Position numbers and translations under genes: made by a program. Below are positions 1 through 64,000 of a stretch of DNA of 64,000 bases, one piece after another. This DNA comes from Frigoribacterium sp. JB110 (lineage in GTDB: Bacteria > Actinomycetota > Actinomycetes > Actinomycetales > Microbacteriaceae). The first letter of the stretch is position 1, and each line of letters begins with the position of its first letter. Below the pieces are notes generated by a model. The model saw only the letters and a list, made by a program, of their open reading frames with translations, made no database searches and was not told the origin of the DNA. Where the stretch lies: positions 124,001-188,000 of the forward strand of contig NZ_FUIA01000011.1 in the NCBI RefSeq assembly GCF_900163665.1, given 5' to 3'.

Positions 1-582
1 GGTGCCGACGTCGTCGAGCTCCAGCGTGATCGACAGGATCACGGCCCTGCGCCGCGGCTCGGAGCCGTAGTGGCGCTTCAGGTCGGACGTGCGGGGGCCG
101 AGACCCAGGTCTCCGGCAGGCACCACGTGCGTCTCGCCCGTAGCCTCGTCGATCAGCTCGACCTCGACCAGCGTCTGGTCGATCTCCTGGCCGTACGCAC
201 CGACGTTCTGAATCGGCGCCGCACCGGCCGTGCCGGGGATGCCGCTCATCGCTTCGACGCCGGCCAGCCCCTGGCCCACCGTCCACGCGACGAACTCGTC
301 CCAGTTCTGACCGGCCTCGATCCGGATGCGGCGGCGTCCTGCCTCCGCACCGGGCACCGCCTGAAAACCGTGCGTGAGGATCCGGATGACCGTGCCGTCG
401 AACGGCTCGTCTCCGACCAGCAGATTGGAGCCGCCGCCGAGCACGAACCAGTCATCGCCATCGGCCCACACCTGGTGCAGGGCGTCCGTGATCCCCTCAC
501 GGGTGTGTGCGTCGATCATGCGCTCGGGGGCGGCGCCGACCTGCAGCGTCGTCAGCTGCGAGAGCGGAAGCGGATCACTCAC
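1..582 (-). CDS. murB: UDP-N-acetylmuramate dehydrogenase (MurB), N-terminal part, runs off the window
   Basis: MurB reduces UDP-GlcNAc-enolpyruvate to UDP-MurNAc with NADPH and FAD in cytoplasmic peptidoglycan precursor synthesis. The visible 194 residues begin at a GTG (VSDPLPLSQLTT). They contain the FAD-binding GGGSNLLV segment near residue 50 and the family hallmark MSGIPGTAGAAPIQNVGAYG near residue 110. The C-terminal substrate-binding domain lies beyond base 1. The GTG start overlaps the stop of the upstream MaoC gene by 4 bp (GTGA), so the three genes probably form one operon. The start is supported by that overlap and by homology reaching the first residues. Confidence 0.93.
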   Translation of the reverse strand, partial: MSDPLPLSQLTTLQVGAAPERMIDAHTREGITDALHQVWADGDDWFVLGGGSNLLVGDEPFDGTVIRILTHGFQAVPGAEAGRRRIRIEAGQNWDEFVAWTVGQGLAGVEAMSGIPGTAGAAPIQNVGAYGQEIDQTLVEVELIDEATGETHVVPAGDLGLGPRTSDLKRHYGSEPRRRAVILSITLELDDVGT

Positions 583-995
583 GCCTGCGCGACCTCGTCG
601 ATCCGCACGTTCGCCTGGGCCTTGGCGAGCACCTTCGTCTCGTCGAAGGTGACCGTCAGGTCGATGCGCGCGATGCCGTCGTCGATCTTGGCGACTCTGG
701 CCTCGTAGCGGACCTCTGCCCCGTCATCCGGATCGACCACGACGGGCTTGGTGAAGCGCACCCCGTAGTCGATGATGCGGGCCGGGTCGCCGACGGCGTC
801 GGTGACGACCGAGGCGCCGATGCCCATGGTGAGCATGCCGTGCGCGAGCACGCCGGGAAGCCCGACGCGTGCGGCGACGTCGTCGCGGTAATGGATGGGG
901 TTGAAGTCTCCTGATGCCCCTGCGTAGCGCACGAGTGACTCGCGCGTCAGGTGCACGGTGCGCTCGGCGACGATCTGGCCGACCTCGAAACTCAT
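579..995 (-). CDS. MaoC-family (R)-specific hydratase, HadB-like
   Basis: A 138-residue single hot-dog-fold dehydratase/hydratase acting on acyl thioesters. The hydratase-2 motif YAGASGDFNPIHYRD is at residues 24-38, with catalytic Asp30 and His35 in the expected spacing. It is followed by the LAHGMLTMG segment typical of the HadB half of mycobacterial-type 3-hydroxyacyl dehydratases. It starts 4 bp inside the end of the FAS1-like partner gene (ATGA overlap) and ends inside murB's start, so the two dehydratase halves are translationally coupled and probably form a heterodimer. The order hadA-hadB-murB is common in Actinobacteria. Substrate chain length cannot be read from the sequence. Confidence 0.88.
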   Translation of the reverse strand: MSFEVGQIVAERTVHLTRESLVRYAGASGDFNPIHYRDDVAARVGLPGVLAHGMLTMGIGASVVTDAVGDPARIIDYGVRFTKPVVVDPDDGAEVRYEARVAKIDDGIARIDLTVTFDETKVLAKAQANVRIDEVAQA

Positions 996-1438
996 TCCTC
1001 AGCCCCCACAAGAAGTACGGATACGGCGGTGACGACGTGGCGCCCGTCGGCGTCGACGATCTCTGCCTCGCTGGTGATCATGGCGTTGCCGCCGACGGTG
1101 CGGATACCGGTGACCGACAGCGTCGCCGTCAGCTCGTCGCCCGCCACGATCGGTCGGGTGGCGCGGAACTTCTGCTCGGCGTGCACGGTGCGCTCGAGCA
1201 CGATGCCAGCTGTCGGGTCGCCGAGGAGCTGCTGCAGCGTGAGGTCCTGGATGACCATCGCGAACGTCGGCGGTGCGACGACGTCGGTGTACCCCGCCCG
1301 GCGAGCGGCTTCGACGTCATCGTGCACATCGGCCTCAGCGGACACGGCTCGGGCGAACTCGCGCACCTTCTCCCGGCCGACGAGATACGGTGCCGTCGGC
1401 GCGAACTCGCGCTCCGTCAGATCAGGATTGACTGCCAC
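992..1438 (-). CDS. FAS1-like/MaoC N-terminal dehydratase, HadA/HadC-like partner
   Basis: A 148-residue hot-dog-fold protein of the FAS1-like dehydratase family, including the DVVAPPTFAMVIQDL segment typical of HadA/HadC subunits. It lacks the catalytic D/H motif seen in the downstream MaoC gene, as expected for the stabilising subunit of a heterodimer. The first gene of the three-gene set, it starts with ATG (MAVNPDLTEREF) about 40 bases from the end of the next gene upstream and overlaps the downstream gene by ATGA. Likely role: dehydration of 3-hydroxyacyl thioesters together with the 579-995 product. Confidence 0.85.
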   Translation of the reverse strand: MAVNPDLTEREFAPTAPYLVGREKVREFARAVSAEADVHDDVEAARRAGYTDVVAPPTFAMVIQDLTLQQLLGDPTAGIVLERTVHAEQKFRATRPIVAGDELTATLSVTGIRTVGGNAMITSEAEIVDADGRHVVTAVSVLLVGAEE

Positions 1439-1480
1439 CCCTCGATCCTATCCGCCACGAGTCGATAAGCATGTTGCGCG

Positions 1481-2266
1481 TCAGCGGGCCGCGCGGATCG
1501 CGCGAATGGCCATCTGCGCGGCGATCACAGCCAGGAACGCGATGAACACCCAGTTGGCGATCTGCGGATCGAGAACACCGGCGACGATCGCTCCGAGCGG
1601 CGTTGTGACGACGGTGGCGAGGGCGACGGTCACTGCCGAGACGAGGTCGACGTTGCCGTTTCGGAAGTTGCGCCACGCGGCGACCAGCGTGGTCGGGATC
1701 ATCATCAGCAGCGATGTGCCCTTGGCGACGAGGTCGCTGGCGCCGAAGACGACGATCAGCACGGGCACGACGACGATGCCGCCGCCGACGCCGATCAGGC
1801 CGGAGAGGATGCCGGTGACGAACCCGAGCCCCACCAGCGCGATGCCGAGCCAGATGTCGATCGGCACCTCTGCGCCGCGATCCGGCACGATGAAGATGAG
1901 GCTGATCATGACCGCGGCGAGGAACGCGACGAAGACCCAGCGCACGGCGGCTTCGTTGAACCGGTGCAGCAGGTGCGCGCCGATCGGAGCGCCCGCCACC
2001 CCGCCTGCGGCGAGCAGCACGGCCACGAACCAGTCGACGTTCCCGTGCGCCGCGTATGAGACGACGCCGACCGCCGCGGTGACGACGATCAGCGCGCCGG
2101 ATGTCCCCGCTGCCCGCTTCTGGCCGAACTCCACGAACATCACAAGCAGCGGCACGATGAGCACGCCCCCGCCGACACCGAACAGCCCGGACATGAACCC
2201 GGCGATCAGCCCGATCACCACGAGCGCGACGTATCTTCTGGGCGTTCTGGTGTCCTCGTGCGTCAC
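1481..2266 (-). CDS. Sulfite exporter TauE/SafE-family (DUF81) membrane protein
   Basis: A 261-residue integral membrane protein with about eight hydrophobic segments in two homologous halves. Each half carries the family's glycine-rich motif (GVGGGVLIVPLLV near residue 30, GVGGGIVVVPVLIV near residue 170). The family exports or imports small sulfur-containing anions; the substrate here is unknown. It is a single gene, not overlapping its neighbours, and the 43 bases between it and the HadA-like gene suggest separate transcription. The length is normal for the family. Confidence 0.9.
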   Translation of the reverse strand: MTHEDTRTPRRYVALVVIGLIAGFMSGLFGVGGGVLIVPLLVMFVEFGQKRAAGTSGALIVVTAAVGVVSYAAHGNVDWFVAVLLAAGGVAGAPIGAHLLHRFNEAAVRWVFVAFLAAVMISLIFIVPDRGAEVPIDIWLGIALVGLGFVTGILSGLIGVGGGIVVVPVLIVVFGASDLVAKGTSLLMMIPTTLVAAWRNFRNGNVDLVSAVTVALATVVTTPLGAIVAGVLDPQIANWVFIAFLAVIAAQMAIRAIRAAR

Positions 2267-2403
2267 CCGCTCACGCTACACCGCAGCCCCTTGACTCCTG
2301 TGGCGAGATGCTCAGTTGCCGAGATGCGCACTTCTCGCCGAGATGCGCCGGTTTCAGCGCCCGGATGTCGGAAACGTGCGCAGTTCGCAGAGCGAACGGC
2401 GGG

Positions 2404-3555
2404 CTATTCCGCCGACTCGAGGCGCAGCGCCGCGACGTGCTCGGCAGCGTCGCGGAGTCTGTCGGCCGGCAGCTCCCCTGCCTCCACCGCCTGCGCGATG
2501 CCGTCGGCGATGTCTCCCGCTGTGTCGGGCGTGGAGGTCGCGATCATCAGCACCATATCGTTGCCTGCGGTGATTGCGTCGACGGCGTTCGCGACCGGAT
2601 CTGCATAGGCGGCGTCTCCGGATGAGGCCAGCATGCCGAGGTCGTCGGTGATCATGACGCCGTCGAAGCCGAGATCGTCGCGCGCGATCTCGTGCCACCG
2701 GGCCGAGAGCGACGCGGGTGCTTCGTCCACAGCGGTGTAGGCCAGATGCCCGAACATGAGCAGTTCGGCGCCCGCGTCGATGCCCGCCTCGAACGGCACG
2801 GCATCCGCGTCATGCCAATCTTCGAGACTCATCCCTGTCGACGGGATGCTGTGATGCGAGTCGCCCGGCGCCGGCCCGTGGCCCGGAAAATGCTTCAGCG
2901 TCGAGAACACATGCGCCGCCTCGCCCTCGACAGCGGCGGTGACGCGCTCGGCGGCCGACGCCGGATCAGTGCCGAGCGCCCGCGGCGCGATAAACGAACC
3001 TGCATCGGCCGGAACATCCGCGACCACGCCGAAGTTCACGTTGGCTCCGGCGTCGGCGACGAGTTCGCCGCGGCGGTCGAACGCGGCGCGCGTCTCAGAT
3101 GCCGGGAGCGATTGCAGCGCCTGCGCGGTGGCCGCATCGTCCCACGGCAGGCGGGTGACGACACCGCCCTCCTGATCGATCGCGATCAGCGGCGGCATGC
3201 CCTCGTCGACGACGAGAGATGAGGTCACCTCGCGGAGCTCGTCCGCCGTGGCCGGCACATTCTCGGACATCAGGATGAAGCCGCCGTAGCCGTGCGCCAT
3301 GTAGTCGTTCAGCGTGGTCACATCGGTCGTCGCCACGGTGCCCATCACGACGCTCGCGGCGCGGTCCTCGACCGACATGTCGGCAACGGCCCGTTCGGCC
3401 GGCGACGACGTGGGCGTGGGGGTCGGGCTCGTCGTCTCTTCCGGACTCGATGGGTCAGGCACCGGTGTCTCGGTCTCGGCCGACTCATCCGGAGCACAGC
3501 CGAAGAGGAGCCCGGCAGACAGAAGAACGGCCACCACAGTTGCAGCACGACGCAT
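2404..3555 (-). CDS. Glycoside hydrolase family 3 lipoprotein, beta-N-acetylhexosaminidase (NagZ-like)
   Basis: A 383-residue exported lipoprotein. The signal peptide ends in lipobox LFGC (Cys20), followed by a Pro/Thr/Ser-rich linker to about residue 52 and then a single GH3 N-terminal barrel. Hallmarks are KHFPGHG near residue 220, the flexible-loop DSHHS motif that supplies the unusual catalytic His/Asp dyad of NagZ enzymes, and the nucleophile-containing ITDDLGM near residue 300. It probably releases GlcNAc from cell-wall muropeptides outside the membrane. No GH3 C-terminal domain is present, which fits the NagZ subgroup rather than beta-glucosidases. Confidence 0.9.
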   Translation of the reverse strand: MRRAATVVAVLLSAGLLFGCAPDESAETETPVPDPSSPEETTSPTPTPTSSPAERAVADMSVEDRAASVVMGTVATTDVTTLNDYMAHGYGGFILMSENVPATADELREVTSSLVVDEGMPPLIAIDQEGGVVTRLPWDDAATAQALQSLPASETRAAFDRRGELVADAGANVNFGVVADVPADAGSFIAPRALGTDPASAAERVTAAVEGEAAHVFSTLKHFPGHGPAPGDSHHSIPSTGMSLEDWHDADAVPFEAGIDAGAELLMFGHLAYTAVDEAPASLSARWHEIARDDLGFDGVMITDDLGMLASSGDAAYADPVANAVDAITAGNDMVLMIATSTPDTAGDIADGIAQAVEAGELPADRLRDAAEHVAALRLESAE

Positions 3556-3795
3556 GGGAAAAGGCTACTGCGCCGTCCGGCAGGGCGGCTGGGTGCCCGC
3601 GGGCGCCCAGGCCAGCGCAGAAGCACCGGCCGTCGAGCCCGGCGAGATCGTCACCAGGGCCCCGACTCCCATGCGACGACCGTTCAGCGCCCAGAACCGA
3701 CGTGTCGTGCTCCGCGGCCGAGCCGTCCCATCCGGAGCTGTTCTGCTTGCAGAGACCACCGTGCGACGGATGCCGGTGGCGGAAGGCTCAACCCC

Positions 3796-4419
3796 ATGCG
3801 CACTCTCTGGGCGGCGTTCGCCGCCGCACGCCCCACGCTGGCTCAGCTCATCGTGTTCAGCATCCTGAACGTCGGCATGACCGTTCTGCAGCTCGTCCTG
3901 ATGCCGGTGTTCAAGCTGCTGTTCGGCATGACCTCGCTCGTCGGCACGGACTTCCAGGCCGTCCCGGTCGGCACCGGCTACGTGTTCGACTACGCCGCAG
4001 GCGCGCTCCCTGAGGGCGGAGGCGGGCTGGCATACTTCCTCTCCGTGCAGATCACGCTCGCGATCGCGCAGGTGGTGAACTTCTTCGCGCAGCGCACGAT
4101 CACCTTCAAATCGAACAGCGACCCATGGCGCGCCGCCGGATGGTACGCCGTCGCCTACATCGTCATCACCCTCGGCGCGGCCGCGCTGCAGAGCCTCTAC
4201 AAGGCGCCGATCTACGACCTCTTCATCACGACCTGGGGCATGGGTGCGACGGGCGAGACGATCGCCGACGTCATCACGATGCTCATCAACGCGCTCATCT
4301 CGTGCGCCGTCTTCTTCCCGGTGTTCAAGATCATCTTCCGGCAGGAGGAGGTCCCGGATGCCCAGGCGGAGCTCGCCGAGGAACCGGCGACGGAGAGGGC
4401 CGCCGCTCCAGTCTCGTAG
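3796..4419 (+). CDS. GtrA-like/polysaccharide-associated integral membrane protein
   Basis: A 207-residue membrane protein with four hydrophobic segments. The start is placed at the ATG preceded by GGAAGG (MRTLWAAFAAARPTLAQLIV); the frame is open further upstream, but that stretch opposes the lipoprotein gene and lacks coding character. The pattern of an FSILNVGMTVLQLVLMP first helix, a central AQRTITFKS basic loop and two later helices resembles GtrA-type proteins, which are linked to lipid-bound sugar transfer. The N-terminal match is weak. The C-terminal tail is acidic and alanine-rich. A hairpin lies about 150 bases downstream. Confidence 0.65.
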   Translation: MRTLWAAFAAARPTLAQLIVFSILNVGMTVLQLVLMPVFKLLFGMTSLVGTDFQAVPVGTGYVFDYAAGALPEGGGGLAYFLSVQITLAIAQVVNFFAQRTITFKSNSDPWRAAGWYAVAYIVITLGAAALQSLYKAPIYDLFITTWGMGATGETIADVITMLINALISCAVFFPVFKIIFRQEEVPDAQAELAEEPATERAAAPVS

Positions 4420-4769
4420 CGCGTCAGCGCCCCCTCACGAGGCAAGGCTCCGCGGCTATGCCCGCGCGGCACCCGGGCCGGGGTCGACACGGCCGACCCC
4501 ATCCGCATCTTCTGGCCGATACTGGGTACTGCGGTCACGCCGGGAACTACGGGAGCCGGGCAGCGAAAAGCCCCGACCGTAAGCCGGGGCTGATCTGACG
4601 TTCTGTAGGCGGAACGAGACAGCTTTGGAACTCTCGTCGGATACTGAAATCCCTGATCAGACGCGGTAAGGACGGACTCCTCATTCTCCCAGAAGGTGCT
4701 CCGGAGTCCCCGATCGAGGACATTCGGGGGTCTATCGCGACGTCGATTGAGACGAGTGGAACACACCTT
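4420..4769. other. 350-base intergenic stretch with one hairpin
   Basis: No convincing gene is visible. The stretch holds the hairpin at 4569-4591. The reading frame of the next ORF is open from about 4599, but it has no ATG or GTG with a ribosome binding site. Confidence 0.5.
4569..4591 (+). terminator. Hairpin, possible terminator
   Basis: Seven-base arms AGCCCCG and CGGGGCT pair across a 9-base loop about 150 bases after the GtrA-like gene. There is no U-run, so termination is only inferred. Confidence 0.4.
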
Positions 4770-5051
4770 TTGGGCAAGGATGTAACCCGCCTCGTTCGTG
4801 ATTATGAGCGCGGAGCGACAGTGTCCGAGCTGGTGAAGAAGTACGGCATCCACCGGGCCACGGTCCGCACCCACCTCACTCGAGCCGGTATCGCTCCGCG
4901 CGACCGTGTCCCGGACGACCCGAACGGAGACGATTACCTGCGGCTTTATAACCAAGGCATCGGACTTACGACCATCGCCAGAAGGCATGGCACGACGCCG
5001 AGCAAGGTCCGCACCCAGCTCATCAAGCGGGGCGTTGACCTACGGGGGTGA
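4770..5051 (+). CDS. Small protein with two helix-turn-helix (recombinase-type) repeats
   Basis: About 93 residues from a TTG. Two successive segments look like Hin/resolvase-type HTH units: LVRDYERGATVSELVKKYGIHRATVRTHLTRAGI (shown in pieces: YERGATVSELVKKYGIHR, then ATVRTHLTRAGI) and YNQGIGLTTIARRHGTTPSK followed by VRTQLIKRGV. No recombinase catalytic domain precedes it, so it may be a detached DNA-binding remnant of a serine recombinase or a stand-alone HTH protein. The start is uncertain: TTG is the only in-frame candidate near the HTH, and no strong ribosome binding site is visible. Confidence 0.45.
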   Translation: MGKDVTRLVRDYERGATVSELVKKYGIHRATVRTHLTRAGIAPRDRVPDDPNGDDYLRLYNQGIGLTTIARRHGTTPSKVRTQLIKRGVDLRG

Positions 5052-5179
5052 GCGTCACAGTGAGCCATCGAGAGTCAGCGAGCGAGTCGCGATGATGCGC
5101 GAGTCCGTTACCGGTCGTCGGACGATCCGAACACCCCGAGAGATCGGACAAGGAGCTGTTGAACCGCAGCGAGATGAGC

Positions 5180-5689
5180 TCACGTCAGCCACCGGGCAGC
5201 CAGCCCGAGCAGACCGCTTCCTGCCAGCAAGACGATCAGCCCTCGAGGCCGGAACTGCTCACGGAAGTGATGGGATCGGTCGCGCCAGCCAGCGCAGTGC
5301 TCCGTACCGGGAACGAGGATCGCTCGAGGCCGCCAGGTGCAGATGACCAACCAGTCGACCACGAGCAGGTCGACGAGAACGAACAGAATGATCGCGACCA
5401 TCGCCATCAACGCAAGCTCAAAGAATCCGGCTCCGGGATGAGTCATCCCCCAGCTGAAGACGACAGCGCCGAGCGAAGCGAGCAGGACGATCATGAACAC
5501 GATGCCGCCGGTCACGCCCGCCCGTCGCTGCCCCGGCGTCGGGGCGTGGGCCGCCCGTCGGATATCTTCCGGGTAGTCGCTGAGAAACGCGAACGGCGCA
5601 ACGACAAGCACGACGATGAGCACACCGCCTACGCCGGCCGCAGCGACCCCGCCCCAGCCGAGGGCAGGAGCCCAGTAGTCAGCACCCAC
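5180..5689 (-). CDS. Four-helix membrane protein of unknown function
   Basis: A 169-residue protein from a GTG at 5689 with an excellent GGAGGAG ribosome binding site just upstream. A longer in-frame reading exists but would run into the divergent gene. Four hydrophobic helices are visible (for example GGVLIVVLVVAPFAFL near residue 20 and ALMAMVAIILFVLVDLLVV near residue 95), with a basic loop between the third and fourth containing CTWRPRAILVPGTEHCAGW. I do not recognise the family. It is divergent from the DUF6880-like gene. Confidence 0.7.
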   Translation of the reverse strand: MGADYWAPALGWGGVAAAGVGGVLIVVLVVAPFAFLSDYPEDIRRAAHAPTPGQRRAGVTGGIVFMIVLLASLGAVVFSWGMTHPGAGFFELALMAMVAIILFVLVDLLVVDWLVICTWRPRAILVPGTEHCAGWRDRSHHFREQFRPRGLIVLLAGSGLLGLAARWLT

Positions 5690-5830
5690 ACGACTCCTCC
5701 CGCCCGGTTGCAGGTGGATACTCCTTACATATGAGGCTCCACAAAGCCACGACTCCAAGCTAACGCGGACGCAGGGGTCAATCAGCCAAATGATTCCGGC
5801 GCGACGGAGCCGCTGCGGAAGAATGGTGCG

Positions 5831-7057
5831 ATGACTTCGCTTGCCGATGCTGTGCTGCCGTTGATCCGCACCCGTGCGGAGCTGCACCGGTGGGGTGCAG
5901 CGAACGCGCACGGAAAGCAGATGCACGACGCGATCGACACCCTCGAGTCCGCTCTCCCGGAGACGGACCCGGGCGAGGCATATCAGGTGGCGCACAAGGC
6001 GCTCGCGAGCGCGATCACTGTGATCGCCCGTGCCGACGACTCCAGCGGGATCATCGGGGACGGGTGTCGGCGTCTGCTCGCCCTGCACCCGCGGCTGGCG
6101 GCAGCAGCGTCGGTTCCTGCGTCGAAGCTGCTCCCCTGGATGATCCGGTTTCAGTTCGACGGCGACGTCGACTACTTCGAGCTCGATCCCGTCGCCTACG
6201 CCGCCGCGCTCGGAGACACGGGCATCGCCGGATACCGGTCACGGCTGGACGAGATCCGCGGACAGCTCTCCCCGGAACCCGGATCACTCGTCTCTCATGA
6301 CCCCGACCGGCATGCCCGGTGGGTGCTGGAGTGGAACGATCGTCGCCTGGCGGTGCTCGACCGCGATGTCGATGAGGTGATCCGCACCCACGCGCGAGAC
6401 CGGAAGGTCGCTGCGTGGCTGCACCAGACCGCTGAGGCGCTCGAGGAGATCGGCGAGACCGACCTGGCGGTGGACTGGGCCAGGCAGGCTGTGGACTTCG
6501 ACCGCGGTCACCAGTCTCTGCGCGCTTCCGAGTACTGGTGCAAGCTGCTGGGGACGCACCGCCCCGGTGAACTGCTGGACGCACGGGTGTACGTGTTCCG
6601 CCGGTGGCCGTCAGCGCTTACCGCGTCTCGCCTGCACACCGCTGTGGGTGCTGCATGGCCGGAGTATGAGGACGAGGTCCTGGACGCACTCGCGCCCCGC
6701 CCGTCGGATGCGGTGACCTTCACACTGACAACCCTGAAGGACCCGGCCCGCGCGTGGCGGCTCGCCCACGACCTGGGGTTGGACAGCCTACACGCCTGGA
6801 GCGAGCTGGTGAAAGCCTACGAGCGGGTCGATCCGCTCGCGGCGCTCCCCGTCCATCGGCAGCTGGTGGAGAGCACCCTGATCCACGCGGGCGCGGCGCA
6901 CTATCGTGACGCCGCCCACCGCCTGGCACGAATGCGGAGAATCGCGACAGGGACAGAACAGGCGGACACAGTGGATGCATTCATTGCCGAGCTGCGCGAT
7001 ACCCACCGGCGCCGGCCCCGACTGCAGCAGGAGTTCGACCGCGCCCAGCTCCCCTAA
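5831..7057 (+). CDS. DUF6880-like protein, helical repeat protein of unknown function
   Basis: A 408-residue soluble protein with no signal peptide or membrane segment. It is rich in alpha-helical Ala/Arg/Leu segments, including ETDLAVDWARQAVDFDRGHQ, typical of a TPR- or SWIM-associated helical scaffold. The C-terminal arrangement of AAHYRDAAHRLARMRRIA followed by FIAELRDTHRRRPRLQQEF resembles actinobacterial DUF6880 proteins; this assignment is by recall and is tentative. The ATG start (MTSLADAVLPLIRTRAELH) is well placed after the 140-base divergent promoter region shared with the four-helix membrane protein. Confidence 0.7.
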   Translation: MTSLADAVLPLIRTRAELHRWGAANAHGKQMHDAIDTLESALPETDPGEAYQVAHKALASAITVIARADDSSGIIGDGCRRLLALHPRLAAAASVPASKLLPWMIRFQFDGDVDYFELDPVAYAAALGDTGIAGYRSRLDEIRGQLSPEPGSLVSHDPDRHARWVLEWNDRRLAVLDRDVDEVIRTHARDRKVAAWLHQTAEALEEIGETDLAVDWARQAVDFDRGHQSLRASEYWCKLLGTHRPGELLDARVYVFRRWPSALTASRLHTAVGAAWPEYEDEVLDALAPRPSDAVTFTLTTLKDPARAWRLAHDLGLDSLHAWSELVKAYERVDPLAALPVHRQLVESTLIHAGAAHYRDAAHRLARMRRIATGTEQADTVDAFIAELRDTHRRRPRLQQEFDRAQLP

Positions 7058-7268
7058 CCGCCGCCCTCGGCGATACCCTGGCGCGTCCGAACGGAGGAAC
7101 GCAACTCATCGTCGAGGTAACGGCTCATGATCCCGCGTCCTCCTCGGCCTCGCGGACGACGCCGCTGAGGTCGAGCTCCGGAAGGTCGGACGCGACCGGG
7201 CATGTGATCGAGGTCTTCGGACACTGCGGTGATTGCGCCGGTCCTGAGACCGCTCGGGGCTGGTGGTC
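7058..7268. other. Intergenic stretch with two tiny overlapping frames
   Basis: About 210 bases between convergent genes. On the minus strand, a short frame ending ...VVREAEEDAGS overlaps a 24-codon frame (MSRYLDDELRSS...) by ATGA, which could be the residue of a decayed operon. Neither has a recognisable product. Confidence 0.3.
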
Positions 7269-8516
7269 TCAGCGATGTTCCACGGGGCTCAGGGTGCGAT
7301 GGAATCGGGGGTGGATGAGCACGAACACGGTGACGATCGCCATGACGGCGCCGCCGATGATGACCGGCAGTGGCGCCCAGATTCCATAGAGAGCGGTGCT
7401 GAGGGTGGGGGCGATCACGAAGGTGAGTCCGTTGGTGGCGCCGATGAGACCGGCGAGCCCGCCCTGTTCTTCGCGGGAGACGAGCAGGGTGGGCCCGGCG
7501 GTGTAACCGGGCATCGCGATGCCCAGGCCCAGCCCGATGAGCAGGATTGCGGCGAACAGCACCACCGCACCGGCATCTGCGACGAGGGCGGCGAAGCCGA
7601 TGGTCGCGACGATGCCACCGACACGGAGGAGGGTCGCGGGTGCCCAGCCGCTGCGGGGCACGATGACGGTTTGAGCGATGATCATCCCGGCGCCGGCGGC
7701 GAGGAGCGCCCCGCCGGTGACGAGCCCGGTGGTGGCGGAGTCGAGGCCGAGGCGGTCCTGGACGATGAAACCGGTGATGACCTGAATGAAGCCGAGCGCG
7801 GTGAACATCCCGAACCCGGCGAGCAGGAACGGCCACACCCGTGTATCGAAGGGACTGACTCTTGCTGGGGTCTCGATGAGCTCGTGTCGGGGCTCGCGGC
7901 GCAGCCGGAACCCGATCAACAGCAGCGCGGCCAGCAGGAGCACGGGGACGACGATGAGTGGAGTGAGCAGGCCAAAGGCGGACAGGAGCCCACCGATGAC
8001 GGAGCCGCCGACCATGGCGATGCCCTGCACGGCCCCGACCCCGGCCATGCCTTTGACACGCGCCTTCTCATCGACGGTGACATCGGCGATATAGGCTTGC
8101 GCGGTCGGAGGCAGGGCGGCAATCGCGGTCCCGAACCCGACGCCTCGCAGCAGGACGAACATGATGAACAGTGCGACACCGGTGACAAGACCGGTCATGC
8201 CAAGCCAGGCCAGCAGCGCGAACAACGCCATGGTGACCGTAGCGAGAGTGAAAGCACCGACCAGAACGGGTTTGCGTCCCCAGGACTGAGAGCGGCGACC
8301 CCAGAGCTGGCTGGTGAGAACGACCATGATCGCAGCCGCGCTGATGGTGACTCCGATCTGCCACTCTGCCAGGCCAACTTCGCGGGACAGCGGCGCGATC
8401 ACGGGGTTCAGGGTCATCTGGGCCAGGTAGATAAGCAGCACAGCGCCCAGCAGCAGCGGAATCTGAGGGCGGGCCACCGGCACGGCGTGGGTCGGTGTGG
8501 CGGCAGGTCGTATCAT
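7269..8516 (-). CDS. MFS drug/metallophore exporter, copy 1
   Basis: A 415-residue, 12-helix major facilitator protein of the DHA1/TetA-like type. The family A-motif WGRRSQSWGRKP follows helix 2 and the antiporter motif-C-like GGSVIGGLLSAFG lies in helix 5. It is close to identical over most of its length with the 56049-57302 gene (for example RVKGMAGVGAVQGIAMVGGS appears in both). It is transcribed divergently from a TetR regulator. The shared promoter holds a GAACAGTGTTC palindrome and an IdeR-like iron box, suggesting efflux controlled by a ligand and by iron. Export of a metallophore or of a toxic iron-linked compound is inference. Confidence 0.85.
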   Translation of the reverse strand: MIRPAATPTHAVPVARPQIPLLLGAVLLIYLAQMTLNPVIAPLSREVGLAEWQIGVTISAAAIMVVLTSQLWGRRSQSWGRKPVLVGAFTLATVTMALFALLAWLGMTGLVTGVALFIMFVLLRGVGFGTAIAALPPTAQAYIADVTVDEKARVKGMAGVGAVQGIAMVGGSVIGGLLSAFGLLTPLIVVPVLLLAALLLIGFRLRREPRHELIETPARVSPFDTRVWPFLLAGFGMFTALGFIQVITGFIVQDRLGLDSATTGLVTGGALLAAGAGMIIAQTVIVPRSGWAPATLLRVGGIVATIGFAALVADAGAVVLFAAILLIGLGLGIAMPGYTAGPTLLVSREEQGGLAGLIGATNGLTFVIAPTLSTALYGIWAPLPVIIGGAVMAIVTVFVLIHPRFHRTLSPVEHR

Positions 8517-8529
8517 GCGGGTTCCTTCT

Positions 8530-8550
8530 AATATGAACAGTGTTCTAATT
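8530..8550. promoter_or_regulatory. TetR-type operator candidate
   Basis: The palindrome GAACAGTGTTC (8535-8545) lies within AT-rich flanks that are partly symmetric, just upstream of the MFS start and between it and the divergent TetR gene. This is the usual place for an autoregulatory TetR operator. Confidence 0.5.
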
Positions 8551-8569
8551 ACATCGGAGAGCTTACAGC

Positions 8570-8588
8570 TTAGGTTCGCCTTACCTCA
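8570..8588. promoter_or_regulatory. IdeR/DtxR iron-box candidate
   Basis: The 19 bases TTAGGTTCGCCTTACCTCA match the actinobacterial IdeR/DtxR consensus TTAGGTTAGGCTAACCTAA at 15 of 19 positions, by my own count. The site is in the MFS/TetR divergent promoter. Confidence 0.65.
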
Positions 8589-8634
8589 AGGGCGGGCGTG
8601 AGTGCGTGGGCTACGGCGAGAGGAGGAATGAAAG

Positions 8635-10242
8635 GTGACTGCGACTGACCCGGTCCCGTTCCACGTCGGGATCACTCCGGAACGTGTCGTCGATGCCGCA
8701 GAGGAGCTGACCCGTGACACGCACCTGATGACCTGGTCCATCCGAGACCTGGCCGGGCGCCTCGGCATCGCCGCGTCCGGGGTCTATCACCATGTCGGCG
8801 GCAAGGATTCGCTGTGTCGCGAGGTGGTCGAGCGTGTGCTTGCACGGATTGAGGTCCCCGACCTGCAGCTGACGTGGCAGGAGTGGTTCCGCACCCTGCT
8901 GTTTCAGGCGGGGCCGGTCGTGGCCGAGTATCCAGGCGTGGCGAAGTGGATGCTGATGCACGGACCAACGCTGCCAGCCGCACTCCCGGTGCTGGAGGCG
9001 GGGATGTCCATCCTGGGGGCCTCGGGCTTCGGAGAGCGAGCGGCCTTCACGTACGCTGTGCTCCTCAATAACGCGATGCTGACCATCTCGATGAGGGACG
9101 ACCGGCTCCAGCACGAGGGTGACGGCCCCCGGGATCACGCCACGATGATGACTGAGTTCGCCGAGATGACGGCCGGCTCCGCACCTGCGAAGGCCATGGG
9201 ACGGGAACTCATCCAACCCTTCGCCGAAGGTGGAGACGCGGCGGAGCAGCTTCGCTGGGAGTACTACCGGTCCGCAGTGAATATCACCATCGCCGGGATC
9301 GAGGTGACCAGCACCCCATCTGATGAGGGCGTCCACGAGTGGCCGGGCGACGTCGCTGCCGACTCACGCCCTGAGACCCTCACACACAGACTTGGGCGCA
9401 TGTGCCGCCGAGATCTACGGGGTGCGCACCACCGGGACCGATGTTGGTTCGTCCCGCGTTCCTGTCGGTTTGCGCGCATGGCGTCGCGTGTCCGACCGGT
9501 TGATGAGGCGACGGACGGCATTGCGCAGAAGCACGATCGTCGTGATAACGCTCGCCCAGACGCACTTGAACATGTTCCAGAGGAACAAGAACCCCAGCAG
9601 CGCCAGCCACCCGGGTCCACCTCGGTCAACCAGCGTGTAGCAGACTCCGGCCGCGAAGAGGTACACGGGCGCAAGCAGCAGTACCAGCGGACCCCACTTG
9701 AGGCCCCGCGGTGTACGGATCGCGGCGAGCAGCAGGTTCGTCGGCGCGTACTGCAACAGCCCGTGAATGCAGACGCTGGCATTCCACAGCAATCGGATCA
9801 TCGGAAGCACGCACCCTCTCGGAAACCATGGACATGGTGGCCGGTAGCGGCTAGGAGAGTGATTTCCCACCCGAGGGGTGGGGGCTATCGGTGCAGATCC
9901 TGGGTTGATTCAGGGTGCCGCATCGACGTGAGTTCGATTGCTACCAGTACCCACTTTACCGCGGACGACGACATCCCAACAGGAGGATTCAGCCGATGGC
10001 TGTGTTCCGTTGCTCTACGGACGCTTGGGTCTGAAGGGTGGCTTTTGTACGTCAGGGTCAGCTGCGGCGAGGCCCTCGACGATGACCTCGTAGCCGGTGA
10101 GGTCTTGTGGCGGCCAGTCTTCAGCACCAAGGAGGTGATGCAGTGCGGCCAGGCGCTGCTCGAATTCTTTCCTGCCGTCGGCCCGGATCTCCAGGTCGTT
10201 CGCACCGTCGACAGCACCGGTGCGCTTGATCGTGAAGGTTGA
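8635..10242 (+). CDS. TetR-family regulator whose frame lacks the expected stop
   Basis: Residues 1-235 form a TetR regulator. The N-terminal HTH is MTWSIRDLAGRLGIAASGVYHHVGGKDSL near residues 25-53 (in pieces: SIRDLAGRLGIAASGVYHHV), followed by a helical ligand domain ending about YYRSAVNITIAGIEV. Start: GTG after AGGAGGAATGAAAG. The frame stays open to 10242, through sequence that is clearly the antisense of two minus-strand genes (Arg/Gln/Pro-rich, no domain). A +1 shift near 9318 would meet TGATGA at once. Either a frameshift lies there or insertion of the adjacent mobilisable module removed the native stop. Only the first ~700 bases should be trusted as TetR. Confidence 0.7.
   Translation: MTATDPVPFHVGITPERVVDAAEELTRDTHLMTWSIRDLAGRLGIAASGVYHHVGGKDSLCREVVERVLARIEVPDLQLTWQEWFRTLLFQAGPVVAEYPGVAKWMLMHGPTLPAALPVLEAGMSILGASGFGERAAFTYAVLLNNAMLTISMRDDRLQHEGDGPRDHATMMTEFAEMTAGSAPAKAMGRELIQPFAEGGDAAEQLRWEYYRSAVNITIAGIEVTSTPSDEGVHEWPGDVAADSRPETLTHRLGRMCRRDLRGAHHRDRCWFVPRSCRFARMASRVRPVDEATDGIAQKHDRRDNARPDALEHVPEEQEPQQRQPPGSTSVNQRVADSGREEVHGRKQQYQRTPLEAPRCTDRGEQQVRRRVLQQPVNADAGIPQQSDHRKHAPSRKPWTWWPVAARRVISHPRGGGYRCRSWVDSGCRIDVSSIATSTHFTADDDIPTGGFSRWLCSVALRTLGSEGWLLYVRVSCGEALDDDLVAGEVLWRPVFSTKEVMQCGQALLEFFPAVGPDLQVVRTVDSTGALDREG
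9415..9801 (-). CDS. Small membrane protein of the mobilisable module
   Basis: About 128 residues from ATG at 9801 (MIRLLWNASVCIHGLLQYAP); an in-frame GTG nine bases upstream is also possible and sits closer to a GAGAGGG ribosome binding site. Two strong hydrophobic segments (GPLVLLLAPVYLFAAGVCY, GWLALLGFLFLWNMFKCVW) are followed by a basic tail RNAVRRLINRSDTRRHARK. Similar small proteins of the form MIRLLW...PTNxLLxAIRTxRGLKWG are common near MobF relaxases in Actinobacteria, so a role in mobilisation or element maintenance is inferred. The 3' end overlaps the run-through part of the TetR frame. Confidence 0.7.
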   Translation of the reverse strand: MIRLLWNASVCIHGLLQYAPTNLLLAAIRTPRGLKWGPLVLLLAPVYLFAAGVCYTLVDRGGPGWLALLGFLFLWNMFKCVWASVITTIVLLRNAVRRLINRSDTRRHARKPTGTRDEPTSVPVVRTP

Positions 10243-10524
10243 CTTCGTGATGCTCGAGCTGTCAGCCCCGATGCCGATCAGCTGGTGTTGTATGCCGTGT
10301 TCCGTCAGCGCGGTGGTGACAGCCCGACGCACCTGCTCCTGCAGCGCGGTGGTGGCTGCGTCCTGAGTGTCAGCGTCCTCGTCGATGGTCATCGCCTCGA
10401 TCAGGATGAGGTTGCTGCTCTGGCCTCCGACGGGGCGCGCCTCGTAGCCAAGGGCGGCTGCGGCGCTGACTGCGGCGCCCACATCACGAGGCGAGGTCTG
10501 CACGGTCAGGAGGATCGTCGCCAT
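10015..10524 (-). CDS. Conserved hypothetical protein next to the relaxase
   Basis: A 169-residue soluble protein, with the start placed at ATG 10524 (MATILLTVQTSPRDVGAAVS) rather than a TTG 33 bases upstream. An N-terminal ferredoxin-like beta-alpha-beta pattern is followed by an acidic middle and the segment QRLAALHHLLGAEDWPPQDL. The C-terminus is basic and proline-rich (PPFRPKRP). No family is recognised. It lies 65 bases after the relaxase on the same strand, so it is probably in the same transcript and may be an accessory mobilisation protein. Confidence 0.65.
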   Translation of the reverse strand: MATILLTVQTSPRDVGAAVSAAAALGYEARPVGGQSSNLILIEAMTIDEDADTQDAATTALQEQVRRAVTTALTEHGIQHQLIGIGADSSSITKSTFTIKRTGAVDGANDLEIRADGRKEFEQRLAALHHLLGAEDWPPQDLTGYEVIVEGLAAADPDVQKPPFRPKRP

Positions 10525-10588
10525 GCCTGTCAGGATAGACCTGTTGCCCGCGATCAATCAGTTTTTCCCGCTCGGTGCAAGCGGTACG

Positions 10589-13500
10589 TCAGAGCCGGTG
10601 TCCGTGAGCGTCGTAGCTGTGTGCGGGGCCGGGGCGGGGTGCGGGTTGCGCGAGTCGGGCTGCGGTGGTTATGGCTGCTTGTGCGCGCGCGGCGTCCAGA
10701 CTCTGGTTCCTGGACTTCGGTGAGTCGCCGAGCGGTCGTTGTGCGTCGGTGATGCCGTAGCGGTCACGGTAGGCGGTCACGGTCCGCAGTTGCCGTTCCC
10801 ATTCGGCGCGGGCTTGCGGATCCGCGGAGGCCGACCCAAGGGTGCGCAGCCATGGCACCTGCTCGTCGAGGGCGCGTTGGGCGAGCGCGTCGGCTCGTTG
10901 CTCGATCAGGGTGCGGCGTTCATCGAGGGCGCGCCTGCTGTCCGGGTCGGTGGTGTCGGTGACCTCGTAGACGATGCCGGCGATGAGGCGGACTGGTTCC
11001 CGGGTGCGGGTACTCCCGGTTCGCGATGTTGTCGCCGCCTGGAGGCGGTGCTGGATCACGGATGCGAGATCCTCCGCCCCGGTGAGAGGCCGCGCAGCGA
11101 TGAGGTCCGGCAGCAGGCGAGGAAGATCGTAGCGTTCGGCGTCCGCTCGACGCAGCTCGCCCGCGAGCGCTCCGAACGCTTCGGACGCGATAACGTCGTC
11201 GACCTGTTCCCGGGTGAGTGCGGTCTGTTCGAGGAGGGTGATCCAGCGGTCGTGCTGCACGTGTTCGGCGATGGTGTCGTATTCTCCGGCGAGTTGCGCG
11301 ATTGAGGACCAGTGCTCGTGTTCGGTGCGGAGCATCTCGTGAGCGGAGCGTTCGGCGGTTTCGTGGGCGAGGACGCCGGCGAGGACACTGCGGGCGGTGA
11401 CGTCAGGCTCAGGCTCTTTCTGGTGTTCTTCGAGGGGGAACTGGTCGATGGCGACGTAGGCGGTGTTCGCCTCGCGGCCACGGGTCATGGCTACGTAGAG
11501 GCTCTCACGGGTCATCTGGTGCGAGTGCACGATCGCGTGTGCGGTGTCCACGGTCGCACCTTGCGCACGGTGCACAGTGATCGCGTAGCCGAGGTCGAGA
11601 TGTTGGGCGGCGTAGTCCGCGGGGAGGCGGACCGCGCCGCCGAAGCGGGCTCCTTGTCGGCGGACGGTCACGGACCCGTCCGTGTGCACGGTCGTGACTG
11701 TCCAGCGGTCGCCGTTGCGCACCCATCGGGTGCCGCCGGTGCCGAGATGGCGGTTGTTCTTGCGGGTGATGACGAGGTCACCGGCGCTGGCCTGCGTGCC
11801 ATCGCTCAAGGGCACGGCCCGGTCGGGGTCCGTCTGGCCGGACATGATCCGGTCGACCCGGGCGCGCACGTTCAGGGTGGTGACGGTCTCGACGGTCTCG
11901 GCGACGAGGATGCTGCGCCTGCCCGCGATCGTGTCGGTTCGCCAGGCGAGGTAGGCGCGTTCCAGGACGTCGTCGTAGTCGCCTCCGACGATCCGGTCGT
12001 GGGCGTCGTAGCGGGCGATGGCGTCATGGTCGCCGAGGCGCAGTTGCAGGGACGCGGTCTTCTCCCAGGCGTTGCGAAACCGTCGCACGTCGAGCAGTTC
12101 TGGGGTCTGCTCGAGGTCGCGGGCGAGCATGCCCAGCGCTCCCCCGGCATCGACCGCGCCGAGTTGGGCCCAGTCGCCGACGAGGACTAGTTTGGCTCCT
12201 GCGCGTTCGGCGTGGGCGGCAAGCCGGTCCAACGCGATCGTCCCCGACAACGACGCCTCGTCCACGATCATCAGTTGACCGCGGTGGAGCCTCCACCGCC
12301 CCTGGTGGTGCTCATGGAGCCATTTCGCGGTGTTCTCGGTCGGGATTCCGAGGTCGGCGGCGAGGACCTGCGCGGCGTCCGCGGAGCTGGCCAGCCCGAT
12401 CACGCTGCCTCTGCCGTGCGCGAGTTCCCACGTTCTGCGCAATGATGCGAGGGTCGTGGTCTTTCCGGTCCCCGCTGGCCCGATGAGGACGTCGACGATC
12501 CGGCCGGATGTTGCGATCAGGGTGATCGCTCCGGCTTGATCGGCAGAAAGTCGCCGGCCTTTGCGGTCGGTGCGACGGGTGACGCGTCCGACCATGTCGT
12601 GCGGCACGATCGGGGCCGTGCTGCTGTGTGCGAGTCGCAGGAGTCTGTCCTCGGCGGCGAGAAGCTGCGTGGAGGTGTAGAGCGTGCCGTGTTTGATGCG
12701 GAACACGCTGCTGCCGTCGGGGTGCTGGAACGCTGCGGGAGAGGGGGCGAGTTCGGGGGGCGTCAACTGGACGGAGGCATGCTCGGCGCGGTCGGCGATG
12801 AGCCCGGTGACCGCTTCCCGGTCGGTGATCGTGGCGAACCGGGTGCCTTTGAGCATGCGGGATGCCTCAGCGTGGAGGTTCCATCTTCGCCAGGTCGACC
12901 GGGACTGCCCCACGGTGGCGACGACTTGCGCGGCCATCTCATCGACCGTGGCGAGCGGAATGTCATCGGCACGCAGCAGCACCGGGTTCTGGGTTCCGGC
13001 GGTGACCGATCGTGCCCACCCAGTCGCGTCCTGTCCGAGGATTCTGCTCGCGCGGGTGCGCCATTGCTCGGTGAGGTCAGCGAGGGAGTGCACGGTCTTC
13101 TCGGGCCGGGTGGTGAGGGTCGCTGCGGCGCGAAGGCGGATGATCGTCGTACTCGACGGGTATCGCCCGTGCTGTTGTAGGTACTCGTCGATGAGCTGCT
13201 CGGTCCGTTGGTCGATCGCGCGGGACCGGGACGAGAACTCTTCCAGCAGGTTCTCGGGGACACCGGCGATCTCCCATGCGGCCGTGCGTCGCGGGCCCCG
13301 GTCGCGTTCTTCCCAGGCGAGACCGAAGTCGCGGGTGAGCCGGTCGGCGAGCGCGTTGTTGTAGTGCTCGCTCAACGCGACCACCGCGGCATGCATGGGG
13401 CGCCCGTCGATGGCCCGCCACTTACCGTCGTGGACGCCCTGGACCCGGTTCGCGATCACGACATGGGTGTGCAGTTGCGGTTCGTTGGCGCGGGAATCGT

Positions 13501-14131
13501 AGTGGTCGAACGCGGTGGCGAGGATCCCGGTCACCTCAACCTGCGCGAGCCCGTCGTGCCCGATCCGTGTCATGGCCACGTCGCGTTCCAACAGGGCGAG
13601 GACTTCTTTCATCGCCTCGTGGTGTGCGTTCACGATCATCGCCTGGGTGCCGCCATCCGCGACCGCCCACCACACGCTGACGGATTTTGGTACGGAGAAG
13701 GTGTAGTCGTACCCGGCGACCGGGCGGCGCTGCGGGCGGGCCTGCTCTTCGGCCTCGATCTGGGCGACCTCCTGGTGTCGGGTTTCGTCGGTCAGCTCGG
13801 AGGGCAGTGCATCGACGCGGCGGGACACGCGTTCCCGGTAGCTGAGGAAGGTGCGGTATGCGGAGCCCAGATGCTCCCCTGTTGTGGGGTGGCGTCCCTG
13901 TCCGAGCAGGAGCCGGAGCTGTTCCTCGGTCACCTCGGCGCCCGTACTGATCGACTCCGCTTCCAGGCCGGGGAGGGCGGAGCCGGTCCAGAACCCGGGC
14001 GGGCTTCCTTTCTCGAGGTAGTAGCGGGTCAGCGGTTCTGCGAGGTCCCGGTTGCCGTCGCCGGCGACGACACTTTTGAGCAGATACCGGTACCCGTCCC
14101 CGGCAGACATCACCCGCATCGACACCGTCAC
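10589..14131 (-). CDS. MobF-family relaxase with helicase domain (TrwC/TraI-like)
   Basis: About 1180 residues, starting at GTG 14131 (VTVSMRVMSAGDGYRYLLKS), the canonical beginning of actinobacterial MobF relaxases. The N-terminal relaxase domain carries the three-histidine metal motif around EPQLHTHVVIANRV near residue 240. A superfamily 1 helicase follows, with Walker A IGPAGTGKTTT near residue 560, Walker B QLMIVDEAS and the late motif YAITVHRAQGATVD. It nicks at oriT and unwinds plasmid or island DNA for transfer. No type IV coupling or pilus genes are visible, so the module looks mobilisable rather than self-transmissible. The direct repeats at 14134-14177 are just upstream of its start. 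Confidence 0.93.
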   Translation of the reverse strand: MTVSMRVMSAGDGYRYLLKSVVAGDGNRDLAEPLTRYYLEKGSPPGFWTGSALPGLEAESISTGAEVTEEQLRLLLGQGRHPTTGEHLGSAYRTFLSYRERVSRRVDALPSELTDETRHQEVAQIEAEEQARPQRRPVAGYDYTFSVPKSVSVWWAVADGGTQAMIVNAHHEAMKEVLALLERDVAMTRIGHDGLAQVEVTGILATAFDHYDSRANEPQLHTHVVIANRVQGVHDGKWRAIDGRPMHAAVVALSEHYNNALADRLTRDFGLAWEERDRGPRRTAAWEIAGVPENLLEEFSSRSRAIDQRTEQLIDEYLQQHGRYPSSTTIIRLRAAATLTTRPEKTVHSLADLTEQWRTRASRILGQDATGWARSVTAGTQNPVLLRADDIPLATVDEMAAQVVATVGQSRSTWRRWNLHAEASRMLKGTRFATITDREAVTGLIADRAEHASVQLTPPELAPSPAAFQHPDGSSVFRIKHGTLYTSTQLLAAEDRLLRLAHSSTAPIVPHDMVGRVTRRTDRKGRRLSADQAGAITLIATSGRIVDVLIGPAGTGKTTTLASLRRTWELAHGRGSVIGLASSADAAQVLAADLGIPTENTAKWLHEHHQGRWRLHRGQLMIVDEASLSGTIALDRLAAHAERAGAKLVLVGDWAQLGAVDAGGALGMLARDLEQTPELLDVRRFRNAWEKTASLQLRLGDHDAIARYDAHDRIVGGDYDDVLERAYLAWRTDTIAGRRSILVAETVETVTTLNVRARVDRIMSGQTDPDRAVPLSDGTQASAGDLVITRKNNRHLGTGGTRWVRNGDRWTVTTVHTDGSVTVRRQGARFGGAVRLPADYAAQHLDLGYAITVHRAQGATVDTAHAIVHSHQMTRESLYVAMTRGREANTAYVAIDQFPLEEHQKEPEPDVTARSVLAGVLAHETAERSAHEMLRTEHEHWSSIAQLAGEYDTIAEHVQHDRWITLLEQTALTREQVDDVIASEAFGALAGELRRADAERYDLPRLLPDLIAARPLTGAEDLASVIQHRLQAATTSRTGSTRTREPVRLIAGIVYEVTDTTDPDSRRALDERRTLIEQRADALAQRALDEQVPWLRTLGSASADPQARAEWERQLRTVTAYRDRYGITDAQRPLGDSPKSRNQSLDAARAQAAITTAARLAQPAPRPGPAHSYDAHGHRL

Positions 14132-14133
14132 AC

Positions 14134-14177
14134 AGAGAAGGTGCACTGCACGTCCACGCAGAGAAGGTGCACCGCAC
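14134..14177. repeat. Tandem 18-bp direct repeat upstream of the relaxase, oriT or operator candidate
   Basis: AGAGAAGGTGCACTGCAC (14134-14151) and AGAGAAGGTGCACCGCAC (14160-14177) differ by one base and are spaced 26 bp start to start. They lie between the relaxase start and the divergent surface-protein gene, where a relaxase recognition site or regulator-binding iterons would be expected. Confidence 0.6.
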
Positions 14178-14284
14178 CTCGCCCCGAGTCCGCGCGGTGG
14201 ACGAGGCGGGGTACCTCCATCTGATGGCTGTTGCGCCGTCACGGATGCGGGGCAGGTCGTCTCGCGCAGACACAGGAGGAACGG

Positions 14285-17200
14285 ATGAGCACCACACGGC
14301 TCGAAGACGCGACCTTACGCAATAGTCCACGTGAAAGCCCGCCCGGATTCGGTGGTCTCGCCCGGTGGGTCGCGATGCTGATCTCCGGGCTGCTCCTTGC
14401 CCTCACGATCGGGATCGGCACTGCCCCCGCCGCACACGCAGCCACCATCGGGCCCGGGTTCGGATCCGTTGACGATGTGGGCATCTTGGGCTCGTACATC
14501 GGCCCCGATGGCACACAGGTGTACTGCATGGATCTGGGTGCCCCCGGCCCGTGGGGTAACACGACCGGTCCGGTCACCGTTTCCGACTTGGAGTCGCAGA
14601 GCGGCTCCCGCCTCACCGAAACGGATCTGGCGAAGCTGAACTATGTGATGGCGAAATGGGGGCAGTCTGGTGACCCGCATGTGACCGCCGCAATCCAACT
14701 GTTCGTCTGGTCGGTTGCCGATCCTGTCCACTACAACCAGCACGGCATGTCCGGGGACGACCACTACATCACCCGCGCCCCCGCAGCGAACCGGCCCCAG
14801 ATCCTCGCGAACCTCGCTCAGATGCGAGCAGAAGCCAACGCGAACCATGCGGTGAACCCACAGGTTGCGCTGTCGATCACGATGACCGATCAGTACGCGG
14901 GAACTCTCACGGTGTCTGCTTCCCCGGCGAGCCTGTCGGGAACGGTCACGCTGACGAACGCCGTGTTCGCCGACGGGCAGAGCAGCCGGACGCTTGGTCC
15001 GGGCAGTTTCCCGATCACCGGCACCCCCGCCGACGGAGTCCCCGCCTACCGGATCGAGGCAGCAGCGAGCGTTCCCAGCAGTGGCCTGGGCGCACGTGTG
15101 AACCTGTACGACACGCCAGGTTCGCAGCGGCTGCTGGGCGGTGCGTCACCGATGGGACTCGACGCGCACGCCCAGTCCCCTGTGATCGAGCTCGACTTCC
15201 AGCCCACCATCACCACCCAGGTGTCCTCCCGGTTCGTCGCAGAAGGTGACACATTCCGCGACCAGGTCACGGTGGGCGTCTCCAAGGGAACCTGGATCCA
15301 CCTGGACGGGAAGCGGATCGCAGTCGTAACGACTGGAACCTTGTATGGTCCGTTCGATGAGCAGCCCACTGAAGCCGACACCGCGCCGACCGGAGCACCC
15401 ATCGCCGGCGTCGTGGAACTGGAGTTGACCGGCACCGGAAGCTATGCGGCGCCGGAGACGATCACCGCGACCGAGTCCGGGTTCTACACGTGGGTATGGC
15501 AGATCGACAAGCGCGCACAAGGGGACGTCGCGAAGTACCTCACGGACTCGTTCACCGACCGGTTCGGGCAAGTCGCCGAGACCAGCATCGTTCCCTTCCA
15601 GCCCATCGCGGTCTCCAAAGCGAACCAACGTCTCGTCGTACCCGGCGACGCGGTCACCGACACGATCACCGTATCCTCCAGCAACGGGGTCTGGTTGAAG
15701 ATAGACGGCGAGTACGTGCCGGTCGTGTTCGAAGGCACCGCCTATCAGGTGCCCGGCACGCTGCCGCCGATGCAGGCGCCCGCCATCGACCCTGCAGCCG
15801 TACCAGTGGGGACAGTGACGGTCACCGCAACCGGCCCCGGCACGTATACCTCTCCCGAGGTCGTGTTACCGAACGCCGGGTTCGTGACCTGGGTGTGGCA
15901 GATGCGTCTCGCCTCCCAGCCTGACGGTGTGCGCGACTACATCGCCTCCGACTGGGCCGACGAGTACGGCATCCCGGTCGAGTCGACCAGTGTCCGCCAT
16001 CCGGTCGAGATCACCAGTCAGCTGCGCGAGTACAACGTCCACGACGGCGGCCGCGCGTTCGACACGATCGTCACCTCGGGGTTCCCCGCCAACCACCCCG
16101 ACTTCACCGGCGACGGATACTGGGGCCCCGATGCGAAAGAGGTCACCCACACCGTCTACGGGCCGTTCGCCACAGACACCGTCCTGACCGACGACCTCGA
16201 CCTCACAGACCAGCCTGAGTTGACCAGCATCATCACCCCAGCCCGCAACGGCGTCTACCAGATCGGGTACACCGATGAGGACCGGATCACGCCGACGAAG
16301 CCGGGTTACTACGTGATCGTCAGCACGTTCGAAGGCGACGACCGCGTCCAGCCGTTCCAGTCCTCCCCCGCTGACGTTCGCGAACGCTTCTACGTCCCCG
16401 AGACCCCCGCAGCCGAACTTCCGGTGACGGTAATCACGCAGGCGGCCCCTGCCGCGCTCGTCGGCGAACCCTTCCAAGACACCGCCCTCGTCCAAGGCAC
16501 CGTCCCAGAAGGAGCGTCTCTCGTGTTCCGCGCCTACGGTCCCCAGCCCGAAGGCGAGACCCCGGTATGTGATGTGGAACCGTTCTTCACCAGCCAGCAG
16601 ATTCCAGTTCCCCAGACCGGCGTCTACTACTCGGGCAACACTGCAGCGCAGTCGGCAGGAAACGTGTATTGGGTGGAGACTCTCTACGACGTCGACGGTG
16701 AGGTGCTGTCAGAAGGGAAATGTGGCGCGCCAGGTGAGGCTACTGTCGTGACCAATGGCGAGGAGCTGAAGGTGACTACCAAGGCAGTCCCGAACGTTGT
16801 ACTCGGAAACCCGGCACACGACATCGCTATCGTCACCGGCCCTATTCCCGAGGGCACCAGCCTGGTGTTCGAGGCATACCAGCAGGACGGTGACGAACCG
16901 GTCTGCGATGCCGAGAATCGCGTCTTCGACACCCTCGAGAACCCGATCGCCGTGACAAGGCCAGGCGAATACCGTTCAGCGGAGGTGGTGTTCGAAAAGA
17001 TCGGCACCTACTACTGGATCGAGACACTCCTGAACGCGGAGGGTGAGAGCATCCACCGAGGCATCTGCGGTGCCCCCGGGGAGACCACCACGGTTTCCGA
17101 AGTCCAGATAACGCCGAACTATCCAGACACGGAAGCTCCGCCCAGCGAACTTGCCCAGACCGGCGCGAACGGATGGCTGATCGGCCTTGGCGCGTACGGA

Positions 17201-17338
17201 GCGCTCGCCCTTCTGGCCAGTGGCGGAACGCTCCTGTTCGGCCGCCGCCTTGCCAAGCGACGCGAGGCCGCCGGATTCGTGAGAGAGGAGGACGGTGAAG
17301 ATGAGATCGTGACGCTCGAGGAACTGCTCGACCAGTAG
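14285..17338 (+). CDS. LAQTG-anchored surface protein with probable thioester domain
   Basis: A 1017-residue wall protein. ATG 14285 has an AGGAGGA ribosome binding site. The signal peptide is about residues 28-52 (ending AHA). A thioester-type (TQXA-like) region follows: VYCMD (Cys81) and TAAIQLFVW (Gln138) are spaced as in domains that form a Cys-Gln thioester for covalent adhesion. Several beta-sandwich repeats follow (two units contain TWIHLDGKRIAVV and VWLKIDGEYVPVV; two later units contain EGASLVFRAY and EGTSLVFEAY). The end is sortase motif LAQTG near residue 956, a membrane helix, RRLAKRR and an acidic tail. Divergence from the MobF relaxase suggests a mating-contact adhesin. Confidence 0.85.
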   Translation: MSTTRLEDATLRNSPRESPPGFGGLARWVAMLISGLLLALTIGIGTAPAAHAATIGPGFGSVDDVGILGSYIGPDGTQVYCMDLGAPGPWGNTTGPVTVSDLESQSGSRLTETDLAKLNYVMAKWGQSGDPHVTAAIQLFVWSVADPVHYNQHGMSGDDHYITRAPAANRPQILANLAQMRAEANANHAVNPQVALSITMTDQYAGTLTVSASPASLSGTVTLTNAVFADGQSSRTLGPGSFPITGTPADGVPAYRIEAAASVPSSGLGARVNLYDTPGSQRLLGGASPMGLDAHAQSPVIELDFQPTITTQVSSRFVAEGDTFRDQVTVGVSKGTWIHLDGKRIAVVTTGTLYGPFDEQPTEADTAPTGAPIAGVVELELTGTGSYAAPETITATESGFYTWVWQIDKRAQGDVAKYLTDSFTDRFGQVAETSIVPFQPIAVSKANQRLVVPGDAVTDTITVSSSNGVWLKIDGEYVPVVFEGTAYQVPGTLPPMQAPAIDPAAVPVGTVTVTATGPGTYTSPEVVLPNAGFVTWVWQMRLASQPDGVRDYIASDWADEYGIPVESTSVRHPVEITSQLREYNVHDGGRAFDTIVTSGFPANHPDFTGDGYWGPDAKEVTHTVYGPFATDTVLTDDLDLTDQPELTSIITPARNGVYQIGYTDEDRITPTKPGYYVIVSTFEGDDRVQPFQSSPADVRERFYVPETPAAELPVTVITQAAPAALVGEPFQDTALVQGTVPEGASLVFRAYGPQPEGETPVCDVEPFFTSQQIPVPQTGVYYSGNTAAQSAGNVYWVETLYDVDGEVLSEGKCGAPGEATVVTNGEELKVTTKAVPNVVLGNPAHDIAIVTGPIPEGTSLVFEAYQQDGDEPVCDAENRVFDTLENPIAVTRPGEYRSAEVVFEKIGTYYWIETLLNAEGESIHRGICGAPGETTTVSEVQITPNYPDTEAPPSELAQTGANGWLIGLGAYGALALLASGGTLLFGRRLAKRREAAGFVREEDGEDEIVTLEELLDQ

Positions 17339-17354
17339 CAGCTCGACCGAAGTT

Positions 17355-17386
17355 GGCGGGTGGGTGGCGAAAGCCGTCCGCCCGCC
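17355..17386 (+). terminator. Hairpin terminator after the surface protein
   Basis: Fourteen-base arms GGCGGGTGGGTGGC and GCCGTCCGCCCGCC pair (two G-U) across a GAAA loop, 17 bases after the stop codon. A strong stem, though without a clear U-run. Confidence 0.6.
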
Positions 17387-17939
17387 TTCGCGCATCACTA
17401 ACCGACGAATCTCAAACATCGCTACCATCCGCGGCTGAGGGAGCGGCTGTCTTCCGGGCATGTCCATCATCGAAGCGAGGGCGCGCGCTACGCCGGTCCT
17501 CTTCTGGATCGGTGCCGCCGTCGCGATCGGTCTGGACGATCGCGCTGCCGGTCACGCCGACACGGCGTGCGCGGTGATCCATCCGCCTTCAGCAGGCTGC
17601 GCCGGCGATGCGCGCCCACCACCAGCAATCATATGGACCATCTTGGTGCAGGCGGCAGTCGGGGCCTCCCGCCCGCTAAGTCGGCGAGCCGGTGGGGCGC
17701 GCCCCGACAGAGCAGTCATCGTTGCGGCGACTCCGCACATCTTTGCGGACAGCCAGCGACATCGTGAGCACATCCATGTCACACAACGCCTCGTAAGTGG
17801 CGCGCGAACAGGTTCGGCCCTCCTACCCGGTCGTCCGCATCTTGTGAGGCCCCGCACAGCGAGCACGCTTGTTGGTCCAGATAGAACCCGGAGGGGATGC
17901 GTATTGACGGAACTCTCAGCATTCACCTATGTTTGTATT
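17387..17939. other. About 550 bases without a convincing gene
   Basis: Short frames exist on both strands (for example one starting MSIIEARARATPVLFWIGAAV at 17461), but none has a domain, a good ribosome binding site or consistent codon use. This may be decayed DNA at the right edge of the mobilisable module. It ends at the zinc-box promoter. Confidence 0.45.
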
Positions 17940-17954
17940 TGATAACGCTTCTCA
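17940..17954. promoter_or_regulatory. Zur-type box (site 1)
   Basis: TGATAACGCTTCTCA, followed by ATAAGG. Including flanks it nearly matches the box upstream of the L36 gene read on the opposite strand (TGATAACGTTTCTCAATA). It lies upstream of the secreted protein and the giant anchored protein. Confidence 0.75.
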
Positions 17955-17992
17955 ATAAGGATTGAATCCTTCTACCTTGGCAGGGCGCGAAC

Positions 17993-18262
17993 ATGGCGAA
18001 CCGCACCAGCAGCACCACGGTGCCGCAGAGTGCGTCCACGTCAAGACTCTGCACAGTCTGCCGAGTCGCCGACAAACGCCGACACTCGCCTACGGAGGAT
18101 CACCTCTGCGCCACGGGCATCGCATGCTCCTGCGGGTGCCACGATCAAGAGTCGGAGCGCCTCATCATCGGGGAGCGGACGTGGGTTCGCGTATTACTGG
18201 CCTCTCGGTTCCTGGCTGCCATCCTCCGAGAACGCGGCCCGCCTGCGGAAGCCTCCGCCTGA
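17993..18262 (+). CDS. Possible small Cys/His-rich protein
   Basis: An 89-codon ATG frame (MANRTSSTTVPQSASTSRLC...) with high GC at third positions. It carries CTVC at 20-23 and a cluster HLCATGIACSCGCHDQ at 37-52 (Cys39, 45, 47, 49, His37, His50), a possible zinc site. The ribosome binding site is weak (GGCAGGG). It starts 39 bases after the Zur-type box, so it would be the first gene of that transcript. No family is recognised, and the C-terminal third looks non-specific; the region could instead be a long leader. Confidence 0.4.
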   Translation: MANRTSSTTVPQSASTSRLCTVCRVADKRRHSPTEDHLCATGIACSCGCHDQESERLIIGERTWVRVLLASRFLAAILRERGPPAEASA

Positions 18263-18348
18263 CACCTCACCGGGCTGACAGCCCGATTCATGTGCACGAC
18301 AGATCGTTGCACTGGCAAATCACACTTCAATCCTCAATTAGGAGCATC

Positions 18349-18963
18349 ATGTCCCATCACACCCTTGACTCTCCCGTCAAGCAGCCCTCACCCAAGGTCG
18401 GTAATTTCGTCCGCCGCGCCGCGCTCACCGTCGGCGCGCTTTTCGCGTCAGCTGCTCTCGCGATCGGCGGGGCTTCGGCCGCACAAGCAGCGACGATCAA
18501 CATCACAAATGGCCACAATGACATCCTGAAGATCGAGACAATCAGCGGAAGTAACGTACCTGGATCAGAACGATCAGATGGTTCGTTCCATAGCTGGCCG
18601 CTGGCCGACGATTACGTCTACCAGTTCAGCACGGCGAATGCCGGCGTCAGTTGCTCGGGCGGGGTGTACACGATCAGCAACGTCAACTCGAGCACTTCCC
18701 CTGATGTCGGCTTCGACAATTCCACTGGCACCAACTACAGCGTTGCGTTGGTGACCACAGGGGGCACGGTCTCGTTCGCCAGCACGTCATTCAGCATCGC
18801 CTCGGGCGGCCTTGAAACGTTGCCGAGCAACACCCATGTCCACGGCACGTGGACTCTGACGGCTGACGATGGGGACTGCGGCGGCGACTCGTTCGGGCTC
18901 AACTTCCTGATCCCAGGCGCAGGAAGCGCAGGCACTCAGGCGTTCACCTTCACGATCAGCTAA
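18349..18963 (+). CDS. Secreted single-domain TIGR03769-like protein, putative soluble zinc binder
   Basis: A 204-residue exported protein: ATG 18349 with TAGGAG upstream, signal peptide about residues 25-48 (ending AQAA). The mature chain is one surface-anchored-type domain, with NGHND (His near 55) at the start and HVHGTW (near 162) near the end, the same pair of motifs as in the large anchored proteins. Cysteines in VSCSGG and DCGGD may form a disulfide. It has no LPXTG motif, membrane anchor or basic tail, so it should be released. It lies downstream of Zur site 1 and upstream of the 1505-residue protein, separated by a strong hairpin. A zincophore-like scavenger is inferred. Confidence 0.75.
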   Translation: MSHHTLDSPVKQPSPKVGNFVRRAALTVGALFASAALAIGGASAAQAATINITNGHNDILKIETISGSNVPGSERSDGSFHSWPLADDYVYQFSTANAGVSCSGGVYTISNVNSSTSPDVGFDNSTGTNYSVALVTTGGTVSFASTSFSIASGGLETLPSNTHVHGTWTLTADDGDCGGDSFGLNFLIPGAGSAGTQAFTFTIS

Positions 18964-18975
18964 ACGACCATCTCC

Positions 18976-19016
18976 GCATCGTGTGGGGTCACCAGACGGG
19001 TAACCCCACACGATGC
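18976..19016 (+). terminator. Perfect 14-bp hairpin between secreted and anchored protein genes
   Basis: Arms GCATCGTGTGGGGT and ACCCCACACGATGC, loop 13 bases. It lies 13 bases after the stop and 26 before the next ATG, so it may act as a partial terminator that makes the secreted protein more abundant than the anchored one. Confidence 0.65.
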
Positions 19017-19041
19017 TTCATGTCTCAATCGATGAGGAAGC

Positions 19042-22000
19042 ATGACCAAGAATGACACGATAGCCCGCACAACACCCGGTACGAACCGTCGGAGTTGGAA
19101 AGCCCTTCGAATCGGAGCTGGCTTCCTTGCGGCCGTGCTCGCGAGCAGCCTGATCGCACCTTCAGCATTCGCTGCGACACCAGAGGAGTCCAATCAGGTC
19201 TATCTGGTCGCCGGGGTCAGCATGCTCGACGGCAAGTGGTGGGCCAACCCTGTTCCGGCGCCGGTCTTGGGCCTCAACGACGTGCAGCTCCGAGTGCCCA
19301 CAGCCGCAACACGGAACGTACCCGAAGCCGAAGAGTTCTCATGGCTCGGGGCAAGCGGCGAGATCCGCTGGAACACGTCGGGCAACGGCTACTCATCCCA
19401 GCCTGACGAAGCGCTGTTCGTCATAGACACAGATCCGTCCTTTGGTGACACCACGCTCGATCCGGGAGACCCCGCGATCAAGTTCACGCTCTCGAACGTC
19501 GTCGCGCCCGGAACCTTCATGCTCTACGACGTGCCTGCCCGCGCCGAAGGCGAACCCGGTCCCGAAGCGCCGGGGGACCTCTTCCGCTGGGGCACCGGCC
19601 AGCAGCGCGATGGCACACCGCAAGAGATCGACACCACCTTTGAGCTGCCCAAACAACAGACACCGACTGAGGCAGCGTTCGGCGCTTCGGGCATGTATTG
19701 CTTCGATATGACGGCTGCCGCATCTCTTGCCGACGGAACGGACGTATCCGACACCAGCACCGTTCGCATCGCGGTCGGCGACCAGGTTCCTGCCGACGCC
19801 GAATGCGGCATGGCCACAGGAGAAGTACCGGAGCTACCCACGGCAAAGATCATCCCGGACGCCCCTTCGACACCGGTTGCGACAGCAGAGAACGGCACGG
19901 TGACAGTGAGCTGGGAGGCCCCTGGCGACGACGGCGGCGACCCGATCACCGGATACACCGTCACGCTTCGCGACCCCAACCGTGAGACCTTCACTGCCGA
20001 AGTCGATGGAAATACCCTCACCGCCGTGTTCGAGGAAGTTCCTGCCGGGAACTACCGGGCAAGTGTCGTCGCGACGAACGCGAATGGCGGCTCCGAGGCC
20101 TCCAGCTGGTCCGCGGGCGTCACAGTGGGCGAACCGGTCCGAGTGGTCGATGACGGGCACATCGATGCGATCGGAACGCAGGTCGACACCGACGAGGCGA
20201 CAGGCGATCTGTCGCTCGCACTGCGCGCCCACCACGATGACTTCGGCTGGTTGGAATGGGACGATTTCGTGCTGTACTCCGACGACAAAGCACAGATCAC
20301 ACTGCCCGAAGAGTTCACGAGTGACAACGACTGGTCCTTCCTCACGAATGAGCCCGGCACCACTGTGTGGGAGTCTCCGATCGGTCAGGAGCAGGGACTG
20401 CCCTGGGTCGGGCTGAGCACCGAGCACGAGAGCATGCGCGAACACGCGACCGGTCTGGTCGGAATCCGGATCGAAGGCGTCACCGGTGCAGACGGTCGTG
20501 ACGCTCCCGGCGAATTCGCCCTGACCAGGTCTCCCCAGGTCACGGTCAATGGCGCTGCCCTCCTCGCCAGCACTCGGGAGGCGCTCCCGAACGGGTTCAT
20601 GGCCCAGGTCGGACAGCACAGCCACTTTGGCTGGTACTTCACTCGGCCGGGAGTGTACTGCGTCGCCATCGCCGTCGACACCGTGCTCGACGACGGATCA
20701 CGGCACACCGACCGTGGCCTGCTGACCCATGTGATCGGCAGCCAAATCGACCCCGCCGACGTGACCCCGTGCGGCGCATCCACCGACTACCCCGAAATCT
20801 CCATGCCCGACAGCGTGCCAGCGGAGGGAGATACCCCGTACGTCTTCGACCAGGGCTTCGGCAACCTCTCGCTGAACTCTGACACTGGTGGCCTGACCAC
20901 AACCCTGCTCCAAAACTCGAGTTATCGCAATGAGACCCCGGAGAGCCACGGACTTGAAGACGTGATCTTCCGGGGGGCGCAGATCGAGAGAAATGGCCGA
21001 CAATATCACGACGGAAACTACATCGTCGGGGCGACCTCCTACTGGGACTCGGCTCGAGACGAGGTACCGATTCTAAGGTGGAACACTTTCGGACTGCCCC
21101 AGCAGGATTTCGACGGGGATGTCACCTGGAGCATCGCCCATTTCGCGGGACCAGGGGACCTCTCCGTCGACCTGTCTGGACAAGGAGTGATCTTCGACAC
21201 GAGTGCCGACATCACCGAAACAATGCTGTGGACACAGAGCGGTCTGCAAGATACGCAATGGGAGGTCACCGCACCCGGCAGGTACTGCGTCGACATGAGC
21301 TGGACAGTGCAGTCGAAGAAACACGGGGAAATGACACATGATCAGAGCATCACGATCGTGGCCGTTGACGACGGTTTCGAGCATGAAGCGGGCATCTTGA
21401 CACAAACGTGCGCTGATGGTGCGGATGCGACCGAACCTGGTGATAGCGACAGCGAACCGGAGCCCGATCCTGGTGACAACGAGGAGCCGTGGGATGTGCC
21501 GAACTGGTCGGAGACCGAGTCGGGCACGAAGATCCTGAATCGCGGACACGTCGATGTCGCCTCCCTCGTAGAGGACGGCAAGCTCGACACGACGATCAAG
21601 GACACGACAACAGAGGGCGCCGAAGCAGGCCGCGAGAACGGTTGGGTGTCGTGGCACGAGCCTGAGGATGTCGTATTTCAGTTGCTTCCCACAGCGGAGC
21701 GCCAGATACCCGCTCGAGAGGCATACGGGTTCCTCGGTGAGCCGGGGCAGCAGTTCTGGCTGGCTCCCGAAACGCAAGATCCCTCGATTCTGTGGCCGGG
21801 ATGGTCGACCGAGCACATCCCGGTCGGCACCCTCGAGGATGGCGTGGATTGGAGACTGACCGGGATGGACGGCCCGGGCGAGTTCTTCATCTACACCACG
21901 GACCCGGAGAGCATGACCGGCGAGCAGCTCGTGTGGTTCAACACCGCCGACGGTATCGACGAGAAGGATGTCTTACCGATCGGTGCTCGGAACCATGTAC

Positions 22001-23559
22001 ACGGGAACTGGGCGTTCACCGCCGAGGGCGTGTACTGCATCGCGTTCGAACGCACCGCGAACCTCGCGGACGGCACCGCAGTGTCCGATCCGTTCACCCT
22101 CGCAATCGCTGTCGGCAAAGTTGACCCGACCGTTGTAGACCCGGCGAACTGCGAGGCGAGCGAGCCGGTGGCCACGGTGCCGGACGCGCCCGCGAAGCCC
22201 GATGCCAGCGCCGCTGGCGATGCGGTGACCGTGTCCTGGACGGCGCCCGTCAATGGAGGCTCTGCGATCACGGGATACACGGTGCAGTTACTGGGTGGCG
22301 AGCGGCCGCTCGTGAAGGAGGCTCTGGCCGATGCGACGAAGATCGAGTTCGAGGGCGTGCCCGCGGGCACGTACACGGCAACCGTGGTCGCGGTGAATGA
22401 GATCGGCACGTCACCTGCCTCGATAGCCTCGGATGCGGTCACGGTGACGGACACCACGGTTCCTGATGCGACCGCGCCCAATGCCCCAGCAGCGCCCACT
22501 GCGACCGTCGATGGCACCGCGGTGACGATCGAATGGGCCGCTCCTGAAGATGGTGGCGCTCCGATCACGGGATATCGGGTTGAGCTGACCGGTGGTGACG
22601 TGCCCGTGGTGCGTGAGGTTGTCGCGGAGGCGACGTCGGTCGGGTTCGGGAACCTCTCCCCTGGCACCTACACGGCGACTCTGGTCGCGATCAACCAAGT
22701 GGGTGAGTCTGAGAAGTCGGCCTCGTCGAACAGGGTTCGCGTGGCCTCGGTGCCGGATCCGCGTCCAGAAGCGACAGCGCCGGAGACCCCGGCAACGCCA
22801 ATTGCGACCGTGGATGGGTCGACCGTGACCGTGTCGTGGATGGCACCTGCTGATGGGGGTTCTCCGATCACCGGATACACGGTCGCCCTGACCGGCACGA
22901 CGGGCGCCCCGATCGTGCAGGAGCTCGGCGCCGAGACGACGACGGCGACATTCGCGCGGGCTCCTGCCGGGACGTACACCGCGACGGTCATGGCGGTGAA
23001 TGCGAAGGGCACCTCGCAGGCGTCACCAACGTCGAACGAGGTGACCGTGCAGCGGTCTGGCAGCAGCGGGCCGGGAGAGGAGCCTGACGATCAAGTGTCG
23101 CCGGTGCCGGACTCGGAGTTGACGGATGTAACCCGTGGCGGGGTGGAGGTGCCCGAGGCCGCGAGCCGTGGTTCGCTGATCACTGTCCGGGTTGGTGCCA
23201 CGTATGCGGGTGAGCAGGTGCGGGTGTGGTTGCACTCGAACCCGGTGCTGCTCGGCACCGTCACGCTCGACGCGGGAGGCAACACCAGGGTCACGATCCC
23301 GGCGGATGCTGCGCTGGGCGATCACAAGATCGCGGTGCAGGATCTCAACGGGTCGCTGATCGGGTGGGACAACCTCAAGATCGGCATCGCATCGCAGGTG
23401 GGGCCGAATGGCGAGTGGCTTGCCACGACTGGCGTTGACGGGGACCTGGTGTTCCCTCTGACTGCTGGGGCCGTGATCCTGCTACTGATGGGAGCTGTGG
23501 CCCTTGTCGGTACGGCCAAGCGCCGCCGAGAGGTCGTCGCCGGTTCGATCCGACGCTGA
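19042..23559 (+). CDS. Giant wall-anchored choice-of-anchor M / surface-anchored repeat protein with FN3 domains
   Basis: A 1505-residue protein. Signal peptide about 25-45. There are four surface-anchored-type domains: domain 1 (~50-255, motifs lost), domain 2 (~370-570, GHID near 372 and HSHFGW near 526), domain 3 (~590-790, degenerate) and domain 4 (~833-1030, GHVD near 835 and HVHGNW near 983). One fibronectin III unit lies between domains 1 and 2 (~275-365) and three near-identical ones at ~1035-1335 (each with PITGYTV or PITGYRV). A C-terminal unit (GEQVRVWLHSNPVLLG ... LIGWDNLKI) is shared with two other island proteins. It ends LATTG, membrane helix, KRRREV. Presumably displayed on the wall and zinc-regulated through site 1. 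Confidence 0.88.
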   Translation: MTKNDTIARTTPGTNRRSWKALRIGAGFLAAVLASSLIAPSAFAATPEESNQVYLVAGVSMLDGKWWANPVPAPVLGLNDVQLRVPTAATRNVPEAEEFSWLGASGEIRWNTSGNGYSSQPDEALFVIDTDPSFGDTTLDPGDPAIKFTLSNVVAPGTFMLYDVPARAEGEPGPEAPGDLFRWGTGQQRDGTPQEIDTTFELPKQQTPTEAAFGASGMYCFDMTAAASLADGTDVSDTSTVRIAVGDQVPADAECGMATGEVPELPTAKIIPDAPSTPVATAENGTVTVSWEAPGDDGGDPITGYTVTLRDPNRETFTAEVDGNTLTAVFEEVPAGNYRASVVATNANGGSEASSWSAGVTVGEPVRVVDDGHIDAIGTQVDTDEATGDLSLALRAHHDDFGWLEWDDFVLYSDDKAQITLPEEFTSDNDWSFLTNEPGTTVWESPIGQEQGLPWVGLSTEHESMREHATGLVGIRIEGVTGADGRDAPGEFALTRSPQVTVNGAALLASTREALPNGFMAQVGQHSHFGWYFTRPGVYCVAIAVDTVLDDGSRHTDRGLLTHVIGSQIDPADVTPCGASTDYPEISMPDSVPAEGDTPYVFDQGFGNLSLNSDTGGLTTTLLQNSSYRNETPESHGLEDVIFRGAQIERNGRQYHDGNYIVGATSYWDSARDEVPILRWNTFGLPQQDFDGDVTWSIAHFAGPGDLSVDLSGQGVIFDTSADITETMLWTQSGLQDTQWEVTAPGRYCVDMSWTVQSKKHGEMTHDQSITIVAVDDGFEHEAGILTQTCADGADATEPGDSDSEPEPDPGDNEEPWDVPNWSETESGTKILNRGHVDVASLVEDGKLDTTIKDTTTEGAEAGRENGWVSWHEPEDVVFQLLPTAERQIPAREAYGFLGEPGQQFWLAPETQDPSILWPGWSTEHIPVGTLEDGVDWRLTGMDGPGEFFIYTTDPESMTGEQLVWFNTADGIDEKDVLPIGARNHVHGNWAFTAEGVYCIAFERTANLADGTAVSDPFTLAIAVGKVDPTVVDPANCEASEPVATVPDAPAKPDASAAGDAVTVSWTAPVNGGSAITGYTVQLLGGERPLVKEALADATKIEFEGVPAGTYTATVVAVNEIGTSPASIASDAVTVTDTTVPDATAPNAPAAPTATVDGTAVTIEWAAPEDGGAPITGYRVELTGGDVPVVREVVAEATSVGFGNLSPGTYTATLVAINQVGESEKSASSNRVRVASVPDPRPEATAPETPATPIATVDGSTVTVSWMAPADGGSPITGYTVALTGTTGAPIVQELGAETTTATFARAPAGTYTATVMAVNAKGTSQASPTSNEVTVQRSGSSGPGEEPDDQVSPVPDSELTDVTRGGVEVPEAASRGSLITVRVGATYAGEQVRVWLHSNPVLLGTVTLDAGGNTRVTIPADAALGDHKIAVQDLNGSLIGWDNLKIGIASQVGPNGEWLATTGVDGDLVFPLTAGAVILLLMGAVALVGTAKRRREVVAGSIRR

Positions 23560-23766
23560 GTACCGTCGAAGGCCCGGGGTGAGCGCGGCGTATTGGAGAC
23601 GTCGGCGCTCCCTCGGGTCTTCGGCACGGCGATTCCCCCGGTGGTGCTGTAGATCTCGGTGCTGAGTGTCACACCGTGATCGCGGGTTGGTCACCGACAC
23701 AGCAGATGATCCGTCCAGCGTGCCCGCCGCTTGCACGCATCGGGAGAGTGGCGATGATCTCGTGGT

Positions 23767-24441
23767 TCAGGCGGGGGTGATGAGTCCGGTCTCGTAGGCG
23801 GTGATGACGAGGTGGGTGCGGTCGCGGGCGTGGAGTTTGGCGAGGAGGTTGCCGATGTGGGTCTTGACGGTCTTGATCGAGATGGTGAGCGAGGTGGCGA
23901 TCTCGTCGTTGGACAGTCCGTGGGCGACGAGGGCGAGTACCTCGGTCTCCCGTTCGGTCAGCCCGTTCAGTCGTCGCGCTGGCGTGGCGGGGATGCTGGT
24001 GTAGTGCTCGATGAGCCTGGTCAGGATCGCCGGGGCGAACAGCGACTCGCCGCTGTGGGTGCGGCGGATCGCGTCGAGGAGTTGATCGGGGTGGGCGTCC
24101 TTCAGGAGGAAGCCGCTCGCCCCGGCACGCAATGCACCGTAGACGTACTCGTCCAGCTCGAACATGCTGAGCACGAGCACCCGGCACCCAGAAAGAGTGG
24201 GGTCGGCGGTGATGGTACGGGTCGCCTCGATGCCATCGCCGCCGGGCATGCGAATGTCCATCAGGATCACATCGGGGACGAGTTCACGGGCCAGGCGGGA
24301 GGCGTCCTCACCGGTGCCGGCTTCGCCGACGACGGCCAGGTCGGCGGTGCCATCGATGAGGATGACGAGGCTGTGCCGGAGCAGGGCCTGGTCGTCCGCG
24401 ATCAGCACACGAACGACGGGCGGGGCCGACTGTGAGGTCAT
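23767..24441 (-). CDS. NarL/LuxR-type response regulator
   Basis: A 224-residue regulator starting at ATG 24441 (MTSQSAPPVVRVLIADDQ). Receiver domain: acidic pair ADD near residue 17, phospho-acceptor Asp in VILMDIRMPGGDG near 60, Lys in FLLKDAHPDQL near 110. LuxR-type HTH: LTERETEVLALVAHGLSNDE and IKTVKTHIGNLLAKL. The ATG overlaps the stop of the kinase gene (ATGA). With the kinase it probably controls the divergent ABC exporter at 25414-27642. Confidence 0.92.
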   Translation of the reverse strand: MTSQSAPPVVRVLIADDQALLRHSLVILIDGTADLAVVGEAGTGEDASRLARELVPDVILMDIRMPGGDGIEATRTITADPTLSGCRVLVLSMFELDEYVYGALRAGASGFLLKDAHPDQLLDAIRRTHSGESLFAPAILTRLIEHYTSIPATPARRLNGLTERETEVLALVAHGLSNDEIATSLTISIKTVKTHIGNLLAKLHARDRTHLVITAYETGLITPA

Positions 24442-25292
24442 GGTCGCGCCACGTCGGGGATGCGGGCGGTGACGCGGTACCCGTGCTCGTTGGGCTGGGT
24501 TTGGAGGTCCCCGCCGAGAATGGTGACGCGCTCGCGCAGTCCGTCGAGGCCATGCCCTGCGCCGGGCTGCGGCTGCCATGATCCGCGCGGCCCGGCATCC
24601 TGCACGTCCACGACGATGGTTTCCCCGTCGCGCCGGACCGTGACGCGGACGCGGGTGGGGCCTGCATGCCGGATCGTGTTGTGCAGAGTCTCGCGGACGA
24701 CGGCGCAGATCGTGAGCTGCACGCCCGGTGACACGTCACCCAGTTCCTCGACGTCGAGGCTGCTGGTGATGCCGGCGGCGGTGGCTTCCTCGACGATCGA
24801 GGGGAGGTCGTCGAGGGTGTCGGCGGGGCGAAAGGGCGCTGTCTCCGGGTCGCGGAGCACGGCGAGCATGCGGCGCAGCTCGGTCGTGGTCTCGCGACTG
24901 ACCCGTTCGATGTCGGTGAGCGCCTCGGCGCGTTCGCTCGCCCCGTCCGGGCCGGCGAGGGTGCGGGCGACGGCGGCCCGGACAGTTATGAGCCCGAGGC
25001 CGTGCGAGACCAGATCGTGCAGGTCGGCGGCGATCCTCAGTCGCTCGGCCTGCGTTGCCCGCTCCCCTGCCCATGCCGCCAGATCCTCCTCATAGCGTCG
25101 GCGCTGACGTCGGGTGCGATCGAACGCCCAACCGATCACCGACACAGCCACCGCGGCGGCGACCGCTACCGCCGCCCACGCCGACGCCGGACGATCGACC
25201 CCCACGAACGAGAGGAGAGCAGCAAGCACTGCAAGGAGCCCGACGGCGACGAGCCAGGCGCGGGAGCGCCACGTCGGCCGGTCGGTGTCCAT
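24438..25292 (-). CDS. DesK-type sensor histidine kinase
   Basis: A 284-residue kinase with two predicted N-terminal membrane helices (residues about 12-60), a coiled linker (RRQRRRYEEDLAAWAGE), a HisKA_3 phospho-acceptor box DLHDLVSHGLGL near residue 92 and a HATPase_c domain with RETLHNTIRHA and GHGLDGLRERV. It lacks a sizeable sensor domain, as in intramembrane-sensing kinases paired with ABC-2 exporters. Divergent from the ABC operon, with about 120 bases between. Confidence 0.92.
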   Translation of the reverse strand: MDTDRPTWRSRAWLVAVGLLAVLAALLSFVGVDRPASAWAAVAVAAAVAVSVIGWAFDRTRRQRRRYEEDLAAWAGERATQAERLRIAADLHDLVSHGLGLITVRAAVARTLAGPDGASERAEALTDIERVSRETTTELRRMLAVLRDPETAPFRPADTLDDLPSIVEEATAAGITSSLDVEELGDVSPGVQLTICAVVRETLHNTIRHAGPTRVRVTVRRDGETIVVDVQDAGPRGSWQPQPGAGHGLDGLRERVTILGGDLQTQPNEHGYRVTARIPDVARP

Positions 25293-25413
25293 CGTTCGAG
25301 TCTAGATTCCGGCGCTCACGCGGACATCGGTCCTGGGTCTGAGAGACCTGGGACCGAGCACGACGCTGCCATGGTCCGATGACGATGCGGAGAGGACCTG
25401 TTGGCATGGAGGG

Positions 25414-26127
25414 ATGCTGACGATCGACTGCCTCACCAAACGCCACGGCTCACGTACCGTGATCTCCGACGTGACCTTCCAAGCACTGCCTGGCCGGGTG
25501 ACCGGTTTCCTCGGCCCGAACGGGGCGGGCAAGTCCTCGACGCTGCGCGTCCTGCTCGGCTTGGACCGTCCCGCCGCAGGTTCCGCCCTGGTCGACGGGC
25601 AGTTGTACCGGAACCTGCGCGACCCGCTGCGCACGGTCGGGTCGATGCTCGACGGCTCCGGCGCGCACCCCTCCCGCACCGCCCGCAACCACCTGGCCTG
25701 GGTCGCGCGCAGCAACGGCATCCCCCCGCATCGCGTGAACGCCGTGCTCGAACAGGTCAGCCTCGAAGACGCCGGACGCACCCGCGTCGGCAAGTTCTCA
25801 CTCGGCATGGGCCAACGCCTCGGCATCGCCACCGCACTGCTGGGCGAACCCAGAGCCCTGGTGCTGGACGAGCCGGTCAACGGACTGGACCCCGAGGGCA
25901 TCCGTTGGATACGCGGACTGCTCCGCGGCCACGCGGATGCCGGCGGTACGGTCCTGCTGTCGAGCCATCTGATGAGCGAGGTCGCCGAGATCGCCGACGA
26001 CCTCGTCGTCATCACCGGCGGCCGGATCGTGAAAGCCGGTCCGGTCGCAGAGGTCACCGCCGGATACGCGACTCTGGAAGACGCGTTCTTCGGACTCACC
26101 GGCGGCGCGGCAGGGCAAGACCGATGA
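25414..26127 (+). CDS. ABC-2 transporter ATP-binding protein
   Basis: A 237-residue ATPase with Walker A GPNGAGKSS near 35, an atypical signature SLGMGQRLGIA (usual in the lantibiotic/bacitracin immunity group), Walker B ALVLDEPVNGLD and H-loop LLSSHLMSE. ATG 25414 (MLTIDCLTKRHGSR). It is translationally coupled (ATGA) to the first permease. With two permeases and the adjacent two-component system it resembles peptide-antibiotic resistance exporters; the substrate is unknown. Confidence 0.92.
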   Translation: MLTIDCLTKRHGSRTVISDVTFQALPGRVTGFLGPNGAGKSSTLRVLLGLDRPAAGSALVDGQLYRNLRDPLRTVGSMLDGSGAHPSRTARNHLAWVARSNGIPPHRVNAVLEQVSLEDAGRTRVGKFSLGMGQRLGIATALLGEPRALVLDEPVNGLDPEGIRWIRGLLRGHADAGGTVLLSSHLMSEVAEIADDLVVITGGRIVKAGPVAEVTAGYATLEDAFFGLTGGAAGQDR

Positions 26128-26918
26128 GCCTCCTCCGCACGATCCTCACCGAGCTGCGCAAGACCGCGACCCTCCCCGGCGCATGGGCCGGGATGGCCGT
26201 GGCGGTGCTCGGGTCAGTTGCGCTCACGATCCTCAACGCGGTCACCGTCCGTGGCGCCGTCACCTCGGGGCAGTCGGAACGGGTCGCGGACACCTCGCCG
26301 TTCGAAACCGCATTCGCGATGATGCCGCTGGGAACCGTCGGCGCTGTCGTGATCGGCGTCGTCGCGATGAGCAGCGAATACACCGCCGCCCGCACCGATG
26401 CCGACGGCGGCAGGCAGATCACCACCACCCTCACCGCCATCCCCGGCCGGCTGCGACTGCTGACCGCCAAGGCGCTGTCCGTGATCGTGCTCGTCACGGC
26501 GATCGCGATCGTCGCGGTGCCGCTCAGCGTCGTCGTCGCGAACGTGATCATCGGTGACGCCGGAACAGAGATCGTGTCGATCGATCACGCGGTCCGGCGC
26601 TGGGCCGGCGGTGCTCTCTACTGGACGCTCATGGGCCTCATCGCGTTCGCGATCACCGTGCTCGCCCGGAGCGGCATCATCCCGCTCATCATCCTCATCG
26701 CCAACAGCTCGGTCGTGTCGTTCTCACTGCTGCTGACCAACCTCACACCGCTCGCCCATTGGCTTCCCGATATGGCCGGCCGCAACCTCTTCGGCTTCCC
26801 CGAGGACTCCGTCGTCCCCGGCGGCCTCGAACCCATCCCCGGTGCGATCGTCATGGGCTGCTGGACCCTCGCTCTGCTGATCGTCGCGGGCGTCGTTTTC
26901 CGACGCAGGGACGCATGA
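26124..26918 (+). CDS. ABC-2 type permease, first
   Basis: A 264-residue membrane protein (MSLLRTILTELRKTATLPGAW) with six hydrophobic segments and the ABC-2 loop motif MSSEYTAARTDADGGRQITTTL after the second helix. The true start is the ATG overlapping the ATPase stop; an ORF extending upstream in the same frame is antisense-like over the ATPase gene. It forms the exporter membrane part together with the next gene. Confidence 0.88.
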   Translation: MSLLRTILTELRKTATLPGAWAGMAVAVLGSVALTILNAVTVRGAVTSGQSERVADTSPFETAFAMMPLGTVGAVVIGVVAMSSEYTAARTDADGGRQITTTLTAIPGRLRLLTAKALSVIVLVTAIAIVAVPLSVVVANVIIGDAGTEIVSIDHAVRRWAGGALYWTLMGLIAFAITVLARSGIIPLIILIANSSVVSFSLLLTNLTPLAHWLPDMAGRNLFGFPEDSVVPGGLEPIPGAIVMGCWTLALLIVAGVVFRRRDA

Positions 26919-26925
26919 GATCACC

Positions 26926-27642
26926 ATGACGCTCGCACGCATCACCTCAGCGGAAGCGGTCAAGCTCCGCACCCTCCCCGTCGTCACGGCCAGCGTGCTG
27001 GGAACCATCGCTGCCGCGATCGTGCTCGCGGCGGCGATCGCGGCATCCTCCACCGTTCCGATCAGCGCCGTGCAGGTGACTCTCGCGACGGTCCCGTTCC
27101 TCCAGATCGGGGTCATCCTGCTCGGTGTGCTCGCTGTCGCCACCGAGTACCAGGGCAGCCAGATCCGCACCACGCTCACCGCGACACCCCGTCGACTGAG
27201 CCTCCTTGCGGGCAAGAGCCTCGCCTTCCTCGTCACCGCGATCGTCGCCAGCGGCATCGCGATCGGCGCAGGCTGGGTCACGGCCGCGATCACCCTGTCC
27301 GTTCGCCGGCTCGCCGCCACGAGCGACGTGGACATGTGGCCGACTGCCGGGGCAGCGGTCTACCTCGTCCTGATCGGGGCGCTCGCGTTCGCCCTGACCG
27401 TCCTGCTCCGCTCGCTCATCCCGCCCCTGGTGACGATGCTCAGCCTCGTCCTCATCGTCTCCCCCCTCGCCGGCAGCCTCACCGAACACGCACGCTGGCT
27501 CCCGGACAAGGCCGGCAGCCTCCTCTACCTCACCGACACCGACCCCGTACTCACCGCCGGAACCGGCACACTCATCCTCCTCGCATGGATCGCTGCGGCA
27601 GGCATCGCCGCGAGCGCAACCTTCACCCTGCGCGACGGATGA
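26926..27642 (+). CDS. ABC-2 type permease, second
   Basis: A 238-residue, six-helix permease starting 7 bases after the first one (MTLARITSAEAVKLRTLPVV). It shares the ATEYQGSQIRTTLTATPRR loop with its partner (compare SSEYTAARTDADGG). The 3' end overlaps by 20 bases the end of a broken minus-strand gene at 27623. Confidence 0.88.
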   Translation: MTLARITSAEAVKLRTLPVVTASVLGTIAAAIVLAAAIAASSTVPISAVQVTLATVPFLQIGVILLGVLAVATEYQGSQIRTTLTATPRRLSLLAGKSLAFLVTAIVASGIAIGAGWVTAAITLSVRRLAATSDVDMWPTAGAAVYLVLIGALAFALTVLLRSLIPPLVTMLSLVLIVSPLAGSLTEHARWLPDKAGSLLYLTDTDPVLTAGTGTLILLAWIAAAGIAASATFTLRDG

Positions 27643-27925
27643 GCTTGACGACCCTGCCCATGAAGCGGCTGCCGGCACTACCGAAGGGATTGTCCGTAGC
27701 CATGTAGGTCCAGGTCGCGGACGGTCGGCGCAGGCCCAGGTCTTCGGGGTCGCGGCCGATGTCGTCCGGGCTGAGGGTTTCGACGAAATCGGCGGTGTCG
27801 CGATAGACGGCGTCGAAGAAGCCGTGGAACTCGCGCAGGGCGATGCGATGGAACTCGTCAGTCGGCTGCTGACCGGCCAGCGCGACGGAAGGACACTGCG
27901 CCGGGCAGACCGAGCATCCTCGACA
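27623..27925 (-). pseudogene. C-terminal remnant of an unrecognised gene with a CxxCxxCxxxC run
   Basis: The minus-strand frame is open from a stop near 27940 to the TGA at 27623 but has no start codon at its beginning. It opens with GCRGCSVCPAQCP, which looks like a ferredoxin-type iron-sulfur motif, then HRIALREFHGFFDAVYRDTA and, at the end, GRVVKLIRRAG. The codon pattern is convincing in the last 80 residues. It is probably the 3' part of a gene truncated when the exporter cassette arrived; the product is not recognised. Confidence 0.45.
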
Positions 27926-28006
27926 GCCATACCGGAATCATCGCTCGTGCATCAGGGCCGCGACAGCCTGCCCCAGCGCCGACAACCGAGCCTCGAAGTC
28001 ACCTGC

Positions 28007-28591
28007 TCAGCGGGGATGGAGGACACGTTCCACCACTGCGTGGACTTCGTGCTGGCGCTCGTCGATGGCGCCTTCTTCTCCGAGGGCGCGGTAGGCCGCC
28101 GCAACCGCGCCGGTGATCGCACCTACGAGAGCGGCGGCTTCGACCGCGGTCAGTTCCGGGTAGGCAGACCGAAGCTCACGCTGAATCTCATCCTGAGCAT
28201 CGAGTTGAAGACGTAACGCCCGCGCCTGGATCGCGGGAACATCAGGGAGCAGTCGGAGGCGGAGCTGCGCGACCGGATTGTGCGCCTCTGCCTCGATCGC
28301 GTCGCTATTCAGGCCTCGGAGAAGCGTTTGGGCGGGAGTCTCGTCGACGGCTCGGGTTCGGATCGCCTCGATGGCCGAGATCACTCGCGGGTCTATCTCA
28401 TCGAAGAGCAGCTGCTCTTTCGACTCGAAGTAGGCGAAGAACGTGCGAGTTCCGATCTCAGCCGCCGCTGCGATGTCGGCAACGGTCGTCTGGTCGTACC
28501 CGTTGGCCTCGAACAGTCGCCGGCCGGTTTCGATGAGCAGCGCACGGGTCTGGCGGCGCTTGCGCTCGCGCAGGGTGGTCCTTTCCTCCAT
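28007..28591 (-). CDS. TetR-family regulator of the second ABC exporter
   Basis: A 194-residue regulator from ATG 28591 (MEERTTLRERKRRQTRALLI). HTH: TTVADIAAAAEIGTRTFFAYF, near residues 33-53. The helical C-terminal domain has a TetR_C-like end (AALVGAITGAVAAAYRALGE). Divergent from the ATPase gene 28665; two operator-like inverted repeats lie in the 73 bases between, so autorepression and repression of the exporter are expected. Confidence 0.9.
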   Translation of the reverse strand: MEERTTLRERKRRQTRALLIETGRRLFEANGYDQTTVADIAAAAEIGTRTFFAYFESKEQLLFDEIDPRVISAIEAIRTRAVDETPAQTLLRGLNSDAIEAEAHNPVAQLRLRLLPDVPAIQARALRLQLDAQDEIQRELRSAYPELTAVEAAALVGAITGAVAAAYRALGEEGAIDERQHEVHAVVERVLHPR

Positions 28592-28621
28592 GTGTCCGAG
28601 CATACCGCACTCGGTGTTATG

Positions 28622-28653
28622 CTGCAGTGACTGCGAAACAGCAGTGAGTGCAG
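28622..28653. promoter_or_regulatory. TetR operator candidate
   Basis: Inverted repeat CTGCAGTGACTGC / GCAGTGAGTGCAG (11 of 13 pairs) with a 6-base spacer, immediately upstream of the ATPase ribosome binding site and downstream of the TetR start. A second, weaker symmetric site GCATA...TATGC lies at 28600-28622. Confidence 0.6.
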
Positions 28654-28664
28654 AAAGAGGGGTC

Positions 28665-29585
28665 ATGATTCAAGCGACCAGGCTCACCAAGCGATACGGT
28701 CGTGTGACTGCTGTCGACGACGTGACCTTCACCGTCCGGCCCGGTGTCGTCACGGGGTTCCTCGGACGCAACGGCGCGGGAAAGTCGACCACGATGCGGA
28801 TGATCGTCGGCTTGCACGAGCCCACGTCGGGCGGGGTCTGGGTCGACGGGGCCTCCTACCGCACGCTCGCGCGCCCCATGACGCGGATCGGTGTGCTCCT
28901 CGATGCGAAGGCCGTGCACCCGGGGATCACCGCACGGGCCTACCTGCGCGGACTCGCCGATTCCAACGACATCCCCGGCTCGCGCGTCGACGAGGTGCTG
29001 GAACTCGCGGCGATCGCCGACGTCGCCGACCGACGCGTCGGAGGGTTCTCGCTCGGCATGGGGCAGCGGCTGGGGATTGCGGCGGCGCTTCTCGGGAAGC
29101 CGCCCATCGTCATGCTCGACGAGCCGCTCAACGGCCTCGATCCCGACGGCGTTCTCTGGATACGGCGGCTGATGAGAGAACTCGCCGCCGATGGATGCAC
29201 CGTCTTCTTCTCCAGCCACCTCATGAGCGAGATGGCGCTCGTCGCCGACCACCTCATCATCCTCGAACGCGGAAGGAAGCTCGCCGATGCCACGCTCGCG
29301 CAGTTGATGGCCGATCACGCGGAGCGACACGTCGTCGCCCGTGTCCGCGACGACGCGGAACGCCGCACCCTCGTCGCCGCCCTCCGACACGCCTCTGGAC
29401 AGATCGGCATCGAGCAGGCCGGCAGCGAGCTGACGATCCGGAACGCCGATGCCGACGTCGTCGGCCGTTGCGCCGCTCGGGCAGGCATCACGCTGTCGCA
29501 GCTGACCTCGCACAGCACATCACTCGAAGACGTGTTCATGGCGATGACCGCCGGACACGCTGCGCAGCAGGAGGACGCCGCATGA
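28665..29585 (+). CDS. ABC-2 transporter ATP-binding protein, TetR-controlled
   Basis: A 306-residue ATPase (MIQATRLTKRYGRVTAVDDV), start after AGAGGGG. Walker A GRNGAGKST, signature SLGMGQRLGIA, Walker B IVMLDEPLNGLD, H-loop FFSSHLMSE. About 60 residues longer than the 25414 ATPase because of a C-terminal regulatory extension (AERHVVARVRDDAERRTLVA). ATGA overlap with its permease. Confidence 0.92.
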   Translation: MIQATRLTKRYGRVTAVDDVTFTVRPGVVTGFLGRNGAGKSTTMRMIVGLHEPTSGGVWVDGASYRTLARPMTRIGVLLDAKAVHPGITARAYLRGLADSNDIPGSRVDEVLELAAIADVADRRVGGFSLGMGQRLGIAAALLGKPPIVMLDEPLNGLDPDGVLWIRRLMRELAADGCTVFFSSHLMSEMALVADHLIILERGRKLADATLAQLMADHAERHVVARVRDDAERRTLVAALRHASGQIGIEQAGSELTIRNADADVVGRCAARAGITLSQLTSHSTSLEDVFMAMTAGHAAQQEDAA

Positions 29586-30397
29586 CCCCCACCTTCGTTC
29601 GAGGTCGCCTTTCGGACCTCCGTCAGCTGTTCCGCGCCATTGCCAACGAGTGGCGCAAGTTCTGGTCCGTTCGAGCGACCGCTGCGACGTTGACGATGCT
29701 TCCGATCGTTGCGCTGCTGTTCTCGTGGATGTTCAGCGACGGCGGCGGACGAACGTACGGCACCCTCACCGCCGCCGAGCAGGCGGCCTTCGACCCCACC
29801 GCGATCAGTCTCCAGAGCCACCTCATGGCGCAGATGGTCGTCGGAATCCTCGGCGTCCTCGCCGTCACCTCGGAGTACAGCACCGGCATGATCGCCAGCA
29901 CGGCGATCGTCGTCCCTCGGCGCGGGATCCTCTTCCTCGCCAAGACGCTCGTCATCTACGTCGTGTCCCTGGTCGCCGGAGTCGCCACCGCCCTGAGCTC
30001 CTTCCTCCTCGGGCAAGCCGTCCTCGCGAGCCACGGGGCGCCGACGGCGAGCCTCGCCGAGCCCGCCGTGATCCGGGCCGTCGTCGGCATGGGAGTCTAT
30101 CTCGCGGTCACGGCCGTTCTCGGCCTGGCGGTCGGCATCCTGACGCGATCCAGCGCTGGTGCGCTCGGGATCATCGTCGCGACGATGCTCGTGTTCCCGG
30201 CCCTGTCCCAGAATCTGCCGGCGACCCTCGCGGACTTCATCGCAAGGTTCTGGCCGAGCATCGCCGGCAGCCGGATCATGACAGTCGTGCCCGACCCGGC
30301 CATGCTTCCGCCGCTCACGGGATTCATCGTCTTCTACCTCACCGTGCTCGTAACCACCCTCGCTGCATTCATCACGTTCCGACGGCGAGACATCTGA
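29582..30397 (+). CDS. ABC-2 type permease
   Basis: A 271-residue membrane protein with six hydrophobic segments (MTPTFVRGRLSDLRQLFRAI). The loop VTSEYSTGMIASTAIVVPRR after helix 2 is the ABC-2 pattern also seen in the other exporter. It is coupled to the ATPase by ATGA overlap. The substrate is unknown; the pair is a duplicated version of the 25414 system in which one permease presumably homodimerises. Confidence 0.9.
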   Translation: MTPTFVRGRLSDLRQLFRAIANEWRKFWSVRATAATLTMLPIVALLFSWMFSDGGGRTYGTLTAAEQAAFDPTAISLQSHLMAQMVVGILGVLAVTSEYSTGMIASTAIVVPRRGILFLAKTLVIYVVSLVAGVATALSSFLLGQAVLASHGAPTASLAEPAVIRAVVGMGVYLAVTAVLGLAVGILTRSSAGALGIIVATMLVFPALSQNLPATLADFIARFWPSIAGSRIMTVVPDPAMLPPLTGFIVFYLTVLVTTLAAFITFRRRDI

Positions 30398-30513
30398 CGA
30401 CCGGAACCGCCCAGGCGAGCGCTACGCCCCCGACTCCGCTCCGAATTGTGAACGAGTCTCCCTCGGTGCGATTGGCTCCGAAGCCCGTCCGGCTGCCGAT
30501 CAGCCGGTGGTGT

Positions 30514-30783
30514 TCAGTTGGTGGCTGCGCCGATGCGGGTGTGGATGCGGGCACCGGCGTCGTTGAAGATGCTGAGCACCTGAGCGGGCTTCCCGCCGGC
30601 CGCGGTCATGGCGTGCGGCGTACGGGTGTCGAACTCGGCCGCCTCGCCGCGGGTGAGAACAAGGTCCTGCTCGCCGAGCCGGAGCCGAAGGCGACCGCTG
30701 AGGACGTAGACCCATTCGTAGCCGTCGTGTATACGCAGTTCCGGGAGGGTACGCACGGGCGGGTAGGTGATCGATGCGGGCAG
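30514..30783 (-). pseudogene. Cupin C-terminal fragment of an XRE-cupin regulator
   Basis: The minus-strand frame ends ...HTRIGAATN at 30514 and contains the cupin core RIHDGYEWVYVLSGRLRLRL followed by RGEAAEFDTRTPHAM. This is the C-terminal half of regulators with an N-terminal XRE HTH. No HTH precedes it: upstream of about 30770 the frame becomes antisense of the oxidoreductase. The N-terminal half has been deleted. Confidence 0.7.
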
Positions 30784-31615
30784 TCCTCGCAACCGGTTCG
30801 CCGCCCACATGCACGGCGTCCTCGGCAACGAGGGCACACCGCCTGCGGAGCTGTTGCGGAAGGGGCGTGCCGAGGTCGCCGCGTACGGCATCGAGTTCCT
30901 CGACGGCACCGTGCAGAATGTGGAGGCGGCAGACTCGGGTCTTGCGATCGTGCTCTCAACCGGGCGGGCCCAGCGGGCGCGGGCGCTCGTCGTGGCGAGC
31001 GGGATCGTCGACGAGCTTCCCGATGTCCCAGGCCTGGCGCCGCGGTGGGGCACATCTGTGCTGCACTGCCCCTATTGCCATGGCTGGGAGGTCCGCGACC
31101 AGCGCCTGGGAGTGCTGGCGACTTCGCCGATGGGGCTGCATCAGACGCAGCTCGTGCGCCAGTGGAGCGATCGAGTCGTCGTCTTCGCGGCCGGGCTCGG
31201 AACGCTCGATCCCGTCGCCGAGCAGCGGATGCGCGCTCGAGGCGTGGAGGTGGTGGCGTCGCCGGTGGTCGAGATTCTCGGCGAGGACGACCGCATCACT
31301 GGTGTGCGCACGGGTGACGGACGGATGGTCGAGGTGGATGCGGTGTTCACCACGGGTGCGCCGCGCCCGAACGACGGGTTCCTCACAGGTCTCGGCCTCT
31401 CCCGCACTGACTCGCCCTTCGGCCTCGGGTCCTTCCTCAGCGTCGATCAGGCTGGGAAGACCAGCCACGATCGAGTCTGGGCGATCGGAAACGTCGTGAA
31501 CCCGGCCGCGAACGTCCCGATGGCGATCGGCGCGGGAGCCTTCGCCGGTGGAGCGGTCAACGGCGCGCTCGTCGAAGAGGACTTCGACCTCGCCCGGGCA
31601 GCAGCCGATGGCTGA
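30767..31615 (+). pseudogene. Thioredoxin-reductase-like FAD oxidoreductase lacking its N-terminus
   Basis: An open frame of 282 codons beginning VIDAGSPRNRFAAHMHGVLG. Complete relatives have about 35 residues before this, containing the FAD-binding GxGxxG. The redox motif HCPYCHGWEV and C-terminal AIGNVVNPAANVPMAIGAGA are intact. The missing start coincides with the missing N-terminus of the divergent cupin regulator, so one deletion removed both 5' ends and the shared promoter. The remaining frame could still be translated from the GTG at 30767, but it would not bind FAD normally. Confidence 0.75.
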
Positions 31616-31725
31616 ACAGACAACAGTCCGGAACTCTGGGGAACCCCACTGCCCGGCCGTGGGTCGGCCCCGGTCCGACACGGTCGGCGGCACGGCGAAC
31701 CCTCGCGGCTATCGATCCCGCGCTC

Positions 31726-32160
31726 GTGTTCGACACCGCCGTCGACGATGACCCGGTCGACGAGCTGCCATTGGCGCGGCTCCTCCGTGAGGACGCGCAC
31801 GGACACGACGATCATGAGCACGCTCGGGCTGTGTCTGTGGCTTTGCCTGGACCGGTGTGCCCGTCGGCGCTGATCGATCTGCTCGAGGACCCGCCGCCCG
31901 GCACCTACCGGGTCAAGGGGCGGGTGAGCGTCCTCGGTCCGCGGGCGGATCGCGGGTACCTCGTCAACCTCGTCGGCCACATGATTCGCATCGCCCCGTT
32001 GCCGGACCCGCCGCCTGTCGGCGAGCTCGTCGTGATCGGCGTCAACCTCGACCAGGATGCCGCACAGCGGTGGCTCGGCGCCATCGCCGCCGCGCCCGCC
32101 GAGCGACCTGATGCATCCGGACTGCGGCGGCTGCACCGCTATCGCAGGCTGAGCGATTGA
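31726..32160 (+). pseudogene. CobW/COG0523 C-terminal fragment
   Basis: A 144-codon frame from GTG 31726. VFDTAVDDDPVDELPLARLL joins a His/Asp loop (REDAHGHDDHEHA) and a CobW_C-like domain (YRVKGRVSVLGPRADRGYLV, then NLVGHMIRIAPLP). The GTPase domain with its P-loop is absent; sequence upstream (31620-31720) reads partly in frame (ARRTLAAIDPALV) and then loses similarity. It is a truncated zinc-metallochaperone-type gene in the decayed zone, possibly still expressed from the GTG. Confidence 0.65.
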
Positions 32161-33134
32161 GCGTCGGTTCTCGGCTCCTCAGTTGGTTGACGGCTGCGGA
32201 GGAGGTGGGTCAGGGCGGTGAGGTGGGGGAACTCGATGAGCATGCCGAGGATGATCGCCGCGTAGATCACGGGCTGGTCCGGGAGGGCGACCACGGTGAC
32301 AGCGAGCATGAGCGGGGCGTTGCGCGCGGAGGTCGTCATCGTCAGCACGGCGTGCTCCGGGTCCTCGAGCCGAAACGCCCGAGCCACGGCTTCGCCGACG
32401 AGGAACGTCACGGCAAAGAACAGGAACACCACTAGCAGCACCCAGGCGAACGAGCGGGGATCGGTGAGGATCGTTCCAATGTTCCCGGCGAAGATCGCCA
32501 GGATGACGGCTGTGATCACGAATGGCATCGCTTGGTCCACCGCTGCCACGAGCCGGTGGCGTCTGGCCCGCGGCACGGTCAGTCCTACCAGGAAGCGCAA
32601 GCCCAGGCCCGCCGCCGCAGGCAGGACGAACCAGGTCAGCAGGGCCGGGCCGGCGGCACCGAACATCGCATCGATATGGCGACCGGCAAAAAGCGCCAGC
32701 CACACCGGGTACAGCGCGAGCTGCAGGATCATCTGCACGGGGATGAGGGCGGCGCCGGTGGTCGTGTCGCCTCCAGCGAGGCGGGTGAACCCAAGGAACC
32801 AGTCGGTGCACGGTGCCAGGCAGTAGACGAGCACTCCGAGCCGCAGTGCGTCGCCGGGCAGCAGCGCGGTGAGGACGAGCGCGATCAGCGGGATGGCGAG
32901 GAAGTTCATTCCGACCGCCAGTAGCACTGTGCGCGGCACCCGACGCAGGGCGTGCACGCCGTCCAGACGGAGCGTGAAGAACGACGCGGCGACCAGCAGC
33001 AGGATCAGCAGGTCGGCAAGCCCGCCGACCGCGCTGCCTGCCGCGGGGGCGAACAGGCCGAGCAGGCTGCCGGTGAGGATCGCGGTGAGGAACAGGACCG
33101 CGGTGAACCCGGTGCGCTGCAGGGCGGTCAGCAT
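32139..33134 (-). CDS. ACR3/bile acid:sodium symporter-family membrane protein (arsenic resistance protein-like)
   Basis: A 331-residue, ten-helix transporter (MLTALQRTGFTAVLFLTAIL). The central CLAPCTDWFLGFTRLAGGDT is the counterpart of the conserved ACR3/SBF signature. It follows the FAD oxidoreductase with a 7-bp overlap, so both are transcribed from the promoter carrying Zur site 2. The role is unclear; arsenite efflux is the family default, but zinc control suggests another anion or metal complex. The 3' end overlaps the end of the convergent CobW fragment. Confidence 0.82.
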   Translation of the reverse strand: MLTALQRTGFTAVLFLTAILTGSLLGLFAPAAGSAVGGLADLLILLLVAASFFTLRLDGVHALRRVPRTVLLAVGMNFLAIPLIALVLTALLPGDALRLGVLVYCLAPCTDWFLGFTRLAGGDTTTGAALIPVQMILQLALYPVWLALFAGRHIDAMFGAAGPALLTWFVLPAAAGLGLRFLVGLTVPRARRHRLVAAVDQAMPFVITAVILAIFAGNIGTILTDPRSFAWVLLVVFLFFAVTFLVGEAVARAFRLEDPEHAVLTMTTSARNAPLMLAVTVVALPDQPVIYAAIILGMLIEFPHLTALTHLLRSRQPTEEPRTDAQSLSLR

Positions 33135-34246
33135 GCGCACTCCACCCCGCAGCAGGACAGGTCGTCGGTGAGCATGCCGGCATCCCGCCACGCCTCCAGC
33201 GCCCCGGTGTCTTTTCCCGCCCGTTCGCCGATGACACCGGCGATGTGGGCGAAACGCTGGCGGAACTTGTACACGAAACAGAATTTCAGCCCGCCGTGCC
33301 GGATCGCCGGCCCCGACAGGAACACCCCGGGCACGACGGTGGACTGGTCGTCCTCGTCCAACTCCGGCCACCCGTCGGGACGCGCAGCGAACAGGTGCCC
33401 GACCGGGCCGAGGCCGGGGCCGAATCCGGTCGCGGCGATCGGCGGGGCGGTGCTCGGCAGCGACAGGCCATCACTGAGCCGGACGGTGAAGCCCTCTCCG
33501 GCCGGTTTGACGCGGACAGCCCGGGCATCCACGAGCCGCAGCCGCCCGGTTGCCATGGCGTCGCTGAGGCGCATCCGGGATCGAGGGGCGAGGCGAAACG
33601 ATGGGTCAGACCCGGTCTGCGCATCCCAGGGATGGTCGTCGTCGACGACGGTCACGGTCGCGCCGGCGGCGACGTGGTGACAGGCGATGTCGATTCCGGA
33701 CTCGTACCCACCGATGACCACCAGCTCACCGGGTCGCTCCTCCCAGGCCTCCGTGCTGCTGGAATGGACCGTGAGCGCGGCGCCCGGGATGCGGGGGGAA
33801 AGCGGATGCGCGAACTCGCCGCCTGCCCACACGAGAGAACGTGCGAGCACCGGGCCTCGGGCGGAGAACACCTCGAACCCGTCGACGTGCTGCTGCACCA
33901 CCTCGACCTCGGCCTCATCCATCACGGGGATACGGAAGTGTTTCACGACGCTGCGCAGGTACTTCGCGTACTGCGAGCCCGTCGGGTAGTCGGTTCCGAG
34001 GCTGAACGCGGGCGAGGTCTCCGGGTGGATCGCGTTCAGATCGGTCGCACCGAACCCGTTGCCGGTGAAAGACGGAGTGAGGAAGCTCTGCCGCGCCGGC
34101 CAGTCCAGGAACGTCTGCCCGATCCGACCGCGCTCCAGAACGCCGAAGGTCAGCCCATCCACGGCAGCCAGAGCCAGGGCAGACCCAATGCCCGCAGGGC
34201 CTGCGCCGATGACGAGTGCGTCGAGGACAGGGGGAGAGGAAGTCAC
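33128..34246 (-). CDS. CzcO-like FAD/NAD(P)-dependent oxidoreductase, zinc-regulated
   Basis: A 372-residue flavoprotein. FAD site LVIGAGPAGIGSALAL at 12-27; second nucleotide site LVVIGGYESGIDIAC near residue 175. The C-terminus ends CCGVECAC, a four-cysteine tail that could bind metal. An FAD oxidoreductase of this kind belongs to Zur regulons in Corynebacterium. Here the start lies 35 bases from the perfect palindrome TTGAGAATCATTCTCAA. It is the first gene of a two-gene operon with the ACR3-like transporter. Confidence 0.85.
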   Translation of the reverse strand: MTSSPPVLDALVIGAGPAGIGSALALAAVDGLTFGVLERGRIGQTFLDWPARQSFLTPSFTGNGFGATDLNAIHPETSPAFSLGTDYPTGSQYAKYLRSVVKHFRIPVMDEAEVEVVQQHVDGFEVFSARGPVLARSLVWAGGEFAHPLSPRIPGAALTVHSSSTEAWEERPGELVVIGGYESGIDIACHHVAAGATVTVVDDDHPWDAQTGSDPSFRLAPRSRMRLSDAMATGRLRLVDARAVRVKPAGEGFTVRLSDGLSLPSTAPPIAATGFGPGLGPVGHLFAARPDGWPELDEDDQSTVVPGVFLSGPAIRHGGLKFCFVYKFRQRFAHIAGVIGERAGKDTGALEAWRDAGMLTDDLSCCGVECAC

Positions 34247-34280
34247 GAGTGCTTTCGCTTTCTAGACGCGTACACGTCAT

Positions 34281-34297
34281 TTGAGAATCATTCTCAA
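34281..34297. promoter_or_regulatory. Zur-type box (site 2), perfect palindrome
   Basis: TTGAGAATCATTCTCAA is fully symmetric about its central C. It lies between the FAD oxidoreductase (minus) and the small gene/methyltransferase pair (plus), so it can control both directions. Confidence 0.85.
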
Positions 34298-34354
34298 TAG
34301 GCTACGGTATGAGCAGGGGAAACCCGAACTACAGCCGCTCCGGAAGGAACACGG

Positions 34355-34555
34355 ATGAGAGACCGCACACTCGCGATGAGCGCGTCACTCCTGCTGACGG
34401 TCGCTCGCCTCCGCCGGCCCTGGGAGAGGACCCGAGGAGACCACACCCTCTCCTCGGGATCCGACCGCGATGAGCTGGCCCGGATCTATCGCAACGAGCA
34501 GAATCGCGATCACCGTGAGCGCACGTACGAGCGGAACCGGCGGTTGTACCTGTGA
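34355..34555 (+). CDS. Small protein coupled to the methyltransferase
   Basis: A 66-residue, strongly charged protein (MRDRTLAMSASLLLTVARLR), with the basic/acidic stretch DRDELARIYRNEQNRDHRER near the end. GGAAGGAAC ribosome binding site. Its TGA overlaps the GTG of the methyltransferase (GTGA), which argues that it is real. A short N-terminal hydrophobic stretch (SASLLLTVA) is too brief for a clear membrane helix. Family not recognised; expressed from Zur site 2. Confidence 0.55.
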   Translation: MRDRTLAMSASLLLTVARLRRPWERTRGDHTLSSGSDRDELARIYRNEQNRDHRERTYERNRRLYL

Positions 34556-35280
34556 ACACGCGTGACCCGTACGCGCCGACAGCCGGCTGCTACGACCTTT
34601 TCAACGCCTCCGCGCGGCCGGGGCAGCTCGCCGCGCTCGAGGTGCTGCTGCCCTGGGTGCGACCCGACTGGGGGCCGATCCTCGACGTCGGAGCCGGATC
34701 CGGGCTCAACTCGGCCGCCATCCTCGACCGGCTACCAGAGGCGCAGGTGTGCGCGCTGGAGCCCAGCCCGGCGATGCGAGCACTCGCTCTGACGAAGATC
34801 GCCGCGCACCCGGAATGGTTCGGCCGGGTCACCGTGCGACCGGAGGATTTCTTCTCCGCTCCCCTGCCTGAACGCGTCGGCGGCGCAGTTCTGCTCGGCG
34901 TGATCGGTCACTTCGACGCCGGCGAACGAGCGGCCGTCCTCGCCGAACTCGCCGCGCGCCTCCCTGACGCCGGTGCGGCGCTTATCGACCTGCAGCAGCC
35001 GCAACGGCCTCGCCGCGTCGAGGCGTACGATTTCACCGCCGCACAGGTAGGCGAGTTGACCTATCGGGGTATCGCCGAGGGCTGGCCGCTGGACACCGAA
35101 CGGATGCGCTGGCGTATGACCTATCTGACCCTGGACGGTGAGCGCGTGCTCGTGGAAGACACCACTGAACACGAGTACCGCCATCCTGCACCGGCGATAC
35201 TCGCCGACGAGGCCACCCGCGCAGGGTTCACATTCGACCAGATCGGCGACACCCCCTTCTGGCTCCTGAACCGCCCGTGA
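34552..35280 (+). CDS. SAM-dependent class I methyltransferase, zinc-regulated
   Basis: A 242-residue protein from GTG 34552. SAM motif I ILDVGAGSGLNSAAIL at residues 43-58, acidic motif QVCALEPSPAMRALAL, and later GGAVLLGVIGHFDAGERAAV. The C-terminal part (ERMRWRMTYLTLDGERVLV) resembles small-molecule methyltransferases. It is downstream of Zur site 2; a similar but frameshifted methyltransferase lies at 53155, beside another zinc-regulated gene. The substrate is unknown; modification of a metallophore or tRNA would be speculation. Confidence 0.82.
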   Translation: MNTRDPYAPTAGCYDLFNASARPGQLAALEVLLPWVRPDWGPILDVGAGSGLNSAAILDRLPEAQVCALEPSPAMRALALTKIAAHPEWFGRVTVRPEDFFSAPLPERVGGAVLLGVIGHFDAGERAAVLAELAARLPDAGAALIDLQQPQRPRRVEAYDFTAAQVGELTYRGIAEGWPLDTERMRWRMTYLTLDGERVLVEDTTEHEYRHPAPAILADEATRAGFTFDQIGDTPFWLLNRP

Positions 35281-35432
35281 ACGCGCTGAGGCGCTCAGGT
35301 CGATCCGGCCGAACCCGGTCACGACGTCATTGCGGCGTGCGATCGGGGGCGCACATGCGAGCACGTTGTTCCGCGCGGTGAACTGTCCCGTTCTGGCGGG
35401 GCGCGAAGCCGAACCCCGCACCCCGCCACCAG

Positions 35433-35555
35433 TCACCCCTGGCGGCCCTTGAACCGCGGGTTGAGCTTGTTGATCACGTAGACCCTGCCACGACGACGCA
35501 CGACCTGCGCCCCGGGCTGATTCTTCAACGACTTGATCGATGCTCGAACCTTCAT
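35433..35555 (-). CDS. rpmJ: Ribosomal protein L36, type B (zinc-free paralogue)
   Basis: A 40-residue protein ([20 protein letters not shown], then ...[13 protein letters not shown]) with an ideal AGGAGG ribosome binding site. The type A L36 has a Cys3-His zinc ribbon; this form has no cysteine, as in E. coli YkgO. Under zinc starvation such paralogues replace the zinc-containing protein and free ribosomal zinc. Zur site 3 lies 15 bases upstream, and the divergent gene is a CobW-family protein, both classic Zur targets. Confidence 0.95.
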
Positions 35556-35569
35556 CCTTCACCTCCTAT

Positions 35570-35584
35570 TGAGAAACGTTATCA
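35570..35584. promoter_or_regulatory. Zur-type box (site 3)
   Basis: TGAGAAACGTTATCA, between the L36 gene (minus) and the CobW-family gene (plus), overlapping both expected promoters. Confidence 0.82.
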
Positions 35585-35629
35585 TTAGACTGTAGGTGTC
35601 GGAGTGGTGTCTCAGAGATGGAGGTTCGT

Positions 35630-36667
35630 GTGGAGCAGGTCGACGTGCTGGCGGTGATCGGCACCTGTGCCCCTGAACGGCGGCGCTACGCGAAGCGGCT
35701 CGCCGCGATGACTCGGCGGACCTTCGTGCCCGCCCGCCGGCTCGCGCTTGCCCCGGATCCGATCGATGAGGCGTTGGCGGTTGCACCGTGGTCAGACGCT
35801 CCCGCGGGGGCGGTGATCGAGTTCCCCGAATACACCGAAGTGACCGAGCTGATCGGCACGCTCGCCGCCCCGGACGCTCCCACCCGACTGACGGGTGTCG
35901 TGTGTCTGGTCGACGCGGCGCATCTGCGGGACGATCTTCACCAGGACAGCTACACACGCCACCCGGCGCCTCCGGGCGAGCACCCCTCAATGGGCCGGCA
36001 TGCCGCGCACGCACTGCTCGCCGTGAACCAGATCGAGTATGCCTCGGTGATCGTCCTGGTGAACTGGGCGACGCTGCCCACCGTGGATCTGTCGACGGTG
36101 ATGGCGCTGGTCAGCCACCTGAGCCCCCGAGCCCGGCTGCGCCTGCATCGGAACGCAATCGATCGGTGGGAGTGCGACACCGTATACACAGTCGGGCAGG
36201 AGCGCCCGGGCTGGGTCGGGATGTTGAACGGCGACTACGACCCCCACATGACCGACCTCCGCGTCAGCGCTTTTCACTACGAGAACGTGCGCCCGCTGCA
36301 TCCCGGCCGTCTCAAGCATCTGCTGGACGAGAGGATCGAAGCGGGCGAGTTCGGCGCGGTGATCCGCTCTGCCGGGTTCTGCCGGTTCGCCACCCGCCCG
36401 CAGATCATCGCTCGGTGGGATCACGTCGGCCAGGTGATCTCCTTCGATTCGCTCGGACGCGACGACGACCTTGGCGATGAGGACGATCTGCTCGCGCTGG
36501 GCCAGGATCTGGCGTTCATCGGAATCGATCTCGACACTGACGCGCTCAAGAAGGCGTTGGATGCGGCCGCGCTCACCGACACTGAGCTCGCCGCCGGCGC
36601 CCGGGCGTGGGTGCGATTCCCCGACCCGTTCCCCTCCTGGCCGGTCGTAGCGGATCGGACGGAGTGA
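35630..36667 (+). CDS. CobW-family (COG0523-like) protein with degenerate GTPase motifs
   Basis: About 345 residues. The start is taken at GTG 35630 because GGAGG sits 5 bases before it; an ATG 12 bases upstream has no site. The fold order of COG0523 zinc metallochaperones is visible: first strand DVLAVIGTC, EFPEYTEV in the switch region, CLVDAAHL, VLVNWATL, then a CobW_C domain (RVSAFHYENVRPLHPGRLKH) and FATRPQIIARWDHVG. The P-loop GxxxxGK(S/T) is replaced by GTCAPERRRY, NKxD by NWAT, and the CxCC metal motif is absent. It is probably not a GTPase. Zinc control through site 3. Confidence 0.8.
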   Translation: MEQVDVLAVIGTCAPERRRYAKRLAAMTRRTFVPARRLALAPDPIDEALAVAPWSDAPAGAVIEFPEYTEVTELIGTLAAPDAPTRLTGVVCLVDAAHLRDDLHQDSYTRHPAPPGEHPSMGRHAAHALLAVNQIEYASVIVLVNWATLPTVDLSTVMALVSHLSPRARLRLHRNAIDRWECDTVYTVGQERPGWVGMLNGDYDPHMTDLRVSAFHYENVRPLHPGRLKHLLDERIEAGEFGAVIRSAGFCRFATRPQIIARWDHVGQVISFDSLGRDDDLGDEDDLLALGQDLAFIGIDLDTDALKKALDAAALTDTELAAGARAWVRFPDPFPSWPVVADRTE

Positions 36668-36725
36668 CGGCGATGGTGGCCTCTCGATCATCGGCCCCCG
36701 TCCTGGATGATCGGCAGCCGGTCGG

Positions 36726-38435
36726 ATGAGCATGCGGGCCCCAAGCCGTTCCGGCCATCCCAGTGGGCATCCCGCCGACCGCACGTCCGTGCATGCGGAT
36801 GTGCGATCGGCGACGCCGCGGTGGGTGTTGTGGATCTCGGTCGGCATCGCCTGGGCGGGGGCTGCGGCTATCGCGTTGCTGTTCGTCCGGGTCGGTGCCG
36901 TCCTAGACGGGGAGCCGCTGACGACGGGACGGATCCTGCTACTCGTCACCCTCGCGTTGACGGCCGCCGGGTGCGCCGCAGCGGGCCCCGCTTTCTCTGA
37001 ATGGGCGTGTTCGGAGACAGAGCGGCATCTTCGGCACCTCGTGATCAGTCGTATCTTCACCGACGGTGTCATGACCGCGACCGGCCGCTCGGGAGAGTTG
37101 CTGTCGGTCGCGACCGACGCCACCGAGAAGACCGCACACTATCGTGCAGGGTTCCTCGGCCCGATCTTCGGCGCGCTGACCATTCCGTCCCTCGTGCTGG
37201 CGATTATGGCTCTCACGGTCGATGCAGCGACAGCAGGATGGCTCGCGCTGCTGGTGCTGCTCGTCCCGCCGCTGATCGGCGGGTTCCAGCGGATCGTCCG
37301 ACCGATCGGCACCGCGTACCGCCGCTCCCAGGCCCGGCTGACCGTAGCCTTCCTGGAGGCGATCCAGGCCCTGGGCACCCTCGTCTACGCCCGCGCCGCC
37401 GAGCGCGCCGGAGCGGAGCTGGCGCGTCGTGGCGAGCAGCATCGCCAACACCTGATGCGGCTACTGGCGGGCAACCAGCTGCTCATCCTCGTCGTCGACG
37501 CCGCATTCTCCCTCACGATCGTGGTCGCCGCCGCTGGTATCGCAACCACCCGCATTCTGGAGGAGACACTGACCCTGGGCGGCGGCGTGGCGATCGTGCT
37601 CATGACGACACTCGTGATCGGCCCGGTCGATGTCATCGGCCAGTTCTTCTACATCGGCATCGCCGGACGTGCCGCTCAGCGCAGGATCGGCGACCACCTC
37701 ACCGCCGCTGCATCGTCCACGCCCGCCCCCGCCGGTACTCGCCTCCGGGACCCCGACGGCCCCGGAACGGTGGTCCTCGAGCAGGTCACCGCGGGGTGGC
37801 CCGGAGGCGCCCCGGTCATCGAAGGAGTCTCGCTGCGCGTCGAGGCCGGTGAGAAAGTAGCACTGGTGGGCCCGAGCGGGATCGGCAAGTCCACCGTCGC
37901 CGCACTTCTGCAAACCCATCTGCTCCCGCGCGCCGGCCGCGTCCTCGTGGACGCTCTCGACACCCGGATCGCGGATGCGGATGAGGTGCGATCGCGGCTG
38001 GCCGTGGTCGAGCAGCGCACCTTCCTGTTCCTCGGCACCATCGCCGACAACCTGCGCCTGGCCGCTCCGCGCGCCGATGACCGGAGACTGTGGGAAGCGC
38101 TGGACCTCGCCGGACTGCGCGGAGAGATCGAAACCATGCCCGCCGGGCTCCACACTCAGGTCGGAGAGCATGGCCGGCTGCTATCCGGCGGGCAGGCGCA
38201 GCGGCTGCAGATCGCCCGCGCCTGGCTGCGCGACGCCCCGATCCTGTTGCTGGACGAGCCGACCTCCCAGGTCGACCTGGCCGGCGAGGCCGCGATCCTC
38301 GCCGCACTTGATCGGCTCGCGGCGGGTCGCACCGTGCTCATGATCGCCCACCGGCCCGGAGCGGTCCTCGCCGCCGACCGTGTGATCGACCTCAGCACCT
38401 TGATCCATCCCGGCACAGAGGGAGCGAGCGCATGA
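36726..38435 (+). CDS. ABC exporter half-transporter, CydD/IrtA-like (membrane plus ATPase)
   Basis: A 569-residue fused protein with a six-helix membrane domain (residues ~35-310), then an ATPase with Walker A GPSGIGKSTVA near 385, signature LSGGQAQRLQIARAW and Walker B ILLLDEPTSQVD. It begins 58 bases after the CobW-family gene and overlaps the next half-transporter by 4 bp, so the two are a heterodimer. The CydDC group exports thiols; related pairs import metallophores (IrtAB). In this zinc-regulated context either is possible. The ATG at 36726 is used; other in-frame starts lie further in. Confidence 0.85.
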   Translation: MSMRAPSRSGHPSGHPADRTSVHADVRSATPRWVLWISVGIAWAGAAAIALLFVRVGAVLDGEPLTTGRILLLVTLALTAAGCAAAGPAFSEWACSETERHLRHLVISRIFTDGVMTATGRSGELLSVATDATEKTAHYRAGFLGPIFGALTIPSLVLAIMALTVDAATAGWLALLVLLVPPLIGGFQRIVRPIGTAYRRSQARLTVAFLEAIQALGTLVYARAAERAGAELARRGEQHRQHLMRLLAGNQLLILVVDAAFSLTIVVAAAGIATTRILEETLTLGGGVAIVLMTTLVIGPVDVIGQFFYIGIAGRAAQRRIGDHLTAAASSTPAPAGTRLRDPDGPGTVVLEQVTAGWPGGAPVIEGVSLRVEAGEKVALVGPSGIGKSTVAALLQTHLLPRAGRVLVDALDTRIADADEVRSRLAVVEQRTFLFLGTIADNLRLAAPRADDRRLWEALDLAGLRGEIETMPAGLHTQVGEHGRLLSGGQAQRLQIARAWLRDAPILLLDEPTSQVDLAGEAAILAALDRLAAGRTVLMIAHRPGAVLAADRVIDLSTLIHPGTEGASA

Positions 38436-40141
38436 CCCGGCTCCGCCTGACCGCCTGGCTCATCGGCCACACCCGGCAGTTGCTTCCCCCTCTGGTCGTC
38501 TCCGTGCTGGCGAGAATCGCGAACCAGCTCCTCGCAGTCGCCCTGCTGACCGTCACGGCAGCCGCACTCGGCCAGGCCGCGACCGGATGGGCGGTGTCCG
38601 TGCCGAGCGTGATCGGTTGGCTCGCGGGCCTCGCCATCGCGAAAGCCGGTCTGCGATATCTGGAGCACTATGCTGGGCACTGGGTCGCCTTCACCGCTCT
38701 CCAGCGGCTGCGGGAGCTGTTCTTCACCCGTCTCGTCCCGCAAGCACCCGCGGCGACCACAGGACGCGCGGGAGCCGAGTTGACTGAGCGGGCCACCCGG
38801 GACATCGACCGTATCGAGGTGTTCTTCGCCCACGCCCTCCCGCCCGCCGCCTCCGCGCTGGTCGTACCAGCTGTCACGCTCACCTGGCTCGGGGTGGCGG
38901 TGGACGGACTCCTCGCCGCTGTGACGGCACCGTTCGTCGCAATAGCGCTGCTCCTACCCGCCTGGTCAAGCCCGGCGACGTGGCGGGCTGCCCGCCACGT
39001 CGCTACGGTGCGCGGGGCTCTCGCCGCGCGGGTCGGGGACGATATCCAGGGCACCCGCGAGGTGCTCGCCTTCGGCGCCCAACACGCCCGGCTGCGAGAC
39101 CTCGACGACACCGGCCGTGCGCTGACCTCCGCCCGCGAGCACGCCGCTGGCATCCAGGCGCAGCGCACCATGACGATCGTGCTGCTGCAGATGTTCTCGC
39201 TCATCGTGCCGCTCGCCATCGGCACAATGGCTGGCCTTCCACCGACCGAGACTGCCGTGGCGCTGGCGGTGGCGGTGGGATTGTGGGGGCCGGTACGCGG
39301 CGTCGAAGGCTTCGCCTCCGGCCTCGACACGGCCTTCGCCGCGACCGACCGCATCCGGCAGATCATCGACGCCGAACCGACCATACGCGACAGCGACTAT
39401 CCCGGTCCCGTACCCCAGCACGGTGGCGTCGAACTCCGAGGCGTCACCGCCCGTCACCCGGGCAGCGATCAGCCGACCCTCCGCGAGCTTTCCGCGCGAT
39501 TCGCCCCCGGCCGTTGGGCCTTCGTCACCGGAGTATCCGGTAGCGGGAAGTCCACGCTGGCCGCTCTCCTCGCCCGCGGTCTGGACCCCGAGAGCAGGAC
39601 AGTGCACCTGGGTGGCGCAGACGTGCGCGAGCTGCGGATCGACGACCTGCGCCGCCGGGTCGCCCTCGTCTCCCAGCACCCGACCCTGCTGTCGGGCACC
39701 ATCGCCGACAACCTGCACCTGACCGCCCCTGACGCAAACGAGGCAACCATCGTCGAGGCGATCACGATCGCGGCGCTCGATGACTGGCTCGCGTTACTCC
39801 CGAAAGGGCTGGACACTCGCCTGCGTGAACGCGGAGTGACCGTGTCCGGCGGGCAGTTGCAGCGGCTCGCCCTCGCCCGAGCGTTAGTCCACTGTCCCGA
39901 AGTGCTCGTGCTCGACGAGGCCCTCAGCCAGCTCGACGCCGCAACAGCGCACACCGTCCGCAAGCGCCTCGCGCGCACCCGCAGGGGCCTGACGGTCATC
40001 GAGATCACGCACCGCGCCGACCTCGTTCCCGACGATGCCGCCGTCTTCGTGATCGACCGCGGGCGTGTCATCGAGGCCGGTACAGCCCGGGTCCTTCGCA
40101 GTGCGGCGGGCTCGTTCGCCCGCCTCGAGGCGAGGATCTGA
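38432..40141 (+). CDS. ABC exporter half-transporter, CydC/IrtB-like partner
   Basis: 569 residues (MTRLRLTAWLIGHTRQLLPP), a membrane domain and an ATPase: Walker A GVSGSGKSTLA near 367, signature VSGGQLQRLALARAL, Walker B VLVLDEALSQLD. Coupled to 36726-38435 by ATGA overlap; same length and organisation. Downstream, the convergent His-rich gene ends 70 bases away. It is presumably the last gene of the zinc-regulated plus-strand unit starting at 35630. Confidence 0.85.
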   Translation: MTRLRLTAWLIGHTRQLLPPLVVSVLARIANQLLAVALLTVTAAALGQAATGWAVSVPSVIGWLAGLAIAKAGLRYLEHYAGHWVAFTALQRLRELFFTRLVPQAPAATTGRAGAELTERATRDIDRIEVFFAHALPPAASALVVPAVTLTWLGVAVDGLLAAVTAPFVAIALLLPAWSSPATWRAARHVATVRGALAARVGDDIQGTREVLAFGAQHARLRDLDDTGRALTSAREHAAGIQAQRTMTIVLLQMFSLIVPLAIGTMAGLPPTETAVALAVAVGLWGPVRGVEGFASGLDTAFAATDRIRQIIDAEPTIRDSDYPGPVPQHGGVELRGVTARHPGSDQPTLRELSARFAPGRWAFVTGVSGSGKSTLAALLARGLDPESRTVHLGGADVRELRIDDLRRRVALVSQHPTLLSGTIADNLHLTAPDANEATIVEAITIAALDDWLALLPKGLDTRLRERGVTVSGGQLQRLALARALVHCPEVLVLDEALSQLDAATAHTVRKRLARTRRGLTVIEITHRADLVPDDAAVFVIDRGRVIEAGTARVLRSAAGSFARLEARI

Positions 40142-40212
40142 GGGAGCCGGACATGGGTGAGCGGATGCGCGAGCTGTGTCGCGCATCCCCTCACCCTGGC
40201 GCCGGTGCGGTG

Positions 40213-40509
40213 TCAATGCTCGTCATAGTGGTCCTCGTGGACCGCGTGCCTGTGGCCGTCGTGGACGTAGTCGACGTGCCCATCATGCGCGACGGTTTCG
40301 TGTCCGCAGTCGGCGCCGTGAGCGTGGTCGGCCGGAGTGTGCTCGGCGATGGACTCGTGCTCGTCGTAATGGTCGCCATGCAGGGCGTGGCGGTGAGTGC
40401 CGTGCACGTAGTCGACGTGGTCGCCGTGCCGCACCGGCTCATGCCCGCAGCCGGTGCCGTGCTGATGCTCGGACGTCGTGTGCTCCGCGTGGATGTCTGT
40501 GATGGTCAT
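40213..40509 (-). CDS. Histidine-rich duplicated metal-binding protein
   Basis: 98 residues, 25 of them histidine by my count. Two 37-residue repeats with identical histidine spacing (11 His each): CGHEPVRHGDHVDYVHGTHR and CGHETVAHDGHVDYVHDGHR, each ending DHYDEH. No signal peptide or membrane helix, so a cytoplasmic zinc buffer or chaperone is likely. It is coupled to the ArsR regulator (ATGA overlap), which suggests that it is expressed with a metal-responsive repressor. Related proteins are often misnamed zinc transporter permease. Confidence 0.85.
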   Translation of the reverse strand: MTITDIHAEHTTSEHQHGTGCGHEPVRHGDHVDYVHGTHRHALHGDHYDEHESIAEHTPADHAHGADCGHETVAHDGHVDYVHDGHRHAVHEDHYDEH

Positions 40510-40859
40510 GCTGACTCCTGTTCTGGATGGGTGGGTTCCTCGTCCGCGACCTCTTCGGTCGCGGCAGGCTCTCGGACGTGGGCGAGCGCGTCGGCGATCA
40601 CATGGCTGACATGCAAGTCGGCCATGCGGTACGTGATCTCCTTGCCGTGGCGCGTCGAGGCCGCCAGGCCCGCCTGTCGCAGCGTCCGCAGATGCTGCGA
40701 CACCAGCGGCTGCGACAGCCCACTCGCCTCCGCGAGGGCGCTCACTGTGCGCGGCTCCTGCCCGATCAGATGCAGCAACCCGAGCCTCGACTCACTACCG
40801 AGGACTTTGAATAGCTGCGCCGCATCGGCAAGCCCCGTCTCCACGCCCATGATTTTCAT
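40506..40859 (-). CDS. ArsR/SmtB-family metal-responsive regulator
   Basis: About 117 residues from ATG 40859 (MKIMGVETGLADAAQLFKVL); ATG 40850 is an alternative. Winged HTH: SALAEASGLSQPLVSQHLRT with recognition helix LSQPLVSQHL. The C-terminal helix DLHVSHVIADALAHVRE carries Asp/His/His spaced like the alpha-5 zinc site of SmtB/CzrA regulators. Divergent from the Fur-family gene with a Zur-like palindrome between. Likely derepressed by excess zinc, the opposite arm to Zur. Confidence 0.85.
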   Translation of the reverse strand: MKIMGVETGLADAAQLFKVLGSESRLGLLHLIGQEPRTVSALAEASGLSQPLVSQHLRTLRQAGLAASTRHGKEITYRMADLHVSHVIADALAHVREPAATEEVADEEPTHPEQESA

Positions 40860-40900
40860 CCCATCACACACATAAACAGATTGCAATGTGACTATACTAC

Positions 40901-40915
40901 TGAGAGTGCTTCTCA
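40901..40915. promoter_or_regulatory. Zur-type box (site 4)
   Basis: TGAGAGTGCTTCTCA lies between the ArsR and Fur-family genes, 22 bases before the Fur start. Autoregulation of Zur is suggested. An ACATAAACAGATTGCAATGTG stretch just beside it (40869-40889) could be the ArsR operator. Confidence 0.65.
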
Positions 40916-40936
40916 CCCCGCAGAGAGGAGGCGACC

Positions 40937-41335
40937 ATGAACGCCGCGATCCGTGAACGCCGTCAGACCGTCCAGAAGGAAGCCGTGCGCCAAGCCCTTG
41001 AGGAGGCAACCGGCTTCATCTCCGCCACTCAGCTGCACCAGCGCATCAATACCGAAGGCACTCCCATCGGGCTGGCGACCGTGTATCGGCAATTGAATGC
41101 GCTGGCCGAGTCGGGGCACGCCGACACAATCCCCGTGCCCAGCGGACAACTGTTCCGAGCCTGCGAGCCTGGTGCGCATCACCACCACCTGGTCTGCGAG
41201 GAATGCGGAACGGCTGTGGAGATCGAACCATCCGACGAGGAGTGGATCCGCGACACCGCCGCACGTCACGGATTCACCGTGACCCGCCACATCCTCGAGG
41301 TCTTTGGACGTTGCGCGGACTGCGCTGCTGCGTAG
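40937..41335 (+). CDS. zur: Fur-family regulator, probable zinc uptake regulator Zur
   Basis: A 132-residue Fur-family repressor (MNAAIRERRQTVQKEAVRQA). DNA-binding helix region GLATVYRQLNALAESGHADT; metal region HHHHLVCEECG (His cluster and CxxC) and a second pair GRCADC near the C-terminus, together the structural zinc site. The dimer-domain segment EVFGRCADC and short length fit Zur rather than Fur or PerR. The surrounding set of zinc-starvation genes with a shared palindrome supports Zur. Zur with zinc would repress the island; loss of zinc would release it. Confidence 0.88.
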   Translation: MNAAIRERRQTVQKEAVRQALEEATGFISATQLHQRINTEGTPIGLATVYRQLNALAESGHADTIPVPSGQLFRACEPGAHHHHLVCEECGTAVEIEPSDEEWIRDTAARHGFTVTRHILEVFGRCADCAAA

Positions 41336-41701
41336 CACGCCGCGGGAAGGAACGGATACCGATATATGCCAGGCCGCGCCCGTGTAGCTAGTAGGCGAAG
41401 GCCGAGCCGGGCTGCCGGGGGATGAAGGAGAACCGGGCAGGCGTCAACTCAGGACTCAATCGGCCGTGGAGCAGGGGGCCGATGACCCGCGCGACGCCGA
41501 CCATGATGAGGAGCGAAAGCCACCGCACCACCCGCCCCCAGCCAGGCAGAACCCACGTAATCGACGGTGCAGGATCTGCACATCTGAGCAGTAGCGGTTC
41601 GCACTGGTGACGTCGCAACCTTTCCTGGCCGAACATGCCCATCGTGCGGTGACGAACCGCTGGGAAGTCCCTCCCTGCACCTGTGTCTGAACCTCGCCCC
41701 G
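41336..41701. other. Gap with one doubtful small minus-strand frame
   Basis: Between Zur and the lytic transglycosylase. A minus-strand frame 41388-41642 (84 codons, MGMFGQERLRRHQCEPLLLR) contains one hydrophobic helix (WLSLLIMVGVARVIGPLL) but no recognisable domain or clear ribosome binding site. It may be a remnant. Confidence 0.35.
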
Positions 41702-42616
41702 TCAACCCCGCTCTGCATAATAGGCAGCGGCGTCGGCGACGCGGTTGTTGTACTCGATCGTCGGGTTGTATGCGTGGATGGCGGCAATCCAGTTGTCGGC
41801 GACCGTGAGGTCCCCGCCCACGTCGCAGAGGTATCGTGCTGCGGCGAGTGCGCTGTCGTCGATGTTCTGCGGGTCGCGGATGCCGTCGCCGTTGCCGTCG
41901 GCGCCCCATTGCGCCCAGGTTGTCGGGATGAACTGCATCGGACCGACCGCGCGGTCCCAGACGGCGTCGCCGTCCAGCATGCCCGCGTCGGTGTCGCGAA
42001 TCGCCTCGGTGGTCTCCCCGGTCAACGGGATGCCGATGATTGCCGGGCGAGCGACGCCGTCGGCACCGAGATGCGAACCGTGAATGGTGCCGTGCTCGGA
42101 TTCGACGTGGCCGATGCCGGCAAGGGTGTTCCAGCCCAGACCGCACGCCGGATACTCGGACGCCGCGACGAGGGAAGCGCCGGCGTACGCGATCAGGGCA
42201 CGGACGGGGATACTGGTGTTGTCTGACAGCTCAGCTACCCAGTTCTCGTCGACAAGGTCTGTGAGCGGACGCTCGTGCTGCTGCGAAGGTGCCGCATACG
42301 GTGTCTGCCTCGGATCCGGCCGCGGTGTGGTTCCCGACAGCTCAGCCGCGACATACGACGTCGGATCCGGATCCGGTCGCGGTGACAGGGATGCCGCGAC
42401 CAGCGCCCCGGCGACCAGGACCACACCCAGTGCCGCGCTCAGCACCGAGCCGATGACCCATCCCCGACCGGTTCTCGAGGACGCCAGCGTCTGCACAAGG
42501 TCATTTTCTTCGGTGTCATCCACGTCCGCGCTCGCCAGGAGCGCGTCGAACTCGCTCAGAGGGTCCGCTTCCACGGGCGGACCTTCTGAGCGAGCAGAGG
42601 TCGGGGTCATGCGCAC
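41702..42616 (-). CDS. Membrane-anchored lytic transglycosylase, last gene of the transporter operon
   Basis: A 304-residue protein: acidic cytoplasmic N-terminus, one membrane helix (GSVLSAALGVVLVAGALVAA near residue 60), a proline-rich linker, then an MltB/SLT-type domain with catalytic Glu in AGIGHVESEHG, followed by AVGPMQFIPTTWAQWGADGN and NIDDSALAAARYLC. It cleaves MurNAc-GlcNAc bonds. It starts 7 bases after the stop of the 1033-residue surface protein on the same strand, so it is probably co-transcribed. A likely role is opening peptidoglycan locally so that the large anchored proteins can be inserted or exposed. Confidence 0.88.
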   Translation of the reverse strand: MRMTPTSARSEGPPVEADPLSEFDALLASADVDDTEENDLVQTLASSRTGRGWVIGSVLSAALGVVLVAGALVAASLSPRPDPDPTSYVAAELSGTTPRPDPRQTPYAAPSQQHERPLTDLVDENWVAELSDNTSIPVRALIAYAGASLVAASEYPACGLGWNTLAGIGHVESEHGTIHGSHLGADGVARPAIIGIPLTGETTEAIRDTDAGMLDGDAVWDRAVGPMQFIPTTWAQWGADGNGDGIRDPQNIDDSALAAARYLCDVGGDLTVADNWIAAIHAYNPTIEYNNRVADAAAYYAERG

Positions 42617-42623
42617 CTCGAGA

Positions 42624-45600
42624 TCATGACGAACCGGTCGTGTCGACGGGCGCTGCTTGTGTCCGAAGCCGACGTACGTACCACAGGGTGACGCCGATGA
42701 TTCCTGCGATGATCAGCACACCTCCGCCCACGATGCCTCCCACGACGGCGGGATTCACGTCCTCGCCGAAGATCGCGTCGAGCACGCCGTTGTCTTCGTC
42801 CTCGCCCTCCGTGTGTTTAGTCCTCAGCGTCTGATTCTGCTTCTGCTTTTCCTTCTCCTCAGCCTCTGCGGCAGCGGCCTGCGCTGCGGCGTCGGCCTGG
42901 GCTGCGGCGACGGCGTCGGCCGTCGACTGGTGCACGGCCGCGTTGACGGCGGCCGCCGTGCTGGCATCCGCGGACCGCAGGCCGCAGAAGGCATCGCCGA
43001 GCGGCACGTCGCCGACCTGGAACACGTACGTGTGCGCCGCCGTGCGGATGGATGAGCCCGTCTTCGGGTTGGTTGCCACGGCGTGCACGGTCAGCTTGTA
43101 GACGCCTTTTTGCGAGAACACCCACTGTGCGTGCGTGTGCGCAGGTTCGGCTTCTCGGATGGTGCCGGGGAAGCTGTATCCGCCATGGGTGAGGAGCGGT
43201 CTGAAGTCACCGAACGATCCCTGCGTGTACATGTACGCGCGCCCGGGGCCGTTGACGCCGGTGATGTTGATCGACACGTCGGTGTATCCGCTTCCGGCCG
43301 TGCTGAATGTCTCCCAGCCGGGCCAGATGAGGGCGGGATCCTGGGTCAGCGGGAGCACGTATCCCGATGGCGCCCCGGGCGTCCCGCCGGGGATGTTGCC
43401 GCGATAGGCGGATTCCTTGACCTTGAGTAGGACGGTCTCGGCTTCGCGGATCACCCGGTGGCCGGTGACGTCCTCGAGAAGTTGCAGGACGGCCTTGCCG
43501 TTGGCGGCGGACACGTAGAACGCGTCGATGTGCCCGTGGTCGAGTGTGACGCCCGGGGCGCATTGCTGGCCCGGTGCTTTGGGCGGCGGCTTGCTGCCGC
43601 CCCCGCCCGGAGTGCTCCCACCGCTGCCGGGGTTGCTGCTTCCACCCCCGGGGTTGCTCCCCCCGCCTCCGGGGTTGCCGCCTCCACCGGGGTTGCCGCC
43701 GCTGTCGGGGGCGACGACGGTGAAGTTGTCCCAGCCGATCAGTTCGTCATCGACGCTCTTGAGGACGAGCCGATGCGTGCCGGGGGCGATCTGTTGGGGG
43801 ACGTCGATCGAGAATGCGCCTTTGAGGTCGGCTTGCACCCACCCGAGCCAGACCGGCTTTGGGTCATGGCTCCACGCCGAGACCCATTCTCCGAAGTGCG
43901 GCTCGTCCACTGCCACGGCGAGGGAGCCGTCGGGTGCGGGCGCGACCTCCTTCTTGGCGTTGGTGACCTTCACGCTCGTCGCGGGCTTCACCCCGGCCAG
44001 TTCCGTATCGTCGACGGGGATGGTGTCGTCGTGCTCCGGTTTGGGCGTGTCCTCGCCGGCGACGGTGAGGGTGACAGGTGTGGACTGCGAGGCAGTGACG
44101 TCGTCCTTCCAGGTGGGGATGAACTCGGCAACGATCCTGTGCCCGCCGGGGGTGAGAGAATCGGTCCGGAATTCTGCTTTCCCGTCTTTCACGGGGGTGT
44201 GCCCGAGAATCGAGTTGCTCTTCTCGTCTCGGAACTGCACGGCGCCGACAGCATCTGCGGGGCTGACCTCGCTGGTCAGCAGGATCGCCTCGCCGGCGTC
44301 GAGGTCCTTCGTCGAGCTGCGCAGCGTGACCGAGGAGGACTGCGTGTGCGCATCGAGATCCCCGACGACGAAGACGTAGTCGTTCGTCGCCGTCTGCTGA
44401 CGGCCATCGACCTTCCCGGTCATCGAGAAGGTCAGCGTGTAGGTGCCGGCCTTGGTGAACACCCAGTTCATGTGGGTGTGCTGGGGAACACCGAGGGTCC
44501 AGGGCGTCAGCTGGTCCTTGGAACTGAACACCCGGGATGGCCCGTTCTGGAACACTTCGACGTCGCCGGGGCCGGTGACCGTGTCGAGCGTCACGGTAAG
44601 GCGTGCGTTAGGGTCGACGGCGGCGCGCAGGCTGGGATCTTCCGTGCTGAAGCCGGGCCAGATGATGTCGTGGTCCTGCGTCTGCGGCGCCATCCAAATG
44701 GTGCTCCCCGGTGCGCCGAGGAACTCATATCCTGGCCCACCGGGAAATGTCTGCTTCGCCTTGTCGTTGACGTGGAAGAGCAGACGCCGGGTCTCGAGGC
44801 GGCTGCCGAGATCGATCTGACCGTCTCCGTCGACGTCCATGTCCGCCTTGGACTGCAGCACGAGGGTGCCGTTGTCGACATATGCGGAGACCGCGTCGGT
44901 GTGGACGGCGCCGACGATGGTCTTCTCCTGGCTCGGCGGCGCAGGTTGGTCGGACTGGCCCTCGGGTTCGGGGATGTCCTCCGCGTCATCTTTGACATCG
45001 GCGTCTCCCAGCGCGGGGGTGTCCTGCTCCCCCGCGCCGTCGGCGTCGGGGGTGACCTCGGCCTCGGCTCCGGCTTCTGGATCGGTATTCGTCTGCGGTT
45101 CCGGCTCGGGGGCCGGTGCTGGCGCGTGTGGGAGCGGGTCGGTGACTCGGAACAGCATCGTGGTCGGCGCGCTCTCGCCCACGACCGTCCCCTCGGTATC
45201 GACCAGCGTTGCCGTGGCCGTCAGAGAGTAGTCGCCCGGTGCCGTGAAATACCACGATGTAGGAGTGGTGGCGCCCGCATCGAGTGGCGCGTGCTCAGGC
45301 GCGTCCGTCGCCGTGCCCAACAACCACGCGCTGCCGTCCTCCGAGGTGACCACGGCCTGCGGCGTCGTCGAGCCCGAGTTGTCGGCGGCTACTCCGCCCG
45401 GGAGGACGATCTCGCTCCACCGGAGCTGCACGGTGCCCGCGGTGGCATCCATGGCGGAGGTGTCCAAGTGGGCGGTGAACCGTGCCGTGCCGTCGACGGT
45501 GATCATCGTGTCTGAGAGCACCGGTTGCCCGTTGGTATCGGCAATGCCCAGTTCGAGCGATCCGTCGGCGCCAGGGGCGATCTGGGCGAGGGTCGCGCCG

Positions 45601-45725
45601 GCAGCGGGCAGTTCTGCTGCGGCGCTGGCGCTCAGCGGAGTCAGCGCGGTCAGTGCCAGTGCGAGCAATGCGGCTACGCCGGTCGCCCGGGTGCGGTGTC
45701 GTGGGGCCGGATGCAGGATGGTCAT
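42624..45725 (-). CDS. Anchored repeat-type ABC transporter-associated surface protein (TIGR03773-like)
   Basis: 1033 residues. Signal peptide ~15-35. Domain 1 (~40-200) is degenerate. An acidic/Pro linker follows. Domain 2 (~270-470) carries IIWPGFSTE and HTHMNW (~416). Then come an Ig-like unit with GEAILLTSEV, the shared unit GEWVSAWSHDPKPVWLG ... LIGWDNF, and a Gly/Pro/Ser linker. Domain 3 (~727-930) carries GHID (~730) and HTHAQW (~862). The end has an Ala-rich coiled segment, a membrane helix (GGGVLIIAGIIGVTLWYV) and a short basic tail. No LPXTG, so it is membrane- rather than wall-anchored. ATG overlaps the permease stop. Thought to pass metal to the binding protein. Confidence 0.88.
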   Translation of the reverse strand: MTILHPAPRHRTRATGVAALLALALTALTPLSASAAAELPAAGATLAQIAPGADGSLELGIADTNGQPVLSDTMITVDGTARFTAHLDTSAMDATAGTVQLRWSEIVLPGGVAADNSGSTTPQAVVTSEDGSAWLLGTATDAPEHAPLDAGATTPTSWYFTAPGDYSLTATATLVDTEGTVVGESAPTTMLFRVTDPLPHAPAPAPEPEPQTNTDPEAGAEAEVTPDADGAGEQDTPALGDADVKDDAEDIPEPEGQSDQPAPPSQEKTIVGAVHTDAVSAYVDNGTLVLQSKADMDVDGDGQIDLGSRLETRRLLFHVNDKAKQTFPGGPGYEFLGAPGSTIWMAPQTQDHDIIWPGFSTEDPSLRAAVDPNARLTVTLDTVTGPGDVEVFQNGPSRVFSSKDQLTPWTLGVPQHTHMNWVFTKAGTYTLTFSMTGKVDGRQQTATNDYVFVVGDLDAHTQSSSVTLRSSTKDLDAGEAILLTSEVSPADAVGAVQFRDEKSNSILGHTPVKDGKAEFRTDSLTPGGHRIVAEFIPTWKDDVTASQSTPVTLTVAGEDTPKPEHDDTIPVDDTELAGVKPATSVKVTNAKKEVAPAPDGSLAVAVDEPHFGEWVSAWSHDPKPVWLGWVQADLKGAFSIDVPQQIAPGTHRLVLKSVDDELIGWDNFTVVAPDSGGNPGGGGNPGGGGSNPGGGSSNPGSGGSTPGGGGSKPPPKAPGQQCAPGVTLDHGHIDAFYVSAANGKAVLQLLEDVTGHRVIREAETVLLKVKESAYRGNIPGGTPGAPSGYVLPLTQDPALIWPGWETFSTAGSGYTDVSINITGVNGPGRAYMYTQGSFGDFRPLLTHGGYSFPGTIREAEPAHTHAQWVFSQKGVYKLTVHAVATNPKTGSSIRTAAHTYVFQVGDVPLGDAFCGLRSADASTAAAVNAAVHQSTADAVAAAQADAAAQAAAAEAEEKEKQKQNQTLRTKHTEGEDEDNGVLDAIFGEDVNPAVVGGIVGGGVLIIAGIIGVTLWYVRRLRTQAAPVDTTGSS

Positions 45726-46678
45726 CGGAGAACACTCTCTTCAACGTGCGGTGCAGAGGAATCTGCGGCCTCCCGGCGGGGTCCCGGTGTCGGCGACGGT
45801 GAGGCGGTCTCGACCGGTTGTGCGCGGCGGCGGAGGTAGTTCATCAGCAGTCCGTGCCGGGGTGCGAAGAACCAGGCGAGAAGGAAGACGGCTGTGGCGA
45901 TGAGCACGATCATGCCGCCGACGGGGAGATCGAAGCTCCACGAGACGTAGAGGCCGACGAGGGCGGAGGACCCGCCGATGATCGGGGCGAGGAGCATCAT
46001 CAGCCCGAGCCGGTCGGTGAGCAGCCGTGCCGCTGCGGCCGGGGTGATCAGCAGAGCCAGGACGAGGATGTTGCCGATGGTCTGGATGGAGATGACGATC
46101 GCGATCGCGACCATGACGTAGAGCACGAGGTCCAGGACGAAGACGGGGATGCCGGTGGAGCGTGCCATCTCGCGGTCGAGGGTGACCGCGACGAACTCCT
46201 TGTGGAACAGGAAAACCGTCAGCAGCAGGAGGATGCCGGTGATCGCGACGGTGTAGATGTCCTCGTCGGGGATGCCGGTGATGGAGCCGAAGAGGAACTG
46301 CTGCAGAGAGCCGGCGTATCCGGGTGCCTGGGAGATGACGACGATGCCGAGAGCGAAGGCGGCGACGAAGAAGACCCCGATGATGGAGTCCTCCTTGATG
46401 CGCCGGTTCTGAGAGAACACGGCGACGAGGATCGCCGTCAGGACGCCGGCGACGGCGCCGCCGAGGACCAGGTTGCCCTGGATGACGAAGGCGACGGCGA
46501 GCCCGGGGAAGACGGCATGGGCGACGGCGTCGCCGATGAACGCCATACCGCGCAGCACCACGTAGCATCCGATCACTCCGCAGACGATGCTGGACATCAC
46601 GGCGATGATCAGTGCCTTGGGAAGGAAGCCCAGGTCGGGGTTGAGCAGGTCCTGGATGAAGTCAATGGGAGAGAGCAT
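45722..46678 (-). CDS. Anchored repeat-type ABC transporter permease (ZnuB-like, TIGR03770)
   Basis: A 318-residue metal-type ABC permease with about eight helices (MLSPIDFIQDLLNPDLGFLP). Hallmarks of the ZnuB/MntB group: CYVVLRGMAFIGDAVAHAVFPG near residue 40, and NILVLALLITPAAAARLLTD near residue 225. The start is fixed by a one-base overlap with the ATPase stop (TGATG). The C-terminal tail after residue 290 is Pro/Ser/Glu-rich and cytoplasmic. It moves the metal delivered by the binding protein at 48395-49981. Confidence 0.93.
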   Translation of the reverse strand: MLSPIDFIQDLLNPDLGFLPKALIIAVMSSIVCGVIGCYVVLRGMAFIGDAVAHAVFPGLAVAFVIQGNLVLGGAVAGVLTAILVAVFSQNRRIKEDSIIGVFFVAAFALGIVVISQAPGYAGSLQQFLFGSITGIPDEDIYTVAITGILLLLTVFLFHKEFVAVTLDREMARSTGIPVFVLDLVLYVMVAIAIVISIQTIGNILVLALLITPAAAARLLTDRLGLMMLLAPIIGGSSALVGLYVSWSFDLPVGGMIVLIATAVFLLAWFFAPRHGLLMNYLRRRAQPVETASPSPTPGPRREAADSSAPHVEESVLR

Positions 46679-47424
46679 CAGGCCGACACCCCCAGGGTCT
46701 TCAGCAGCGGGTTGGTGGCTTTCACGTCGAAGGCGCGCATCCAGATCTCGGGGTCGTTGAGGGTCGACGCTGTGCCGTCGGCGATGATGGTGCGGTTGAT
46801 CAGGCACAGGCGGGAGCATTCGTGCAGGGCGCCGACCAGGTCGTGGGTCGTCATCAGCACGGCCTTGTCCTCGGCGGCGAGGTCTCGGAAGAGCTCGATG
46901 AGCAGCTCCTGGGTGGGCATGTCGAGACCGGTGAACGGCTCGTCCAGCAGCAGCAGCCGTGGACGCAGCGCGAGTGCGCGGGCGACGAGGACGCGTTGGC
47001 GCTGTCCGCCGGAGAGCTCGCCGACCGGCCGCGCTCTGAGGTGGTCCATGTGGACACGTTCGAGGGCCTCGGCCACGGCGTCGAAGTCCGCTACCCCGGG
47101 CCGGCGCAGCCATCCGATCCGCCGGATCCGGCCGGTCATCACGGCATCCTCGACGCTGATGGGGAAGTCCCAGGCGAACTCGTGACGCTGCGGTACGTAG
47201 CCGATCCTGGAGCGCGCCTGTGCGCCGGTGCTGCCATCGACGTCGACGCGGCCGTTCTCGGTGCGGATCAAGCCGAGGATAGAGCGCAGCAGAGTGGTCT
47301 TGCCTGCCCCGTTCGGTCCGATCAGACCGACGAACTCACCGGTCTCGACGCTCAGGTCGATGTCGTGCAGGACGCGCCTGCCGCCCAGGTGGACGGTCAG
47401 GTCGGTGACGTCGAGGGCACTCAT
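46678..47424 (-). CDS. Anchored repeat-type ABC transporter ATP-binding protein (ZnuC-like, TIGR03771)
   Basis: A 248-residue ATPase (MSALDVTDLTVHLGGRRVLH): Walker A GPNGAGKTTLL near residue 36, Q-loop YVPQRHEF, signature LSGGQRQRVLVARAL, Walker B LLLLDEPFTGLD, H-loop LMTTHDLV. It has the sequence features of metal importers (ZnuC/MntA). ATGA overlap with the preceding anchored protein and one-base overlap with the permease fix its place in the operon. Confidence 0.94.
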   Translation of the reverse strand: MSALDVTDLTVHLGGRRVLHDIDLSVETGEFVGLIGPNGAGKTTLLRSILGLIRTENGRVDVDGSTGAQARSRIGYVPQRHEFAWDFPISVEDAVMTGRIRRIGWLRRPGVADFDAVAEALERVHMDHLRARPVGELSGGQRQRVLVARALALRPRLLLLDEPFTGLDMPTQELLIELFRDLAAEDKAVLMTTHDLVGALHECSRLCLINRTIIADGTASTLNDPEIWMRAFDVKATNPLLKTLGVSA

Positions 47425-48398
47425 TCGGTCGGTTCCTTCACATTTCGGGCGGCGAGGGCGCGGGCCTTCGCCCGACGAGATGCGGTGACGACCACGATGA
47501 TCGCCATCACGAGCACGACAGCGACCACTCCGACCACACCCCAGATGAGAGTGGCGAACGTGCCGTCGCCGTCCTGATCGCCGTCTGCGGCCGGACCGGC
47601 GGTGTCATCGGACGAATCCGGGGCGGCGGTCTCTGCGATGACGGACTGGTCGAACTCCATGCCGAATGCCTCCTCGGCATCCGTGGCGTCGCCGACGGCG
47701 AAGCGCAGGGTGTCGCGTGCGGAGACGGACTCGCCGATGTTCAGCTCCGCATCGAACTGGAGTTCGACGAGGTAGATCCCCGGTTCGCTGAAGACCCAGT
47801 TGGCGTGGGTGTGCTGGTTCACCTCGATCCACGACTGCTGCGGGAAGGGCTCCAATGACGACCACAGCGGTTGCGGGTCGCCGAAGTTCCCGCTCTGCAG
47901 GTAGACCACGACATCGCCCGGTCCTTCCATCCCCAGGACGCTGAGGGTCGTCCCCAGGTTCAGTGACTCGATCACGTTCGGTTCCTGGGTGTTCCACCCC
48001 GCCCAGACGACGTCGGGATTCTGGGTCTGCGGCACCACCCACACCTCGGTGCCGGGTTCCTGTCCGAGGAAGCGGTACGCCTCTGCGTCGGGGATGGGGA
48101 GGATGGCCGCGTCGGCGACCTTGAGGACCACGTCGTCGAGATGGCGCCAATAGGAGGGTCGTGCGGTGTCGTCGTGGATCTGGACGATCCACTCCCCCGT
48201 GCTCAGCGTGGGGCCGAAGTCCACGTGCCCCTGGTCGAGCACGACCTGTCCTGTCCCCTGCGTCTGGTTCGGGTCGATCGTCTGATCGAGATCGTCGTCG
48301 CCTTCTGCCGAGGCGGCCACGGGCGCGAGCACGGCGAGTCCGGCCAGGATGAGTGCGGAGGCCATGGTGAGCGGGCGGCGGATGCTGCGGGTGGTCAT
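47421..48398 (-). CDS. Membrane-anchored single-domain surface protein (TIGR03769-type)
   Basis: 325 residues: signal peptide 1-31, one complete surface-anchored domain and a C-terminal membrane helix (~277-300) with a basic tail, no LPXTG. In the domain: VVLDQGHVDF (His58, Asp60), LDDVVLKV, AYRFLGQEPGTEVWVVPQTQ, VVWAGWNTQE, GMEGPGDVVVYLQSGNFGD and HTHANWVFSEPGIYLV (His196, His198, Trp201). As the shortest complete copy in the operon, it is the best template for the domain. It lies between the binding protein and the ATPase, with ATGA overlaps on both sides. It probably sits at the membrane as the last relay step. Confidence 0.9.
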   Translation of the reverse strand: MTTRSIRRPLTMASALILAGLAVLAPVAASAEGDDDLDQTIDPNQTQGTGQVVLDQGHVDFGPTLSTGEWIVQIHDDTARPSYWRHLDDVVLKVADAAILPIPDAEAYRFLGQEPGTEVWVVPQTQNPDVVWAGWNTQEPNVIESLNLGTTLSVLGMEGPGDVVVYLQSGNFGDPQPLWSSLEPFPQQSWIEVNQHTHANWVFSEPGIYLVELQFDAELNIGESVSARDTLRFAVGDATDAEEAFGMEFDQSVIAETAAPDSSDDTAGPAADGDQDGDGTFATLIWGVVGVVAVVLVMAIIVVVTASRRAKARALAARNVKEPTE

Positions 48399-49981
48399 TG
48401 TTCTCCTTCGGGCGTGCCCAGGCAGTCGCGGATGGATCGTGCGTTGAAGCGCATCATGTCGATATAGGTGGTCACGGTCTCGCTGAAGGCATCGCCGTAG
48501 ATGGTGCAGACCTCGACCCCCTGGTCCTTCGCCACTTCGACGAGTGTGGAGGAGCGTGCGGCGAGGTTGGGTTCGAGGAACACGGCGGGGACGTGCAGGT
48601 TGCGGATGGTCTCGGTCAGACGTTTCCGCTCGGCCAGCGACGGCTCGACCGCGGGGTTCGGGGTGACGAAGCCGGAGATATCGAGGTCGTAGGCCTGCGC
48701 GAGGTAGCCGAACGCATCGTGCGTGGTCACGAGCGTGCGCTGCGATCGAGGGATCTCGGCGATCGTGTCGCGCACCTCGGTGTCCAGTGCGCTGAGCTCC
48801 TGGAGGTAGGCTGCGGCGTTCTTCGTGTAGTCGGCGGCGCCGGCCGGATCGACCTCGATGAGGGTGTCGCGGATGATCTCGGTGTAGGACATGGCGTTGC
48901 GGACGTTCTGCCACAGGTGCGGGTCAATCTCCCCGTGCACGTGCTTGCCGAGCACCGCCTGCGGAAGCTGGTAGATCGCCTCTCCTGCACGTCCCAGGAA
49001 CCGGTAGGCGGGATCACCGGGGATCTCGTGCAGGGCCTTGTTGGGCACCTCCACGACCACATCATCGAGGGGGAAGAATTCCTGGTGCACGTCTGCGGAG
49101 CCGTGCTCGTGATCCAGCAGGACCTCGAACCCTGCCTCGTCCAGGTCGAGCGTGATGTCGGAGTGGCCGCCGTTCAGCACTGTGGGATCGGATGTGCCCG
49201 GCACCGTGTACGGGTCGACGCCGACGGCGAAGGTGACCTTCCCGGTGGCGATGTCGAGGGGCTGCTGGTCCAGAGCGACCTGCAGTTTCGCCTGCAGGTC
49301 CAGTGTGTAGATTCCCGGCTGTGTGAACGCCCAGCTCAGGTGCGTGTGCGCGTCGGGGGGAAGGATCACCGTGTCGTCGCGGTACCCTCCGGCGGCGTCG
49401 AAGCCGTCGGAGGAGTCGAAGTAGACGTCGACGTCGCCGAAGCTTCCGGTGAGGTAGGCGATCAGATCTCCCGGCCCTTCCATGCCGGTGGCGGAGAGCA
49501 GGATGTCGGAGGAGCGGGTCGCGCCCAGCTCGGCACCGTCTCCTTTCACCCGCAGGCCGAGCCAGATCGTGTCCAGGGACACGTCCTCGACGAGGGGGAT
49601 GATCTCCGCGGCGTATTTGACGGCCTCCTCGGCCAGGGAGATGTTCGGGACCCCGTCGGGCAGGTTCGTGTCCAGCGCCTTGATGAGGTTCTGCTCCTCG
49701 AGCATCAGGTAGTTGGAGAAGGCCACATCGGCGTAGACGATATCGCGCACGTCGCGCAGCGACGGCTCGTAGCTGTGCGGGTCTCCGCCCTCCGGCACGA
49801 GCGAGATCACCTCTGCCCGATCCCCGGCGACGTGCTGTGCGAGGTCGGCGAGGATACCTGTCGTGGTCACGACGCGGACACGACCGTCGTCCGGTTCTGC
49901 CGGGGAGGCACTGGCGCATCCCGACGCGGCCATCGCCAGGACGATCGAGACGGCGATGCCGACGGTGCGAGGGGGCGACAC
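48395..49981 (-). CDS. ZnuA-like metal-binding lipoprotein with an inserted, circularly permuted surface domain (TIGR03772-like)
   Basis: 528 residues from GTG 49981 (AAGGA site). Lipobox SGC, Cys22. The ZnuA fold is split: residues ~35-135 (first ligand His69 in EGGDPHSYEP) and ~345-528 (His355 in EIDPHLWQ, His421 in TTHDAFGYLA, Asp497 in YGDAFSE). The ~200 residues between are a surface-anchored domain with its halves in reversed order: the rear half (WLGLRV, GMEGPGDLIAYLTGSFGD, HTHLSWAFTQPG at 212-224) comes before the front half (GGHSD at 272-275, LDDVVVEV, AYRFLGRAGEAIYQLPQ). It replaces the His-rich loop of ordinary ZnuA. Ligand: probably zinc. Confidence 0.92.
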   Translation of the reverse strand: MSPPRTVGIAVSIVLAMAASGCASASPAEPDDGRVRVVTTTGILADLAQHVAGDRAEVISLVPEGGDPHSYEPSLRDVRDIVYADVAFSNYLMLEEQNLIKALDTNLPDGVPNISLAEEAVKYAAEIIPLVEDVSLDTIWLGLRVKGDGAELGATRSSDILLSATGMEGPGDLIAYLTGSFGDVDVYFDSSDGFDAAGGYRDDTVILPPDAHTHLSWAFTQPGIYTLDLQAKLQVALDQQPLDIATGKVTFAVGVDPYTVPGTSDPTVLNGGHSDITLDLDEAGFEVLLDHEHGSADVHQEFFPLDDVVVEVPNKALHEIPGDPAYRFLGRAGEAIYQLPQAVLGKHVHGEIDPHLWQNVRNAMSYTEIIRDTLIEVDPAGAADYTKNAAAYLQELSALDTEVRDTIAEIPRSQRTLVTTHDAFGYLAQAYDLDISGFVTPNPAVEPSLAERKRLTETIRNLHVPAVFLEPNLAARSSTLVEVAKDQGVEVCTIYGDAFSETVTTYIDMMRFNARSIRDCLGTPEGEQ

Positions 49982-50023
49982 GTGTTCCTTTCCGGATGCC
50001 GAGGCATCGCATGCAGACAAGAG

Positions 50024-50059
50024 GGGGCGGTGACGGGGAAGCCCTCCCGTCACCGCCCC
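50024..50059 (-). terminator. Perfect 14-bp hairpin between surface protein and binding protein
   Basis: Arms GGGGCGGTGACGGG and CCCGTCACCGCCCC with an 8-base loop, 7 bases after the stop of the 988-residue protein. It probably terminates or attenuates, giving more surface protein than transporter. Confidence 0.7.
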
Positions 50060-50066
50060 GGGATCC

Positions 50067-53033
50067 CTACTCGGAGACGATCCCGTCTGCTCCGCGGCGG
50101 CGACGCGCCAGGAGCAGGATCATGCCGGCGACCAGGAGCATGCCGGCCGTGCCGAGCACGATGCCGTTGATCTCCCCACCCGTACTGGGCAGACCGGCCG
50201 GTCCCGCACCGGTACCGGGGTCGCTGGTGGCGGCGGCGACCTGCAACTGCTGCCAGCCGATCAGCTGACCGTCCGCGTCGAACACGGCGAGCCGGTGAGC
50301 CTCCGCGGTCGTGTCCGCCGGGATCGTGACCGCGATCGTGCCGTCCGCGCCGACCTGGACCCAGTCGCCGCCCAGCAGCACCGGGTCGGAGAACAGCCAT
50401 GCAGCCACCCACTCGCCTGCGTGCTCCGCTCCCTCCCCGACCTGGACGGTGATGACCTGCCCGGCCGTGGGAGTGGTCGTGGACGCGGTGATGCCGCCCT
50501 CATCCACGCCGTCGAGCGCATCCTCCGTCTGCGCGGACGGCGCCGTGGCGGGCTTGGGGTCGCCCGGAAGCACGGTCAGCGTCACCGGAGCGGACTCCGC
50601 GACCAGAGTGTGGTCATGGTCGTACAGCTTCGCGACGATCTGCGCGCCGGCATCCGCCTCGGCGACCTCATGGGTGAGCGTCGCCTCGCCGGCACCGGAG
50701 ATCACGGAGAAGTCCGCATCGCCCGAGCGCTGGATGAACCAGTGGTAGTGGTCCTCGTCCGTCGCCGGGTTCTGCACCGCCGTGAGCGTCGCGGTCTCAC
50801 CGACGTGGTAGCCGGCGGCAAGACCATCGATGCTCAGCTCGGTGATCGGCTGCGGGTGCGTGCCGCCGGTGGCGACGGCCAGTGTGTGCGGCTCGGATTC
50901 GGCGATCATCGCGTGGGTGTCGTCGAACAGGCGCAGCACGAGCTGCGCGCCGTCGTCCTCGGCGGTGACCGGGTAGGCGAGATCCTTGTCGCGGGACTGG
51001 TCGACCCAGACGAAGTCCGAGGCGCCTGTGCGCTTCACATACCAGTGGTAGTGGGACTCGTCCGTCTGCGGGTTCTGCGTGCTCGTCAGCTGAGCGGTCT
51101 CACCGGCAGCGTACGACTCCTTGTCGGCGGTCACCGTGAGAGTCGTGACGGGCTCACGCTGCTGCGTCGTGATGGTGATCGGCGCCGACTCGGCGTGCAC
51201 CTCACCGTCGTGCAGGAGCTGGACCTTCACCTGAACGCCGCTGTTGGGGAGCGTGGGCTTGAACGAGTACTCGGCGGCGGTCTGGCCATCCACGGCGGCG
51301 AAGCCGTCAGCGCCGGGAAGCTTCACGAGCCACTGGTGCTCGGTCAGGCCCGTCGGGGTGGACTGCTCTGCCGTCAGCGTCGCCGTCTGCCCGACCCAGT
51401 AGTCGTCCGCATCGCGGTTCGTCGAGATCGTCAGGTCGGTGTCCGGCACCTCGTGCCCGTGATCGTCGAGCTTCACGATGACGGGGGCGGATTCCACGTA
51501 GCTGTTACCGTTGTCGTAGGTGAGTGTGGCGATCACTGCCGCTCCGGCGAGGTCCTCGGTGACGGAGAAGGAGTAGGTCGCGTCGTTCTCGCCCTCGACG
51601 AGGACCGGCGCGGTCTCGCCCTCCTTCTGCACGTACCACTCGAAGCGGCTCAGCACGGAGGTCGGAGTGACCGACGCGGTCAGCGTCGCCGTGTCGCCGG
51701 TGTGGTAATGGTCGGCGATGCCGCCGACGGAGACCTTCTGCAGCGGTGCGGCGCCGTGATCGTCGACCTCGATGGTGACGGCCTCGGACGTGGCCAGCGC
51801 CGTGCCATCCTCACCGACGAGCTGCGCGGTGACCGTGGCGCCGTTCAACGCCTGTTCGGCAGCAGGGATACGGTGGCTGTCGCCGGTTGCGCCGTCGATC
51901 AGGACCGGCTGGTCCTGATCGACGCGCTGCAGGTACCAGCGGTAGGCGCCGTCCTCCACGGCCGGGCCGGCGACGATCTGAAGATCGATCGGCGAGCCGC
52001 TGTGATAGTGGTCGGCGAGCGGGGCGATGGAGATCGTCTGTTCCACCGGATCCTCTCCTGTGGTGGAGATGGTGACCGGATCCGATTCCACGACGATCGG
52101 CTGAGCGGAGCCGCTGGCGTAGTCCTTCCCACCGGAGACCGTCGCGCGGTACTGGGCACCGGCGACGGCGTCGACCGTCAGCGTCGACGTCGCTGCCCCG
52201 TCCACGGTCGTCCACTCGGCTTCTGCCGATGCGCGCGTCTGCCAGGCGTAGGTCGAGAACGTCGACTCAGCGGGCGACGAGGCGGCCGTGAGCGTGACCT
52301 CGGCGCCCGGTGCGACCTCGTCCTCGGCGCCGGAGACGGACAGCGCCGTCGGGACCGGAGCCACGACGAAGGTGTAGGTCGCCTCGTTGCTCGTCGACGT
52401 CTGGGTGCCGTCGGCGCTGGTGACGTCAGCGTGCGCCGTCAGCGTGTAGGTGCCGGGCTGGGTGAAGCCCCAGTTGGCGTGCACATGCGCCAGGAAGTCC
52501 TGGTGGATGGTTCCCGGGAACGTCCACCCCTCGGTCAGCAGCGGTGCCACGCCGCCCCACTGACCGGTCGTCCACAGGAACACCTCACCCGGGCCGTCCA
52601 CGGCTGTCACGTCGATGTCGACCTTCGCCTGGCTGCCGTAGACCGATCCGACCGACTGGCTGTCCCAGCCCGGCCAGATGAGCTCATGGTCCTGCGTCAG
52701 CGGAAGGTGGTACAGCTCCGTCGGTGCACCCTCGGGCACCCCTGCGCTGGGGAGGTTGGTCGAGAAGGCCTGGCTCTTCACCGCGAGCGTCACCGACTCC
52801 GGCGTGCGCAGCACATGCGACCCGGTCACGTCCTCCTTGAGGACGAGACGGGCAGTGTCGTCCTCGTTCAGGACGAGGTTGAAGGCATCGATATGCCCGG
52901 TATCGAGGTGGATCGGATCATCCTTGACATCAGGAGCCTCGGCGGCGAAAGCAGCCGTCGGGAGAGCCAAACCACCCGCAAGCGCGAGGACACCCACCAG
53001 GGCGCCACCTCGCAGACGGGTCGAAGTGAGCAT
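50067..53033 (-). CDS. LPXTG wall-anchored zinc-regulated surface protein, first gene of the transporter operon
   Basis: 988 residues. Start ATG 53033 after GGAAAGG. Signal peptide ~8-31. One full surface domain (~40-225): GHID (His47) and HVHANWGF (His183, His185). Then about six Ig-like repeats of ~95 residues, several carrying histidine pairs (ADHYHSGSP, ADHYHTGDT, AAGYHVGET, and ESHYHWYVKR, EDHYHWFIQR). Then the shared unit GEWVAAWLFSDPVLLG ... LIGWQQL, sortase motif LPSTG near 948, a membrane helix and RRRRGAD. Zur site 5 is 50 bases upstream. As the outermost wall component it is the likely primary metal receptor. Confidence 0.9.
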   Translation of the reverse strand: MLTSTRLRGGALVGVLALAGGLALPTAAFAAEAPDVKDDPIHLDTGHIDAFNLVLNEDDTARLVLKEDVTGSHVLRTPESVTLAVKSQAFSTNLPSAGVPEGAPTELYHLPLTQDHELIWPGWDSQSVGSVYGSQAKVDIDVTAVDGPGEVFLWTTGQWGGVAPLLTEGWTFPGTIHQDFLAHVHANWGFTQPGTYTLTAHADVTSADGTQTSTSNEATYTFVVAPVPTALSVSGAEDEVAPGAEVTLTAASSPAESTFSTYAWQTRASAEAEWTTVDGAATSTLTVDAVAGAQYRATVSGGKDYASGSAQPIVVESDPVTISTTGEDPVEQTISIAPLADHYHSGSPIDLQIVAGPAVEDGAYRWYLQRVDQDQPVLIDGATGDSHRIPAAEQALNGATVTAQLVGEDGTALATSEAVTIEVDDHGAAPLQKVSVGGIADHYHTGDTATLTASVTPTSVLSRFEWYVQKEGETAPVLVEGENDATYSFSVTEDLAGAAVIATLTYDNGNSYVESAPVIVKLDDHGHEVPDTDLTISTNRDADDYWVGQTATLTAEQSTPTGLTEHQWLVKLPGADGFAAVDGQTAAEYSFKPTLPNSGVQVKVQLLHDGEVHAESAPITITTQQREPVTTLTVTADKESYAAGETAQLTSTQNPQTDESHYHWYVKRTGASDFVWVDQSRDKDLAYPVTAEDDGAQLVLRLFDDTHAMIAESEPHTLAVATGGTHPQPITELSIDGLAAGYHVGETATLTAVQNPATDEDHYHWFIQRSGDADFSVISGAGEATLTHEVAEADAGAQIVAKLYDHDHTLVAESAPVTLTVLPGDPKPATAPSAQTEDALDGVDEGGITASTTTPTAGQVITVQVGEGAEHAGEWVAAWLFSDPVLLGGDWVQVGADGTIAVTIPADTTAEAHRLAVFDADGQLIGWQQLQVAAATSDPGTGAGPAGLPSTGGEINGIVLGTAGMLLVAGMILLLARRRRGADGIVSE

Positions 53034-53082
53034 ATGTATGGACCTTTCCAGTTCGGGTAGAGGCAAGCAGACATCCGCTTAT

Positions 53083-53097
53083 TGAGAATGATTATCT
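53083..53097. promoter_or_regulatory. Zur-type box (site 5)
   Basis: TGAGAATGATTATCT, one base short of a symmetric site, upstream of the seven-gene transporter operon on the minus strand. Confidence 0.8.
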
Positions 53098-53154
53098 TTA
53101 TCTTAGGGGAGAGATTCCTCGCCTCACAACTGAACGGCCTTGTGAGCAGTGGCG

Positions 53155-54038
53155 TCACCGCCGGACCGTGTGCCGCCAGAGGGTGAAGGCTCGCACCGTG
53201 AGGGGGTGATCCCTGCTCCACCACGGGGAAGCGGAAGCCGGGTCCCAGTCCTCGAGCACCCGGCGCCACTCCCCCGGGTCGAGTTCGTCTTGAAGAAAGC
53301 GGGATTCCCAGAGCACGAAGTCCAGGGCGCGTCGCAGGCCAGTGAGGGCCCCGGGGCGGCCTGTCGACTGGCGCAGAACGGTTCCGGCGGTATCGAAGCC
53401 CTCGGCCAGAAGCGTAGAGAGGAATCGGGCGCTGTCGGGACCGAAGGCCCGCCGGTAGCCGGCGTTCAGCGCCGACCATGACCGTGCCTCCCAAGCAAGA
53501 TCCTCCCCGGAGCCGATGGGGGCGAGAATGTTGCTCAGGCGCACCCAGATCGAACCCCCGGTGCGCACGACGCGCGTGAGCTCAGGCATGAAACGGGTGT
53601 CCCAGCAGTCTCCGAGTACGGCGGCATCGAACTCCGCCGAAGCGAAAGGCAGCGGTTCCGACAGGTCTGCGGCGATGACGCTGACGCCCCGCTCTGCCCT
53701 ACTTCGCAGGCCAACGCGGCCATCCGCTGGTCGCGGTCGACCGCGACGACCTTGTGTCCGCGACCCGCAAGCAGCGCGCTCGAGACCCCGGGGCCACAGG
53801 CCGCGTCGAGGACCCGTGCTCCCGCGGGCAGCGCCATCACGTCGATACAGTCCTCCAGCGCAGCACGGTCATCGAGGTTCGCGATCAGCGCCTGCGCTGG
53901 GGCCGCCACCTCGTACGCCGAGCGCGCCGGCGACCCGCGGGATGATTCGGCGATCTCCGTCCACCGTGACGCAGGCGGCACTTCCTGCACCAGTGCTCGC
54001 CACGGTGCCGGCACGTCGGCGATGCTGGGAGCATTCAT
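53155..54038 (-). pseudogene. SAM-dependent methyltransferase interrupted by a frameshift
   Basis: The N-terminal part from ATG 54038 (MNAPSIADVPAPWRALVQEV, ribosome binding site GGAGAGGG) includes SAM motif VLDAACGPGVSSALLAGRG. Near 53690-53705 the frame is lost; the rest continues in another frame as RGVSVIAADLSEPLPFASAE, then FDAAVLGDCWDTRFMPELTR and on to a stop at 53155. A single-base change in GTAGGGCAGAGCGGGGCG would restore one protein of about 293 residues. Either a real pseudogene or a sequencing error in a G-rich stretch. The gene follows the MFS gene by 35 bases and would share its zinc-controlled promoter. Confidence 0.8.
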
Positions 54039-54073
54039 TCCCTCTCCTTCCATGCGGTCCGCCCGCTGATGAG

Positions 54074-55288
54074 TCAGTTCGACGGCTCTTCTCGTCGCAG
54101 ACCGCGGAGCGCGAAAGCGGCGATGCCCGCAGTGACGATGAGGATGACGATGCCCACCCGCTGGGTGCCGGCGATACCGATCGTGCCGACGAGGGCCGCA
54201 GCGAGATAGGCGCCCACGGGCTGCCCTCCCCATGCGAACATCCGGGCTGTGGTGTTGACTCGCCCCTGCAGATAGTCCGGCGTAACCCGCGCACGCTCGG
54301 TCACGCCGTTGAGGATGACGACCGTCGCACCGATCTGATAGACCACGAGCGCGACCAAACCGATCCAGTACAACGGCTGCTGGCTCCACGCAGCCAGGCC
54401 GCCCGCCGCGACGATCAGCCCGAGCGTCGTGATGGTGCCGATACGCACACGACGGCCCAGACGCGGGAGAATCAGCGCGCCGAGGAACCCGCCGACCGTC
54501 ATCGCCGAGTACGCGAATCCCAGATACGGCCCGTCCAACGTCATGCCGAACCACTCCGAGACCGTGACGACCACCAGCCCGCTCAATACGCCTTCGGCGA
54601 TCGAGTTCCCCAATCCCAGCAAGGTCAGAGAGCGCACGATCCGGTTCCGGACGATGAATCCGAGTCCCGCGCCGATATCGCGAAGGATTGTCGTCTCACG
54701 ATGCGACAGCTCCCGCACGGGCTCGTCGAGGATCAGGAAGACCACGGCGGAAACGACGAACATCACAGCCGAGATCGTCAACGTGTACTCCGGCGACCAC
54801 CAGCCGGCGATCAGCCCGCCCAATGCCGGCCCTCCCAGCCCGATCACCGTCGAGACGGCCGTCATCGAAGCGAACGCCTCGGCAATCCGGTCCCGTCCGA
54901 CGATGGCCGGGAGAGCTGCGAACATCGCCGCGTCGAAGAACACCAGCGCGGTGTTCGCTACGAGCGCCGATACGAACAGATGCGGCGTCGTCAATACACC
55001 GAGCATCTGAGCGACGGGGATCGATCCGAACGCCAGCGCGCATGCCGACGTCGTCAGCAAGGCAACGCTCCGTATCCGGTGGCGGTCAGCCAGCGCTCCA
55101 GCAAACAGCCCCACGACGATGTAAGGCGTCACGATGAAGCCGGCCAGCAGGGCGGCCAGGTCCGCTCGCCCCGTGCGCTGATAGACCGCCATGGGCAGCG
55201 CGACAGCGGTGATCGCCCCGGCGATCCAGATGCTGGCGCGCGCCATGAGCAACGTGCGGAACTGGAGGCGAGCCATCACAGTAGACAT
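54074..55288 (-). CDS. MFS exporter, EntS/DHA3-like, zinc-regulated
   Basis: About 404 residues with 12 helices. Possible starts are ATG 55288 (MSTVMARLQFRTLLMARASI), which abuts the Zur box and might be leaderless, or ATG 55276. Loop ALADRHRIRS after helix 2 and RDRIAEAFASMTAVSTVIGL in the middle fit the MFS_3 group that includes enterobactin exporter EntS. A double Zur box is directly upstream. Export of a metallophore-like molecule made elsewhere in the genome is a reasonable guess; no synthesis genes are in the window. Confidence 0.85.
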   Translation of the reverse strand: MSTVMARLQFRTLLMARASIWIAGAITAVALPMAVYQRTGRADLAALLAGFIVTPYIVVGLFAGALADRHRIRSVALLTTSACALAFGSIPVAQMLGVLTTPHLFVSALVANTALVFFDAAMFAALPAIVGRDRIAEAFASMTAVSTVIGLGGPALGGLIAGWWSPEYTLTISAVMFVVSAVVFLILDEPVRELSHRETTILRDIGAGLGFIVRNRIVRSLTLLGLGNSIAEGVLSGLVVVTVSEWFGMTLDGPYLGFAYSAMTVGGFLGALILPRLGRRVRIGTITTLGLIVAAGGLAAWSQQPLYWIGLVALVVYQIGATVVILNGVTERARVTPDYLQGRVNTTARMFAWGGQPVGAYLAAALVGTIGIAGTQRVGIVILIVTAGIAAFALRGLRREEPSN

Positions 55289-55290
55289 AT

Positions 55291-55311
55291 TGAGAATGAT
55301 ACTCATTATCA
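55291..55311. promoter_or_regulatory. Zur-type box (site 6), two overlapping palindromes
   Basis: TGAGAATGATACTCA (55291-55305) overlaps TGATACTCATTATCA (55297-55311), offset by 6 bases, directly before the MFS start. Overlapping sites suggest that two Zur dimers bind. Confidence 0.8.
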
Positions 55312-55444
55312 ACCGGGTGATCATGTGTAGATTCGTCAACTTGCAACCGCATCGTGTGTGCGAGTTGAGTCCGCGAGGTTGCGCATGGCTCCCCCTGCCG
55401 AGGGCTGGCGCGTCACAACAGCACCCTTCGCCGTCCGGACAAGA

Positions 55445-55845
55445 CCCGCGGTCCCGCAAATCGTGCTCCACTCTCATTACCGCGGTCGTGGTGAACCGGT
55501 CGGTGCCATCGCCGATCTCCGCGAGGATCCGCGCTACAGGCACGGCACCGATACCGGGTGCGGATGGATGGGTGCGAGGGGATGTTGCGCGAGCTCCGCG
55601 GTGAGAGCCCGTTCGAGTCCTTCGACGGTGTCGCGCATCGCTTCAAGGATTCTCAGCAGCCCCGTGCCGACGGTGCCCAGGACAGTTTCGACCCTCCTGC
55701 TCTGTCGTGGTGCGGGTGCGCGGAGATCGGCGCGTATCCGCTCAAGCAGAGCAGGATCGTTGCGGCGACCAGCGCGACGGAAGACGGCTTCGATCCTGCG
55801 GGACTTCAGCCGATATCCCACAGCTGGTGTCGACGCGGCACCCAT
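55445..55845 (-). pseudogene. IS110-family transposase remnant
   Basis: One minus-strand frame (55845-55534) reads ALLERIRADLRAPAPRQSRR, then VEGLERALTAELAQHP, as in the middle of IS110 transposases. The next piece, ARILAEIGDGTDRFTTTAV, from the start of the Transposase_20 domain, continues in a different frame at 55543-55450. Both ends are missing and no terminal repeats are visible. It marks the border between the zinc island and the ECF operon. The rest of 55313-56048 has no gene that I can recognise. Confidence 0.6.
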
Positions 55846-56048
55846 GACTGCTGTGGCCGCATAGTGCTGCAGTTCGGGAACACTTTGATCGCCTGCAGAT
55901 AGAGCTCCAGCAGCACGAACCGCAGGTGCCTCACAGTTCGGGCAGGGCTCAGGTCGCCTTCTGGTGCTGTCGGCGGATACACGCTGAACCAGTTCGCATC
56001 AACAGCCCGCGCGGGCGAGTGGAGTGAGAGCCTCTCGCCAATCGGCTG

Positions 56049-57302
56049 CTACCGCTTCTCCGGGTCCGGGTCGGCGGGCATGCGCCGGAACCGTGGATGG
56101 AGAAACACGAAGAGGACGATGATCGCCATGATGGCGGCGCCGACGATGATCGGCAGGAGCGCCCATGTCCCGTAGAGGGCGGTGCCGGCGGTGGGGGCGA
56201 TGACGAAGGTGAGCCCGGTGGTTGCGCTGATCAACCCGGCCAGCCCGCCCTGTTCCTCACGGTTCACCAGGAGTGTGGGCCCGGCGGTGTAGCCGGGCAT
56301 TGCGATCCCCAGGCCCAGGCCGATGATCAGGATCGAACTGAACAGCGGGACGGGGCCGGCGTCCATGATGAGCAGGAGGAAACCTGCCAGTGCGATGGTC
56401 CCGCCGACGCGGAGCAGGGTGGGCGGGGTCCAGCCGCTGCGGGGCACGATGACGGCCTGGGCGAGGATCATCCCGACGCCTGCCGCGAGGAGAGCACCGC
56501 CGGTGACCAGGCCGGTGGTCTGGGCGTCGAGTCCGAGGCGGTCCTGGACGATGAACCCGGTGATGACTTGGATGAATCCGAGGGCGGTGAACATGCCGAA
56601 CCCGGCCAGCAGGAACGGCCACACGCGTGGGTCGAACGGGCGCACCCGCGCAGGTTCTGCGATGAGTTCGTGGCGCTGCTCACGGCGCAGACGCACCGTG
56701 ATGAGGACGAGCCCGGCCACCAGGAGCACGGGCACGGCGATGAGCGGGGTGAGGAGGCCGAAGGCGGACAGCAGGCCGCCGATGACGGAGCCGCCGACCA
56801 TCGCGATGCCCTGTACCGCGCCGACGCCGGCCATGCCCTTCACCCTGGCGGTTTCGTCGGTCGTGACGTCGGCGATGTACGCCTGGGCGGTCGGTGGCAC
56901 AGCGGCGATCGCGGCGCCGAAGCCAATCCCGCGGAACAGGACGAACAGCACGAACAGTGCAACCCCTGTGACGAGACCGGTCATGCCGGCCCAGGCCACC
57001 AGGGCGAACAGGATCATCGTGACCGTGGCCAGGGCGAAGGCGGCGACGAGGACGGGCTTGCGCCCCCAGGACTGGGAGCGGCGGCCCCAGAACTGGCTGG
57101 TGAGTACGAGCATGAGCGCGGCGGAGCTGATGGTGACCCCGATCTGCCATTCGGCCAGTCCGACCTCTCGGGACAGGGGTGCGATGATCGGGTTGAGGGT
57201 CATCTGTCCCAGGTAGACGAGCAGCACCGCGCCCAGCAGCAGCGGGGTCTGCGGGCGGGACACGACGGTCTCCGACGTGGGAAGTGGGGTTGGGGCGGTC
57301 AT
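56049..57302 (-). CDS. MFS exporter, copy 2, in the ECF operon
   Basis: 417 residues, 12 helices, a very close paralogue of the 7269-8516 gene: the same A-motif WGRRSQSWGRKP, the same GMFTALGFIQVITGFIVQDR segment and the same MPGYTAGPTLLV. Here it is the last gene of a coupled operon (ATG overlaps the stop of the ECF ATPase) and has no TetR neighbour. It is presumably the efflux partner of whatever the ECF and ABC genes import or process. Confidence 0.87.
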   Translation of the reverse strand: MTAPTPLPTSETVVSRPQTPLLLGAVLLVYLGQMTLNPIIAPLSREVGLAEWQIGVTISSAALMLVLTSQFWGRRSQSWGRKPVLVAAFALATVTMILFALVAWAGMTGLVTGVALFVLFVLFRGIGFGAAIAAVPPTAQAYIADVTTDETARVKGMAGVGAVQGIAMVGGSVIGGLLSAFGLLTPLIAVPVLLVAGLVLITVRLRREQRHELIAEPARVRPFDPRVWPFLLAGFGMFTALGFIQVITGFIVQDRLGLDAQTTGLVTGGALLAAGVGMILAQAVIVPRSGWTPPTLLRVGGTIALAGFLLLIMDAGPVPLFSSILIIGLGLGIAMPGYTAGPTLLVNREEQGGLAGLISATTGLTFVIAPTAGTALYGTWALLPIIVGAAIMAIIVLFVFLHPRFRRMPADPDPEKR

Positions 57303-58789
57303 CCGGTCTCCTTGAGCGATCGTGTCATGGCAGCAGCGGGGACGGTGCTCGCGCCGTGCTCCTGGGCCACGGGAGTGAGGGTGAGTTGTCGATCGGCGGC
57401 AAGGGCCAGCAGGTCGTCGTCGTGGCTGATGAGCAGCACGACGGCGCCGTCCGCGGCGACCTGCCGGATCTGGTCGGAGATGGACTGCAGATGTCGACGG
57501 TCGACGCCGGAGCTGGGCTCGTCGAAGATGACGATGCGGCGCCCGGCGACGCGGGCGGCGGCGACGACGACCCGCTGCTGCTGCCCACCAGACAACGCCA
57601 GCGGGTGCCGTTCGGCCAGAGGGGCGAGGTCGAGAGCCTCGAGTACCGCGGCGGTATCGGGCGATCCGGGGGCGTCTGTGGACGCGAGGTCGATCTCGGC
57701 CTGGACACTGTCGGTGAACAGTTGTCGTTGCACGTCCTGCATCACGATCGCGCTCGCCCGTTGCCGTGCACGGCGGGTCAGCGTCCGCCCGTCGAGCTGG
57801 ATGGTGCCGGCGGATGTCTGCAGGCCGGTGACGATGCGGGCGAGGGTGGACTTGCCTGCGCCGTTGACGCCGCGGATCGCGGTGACCTCGCCCGCGGTGA
57901 ATGCCACCTTGTCGATGTCGAGAACGCTGCGGCCGCCGAGCCGGCAGCGGATGCCGTCCAGGTGCAGCGTCGCGGTGGGGGCCTGCTCGTTCGGGACGGA
58001 GTGCGCGATGCTGCCGCCGGCGGCGGCAAGGATGGGAATGACGGGCGGCCGGATGTCCCCGCGCAGGCCCTCGTCCGCGAGCAGATCGTCAGGGACGGCG
58101 CGGAACTGTGCTGCGGTCCATTCCTTGTCGATGGTGCCGTCCCGCATGACCACGACACGATCGAAGAGGTCCTGCAGATAGCGCAGCCGGTGTTCGGCGA
58201 CGACGATCGTCACCCCGGCGGTCTTGAGTCCCGCGAGGGTGCCGGCGAGTCGGTGCACGGCGTCGGCGGACAGGTTGGAGCTCGGCTCGTCCAGCAGGAG
58301 GATGCGCGGATCGTGGGCGGTGGCGGCGGCGATCGCGACCTGCTGCTGCTGCCCGCCGGACAGCCCCCGGAGCCGCTGGCTCACCGGCACCCATCGCGCG
58401 AGCTCGGTGACCTTCTCCTGGACGCGGGTGCGGATGTGCTCACGGGGAAAGCCGAAGTTCTCCATTGCGAACGCCGTCTCCTCACGTGCGGAGTCGGTGA
58501 AGAACTGCCGACGGGGATGCTGCAGCACAGTGCCGGTGACCAGGCCGAGGGCGTCGAGCTCGACACCGGTGGTGATCATCCCCTCGACGGTGACGGTGCC
58601 GGTGAGGATCCCGTCGTCGTGGAACTGCGGCACGAGGCCGTTCATGAGTCGCAGGGCCGTCGACTTGCCGGATCCGGAGGCGCCGCACAGGACGAGGAAC
58701 TCTCCGGAGGCGACCGTGAGGTCGAGGTCGCGCAGCGCGGGGGTCTCGGCGTGGGGGTAGGTCCAGGAGACGCTCGATATCTCGATCAT
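57299..58789 (-). CDS. ECF transporter ATPase, two fused ATP-binding domains (EcfA-EcfA')
   Basis: A 496-residue protein with two ATPase domains. First: Walker A CGASGSGKST near 35, signature LSGGQQQQVAIAAA, Walker B ILLLDEPSSNLS. Second: RGVNGAGKST near 310, LSGGQQQRVVVAAARVAG, RIVIFDEPSSGVD. The fused form supplies both ATPase subunits of a group II energy-coupling-factor importer. ATGA overlaps on both sides join it to the T component (58786) and the MFS gene. Confidence 0.92.
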   Translation of the reverse strand: MIEISSVSWTYPHAETPALRDLDLTVASGEFLVLCGASGSGKSTALRLMNGLVPQFHDDGILTGTVTVEGMITTGVELDALGLVTGTVLQHPRRQFFTDSAREETAFAMENFGFPREHIRTRVQEKVTELARWVPVSQRLRGLSGGQQQQVAIAAATAHDPRILLLDEPSSNLSADAVHRLAGTLAGLKTAGVTIVVAEHRLRYLQDLFDRVVVMRDGTIDKEWTAAQFRAVPDDLLADEGLRGDIRPPVIPILAAAGGSIAHSVPNEQAPTATLHLDGIRCRLGGRSVLDIDKVAFTAGEVTAIRGVNGAGKSTLARIVTGLQTSAGTIQLDGRTLTRRARQRASAIVMQDVQRQLFTDSVQAEIDLASTDAPGSPDTAAVLEALDLAPLAERHPLALSGGQQQRVVVAAARVAGRRIVIFDEPSSGVDRRHLQSISDQIRQVAADGAVVLLISHDDDLLALAADRQLTLTPVAQEHGASTVPAAAMTRSLKETG

Positions 58790-59529
58790 GCGATCACCAT
58801 CGTCAGGGGGTTGGGGAGCAGGAGGCTCACGGCCGCGAGGATGGAAAGGGCGACGGCCAGGGCGAGGTCGGACCGGCCGAACTGCGGCGGATCGAGCGAC
58901 ACCGGGACGCGGCGTGAGCCGAGTCCGCGCAGGATCGCCGATGCCGACAGGTCTTCGCTGGCGCGCAGGCTCGCGGCGATCATCGGCACGGTGAACCGTT
59001 CCATGCTGAGGATCGGATGCCGGGCAAGGCCCGTTGCTCCGGCGAGGCCGCGCAGCCGCATGGCATCGAGCACCGCGGCGGATTCCGCAGCGACCACGGG
59101 GAAGAACCGGAGCATCACGGCGAGGGTTACCGAGAGCGCACGAGGCAGATGCCAGGCGCGCAGTGCCGCGCTCAGCCGTGTGGGCGAGGTCGTTGCGATG
59201 AGGTGGGCGCCGGCGCCGAACGCGGCGACGAAGCGGATGAGGTACCCGCTGCCGATCGCGAGGACCGTGAGCAGTGGATGGGCCCAGAGCTGGGGTAGCA
59301 CCCAGCCGAGTACGTACAGGACGGCCGCCGCGACGGGGATGATCACGACGCGCGCCCAGGCTCGCTCCGAGATGGCGAGCACGGTCGCCAGTAGGATGCC
59401 CGCCGGGACGAACACCAACCCGCCGGGGCTCATCACGGCGAGGCTGACGAGCAGCACGAGAAGGATCTTGCTGCGTGGATCGAGTCCCCGCCGTGCGACC
59501 GCGACGGCGGGGACCGCGACCTCAGGCAA
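58786..59529 (-). CDS. ECF transporter T component (EcfT-like)
   Basis: About 247 residues with five to six helices. It contains RGLDPRSKILLVLLVSL near the N-terminus, and the coupling-helix motifs AMRLRGLAG (near residue 160) and ASAILRGLGSRR (near residue 208), both matching the Ala-Arg-Gly pattern that contacts the ATPases. No ATG or GTG is well placed: the likely start is TTG 59529 (overlapping the S-component stop) or TTG 59544. The in-frame ATG at 59646 lies inside the previous gene and gives an uncharacteristic Cys/Ser/Arg-rich start. Confidence 0.85.
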   Translation of the reverse strand: MPEVAVPAVAVARRGLDPRSKILLVLLVSLAVMSPGGLVFVPAGILLATVLAISERAWARVVIIPVAAAVLYVLGWVLPQLWAHPLLTVLAIGSGYLIRFVAAFGAGAHLIATTSPTRLSAALRAWHLPRALSVTLAVMLRFFPVVAAESAAVLDAMRLRGLAGATGLARHPILSMERFTVPMIAASLRASEDLSASAILRGLGSRRVPVSLDPPQFGRSDLALAVALSILAAVSLLLPNPLTMVIA

Positions 59530-60154
59530 GGCCGGCGCGGACAAAATGCTTGCGGAGTACCGCGGAGCCGAGCAGCCCGCCCAGGAACCCGGCGACCGCG
59601 ACCCCGATCGCGAGCACTCCCAGCACGGGCAGCGTGGTGAGCGCATCGGCGCCCGTGACGTATTCCTCCCCCATTGTGGTGAAGCTGGGGCTACGGAGGT
59701 AGTTCTCCCGGTCGAAGACCAGCGGCAGGAACGGGGTGAAGAAGCTCAGCGCGAAGATCGTGTAGGCCCAGATCGCCGCCCACCGAGAACGGTAGCCGCC
59801 GACCCAGAGAACGACCTCGGCAAGGATTGCGAGCATGATGATCCCGATCGTGCTGAAGATCGTGTTGCCGGTCAGCAGGTAGAACAGCGCGACGACGATG
59901 CCGAGCAGCGTCACCATCCCGGCGTGTTTCACTCGCGTGAGGAAGAGCATGAACACGATCCCGTTGACGAGCACCGAGATGGGGACGATCGTCAGCCAGA
60001 CCAGCGGCGAGAAGATACCCAGCATTCCGATCGCGTAGGTGACGACGATCATGATGACCGCGAAGATCGCTATGCCCGTCAGGTCGCGTGCTGTGAACCG
60101 CAACGAGAGGCGCCGACCGGTACCGGTCTCAGCGGGCAGAGTCGTGTCTGTCAT
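59522..60154 (-). CDS. MptD-family (Trep_Strep-type) ECF S component, second
   Basis: A 210-residue, six-helix substrate-binding membrane subunit (MTDTTLPAETGTGRRLSLRF). Features shared with its upstream paralogue: FTARDLTGIAIFAVIMIVV, GYRSRWAAIWAYTIFALSFF, VLRKHFVRAGLA at the end. The family is associated with poorly characterised ECF importers, often in metallophore or haem gene clusters. ATGA overlap with the first S component. Confidence 0.88.
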   Translation of the reverse strand: MTDTTLPAETGTGRRLSLRFTARDLTGIAIFAVIMIVVTYAIGMLGIFSPLVWLTIVPISVLVNGIVFMLFLTRVKHAGMVTLLGIVVALFYLLTGNTIFSTIGIIMLAILAEVVLWVGGYRSRWAAIWAYTIFALSFFTPFLPLVFDRENYLRSPSFTTMGEEYVTGADALTTLPVLGVLAIGVAVAGFLGGLLGSAVLRKHFVRAGLA

Positions 60155-60804
60155 GCGAGACCCGCCTTGACGAAGTGCTTGCGCAGGACCGCGGAGCCGA
60201 GCAAGCCGCCGAGGAAGCCGAAGACGATCCCCGCAGCCCACACCCCGAGGATGACCGGAGCGGACAGCAGGGCGTCCATCTGCGCGGCGTACTCGCTGCC
60301 CATCGACTCCGACCCCTGGGAAGCGAGGTAGGCGTCGCGGTCGAGGAACATGGGGATCCAGGGCCCGATCATCCAGGCCGAGAAGATCGTGTAGGCCCAG
60401 ATCGCTGCCCACCTCGACCGGTACCGGCCGGCGAAGAGCACGATCTCCGCGATCAGGGAGACCCCGACGATGACCAGAACGCTCTGCCACGGGTGCCCCC
60501 AGCCCATCGAGGCGAGCCCGAACACGATGCCGAACAGCGTGACCATGCCGCCGTGCCGCACTCGGCTGAGGAACAGCATGTAGGGGATGCCGGCGACCAG
60601 CGGGGCGAGGGGAAGAGTGATCACCATCACGAGCGGGCTGATGATGCCGACCATCGCGACGGCGAAGATCACCACGATGTAGATGACAGCGAAGATCGCG
60701 ATAGTCAGGAAGTCGCGGGCACGGAACGTCAGCGAGAAGCGGGGACGCTCTGCCGCAGTCGCAGTCGCCACCGGGGTGGCTGCCGAGAGGGTGTCGTCGG
60801 TCAT
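60151..60804 (-). CDS. MptD-family ECF S component, first
   Basis: 217 residues, six helices (MTDDTLSAATPVATATAAER). It aligns throughout with the following gene (RYRSRWAAIWAYTIFSAWMI; VLRKHFVKAGLA), showing a tandem duplication. Two S components next to a single T component and a fused ATPase could bind as a heterodimer or recognise two related ligands. It starts 28 bases after the ABC half-transporter. Confidence 0.88.
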   Translation of the reverse strand: MTDDTLSAATPVATATAAERPRFSLTFRARDFLTIAIFAVIYIVVIFAVAMVGIISPLVMVITLPLAPLVAGIPYMLFLSRVRHGGMVTLFGIVFGLASMGWGHPWQSVLVIVGVSLIAEIVLFAGRYRSRWAAIWAYTIFSAWMIGPWIPMFLDRDAYLASQGSESMGSEYAAQMDALLSAPVILGVWAAGIVFGFLGGLLGSAVLRKHFVKAGLA

Positions 60805-60832
60805 GTCTGGTCCTTTCGAAGGGTCGGGTGGT

Positions 60833-62566
60833 TCAGTCGTGGTGGGTGAGCTGCCAGCCGGCCGCGTCGACCCGCTCGTTCCAGTAGCGCGCGTACGCGC
60901 CGCCGTGGGCCAAGAGCTCGGCGTGGCCGCCGGATTCGCGGATACTGCCTTCGCCGTCGAGCATGATGATCCGGTCAGCGGTCATGATCGTCTGCAACCG
61001 GTGGGCGACGACAATGAGGGTGCGACCGGAGCGGATGGAGTCGATCGCGTCACCGATCGCGATCTCGTTGCCGATGTCGAGGGCGCTGGTGGCTTCATCG
61101 AGCAGCACGATCGGGGCATCCTTCAGCAGGGCACGGGCGATGGACACCCGTTGCCGTTCGCCGCCCGACAGGTTCGACCCGCCCTCCCCGACGCGCGCAT
61201 CCCACCCGCCAGGGAGGCGCGTGATGATCTCGTCGACGCGCGCGCGGGTGGCGGCGGCGATGACCTCCTCGCGGGACAGATCGGGGTTGCCGATCCAGAC
61301 GTTGTTCAGGATGGTGTCGTCGAACAGGTAGACGTCCTGGAAGACCGGAGCGACCGCGGCCTCCACGACGTCGGTCCCGAGCTCCGGCAGCGGCACGCCG
61401 CCGATGAGCACGGTGCCGACCTCGGGGTCGTAGAAGCGGGCGATGAGCTTGGTGATCGTCGTCTTGCCCGAACCCGACGGGCCCACGATCGCCGTCATCC
61501 CGCCGCCGGGAGCGGAGAACGAGAGATCCCTCAGTACGGGGTCGCCACCGTAGCCGAAAGTGACGTCCTGGAACTCGACGCCGAAATCGGAAGGTACGGC
61601 CGGATGCTCGGGCTCGGGAAGCCGCGCGATCCCCGCGAACTCGTCGAGACGGTCGATCGTGGTCTTCGCGACGGCGATGCCGCCGCCGAGGTCGCCGGCG
61701 GTGACGATCGGCTCGTTGAATCGCACTCCGAGGACGAGCAGCGCGATCAGGGTTGCGATGTCGATCGATCCACCGACGGCGAGGAAAGCTCCGAGGACGA
61801 GAACGACCGTGACCGATAGTTGCACGAGCCCCGCGAACAGCGCGATCGCTGCGCCTCCGGTGACCAGCAGGCCCCGGTACTCCTTGTGCTGGTTCTCGAG
61901 CGCCTGGTCGACGAGCCGGTCGGCGATCGAGCCCTCGCCCGCGGTGCGCAACGCGGGCTGGGCGCGGGCGAACTCGACGACCCGATTTGAGGTCTCAGCG
62001 ACGGCGACCGAATGCTCCTTGTCGCCGCGGCCGATCCGGCGGCTCAGCCAGCGGTAGCCGATCGCGATGATCGGCACCATCACGGTCATCGCCAGCGCCA
62101 GTCGCCAGTCGAAGAAGTACATCCCGACCAGCACGGTGCCGGGGGCGATGAAGCCGGCGAGGATCTGCCGAAGGATGGCATAGGGCATCGTCGAGACGAA
62201 CATCGCGCCCTGCGTGGCCAATCCGGTGACCAGGCCCGTCCGATCGGACGAGAACCAGCTCACCGGCAACGACACCACACTGTCGCCGAGTTGCTCCAGC
62301 AGTGAGTCGAGCACGGCGGTGGAGGCCTTCATCCCGATCTGGCTCGCGAACCACGACGCGAGCACGTAGCCGACGGCAGCAACGGCGACAGCCCCCACCC
62401 AGCCCCACGCCGCCTCCAGGTCACCGAGGAACAGTGCCCGCAGCAATGGCACGAGCAGGAGAAAGGCGATGCCCTGCAGGAGAGCGGCGACCACCACGAA
62501 GCTCAGCTCCGCGATCACCAGACGACGGGCACGGGGCGAGCAGTAGCGCAGCAGGCGACGGATCAC
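60833..62566 (-). CDS. ABC half-transporter (exporter fold), IrtB/YbtQ-like
   Basis: 577 residues from GTG 62566, which overlaps the stop of the upstream partner (GTGA). Six-helix membrane domain (~20-310), then ATPase: Walker A GPSGSGKTTI, signature LSGGERQRVSIARAL, Walker B IVLLDEATSALD, H-loop VVAHRL. The pair of exporter-fold half-transporters followed by ECF subunits is a layout known from metallophore uptake loci, where such pairs import (IrtAB, YbtPQ). Direction and substrate cannot be proven here. Confidence 0.88.
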   Translation of the reverse strand: MIRRLLRYCSPRARRLVIAELSFVVVAALLQGIAFLLLVPLLRALFLGDLEAAWGWVGAVAVAAVGYVLASWFASQIGMKASTAVLDSLLEQLGDSVVSLPVSWFSSDRTGLVTGLATQGAMFVSTMPYAILRQILAGFIAPGTVLVGMYFFDWRLALAMTVMVPIIAIGYRWLSRRIGRGDKEHSVAVAETSNRVVEFARAQPALRTAGEGSIADRLVDQALENQHKEYRGLLVTGGAAIALFAGLVQLSVTVVLVLGAFLAVGGSIDIATLIALLVLGVRFNEPIVTAGDLGGGIAVAKTTIDRLDEFAGIARLPEPEHPAVPSDFGVEFQDVTFGYGGDPVLRDLSFSAPGGGMTAIVGPSGSGKTTITKLIARFYDPEVGTVLIGGVPLPELGTDVVEAAVAPVFQDVYLFDDTILNNVWIGNPDLSREEVIAAATRARVDEIITRLPGGWDARVGEGGSNLSGGERQRVSIARALLKDAPIVLLDEATSALDIGNEIAIGDAIDSIRSGRTLIVVAHRLQTIMTADRIIMLDGEGSIRESGGHAELLAHGGAYARYWNERVDAAGWQLTHHD

Positions 62567-64000
62567 GACTGGACTCCTTCCGGGAGGGAGCGGGCATGGT
62601 TGGCTTGGTAGTCGGCCCACATCTGGGCGAAGCGGCCTCCCCCGGCGAGGAGCTCAGCATGCGTGCCGCGCTCGATGATGCGACCGGCGTCGAGGACGAG
62701 GATCTGGTCGGCACCTGCGATCGTGTGCAGCCGGTGAGCGATCACGAGCACGGTGCGATCAGCCGCGAGAGTGCTCAGCGCCAACTGGATCGCCGCTTCC
62801 GAGTCCGGATCGGCGAACGCGGTCGCCTCGTCCAGCACGAGAATCGGCGCATCGGCGAGCAACGCCCGGGCGATCGTGACCCGCTGTGCCTCACCGCCGG
62901 AGAGATTCGCGTCCTCGCCGACCACCGCGTCGTAGCCATGCTCGAAGCGCACGATCCGGTCATGGATCTGGGCTGCGCGCGCGGCAGCCTCGACCTCTTC
63001 ATCGGAGGCATCGGGCCGTGTAAGACGGATATTGTCACGCAGGCTCGCGCGCAGAAGCTGCACGTCCTGAAAGACGAAGCCGACTTGACGGTAGAGCTCG
63101 GCGGACGCGACCTGGCGCACATCGGCGCCCCCGATCCCGACCTCACCGGCGTCGACGTCATAGAACCGTGGGACGAGCTTCGCGAGCGTCGACTTCCCCG
63201 ACCCGGAAGCGCCCACGAGCGCGGTGACGGTTCCGGGAGCGCAGGACGCTGCGACCTCGTGGAGCACGCGGTGCTCCCCGTCATAGCTGAACGCGGCGTC
63301 CTCGAAGTCGACATCGTGGCCCTGCGGCGTCTGTGGCGCATCGGGCGGGGTCACGGAGGGTAGGGCGAAGAACTCGGTCAGGGACTGCTGAGCCTTCGTC
63401 GCGTTGCGCAGGAACTGACCCGACGCGCCCAGCTTCATCAGCGGCGCGGTCAGCCCCAGGCCCAGAAGAAGCCCAGGAAGCACGTCCACCGGGGAGGCGC
63501 CGGCATTGGCGACCAGCCACACACCGGCGACGAGAAGCCAGGCCAGGACGACGATCGGCGAGGCGATCAGTTCCACGATCGTGAACACGACTGCGGTCTC
63601 GCGCGTCCACTCGCCGACGAACCTCGAGTACTCACCGGTCGCATCGCGATACCGGCGGTGGCTGCGCCCCACCTGTCCGAAGCGCTTGACGACGGCGATG
63701 CCCTGCACGAACTCGACGGTCGCTCCGGATAGCGCCTGCGTGGCCGCGTCGTACTGGATGTACTTTTCTCCGGCACCTCGCATCATCAGCGGGTAGAGAA
63801 GGAAGATCAGGACCAGCGGGACGAGCGCAGCCAGCGCCATCCGCCAGTCCACGACAAAGAGGTAGACGATACTGATCGCCGGCACCGTGATCGCGGTGAG
63901 GACGTCCTGGATGGAGTGCGCGACCAGTTGGTGCAGCGCGACCACATCGTTCTCGACGAGCTTGCGCACCGAGCCGGAGCTGCGGCGATCGAACCAGCCC
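62563..64000 (-). CDS. ABC half-transporter (exporter fold), partial at the window end
   Basis: At least 479 residues are visible; the N-terminus lies beyond 64000 (the frame continues as GWFDRRSSGSVRKLVENDVV). ATPase: Walker A GASGSGKSTL, signature LSGGEAQRVTIARAL, Walker B ILVLDEATAFAD. The intracellular loop HRRYRDATGEYSRFVGEWTR is typical of type IV exporters and IrtA-like importers. It forms a heterodimer with the 60833 product, and its promoter is outside the window. Confidence 0.88.
   Translation of the reverse strand, partial: GWFDRRSSGSVRKLVENDVVALHQLVAHSIQDVLTAITVPAISIVYLFVVDWRMALAALVPLVLIFLLYPLMMRGAGEKYIQYDAATQALSGATVEFVQGIAVVKRFGQVGRSHRRYRDATGEYSRFVGEWTRETAVVFTIVELIASPIVVLAWLLVAGVWLVANAGASPVDVLPGLLLGLGLTAPLMKLGASGQFLRNATKAQQSLTEFFALPSVTPPDAPQTPQGHDVDFEDAAFSYDGEHRVLHEVAASCAPGTVTALVGASGSGKSTLAKLVPRFYDVDAGEVGIGGADVRQVASAELYRQVGFVFQDVQLLRASLRDNIRLTRPDASDEEVEAAARAAQIHDRIVRFEHGYDAVVGEDANLSGGEAQRVTIARALLADAPILVLDEATAFADPDSEAAIQLALSTLAADRTVLVIAHRLHTIAGADQILVLDAGRIIERGTHAELLAGGGRFAQMWADYQANHARSLPEGVQS

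Follow-up and report, generated by a model that had tools for sequence, protein, structure and literature searches.

The 64,000-nt stretch of Frigoribacterium sp. JB110 DNA analyzed here (the window) encodes a 204-residue secreted protein beside a 1505-residue anchored surface protein. The sequence-only reading had proposed a zincophore and its receptor. Both open reading frames were located at the positions it gave, with the 1505-residue gene directly following the 204-residue gene on the same strand (Table 1).

Table 1. Features of the locus and of the surrounding zinc-related region (positions in the window).
Feature	Position	Strand	Remark
Promoter-like site TTGACG-18-TATGTT	17904..17933	+	sole one in 17300-19200; 0.3 expected (shuffles)
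Zur-type operator TGATAACGCTTCTCA	17940..17954	.	exact TGAnAAnnnTTnTCA site, immediately past -10
Possible leader ORF, 89 aa	17993..18262	+	Cys-rich; doubtful
Gene for 204-aa secreted, anchorless HxD/HxH-type protein	18349..18963	+	ORF position and strand as read earlier
Predicted signal peptide, residues ~1-47	18349..18489	+	ASAAQA/A; cleavage after AQA, judged by eye
GHND, HxD half of motif (H56, D58)	18511..18522	+	
HVHGTW, HxHxxW half of motif (H163, H165, W168)	18835..18852	+	
Strong hairpin between the 204-aa and 1505-aa genes	18976..19016	+	without U-run
1505-aa surface protein	19042..23559	+	4 choice-of-anchor-M domains, 4 fn3, LATTG anchor; ORF confirmed
M domain 1	19273..19776	+	degenerate, no HxD/HxH
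M domain 2	20146..20727	+	intact, GHID...HSHFGW
M domain 3 (C-terminal part)	21061..21357	+	degenerate
M domain 4	21535..22113	+	intact, GHVD...HVHGNW
LATTG sortase motif	23419..23433	+	
Second exact Zur-type box	34282..34296	.	between Pyr_redox oxidoreductase gene (-) and methyltransferase-holding group (+)
Type B (Cys-less) ribosomal protein L36	35433..35555	-	NF002021 E 1.6e-22, above cut-off
Third exact Zur-type box	35570..35584	.	between L36 (-) and COG0523-type GTPase (+)
COG0523/ZigA-like GTPase	35618..36667	+	NF038288 E 2.4e-30, under curated cut-off
Fur-family regulator, candidate Zur	40937..41335	+	1-mismatch box at 40901
Anchored-repeat zinc-type ABC operon	42624..53066	-	TIGR03770, 03771, 03772, 03773, M proteins; 1-mismatch box at 53083

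The N-terminus of the 204-residue protein showed a hydropathy peak of 1.82 at residue 24, and a hydropathy and motif scan revealed neither a sortase motif nor a second strongly hydrophobic stretch, consistent with the earlier description of the protein as anchorless. The other half of that description, a single surface domain, found no backing from any family model and is suggested by profile-profile comparison, motif and synteny. An HxD near the start and an HxHxxW near the end, the criterion of the choice-of-anchor-M or HxD/HxH domain, are both present with a spacing of 109 residues as measured by script; the spacing is 112 in the small protein of genome G325 and 134-146 in the other nine small proteins described below. 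Modeling with AlphaFold2 gave a pLDDT of 38 in both runs, and no solved relative was found by sequence.

The 204-residue protein had no match to the choice-of-anchor-M model NF038134 at E values up to 10, nor to any model in NCBIfam, Pfam or TIGR03769-TIGR03773, and is therefore regarded as a putative distant relative rather than a member of NF038134. Alignment by hhalign to a profile of small anchorless HxD/HxH proteins scored 35.3 (z about 10; 33.5 without G325), compared with a maximum of 22.7 for shuffled sequences (0/300 as high) and 21.7 for pieces of other window proteins (0/60), the controlled alignments spanning just 43, 41 and 16 columns with probabilities of 71, 59 and 16%. The best HMMER score with custom profiles was 11.3 bits, a value exceeded by four of 5000 shuffles of the protein. 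Since HMMER could not separate the protein from its shuffles, the proposed kinship is based on hhalign with its controls. A homologue search of 398 genomes of the family gave matches in nine at E ≤ 0.01, one being the query itself; two are small HxD/HxH proteins (G060 and G325), and the one opened of the six remaining weak matches (G058) was, by eye, an ABC permease region. No close homologue was found in the 398 genomes or the other genome contigs searched, the plasmid search returned no relative as protein or DNA, and a search of nine same-genus genomes, itself without a positive control, returned none. The protein is the most divergent of the small HxD/HxH proteins; its putative kinship with the domains of the giant is supported weakly by sequence and better by profile comparison and synteny.

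The 1505-residue protein matched NF038134 in four stretches (267.9 bits, E 5e-80; curated cut-off 55 bits) and TIGR03773 (277.6 bits, E 2.2e-82; cut-off 190.3). Pfam placed four fn3 stretches in it, and at the C-terminus LATTG is followed by a hydrophobic segment and KRRR. Four domains of the kind had been ascribed to the giant, and four choice_anch_M stretches were indeed detected; the GHxD...HxHxxW signature was found solely in the second and fourth, the first and third being degenerate.

The proposed link to zinc was strengthened by the Zur-type box and the zinc-starvation neighborhood. Exact TGAnAAnnnTTnTCA sites number five in the 3.75-Mb genome, and the reversed control pattern gave none. 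Of the two that are not in Table 1, one separates a ZnuA-family gene from an ABC ATPase gene and the other is upstream of an ABC permease-ATPase gene. None of 300 shuffles of the 500 nt upstream of the 204-residue gene matched the box as well. The box before this gene is likely a zinc-starvation control site; its distance of 394 bp from the ATG was counted against the preferred explanation. The Fur-family regulator scored above the cut-off of PF01475 and below those of all NCBIfam Fur, PerR and Zur models. A conserved leader ORF between box and gene was considered and left as doubtful: it faintly resembles the G325 leader ORF (z 3.7, 0/200 shuffles), this being the best and the only one of 18 frame pairs to stand out; it had no family match, the leader DNA was no more similar to that of G325 than were shuffles, and the leader RNA had no Rfam match.

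The perfect 14-bp hairpin reported to separate the two genes was confirmed, with three pairs beyond one mismatch and a 5-nt loop. The 91-nt stretch containing it folds with z = -5.4 relative to dinucleotide shuffles (0/200 as good). A terminator scan found no site; the hairpin is probably a terminator or attenuator. In the transporter operon the permease, ATPase, substrate-binding and surface proteins all scored above their cut-offs. The pair is separate from this operon as claimed; the distance was given as about 18 kb, whereas the 3' end of the operon lies 19 kb from the giant and its promoter end about 29 kb away.

Small anchorless HxD/HxH proteins, 11 in all, were found at 10 loci including the window. 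Each locus has a Zur-like box within 500 nt upstream (no mismatch in five, one in four and two in one), and at eight a giant M-type protein adjoins the small one, the other two being limited by contig ends. A hairpin lies 3' of the small-gene stop at seven of the eight loci tested. The recurrence of the soluble and anchored pair in other species was upheld. Six of the eight pairs share one cluster with a TIGR03772 gene above cut-off and adjoin the zinc-type ABC operon; the window and G325 do not, and the separation from the transporter is in this respect unusual. The order box, small gene, hairpin and giant is identical in the window and G325, where the small protein has GEYD in place of GHxD and the giant, cut by its contig and counted among the eight pairs with a weak score of 27.6 bits, has neither GHxD nor HxHxxW in its visible part; these two motif losses speak against the preferred explanation. 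GHxD is kept in 10/11 small proteins and HxHxxW in 11/11, counts that arise partly by selection since the search pattern and script filter required these motifs. The relatives matched the TIGR03769-TIGR03773 models weakly to moderately. Also against that explanation, a close relative lacks both genes and keeps the box as well as the ABC operon. A further search matched at least 64 of 396 genomes, from which G563 and G611 were opened (short frames, near-full-length matches); G567 and G707, whose frames of 266 and 270 aa, below 300 aa, matched only in part, were left out. Also excluded from the count were G020, with a 186-196 aa open frame holding the first domain half only and a 1-mismatch box upstream, and G247 (190 aa), cut by a contig end.

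The gene order, the signal peptide without an anchor, the motif, the Zur-type box and the recurrent pairing are the observations on which we base a proposal, held tentatively and at somewhat less than an even chance, of a Zur-controlled zinc-starvation module with a soluble carrier and an anchored giant. We infer Zur binding, zinc binding by the 204-residue protein, its excess over the giant and the hand-off. When zinc is scarce, Zur would leave the box at 17940 and the 204-residue protein, a soluble and divergent domain like choice-of-anchor-M, would be made and exported by Sec. The hairpin would stop most transcripts past the small gene, leaving the soluble protein in excess. This protein may fetch zinc for the cell, gathering it outside or in the wall. 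The 1505-residue protein would take over this zinc through its HxD/HxH domains, and from there the metal would reach the TIGR03770-03772 transporter.

The small protein might instead be a zinc store or buffer that stays in the wall or keeps zinc from competitors, with no transfer to the giant and just a shared Zur response. Sequestration or storage was proposed for ZnuF and ZnuG of C. diphtheriae, which restrained growth of a transporter mutant (PMC12445094 and its Discussion), and would agree with the divergent small and giant genes, not co-transcribed, of Schumannella soli and G118 and with the two small proteins of G563, which has no giant inside the stretch seen. Against storage, the small protein adjoins a giant at every locus except the two limited by contig ends, most pairs are clustered with the transporter, and the soluble and anchored arrangement recurs in differing gene orders; we consider this reading rather unlikely.

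It is quite improbable that the small protein is a structural partner, binding to the giant at sites such as its degenerate domains 1 and 3 to shape or cap it, with metal of minor importance. Gene adjacency is typical of physical partners, and weak or degenerate M domains occur in giants of the window and elsewhere; however, the retention of both motif halves in the small proteins, partly a matter of selection, suggests a role for metal. Least probable, and very much so, is that the protein is an unrelated secreted orphan in a zinc region with a motif match by chance. The failure to find a family match or close homologue and the ambiguous HMMER result are what such an orphan would give, whereas the hhalign z score, the repetition of the gene order in G325 and the identity of the two best weak matches in the 398 genomes (G060 and G325, matches that include signal-peptide residues) argue for kinship.

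Known zinc import routes in Gram-positives are listed as ABC transporters, metallophores and ZIP-type proteins (PMC12445094). It is possible, with considerable doubt, that the pair is the first case among Gram-positives of a protein zincophore that is exported by Sec and has an anchored receptor of its own. A soluble HxD/HxH domain under Zur control would take up zinc outside the cell and return it to a giant built from domains of the same kind. The HxD/HxH proteins ZnuE, ZnuF, ZnuG, CmrA and CmrA2 of C. diphtheriae are of the same domain kind and Zur-regulated, and several lie beside an anchored-repeat ABC transporter; zinc-dependent thermal shifts of this domain family favor the preferred explanation, and the persistence of the shifts after His-to-Ala changes counts against it (PMC12445094, PMC6711530). 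The giant is of this multi-domain, LAxTG-anchored kind. Anchored HxD/HxH proteins were thus already known, and the members described in the portions of those reports cited here all have a C-terminal transmembrane region or sortase signal, with no anchorless one-domain partner reported among them (PMC12445094, PMC6711530). Since anchored members were also present in the supernatant in varying amounts (PMC12445094), the anchorless form would not be the sole soluble source. The purpose of wall-bound HxD/HxH proteins is left open in the Discussion of PMC12445094; a soluble partner that recurs with an operator next to a giant, frequently within the cluster of the transporter, would provide a handle on it and predicts a soluble-to-anchored zinc relay of two genes in environmental species.

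The window operon fits the anchored-repeat ABC system of TIGR03769-TIGR03773, no model of which matched the 204-residue protein. For the zinc binders YezP and TseZ, we know of no anchored sister protein. Both are bacterial and secreted for zinc uptake (PMC4489752, PMC8602904). They differ from the pair in their Gram-negative hosts and type VI secretion. The fungal gene PRA1 adjoins its transporter gene. The zincophores Pra1 and Aspf2 are eukaryotic secreted zinc binders, induced by zinc limitation, that deliver zinc to a transporter (PMC3386192, PMC9780748). The comparison with haemophores is a functional analogy and not homology. NEAT was considered as a domain common to both proteins: PF05031 had no match in the genome (the control genomes also gave none), and NEAT is absent from the Pfam matches of either protein. 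Anchored Isd proteins carry the NEAT domain too. The haemophores IsdX1 and IsdX2 are secreted versions of that binding domain, which is unrelated and has haem as ligand (PMC2515342). If the reading as zincophore and receptor is true, the pair would be the zinc counterpart of the secreted and anchored NEAT haem proteins.

The 204-residue and 1505-residue open reading frames are both real and are neighbours on the + strand separated by 78 bp, and a scan of the shorter protein revealed a signal sequence and no anchor, as proposed in the sequence-only reading. That reading had also assigned four copies of the same surface domain to the giant protein, which were recovered as four M (HxD/HxH) domain stretches matching choice_anch_M (267.9 bits; TIGR03773, 277.6 bits), but GHxD and HxHxxW, the two motif halves, are intact only in domains 2 and 4 and absent from domains 1 and 3. 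The giant also contains four fn3 stretches and has a C-terminal LATTG followed by a hydrophobic segment and KRRR. All 11 choice_anch_M matches of the JB110 genome are inside the window, and in the TIGR03772 substrate-binding protein the order of the M domain is swapped (profile positions 75-183 followed by 1-73). The 1017-residue surface protein encoded beside the pair reads by eye as ending in LAQTG and matches a thioester domain below threshold (E 0.07). The region of the MobF/TrwC relaxase-helicase gene may be a present or former piece of a mobile element.

Features of the zinc-related region and of compared stretches (window positions unless stated)
Feature	Position (strand)	Context
MobF/TrwC relaxase-helicase gene	10589-14242 (-)	near surface-protein genes
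1017-residue surface protein gene	14285-17338 (+)	just 5' of the pair
Zur-type box	17940	directly 3' of promoter-like element aimed at 204-residue gene
Candidate leader ORF	17993-18262	HLCATGIACSCGC
204-residue protein gene	18349-18963 (+)	
Giant protein gene	19042-23559 (+)	
Zur-type box	34282	oxidoreductase gene on one side, methyltransferase-containing group on the other
Zur-type box	35570	between type B (Cys-less) L36 gene and COG0523-type GTPase gene
Two ABC permease-ATPase fusion genes	36726-40141 (+)	3' of COG0523 GTPase gene
One-mismatch box	40901	5' of Fur-family gene
ABC operon	42624-53066 (-)	
TIGR03772 substrate-binding protein gene	48395-50053 (-)	
One-mismatch box	53083	5' of ABC operon
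MFS gene	54074-55288 (-)	
One-mismatch boxes, overlapping	55291/55297	5' of MFS gene
Zur-type box	outside window	between ZnuA-family gene (PF01297, E 2.4e-46) and ABC ATPase gene
Zur-type box	outside window	5' of ABC permease-ATPase gene
Candidate leader ORF	L057 (G325) 3073-3318 (-)	HLASGGVPRCGC
Two tandem small genes	L108 (G563) 9833-11103 (+)	215 and 202 residues; exact box 5'

The 204-residue protein had no match in Pfam and no credible match in NCBIfam. Its best score with our own HMMER profiles was 11.3 bits, exceeded by several of 5000 shuffles, and two AlphaFold2 models gave no usable fold. Alignment with hhalign against the group of small anchorless one-domain HxD/HxH proteins scored 35.3, compared with maxima of 22.7 for 300 shuffles and 21.7 for 60 decoys cut from ten other window proteins. 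The score was 33.5 (shuffle maximum 23.4, decoy maximum 20.9) when the protein of genome G325 was removed from the group, and 25.7 (20.1 and 20.9) against the M-domain profile. These three alignments spanned 43, 41 and 16 columns at probabilities of 71, 59 and 16%; an uncontrolled run with other settings spanned 147-149 columns at 89, 79 and 4%. When the protein is aligned with two domains of the window and five relatives, all eight rows share the G, H and D in GHxD as well as the H, H and W in HxHxxW. Among the small proteins GHxD is retained in 10 of 11, Glu replacing the HxD histidine in that of G325, and HxHxxW in all 11, counts that partly reflect selection since the genome_contigs pattern and script filter required both motifs. 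Overall, the 204-residue protein is very probably related to the HxD/HxH group.

The choice_anch_M family is present in 20 of 398 same-family genomes, five of which (G000, G060, G118, G173 and G325) have the small form, the other 15 being judged non-exhaustively from match tables and partial stretches. Small proteins were collected from choice_anch_M matches, weak matches to the 204-residue query, a five-row small-protein profile searched against 396 genomes of the order, and genome_contigs. At least 10 loci encoding 11 proteins were found: the window, G325, Compostimonas suwonensis (counted once with G060), Cryobacterium frigoriphilum, Cryobacterium melibiosiphilum (two scaffolds with identical coordinates and protein, counted once), Schumannella soli (counted once with G173), G118, Microbacteriaceae PS02333, G611 (family f6) and G563 (family f16). 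All 11 proteins lack a sortase motif and a further strongly hydrophobic stretch. Among the scanned small relatives, those of S. soli and PS02333 and one from G563 passed the NF038134 cut-off, and those of Compostimonas suwonensis, Cryobacterium frigoriphilum, G611 and G325 scored below it (E about 1e-8 to 1e-12).

At 8 of the 10 loci the small gene has a gene for a giant M-type protein beside it, directly 3' on the same strand at six (window, G325, Compostimonas suwonensis, both Cryobacterium species and G611) and divergently at two (S. soli and G118). The PS02333 sequence stops 80 nt past the small gene, and in G563 no giant is present in the 12 kb seen, the contig stopping soon after the small genes. 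Among loci obtained by neighbour-blind protein searches (PS02333, both Cryobacterium species, G611 and G563) the giant is present in three of five. The G325 giant, truncated by the contig start, matches choice_anch_M with only 27.6 bits and has no intact motif in the 766 residues seen. L[AP]xTG occurs near the C-terminus of the window giant only, among seven complete giants, the other six ending by eye in a membrane segment and basic residues. A TIGR03772 substrate-binding gene, above cut-off in every case, is clustered with six of the eight pairs, the exceptions being the window and G325. The order on one strand in G611 is substrate-binding protein, M protein, ATPase-like, permease-like, small and giant (both transporter genes were assigned by eye).

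Zur-type operators were sought because a Fur-family regulator, a COG0523-type GTPase and an anchored-repeat ABC operon are encoded nearby. Cys-less L36 and COG0523 genes are controlled by Zur boxes. The pattern TGAnAAnnnTTnTCA has five copies in the 3.75-Mb genome and the reversed control pattern none; across 58 related genomes it has 0-8 copies per genome, with at least one in 43. The Fur-family protein, below cut-off with every NCBIfam model of the family, is inferred by us to be Zur. The MFS transporter behind one-mismatch boxes is a possible metal or metallophore exporter, and the two permease-ATPase fusions, with CydC/CydD-like scores below cut-offs, are a possible metallophore importer.

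A Zur-like box is located within 500 nt of the small gene at all 10 loci (exact at five, one mismatch at four, two mismatches at one). Mononucleotide shuffles (300 per locus) never equalled it at eight loci, and did so twice for G118 and three times for Cryobacterium melibiosiphilum. The window and G325 share the layout of box, small gene, GC-rich hairpin (z -5.25 in G325) and giant, with the exact box 394 nt 5' of the start codon in the window and 386-410 nt 5' of it in G325, which has two possible starts. A stable hairpin follows the small stop codon at seven of the eight loci tested, all but G611 and G563 (z -2.4 to -5.8; 100 dinucleotide shuffles each), PS02333 giving z 0.0 over the remaining 80 nt. 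In Compostimonas suwonensis and both Cryobacterium species a second AT-rich Zur-like palindrome, seen by eye and unscored, lies between hairpin and giant. The 78-nt gap of the window contains no second palindrome and the giant would therefore rely on read-through or an unseen promoter. The pattern fits, and does not prove, a surplus of the soluble form. Between box and small gene, Cys-containing ORFs in two species are tentative leader candidates.

The zinc region of G799, a genome of the same genus, was compared as stretch L127 (G799:C10:1-15923) with window 17675-43659, revealing a 98.6% match over 12.9 kb and, over 17675-18093, 93% with an identical operator. Window 18094-27881, including both genes, is missing at the same place, leaving an orphan operator. 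The 204-residue query found nothing in nine same-genus genomes (G799 and eight more) in a search lacking a positive control. The 1505-residue frame is not among the seven choice_anch_M matches of G799, the frame lengths of which match other M proteins (one split across two contigs). The absence of the pair from G799 indicates that the module is accessory; either the pair was lost in the G799 lineage or it was gained in the window genome, and the stranded operator points to loss.

It is proposed that a soluble and an anchored HxD/HxH protein under Zur control would supply zinc to the anchored-repeat transporter. In our own estimates, which are not computed, regulation by zinc is very likely, the 204-residue protein is very likely secreted and it probably binds zinc, while transfer of zinc from it to the giant is a tentative proposal. 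According to two reports (PMC12445094, PMC6711530), the C. diphtheriae HxD/HxH proteins ZnuE, ZnuF, ZnuG, CmrA and CmrA2 are zinc-regulated, ZnuE, ZnuF and ZnuG show thermal shifts with zinc, loss of ZnuE results in poorer growth at low zinc, and ZnuF and ZnuG possibly sequester zinc at the surface; the authors could not attribute in vitro binding to the HxD/HxH motif. No anchorless HxD/HxH form was found in one open-access library, covered mostly as titles and abstract openings, limited evidence that this form may be new. In contrast to it, the C. diphtheriae members named in the two reports are described as membrane- or wall-bound, with the wall proteins partly in the supernatant in varying amounts (PMC12445094, PMC6711530).
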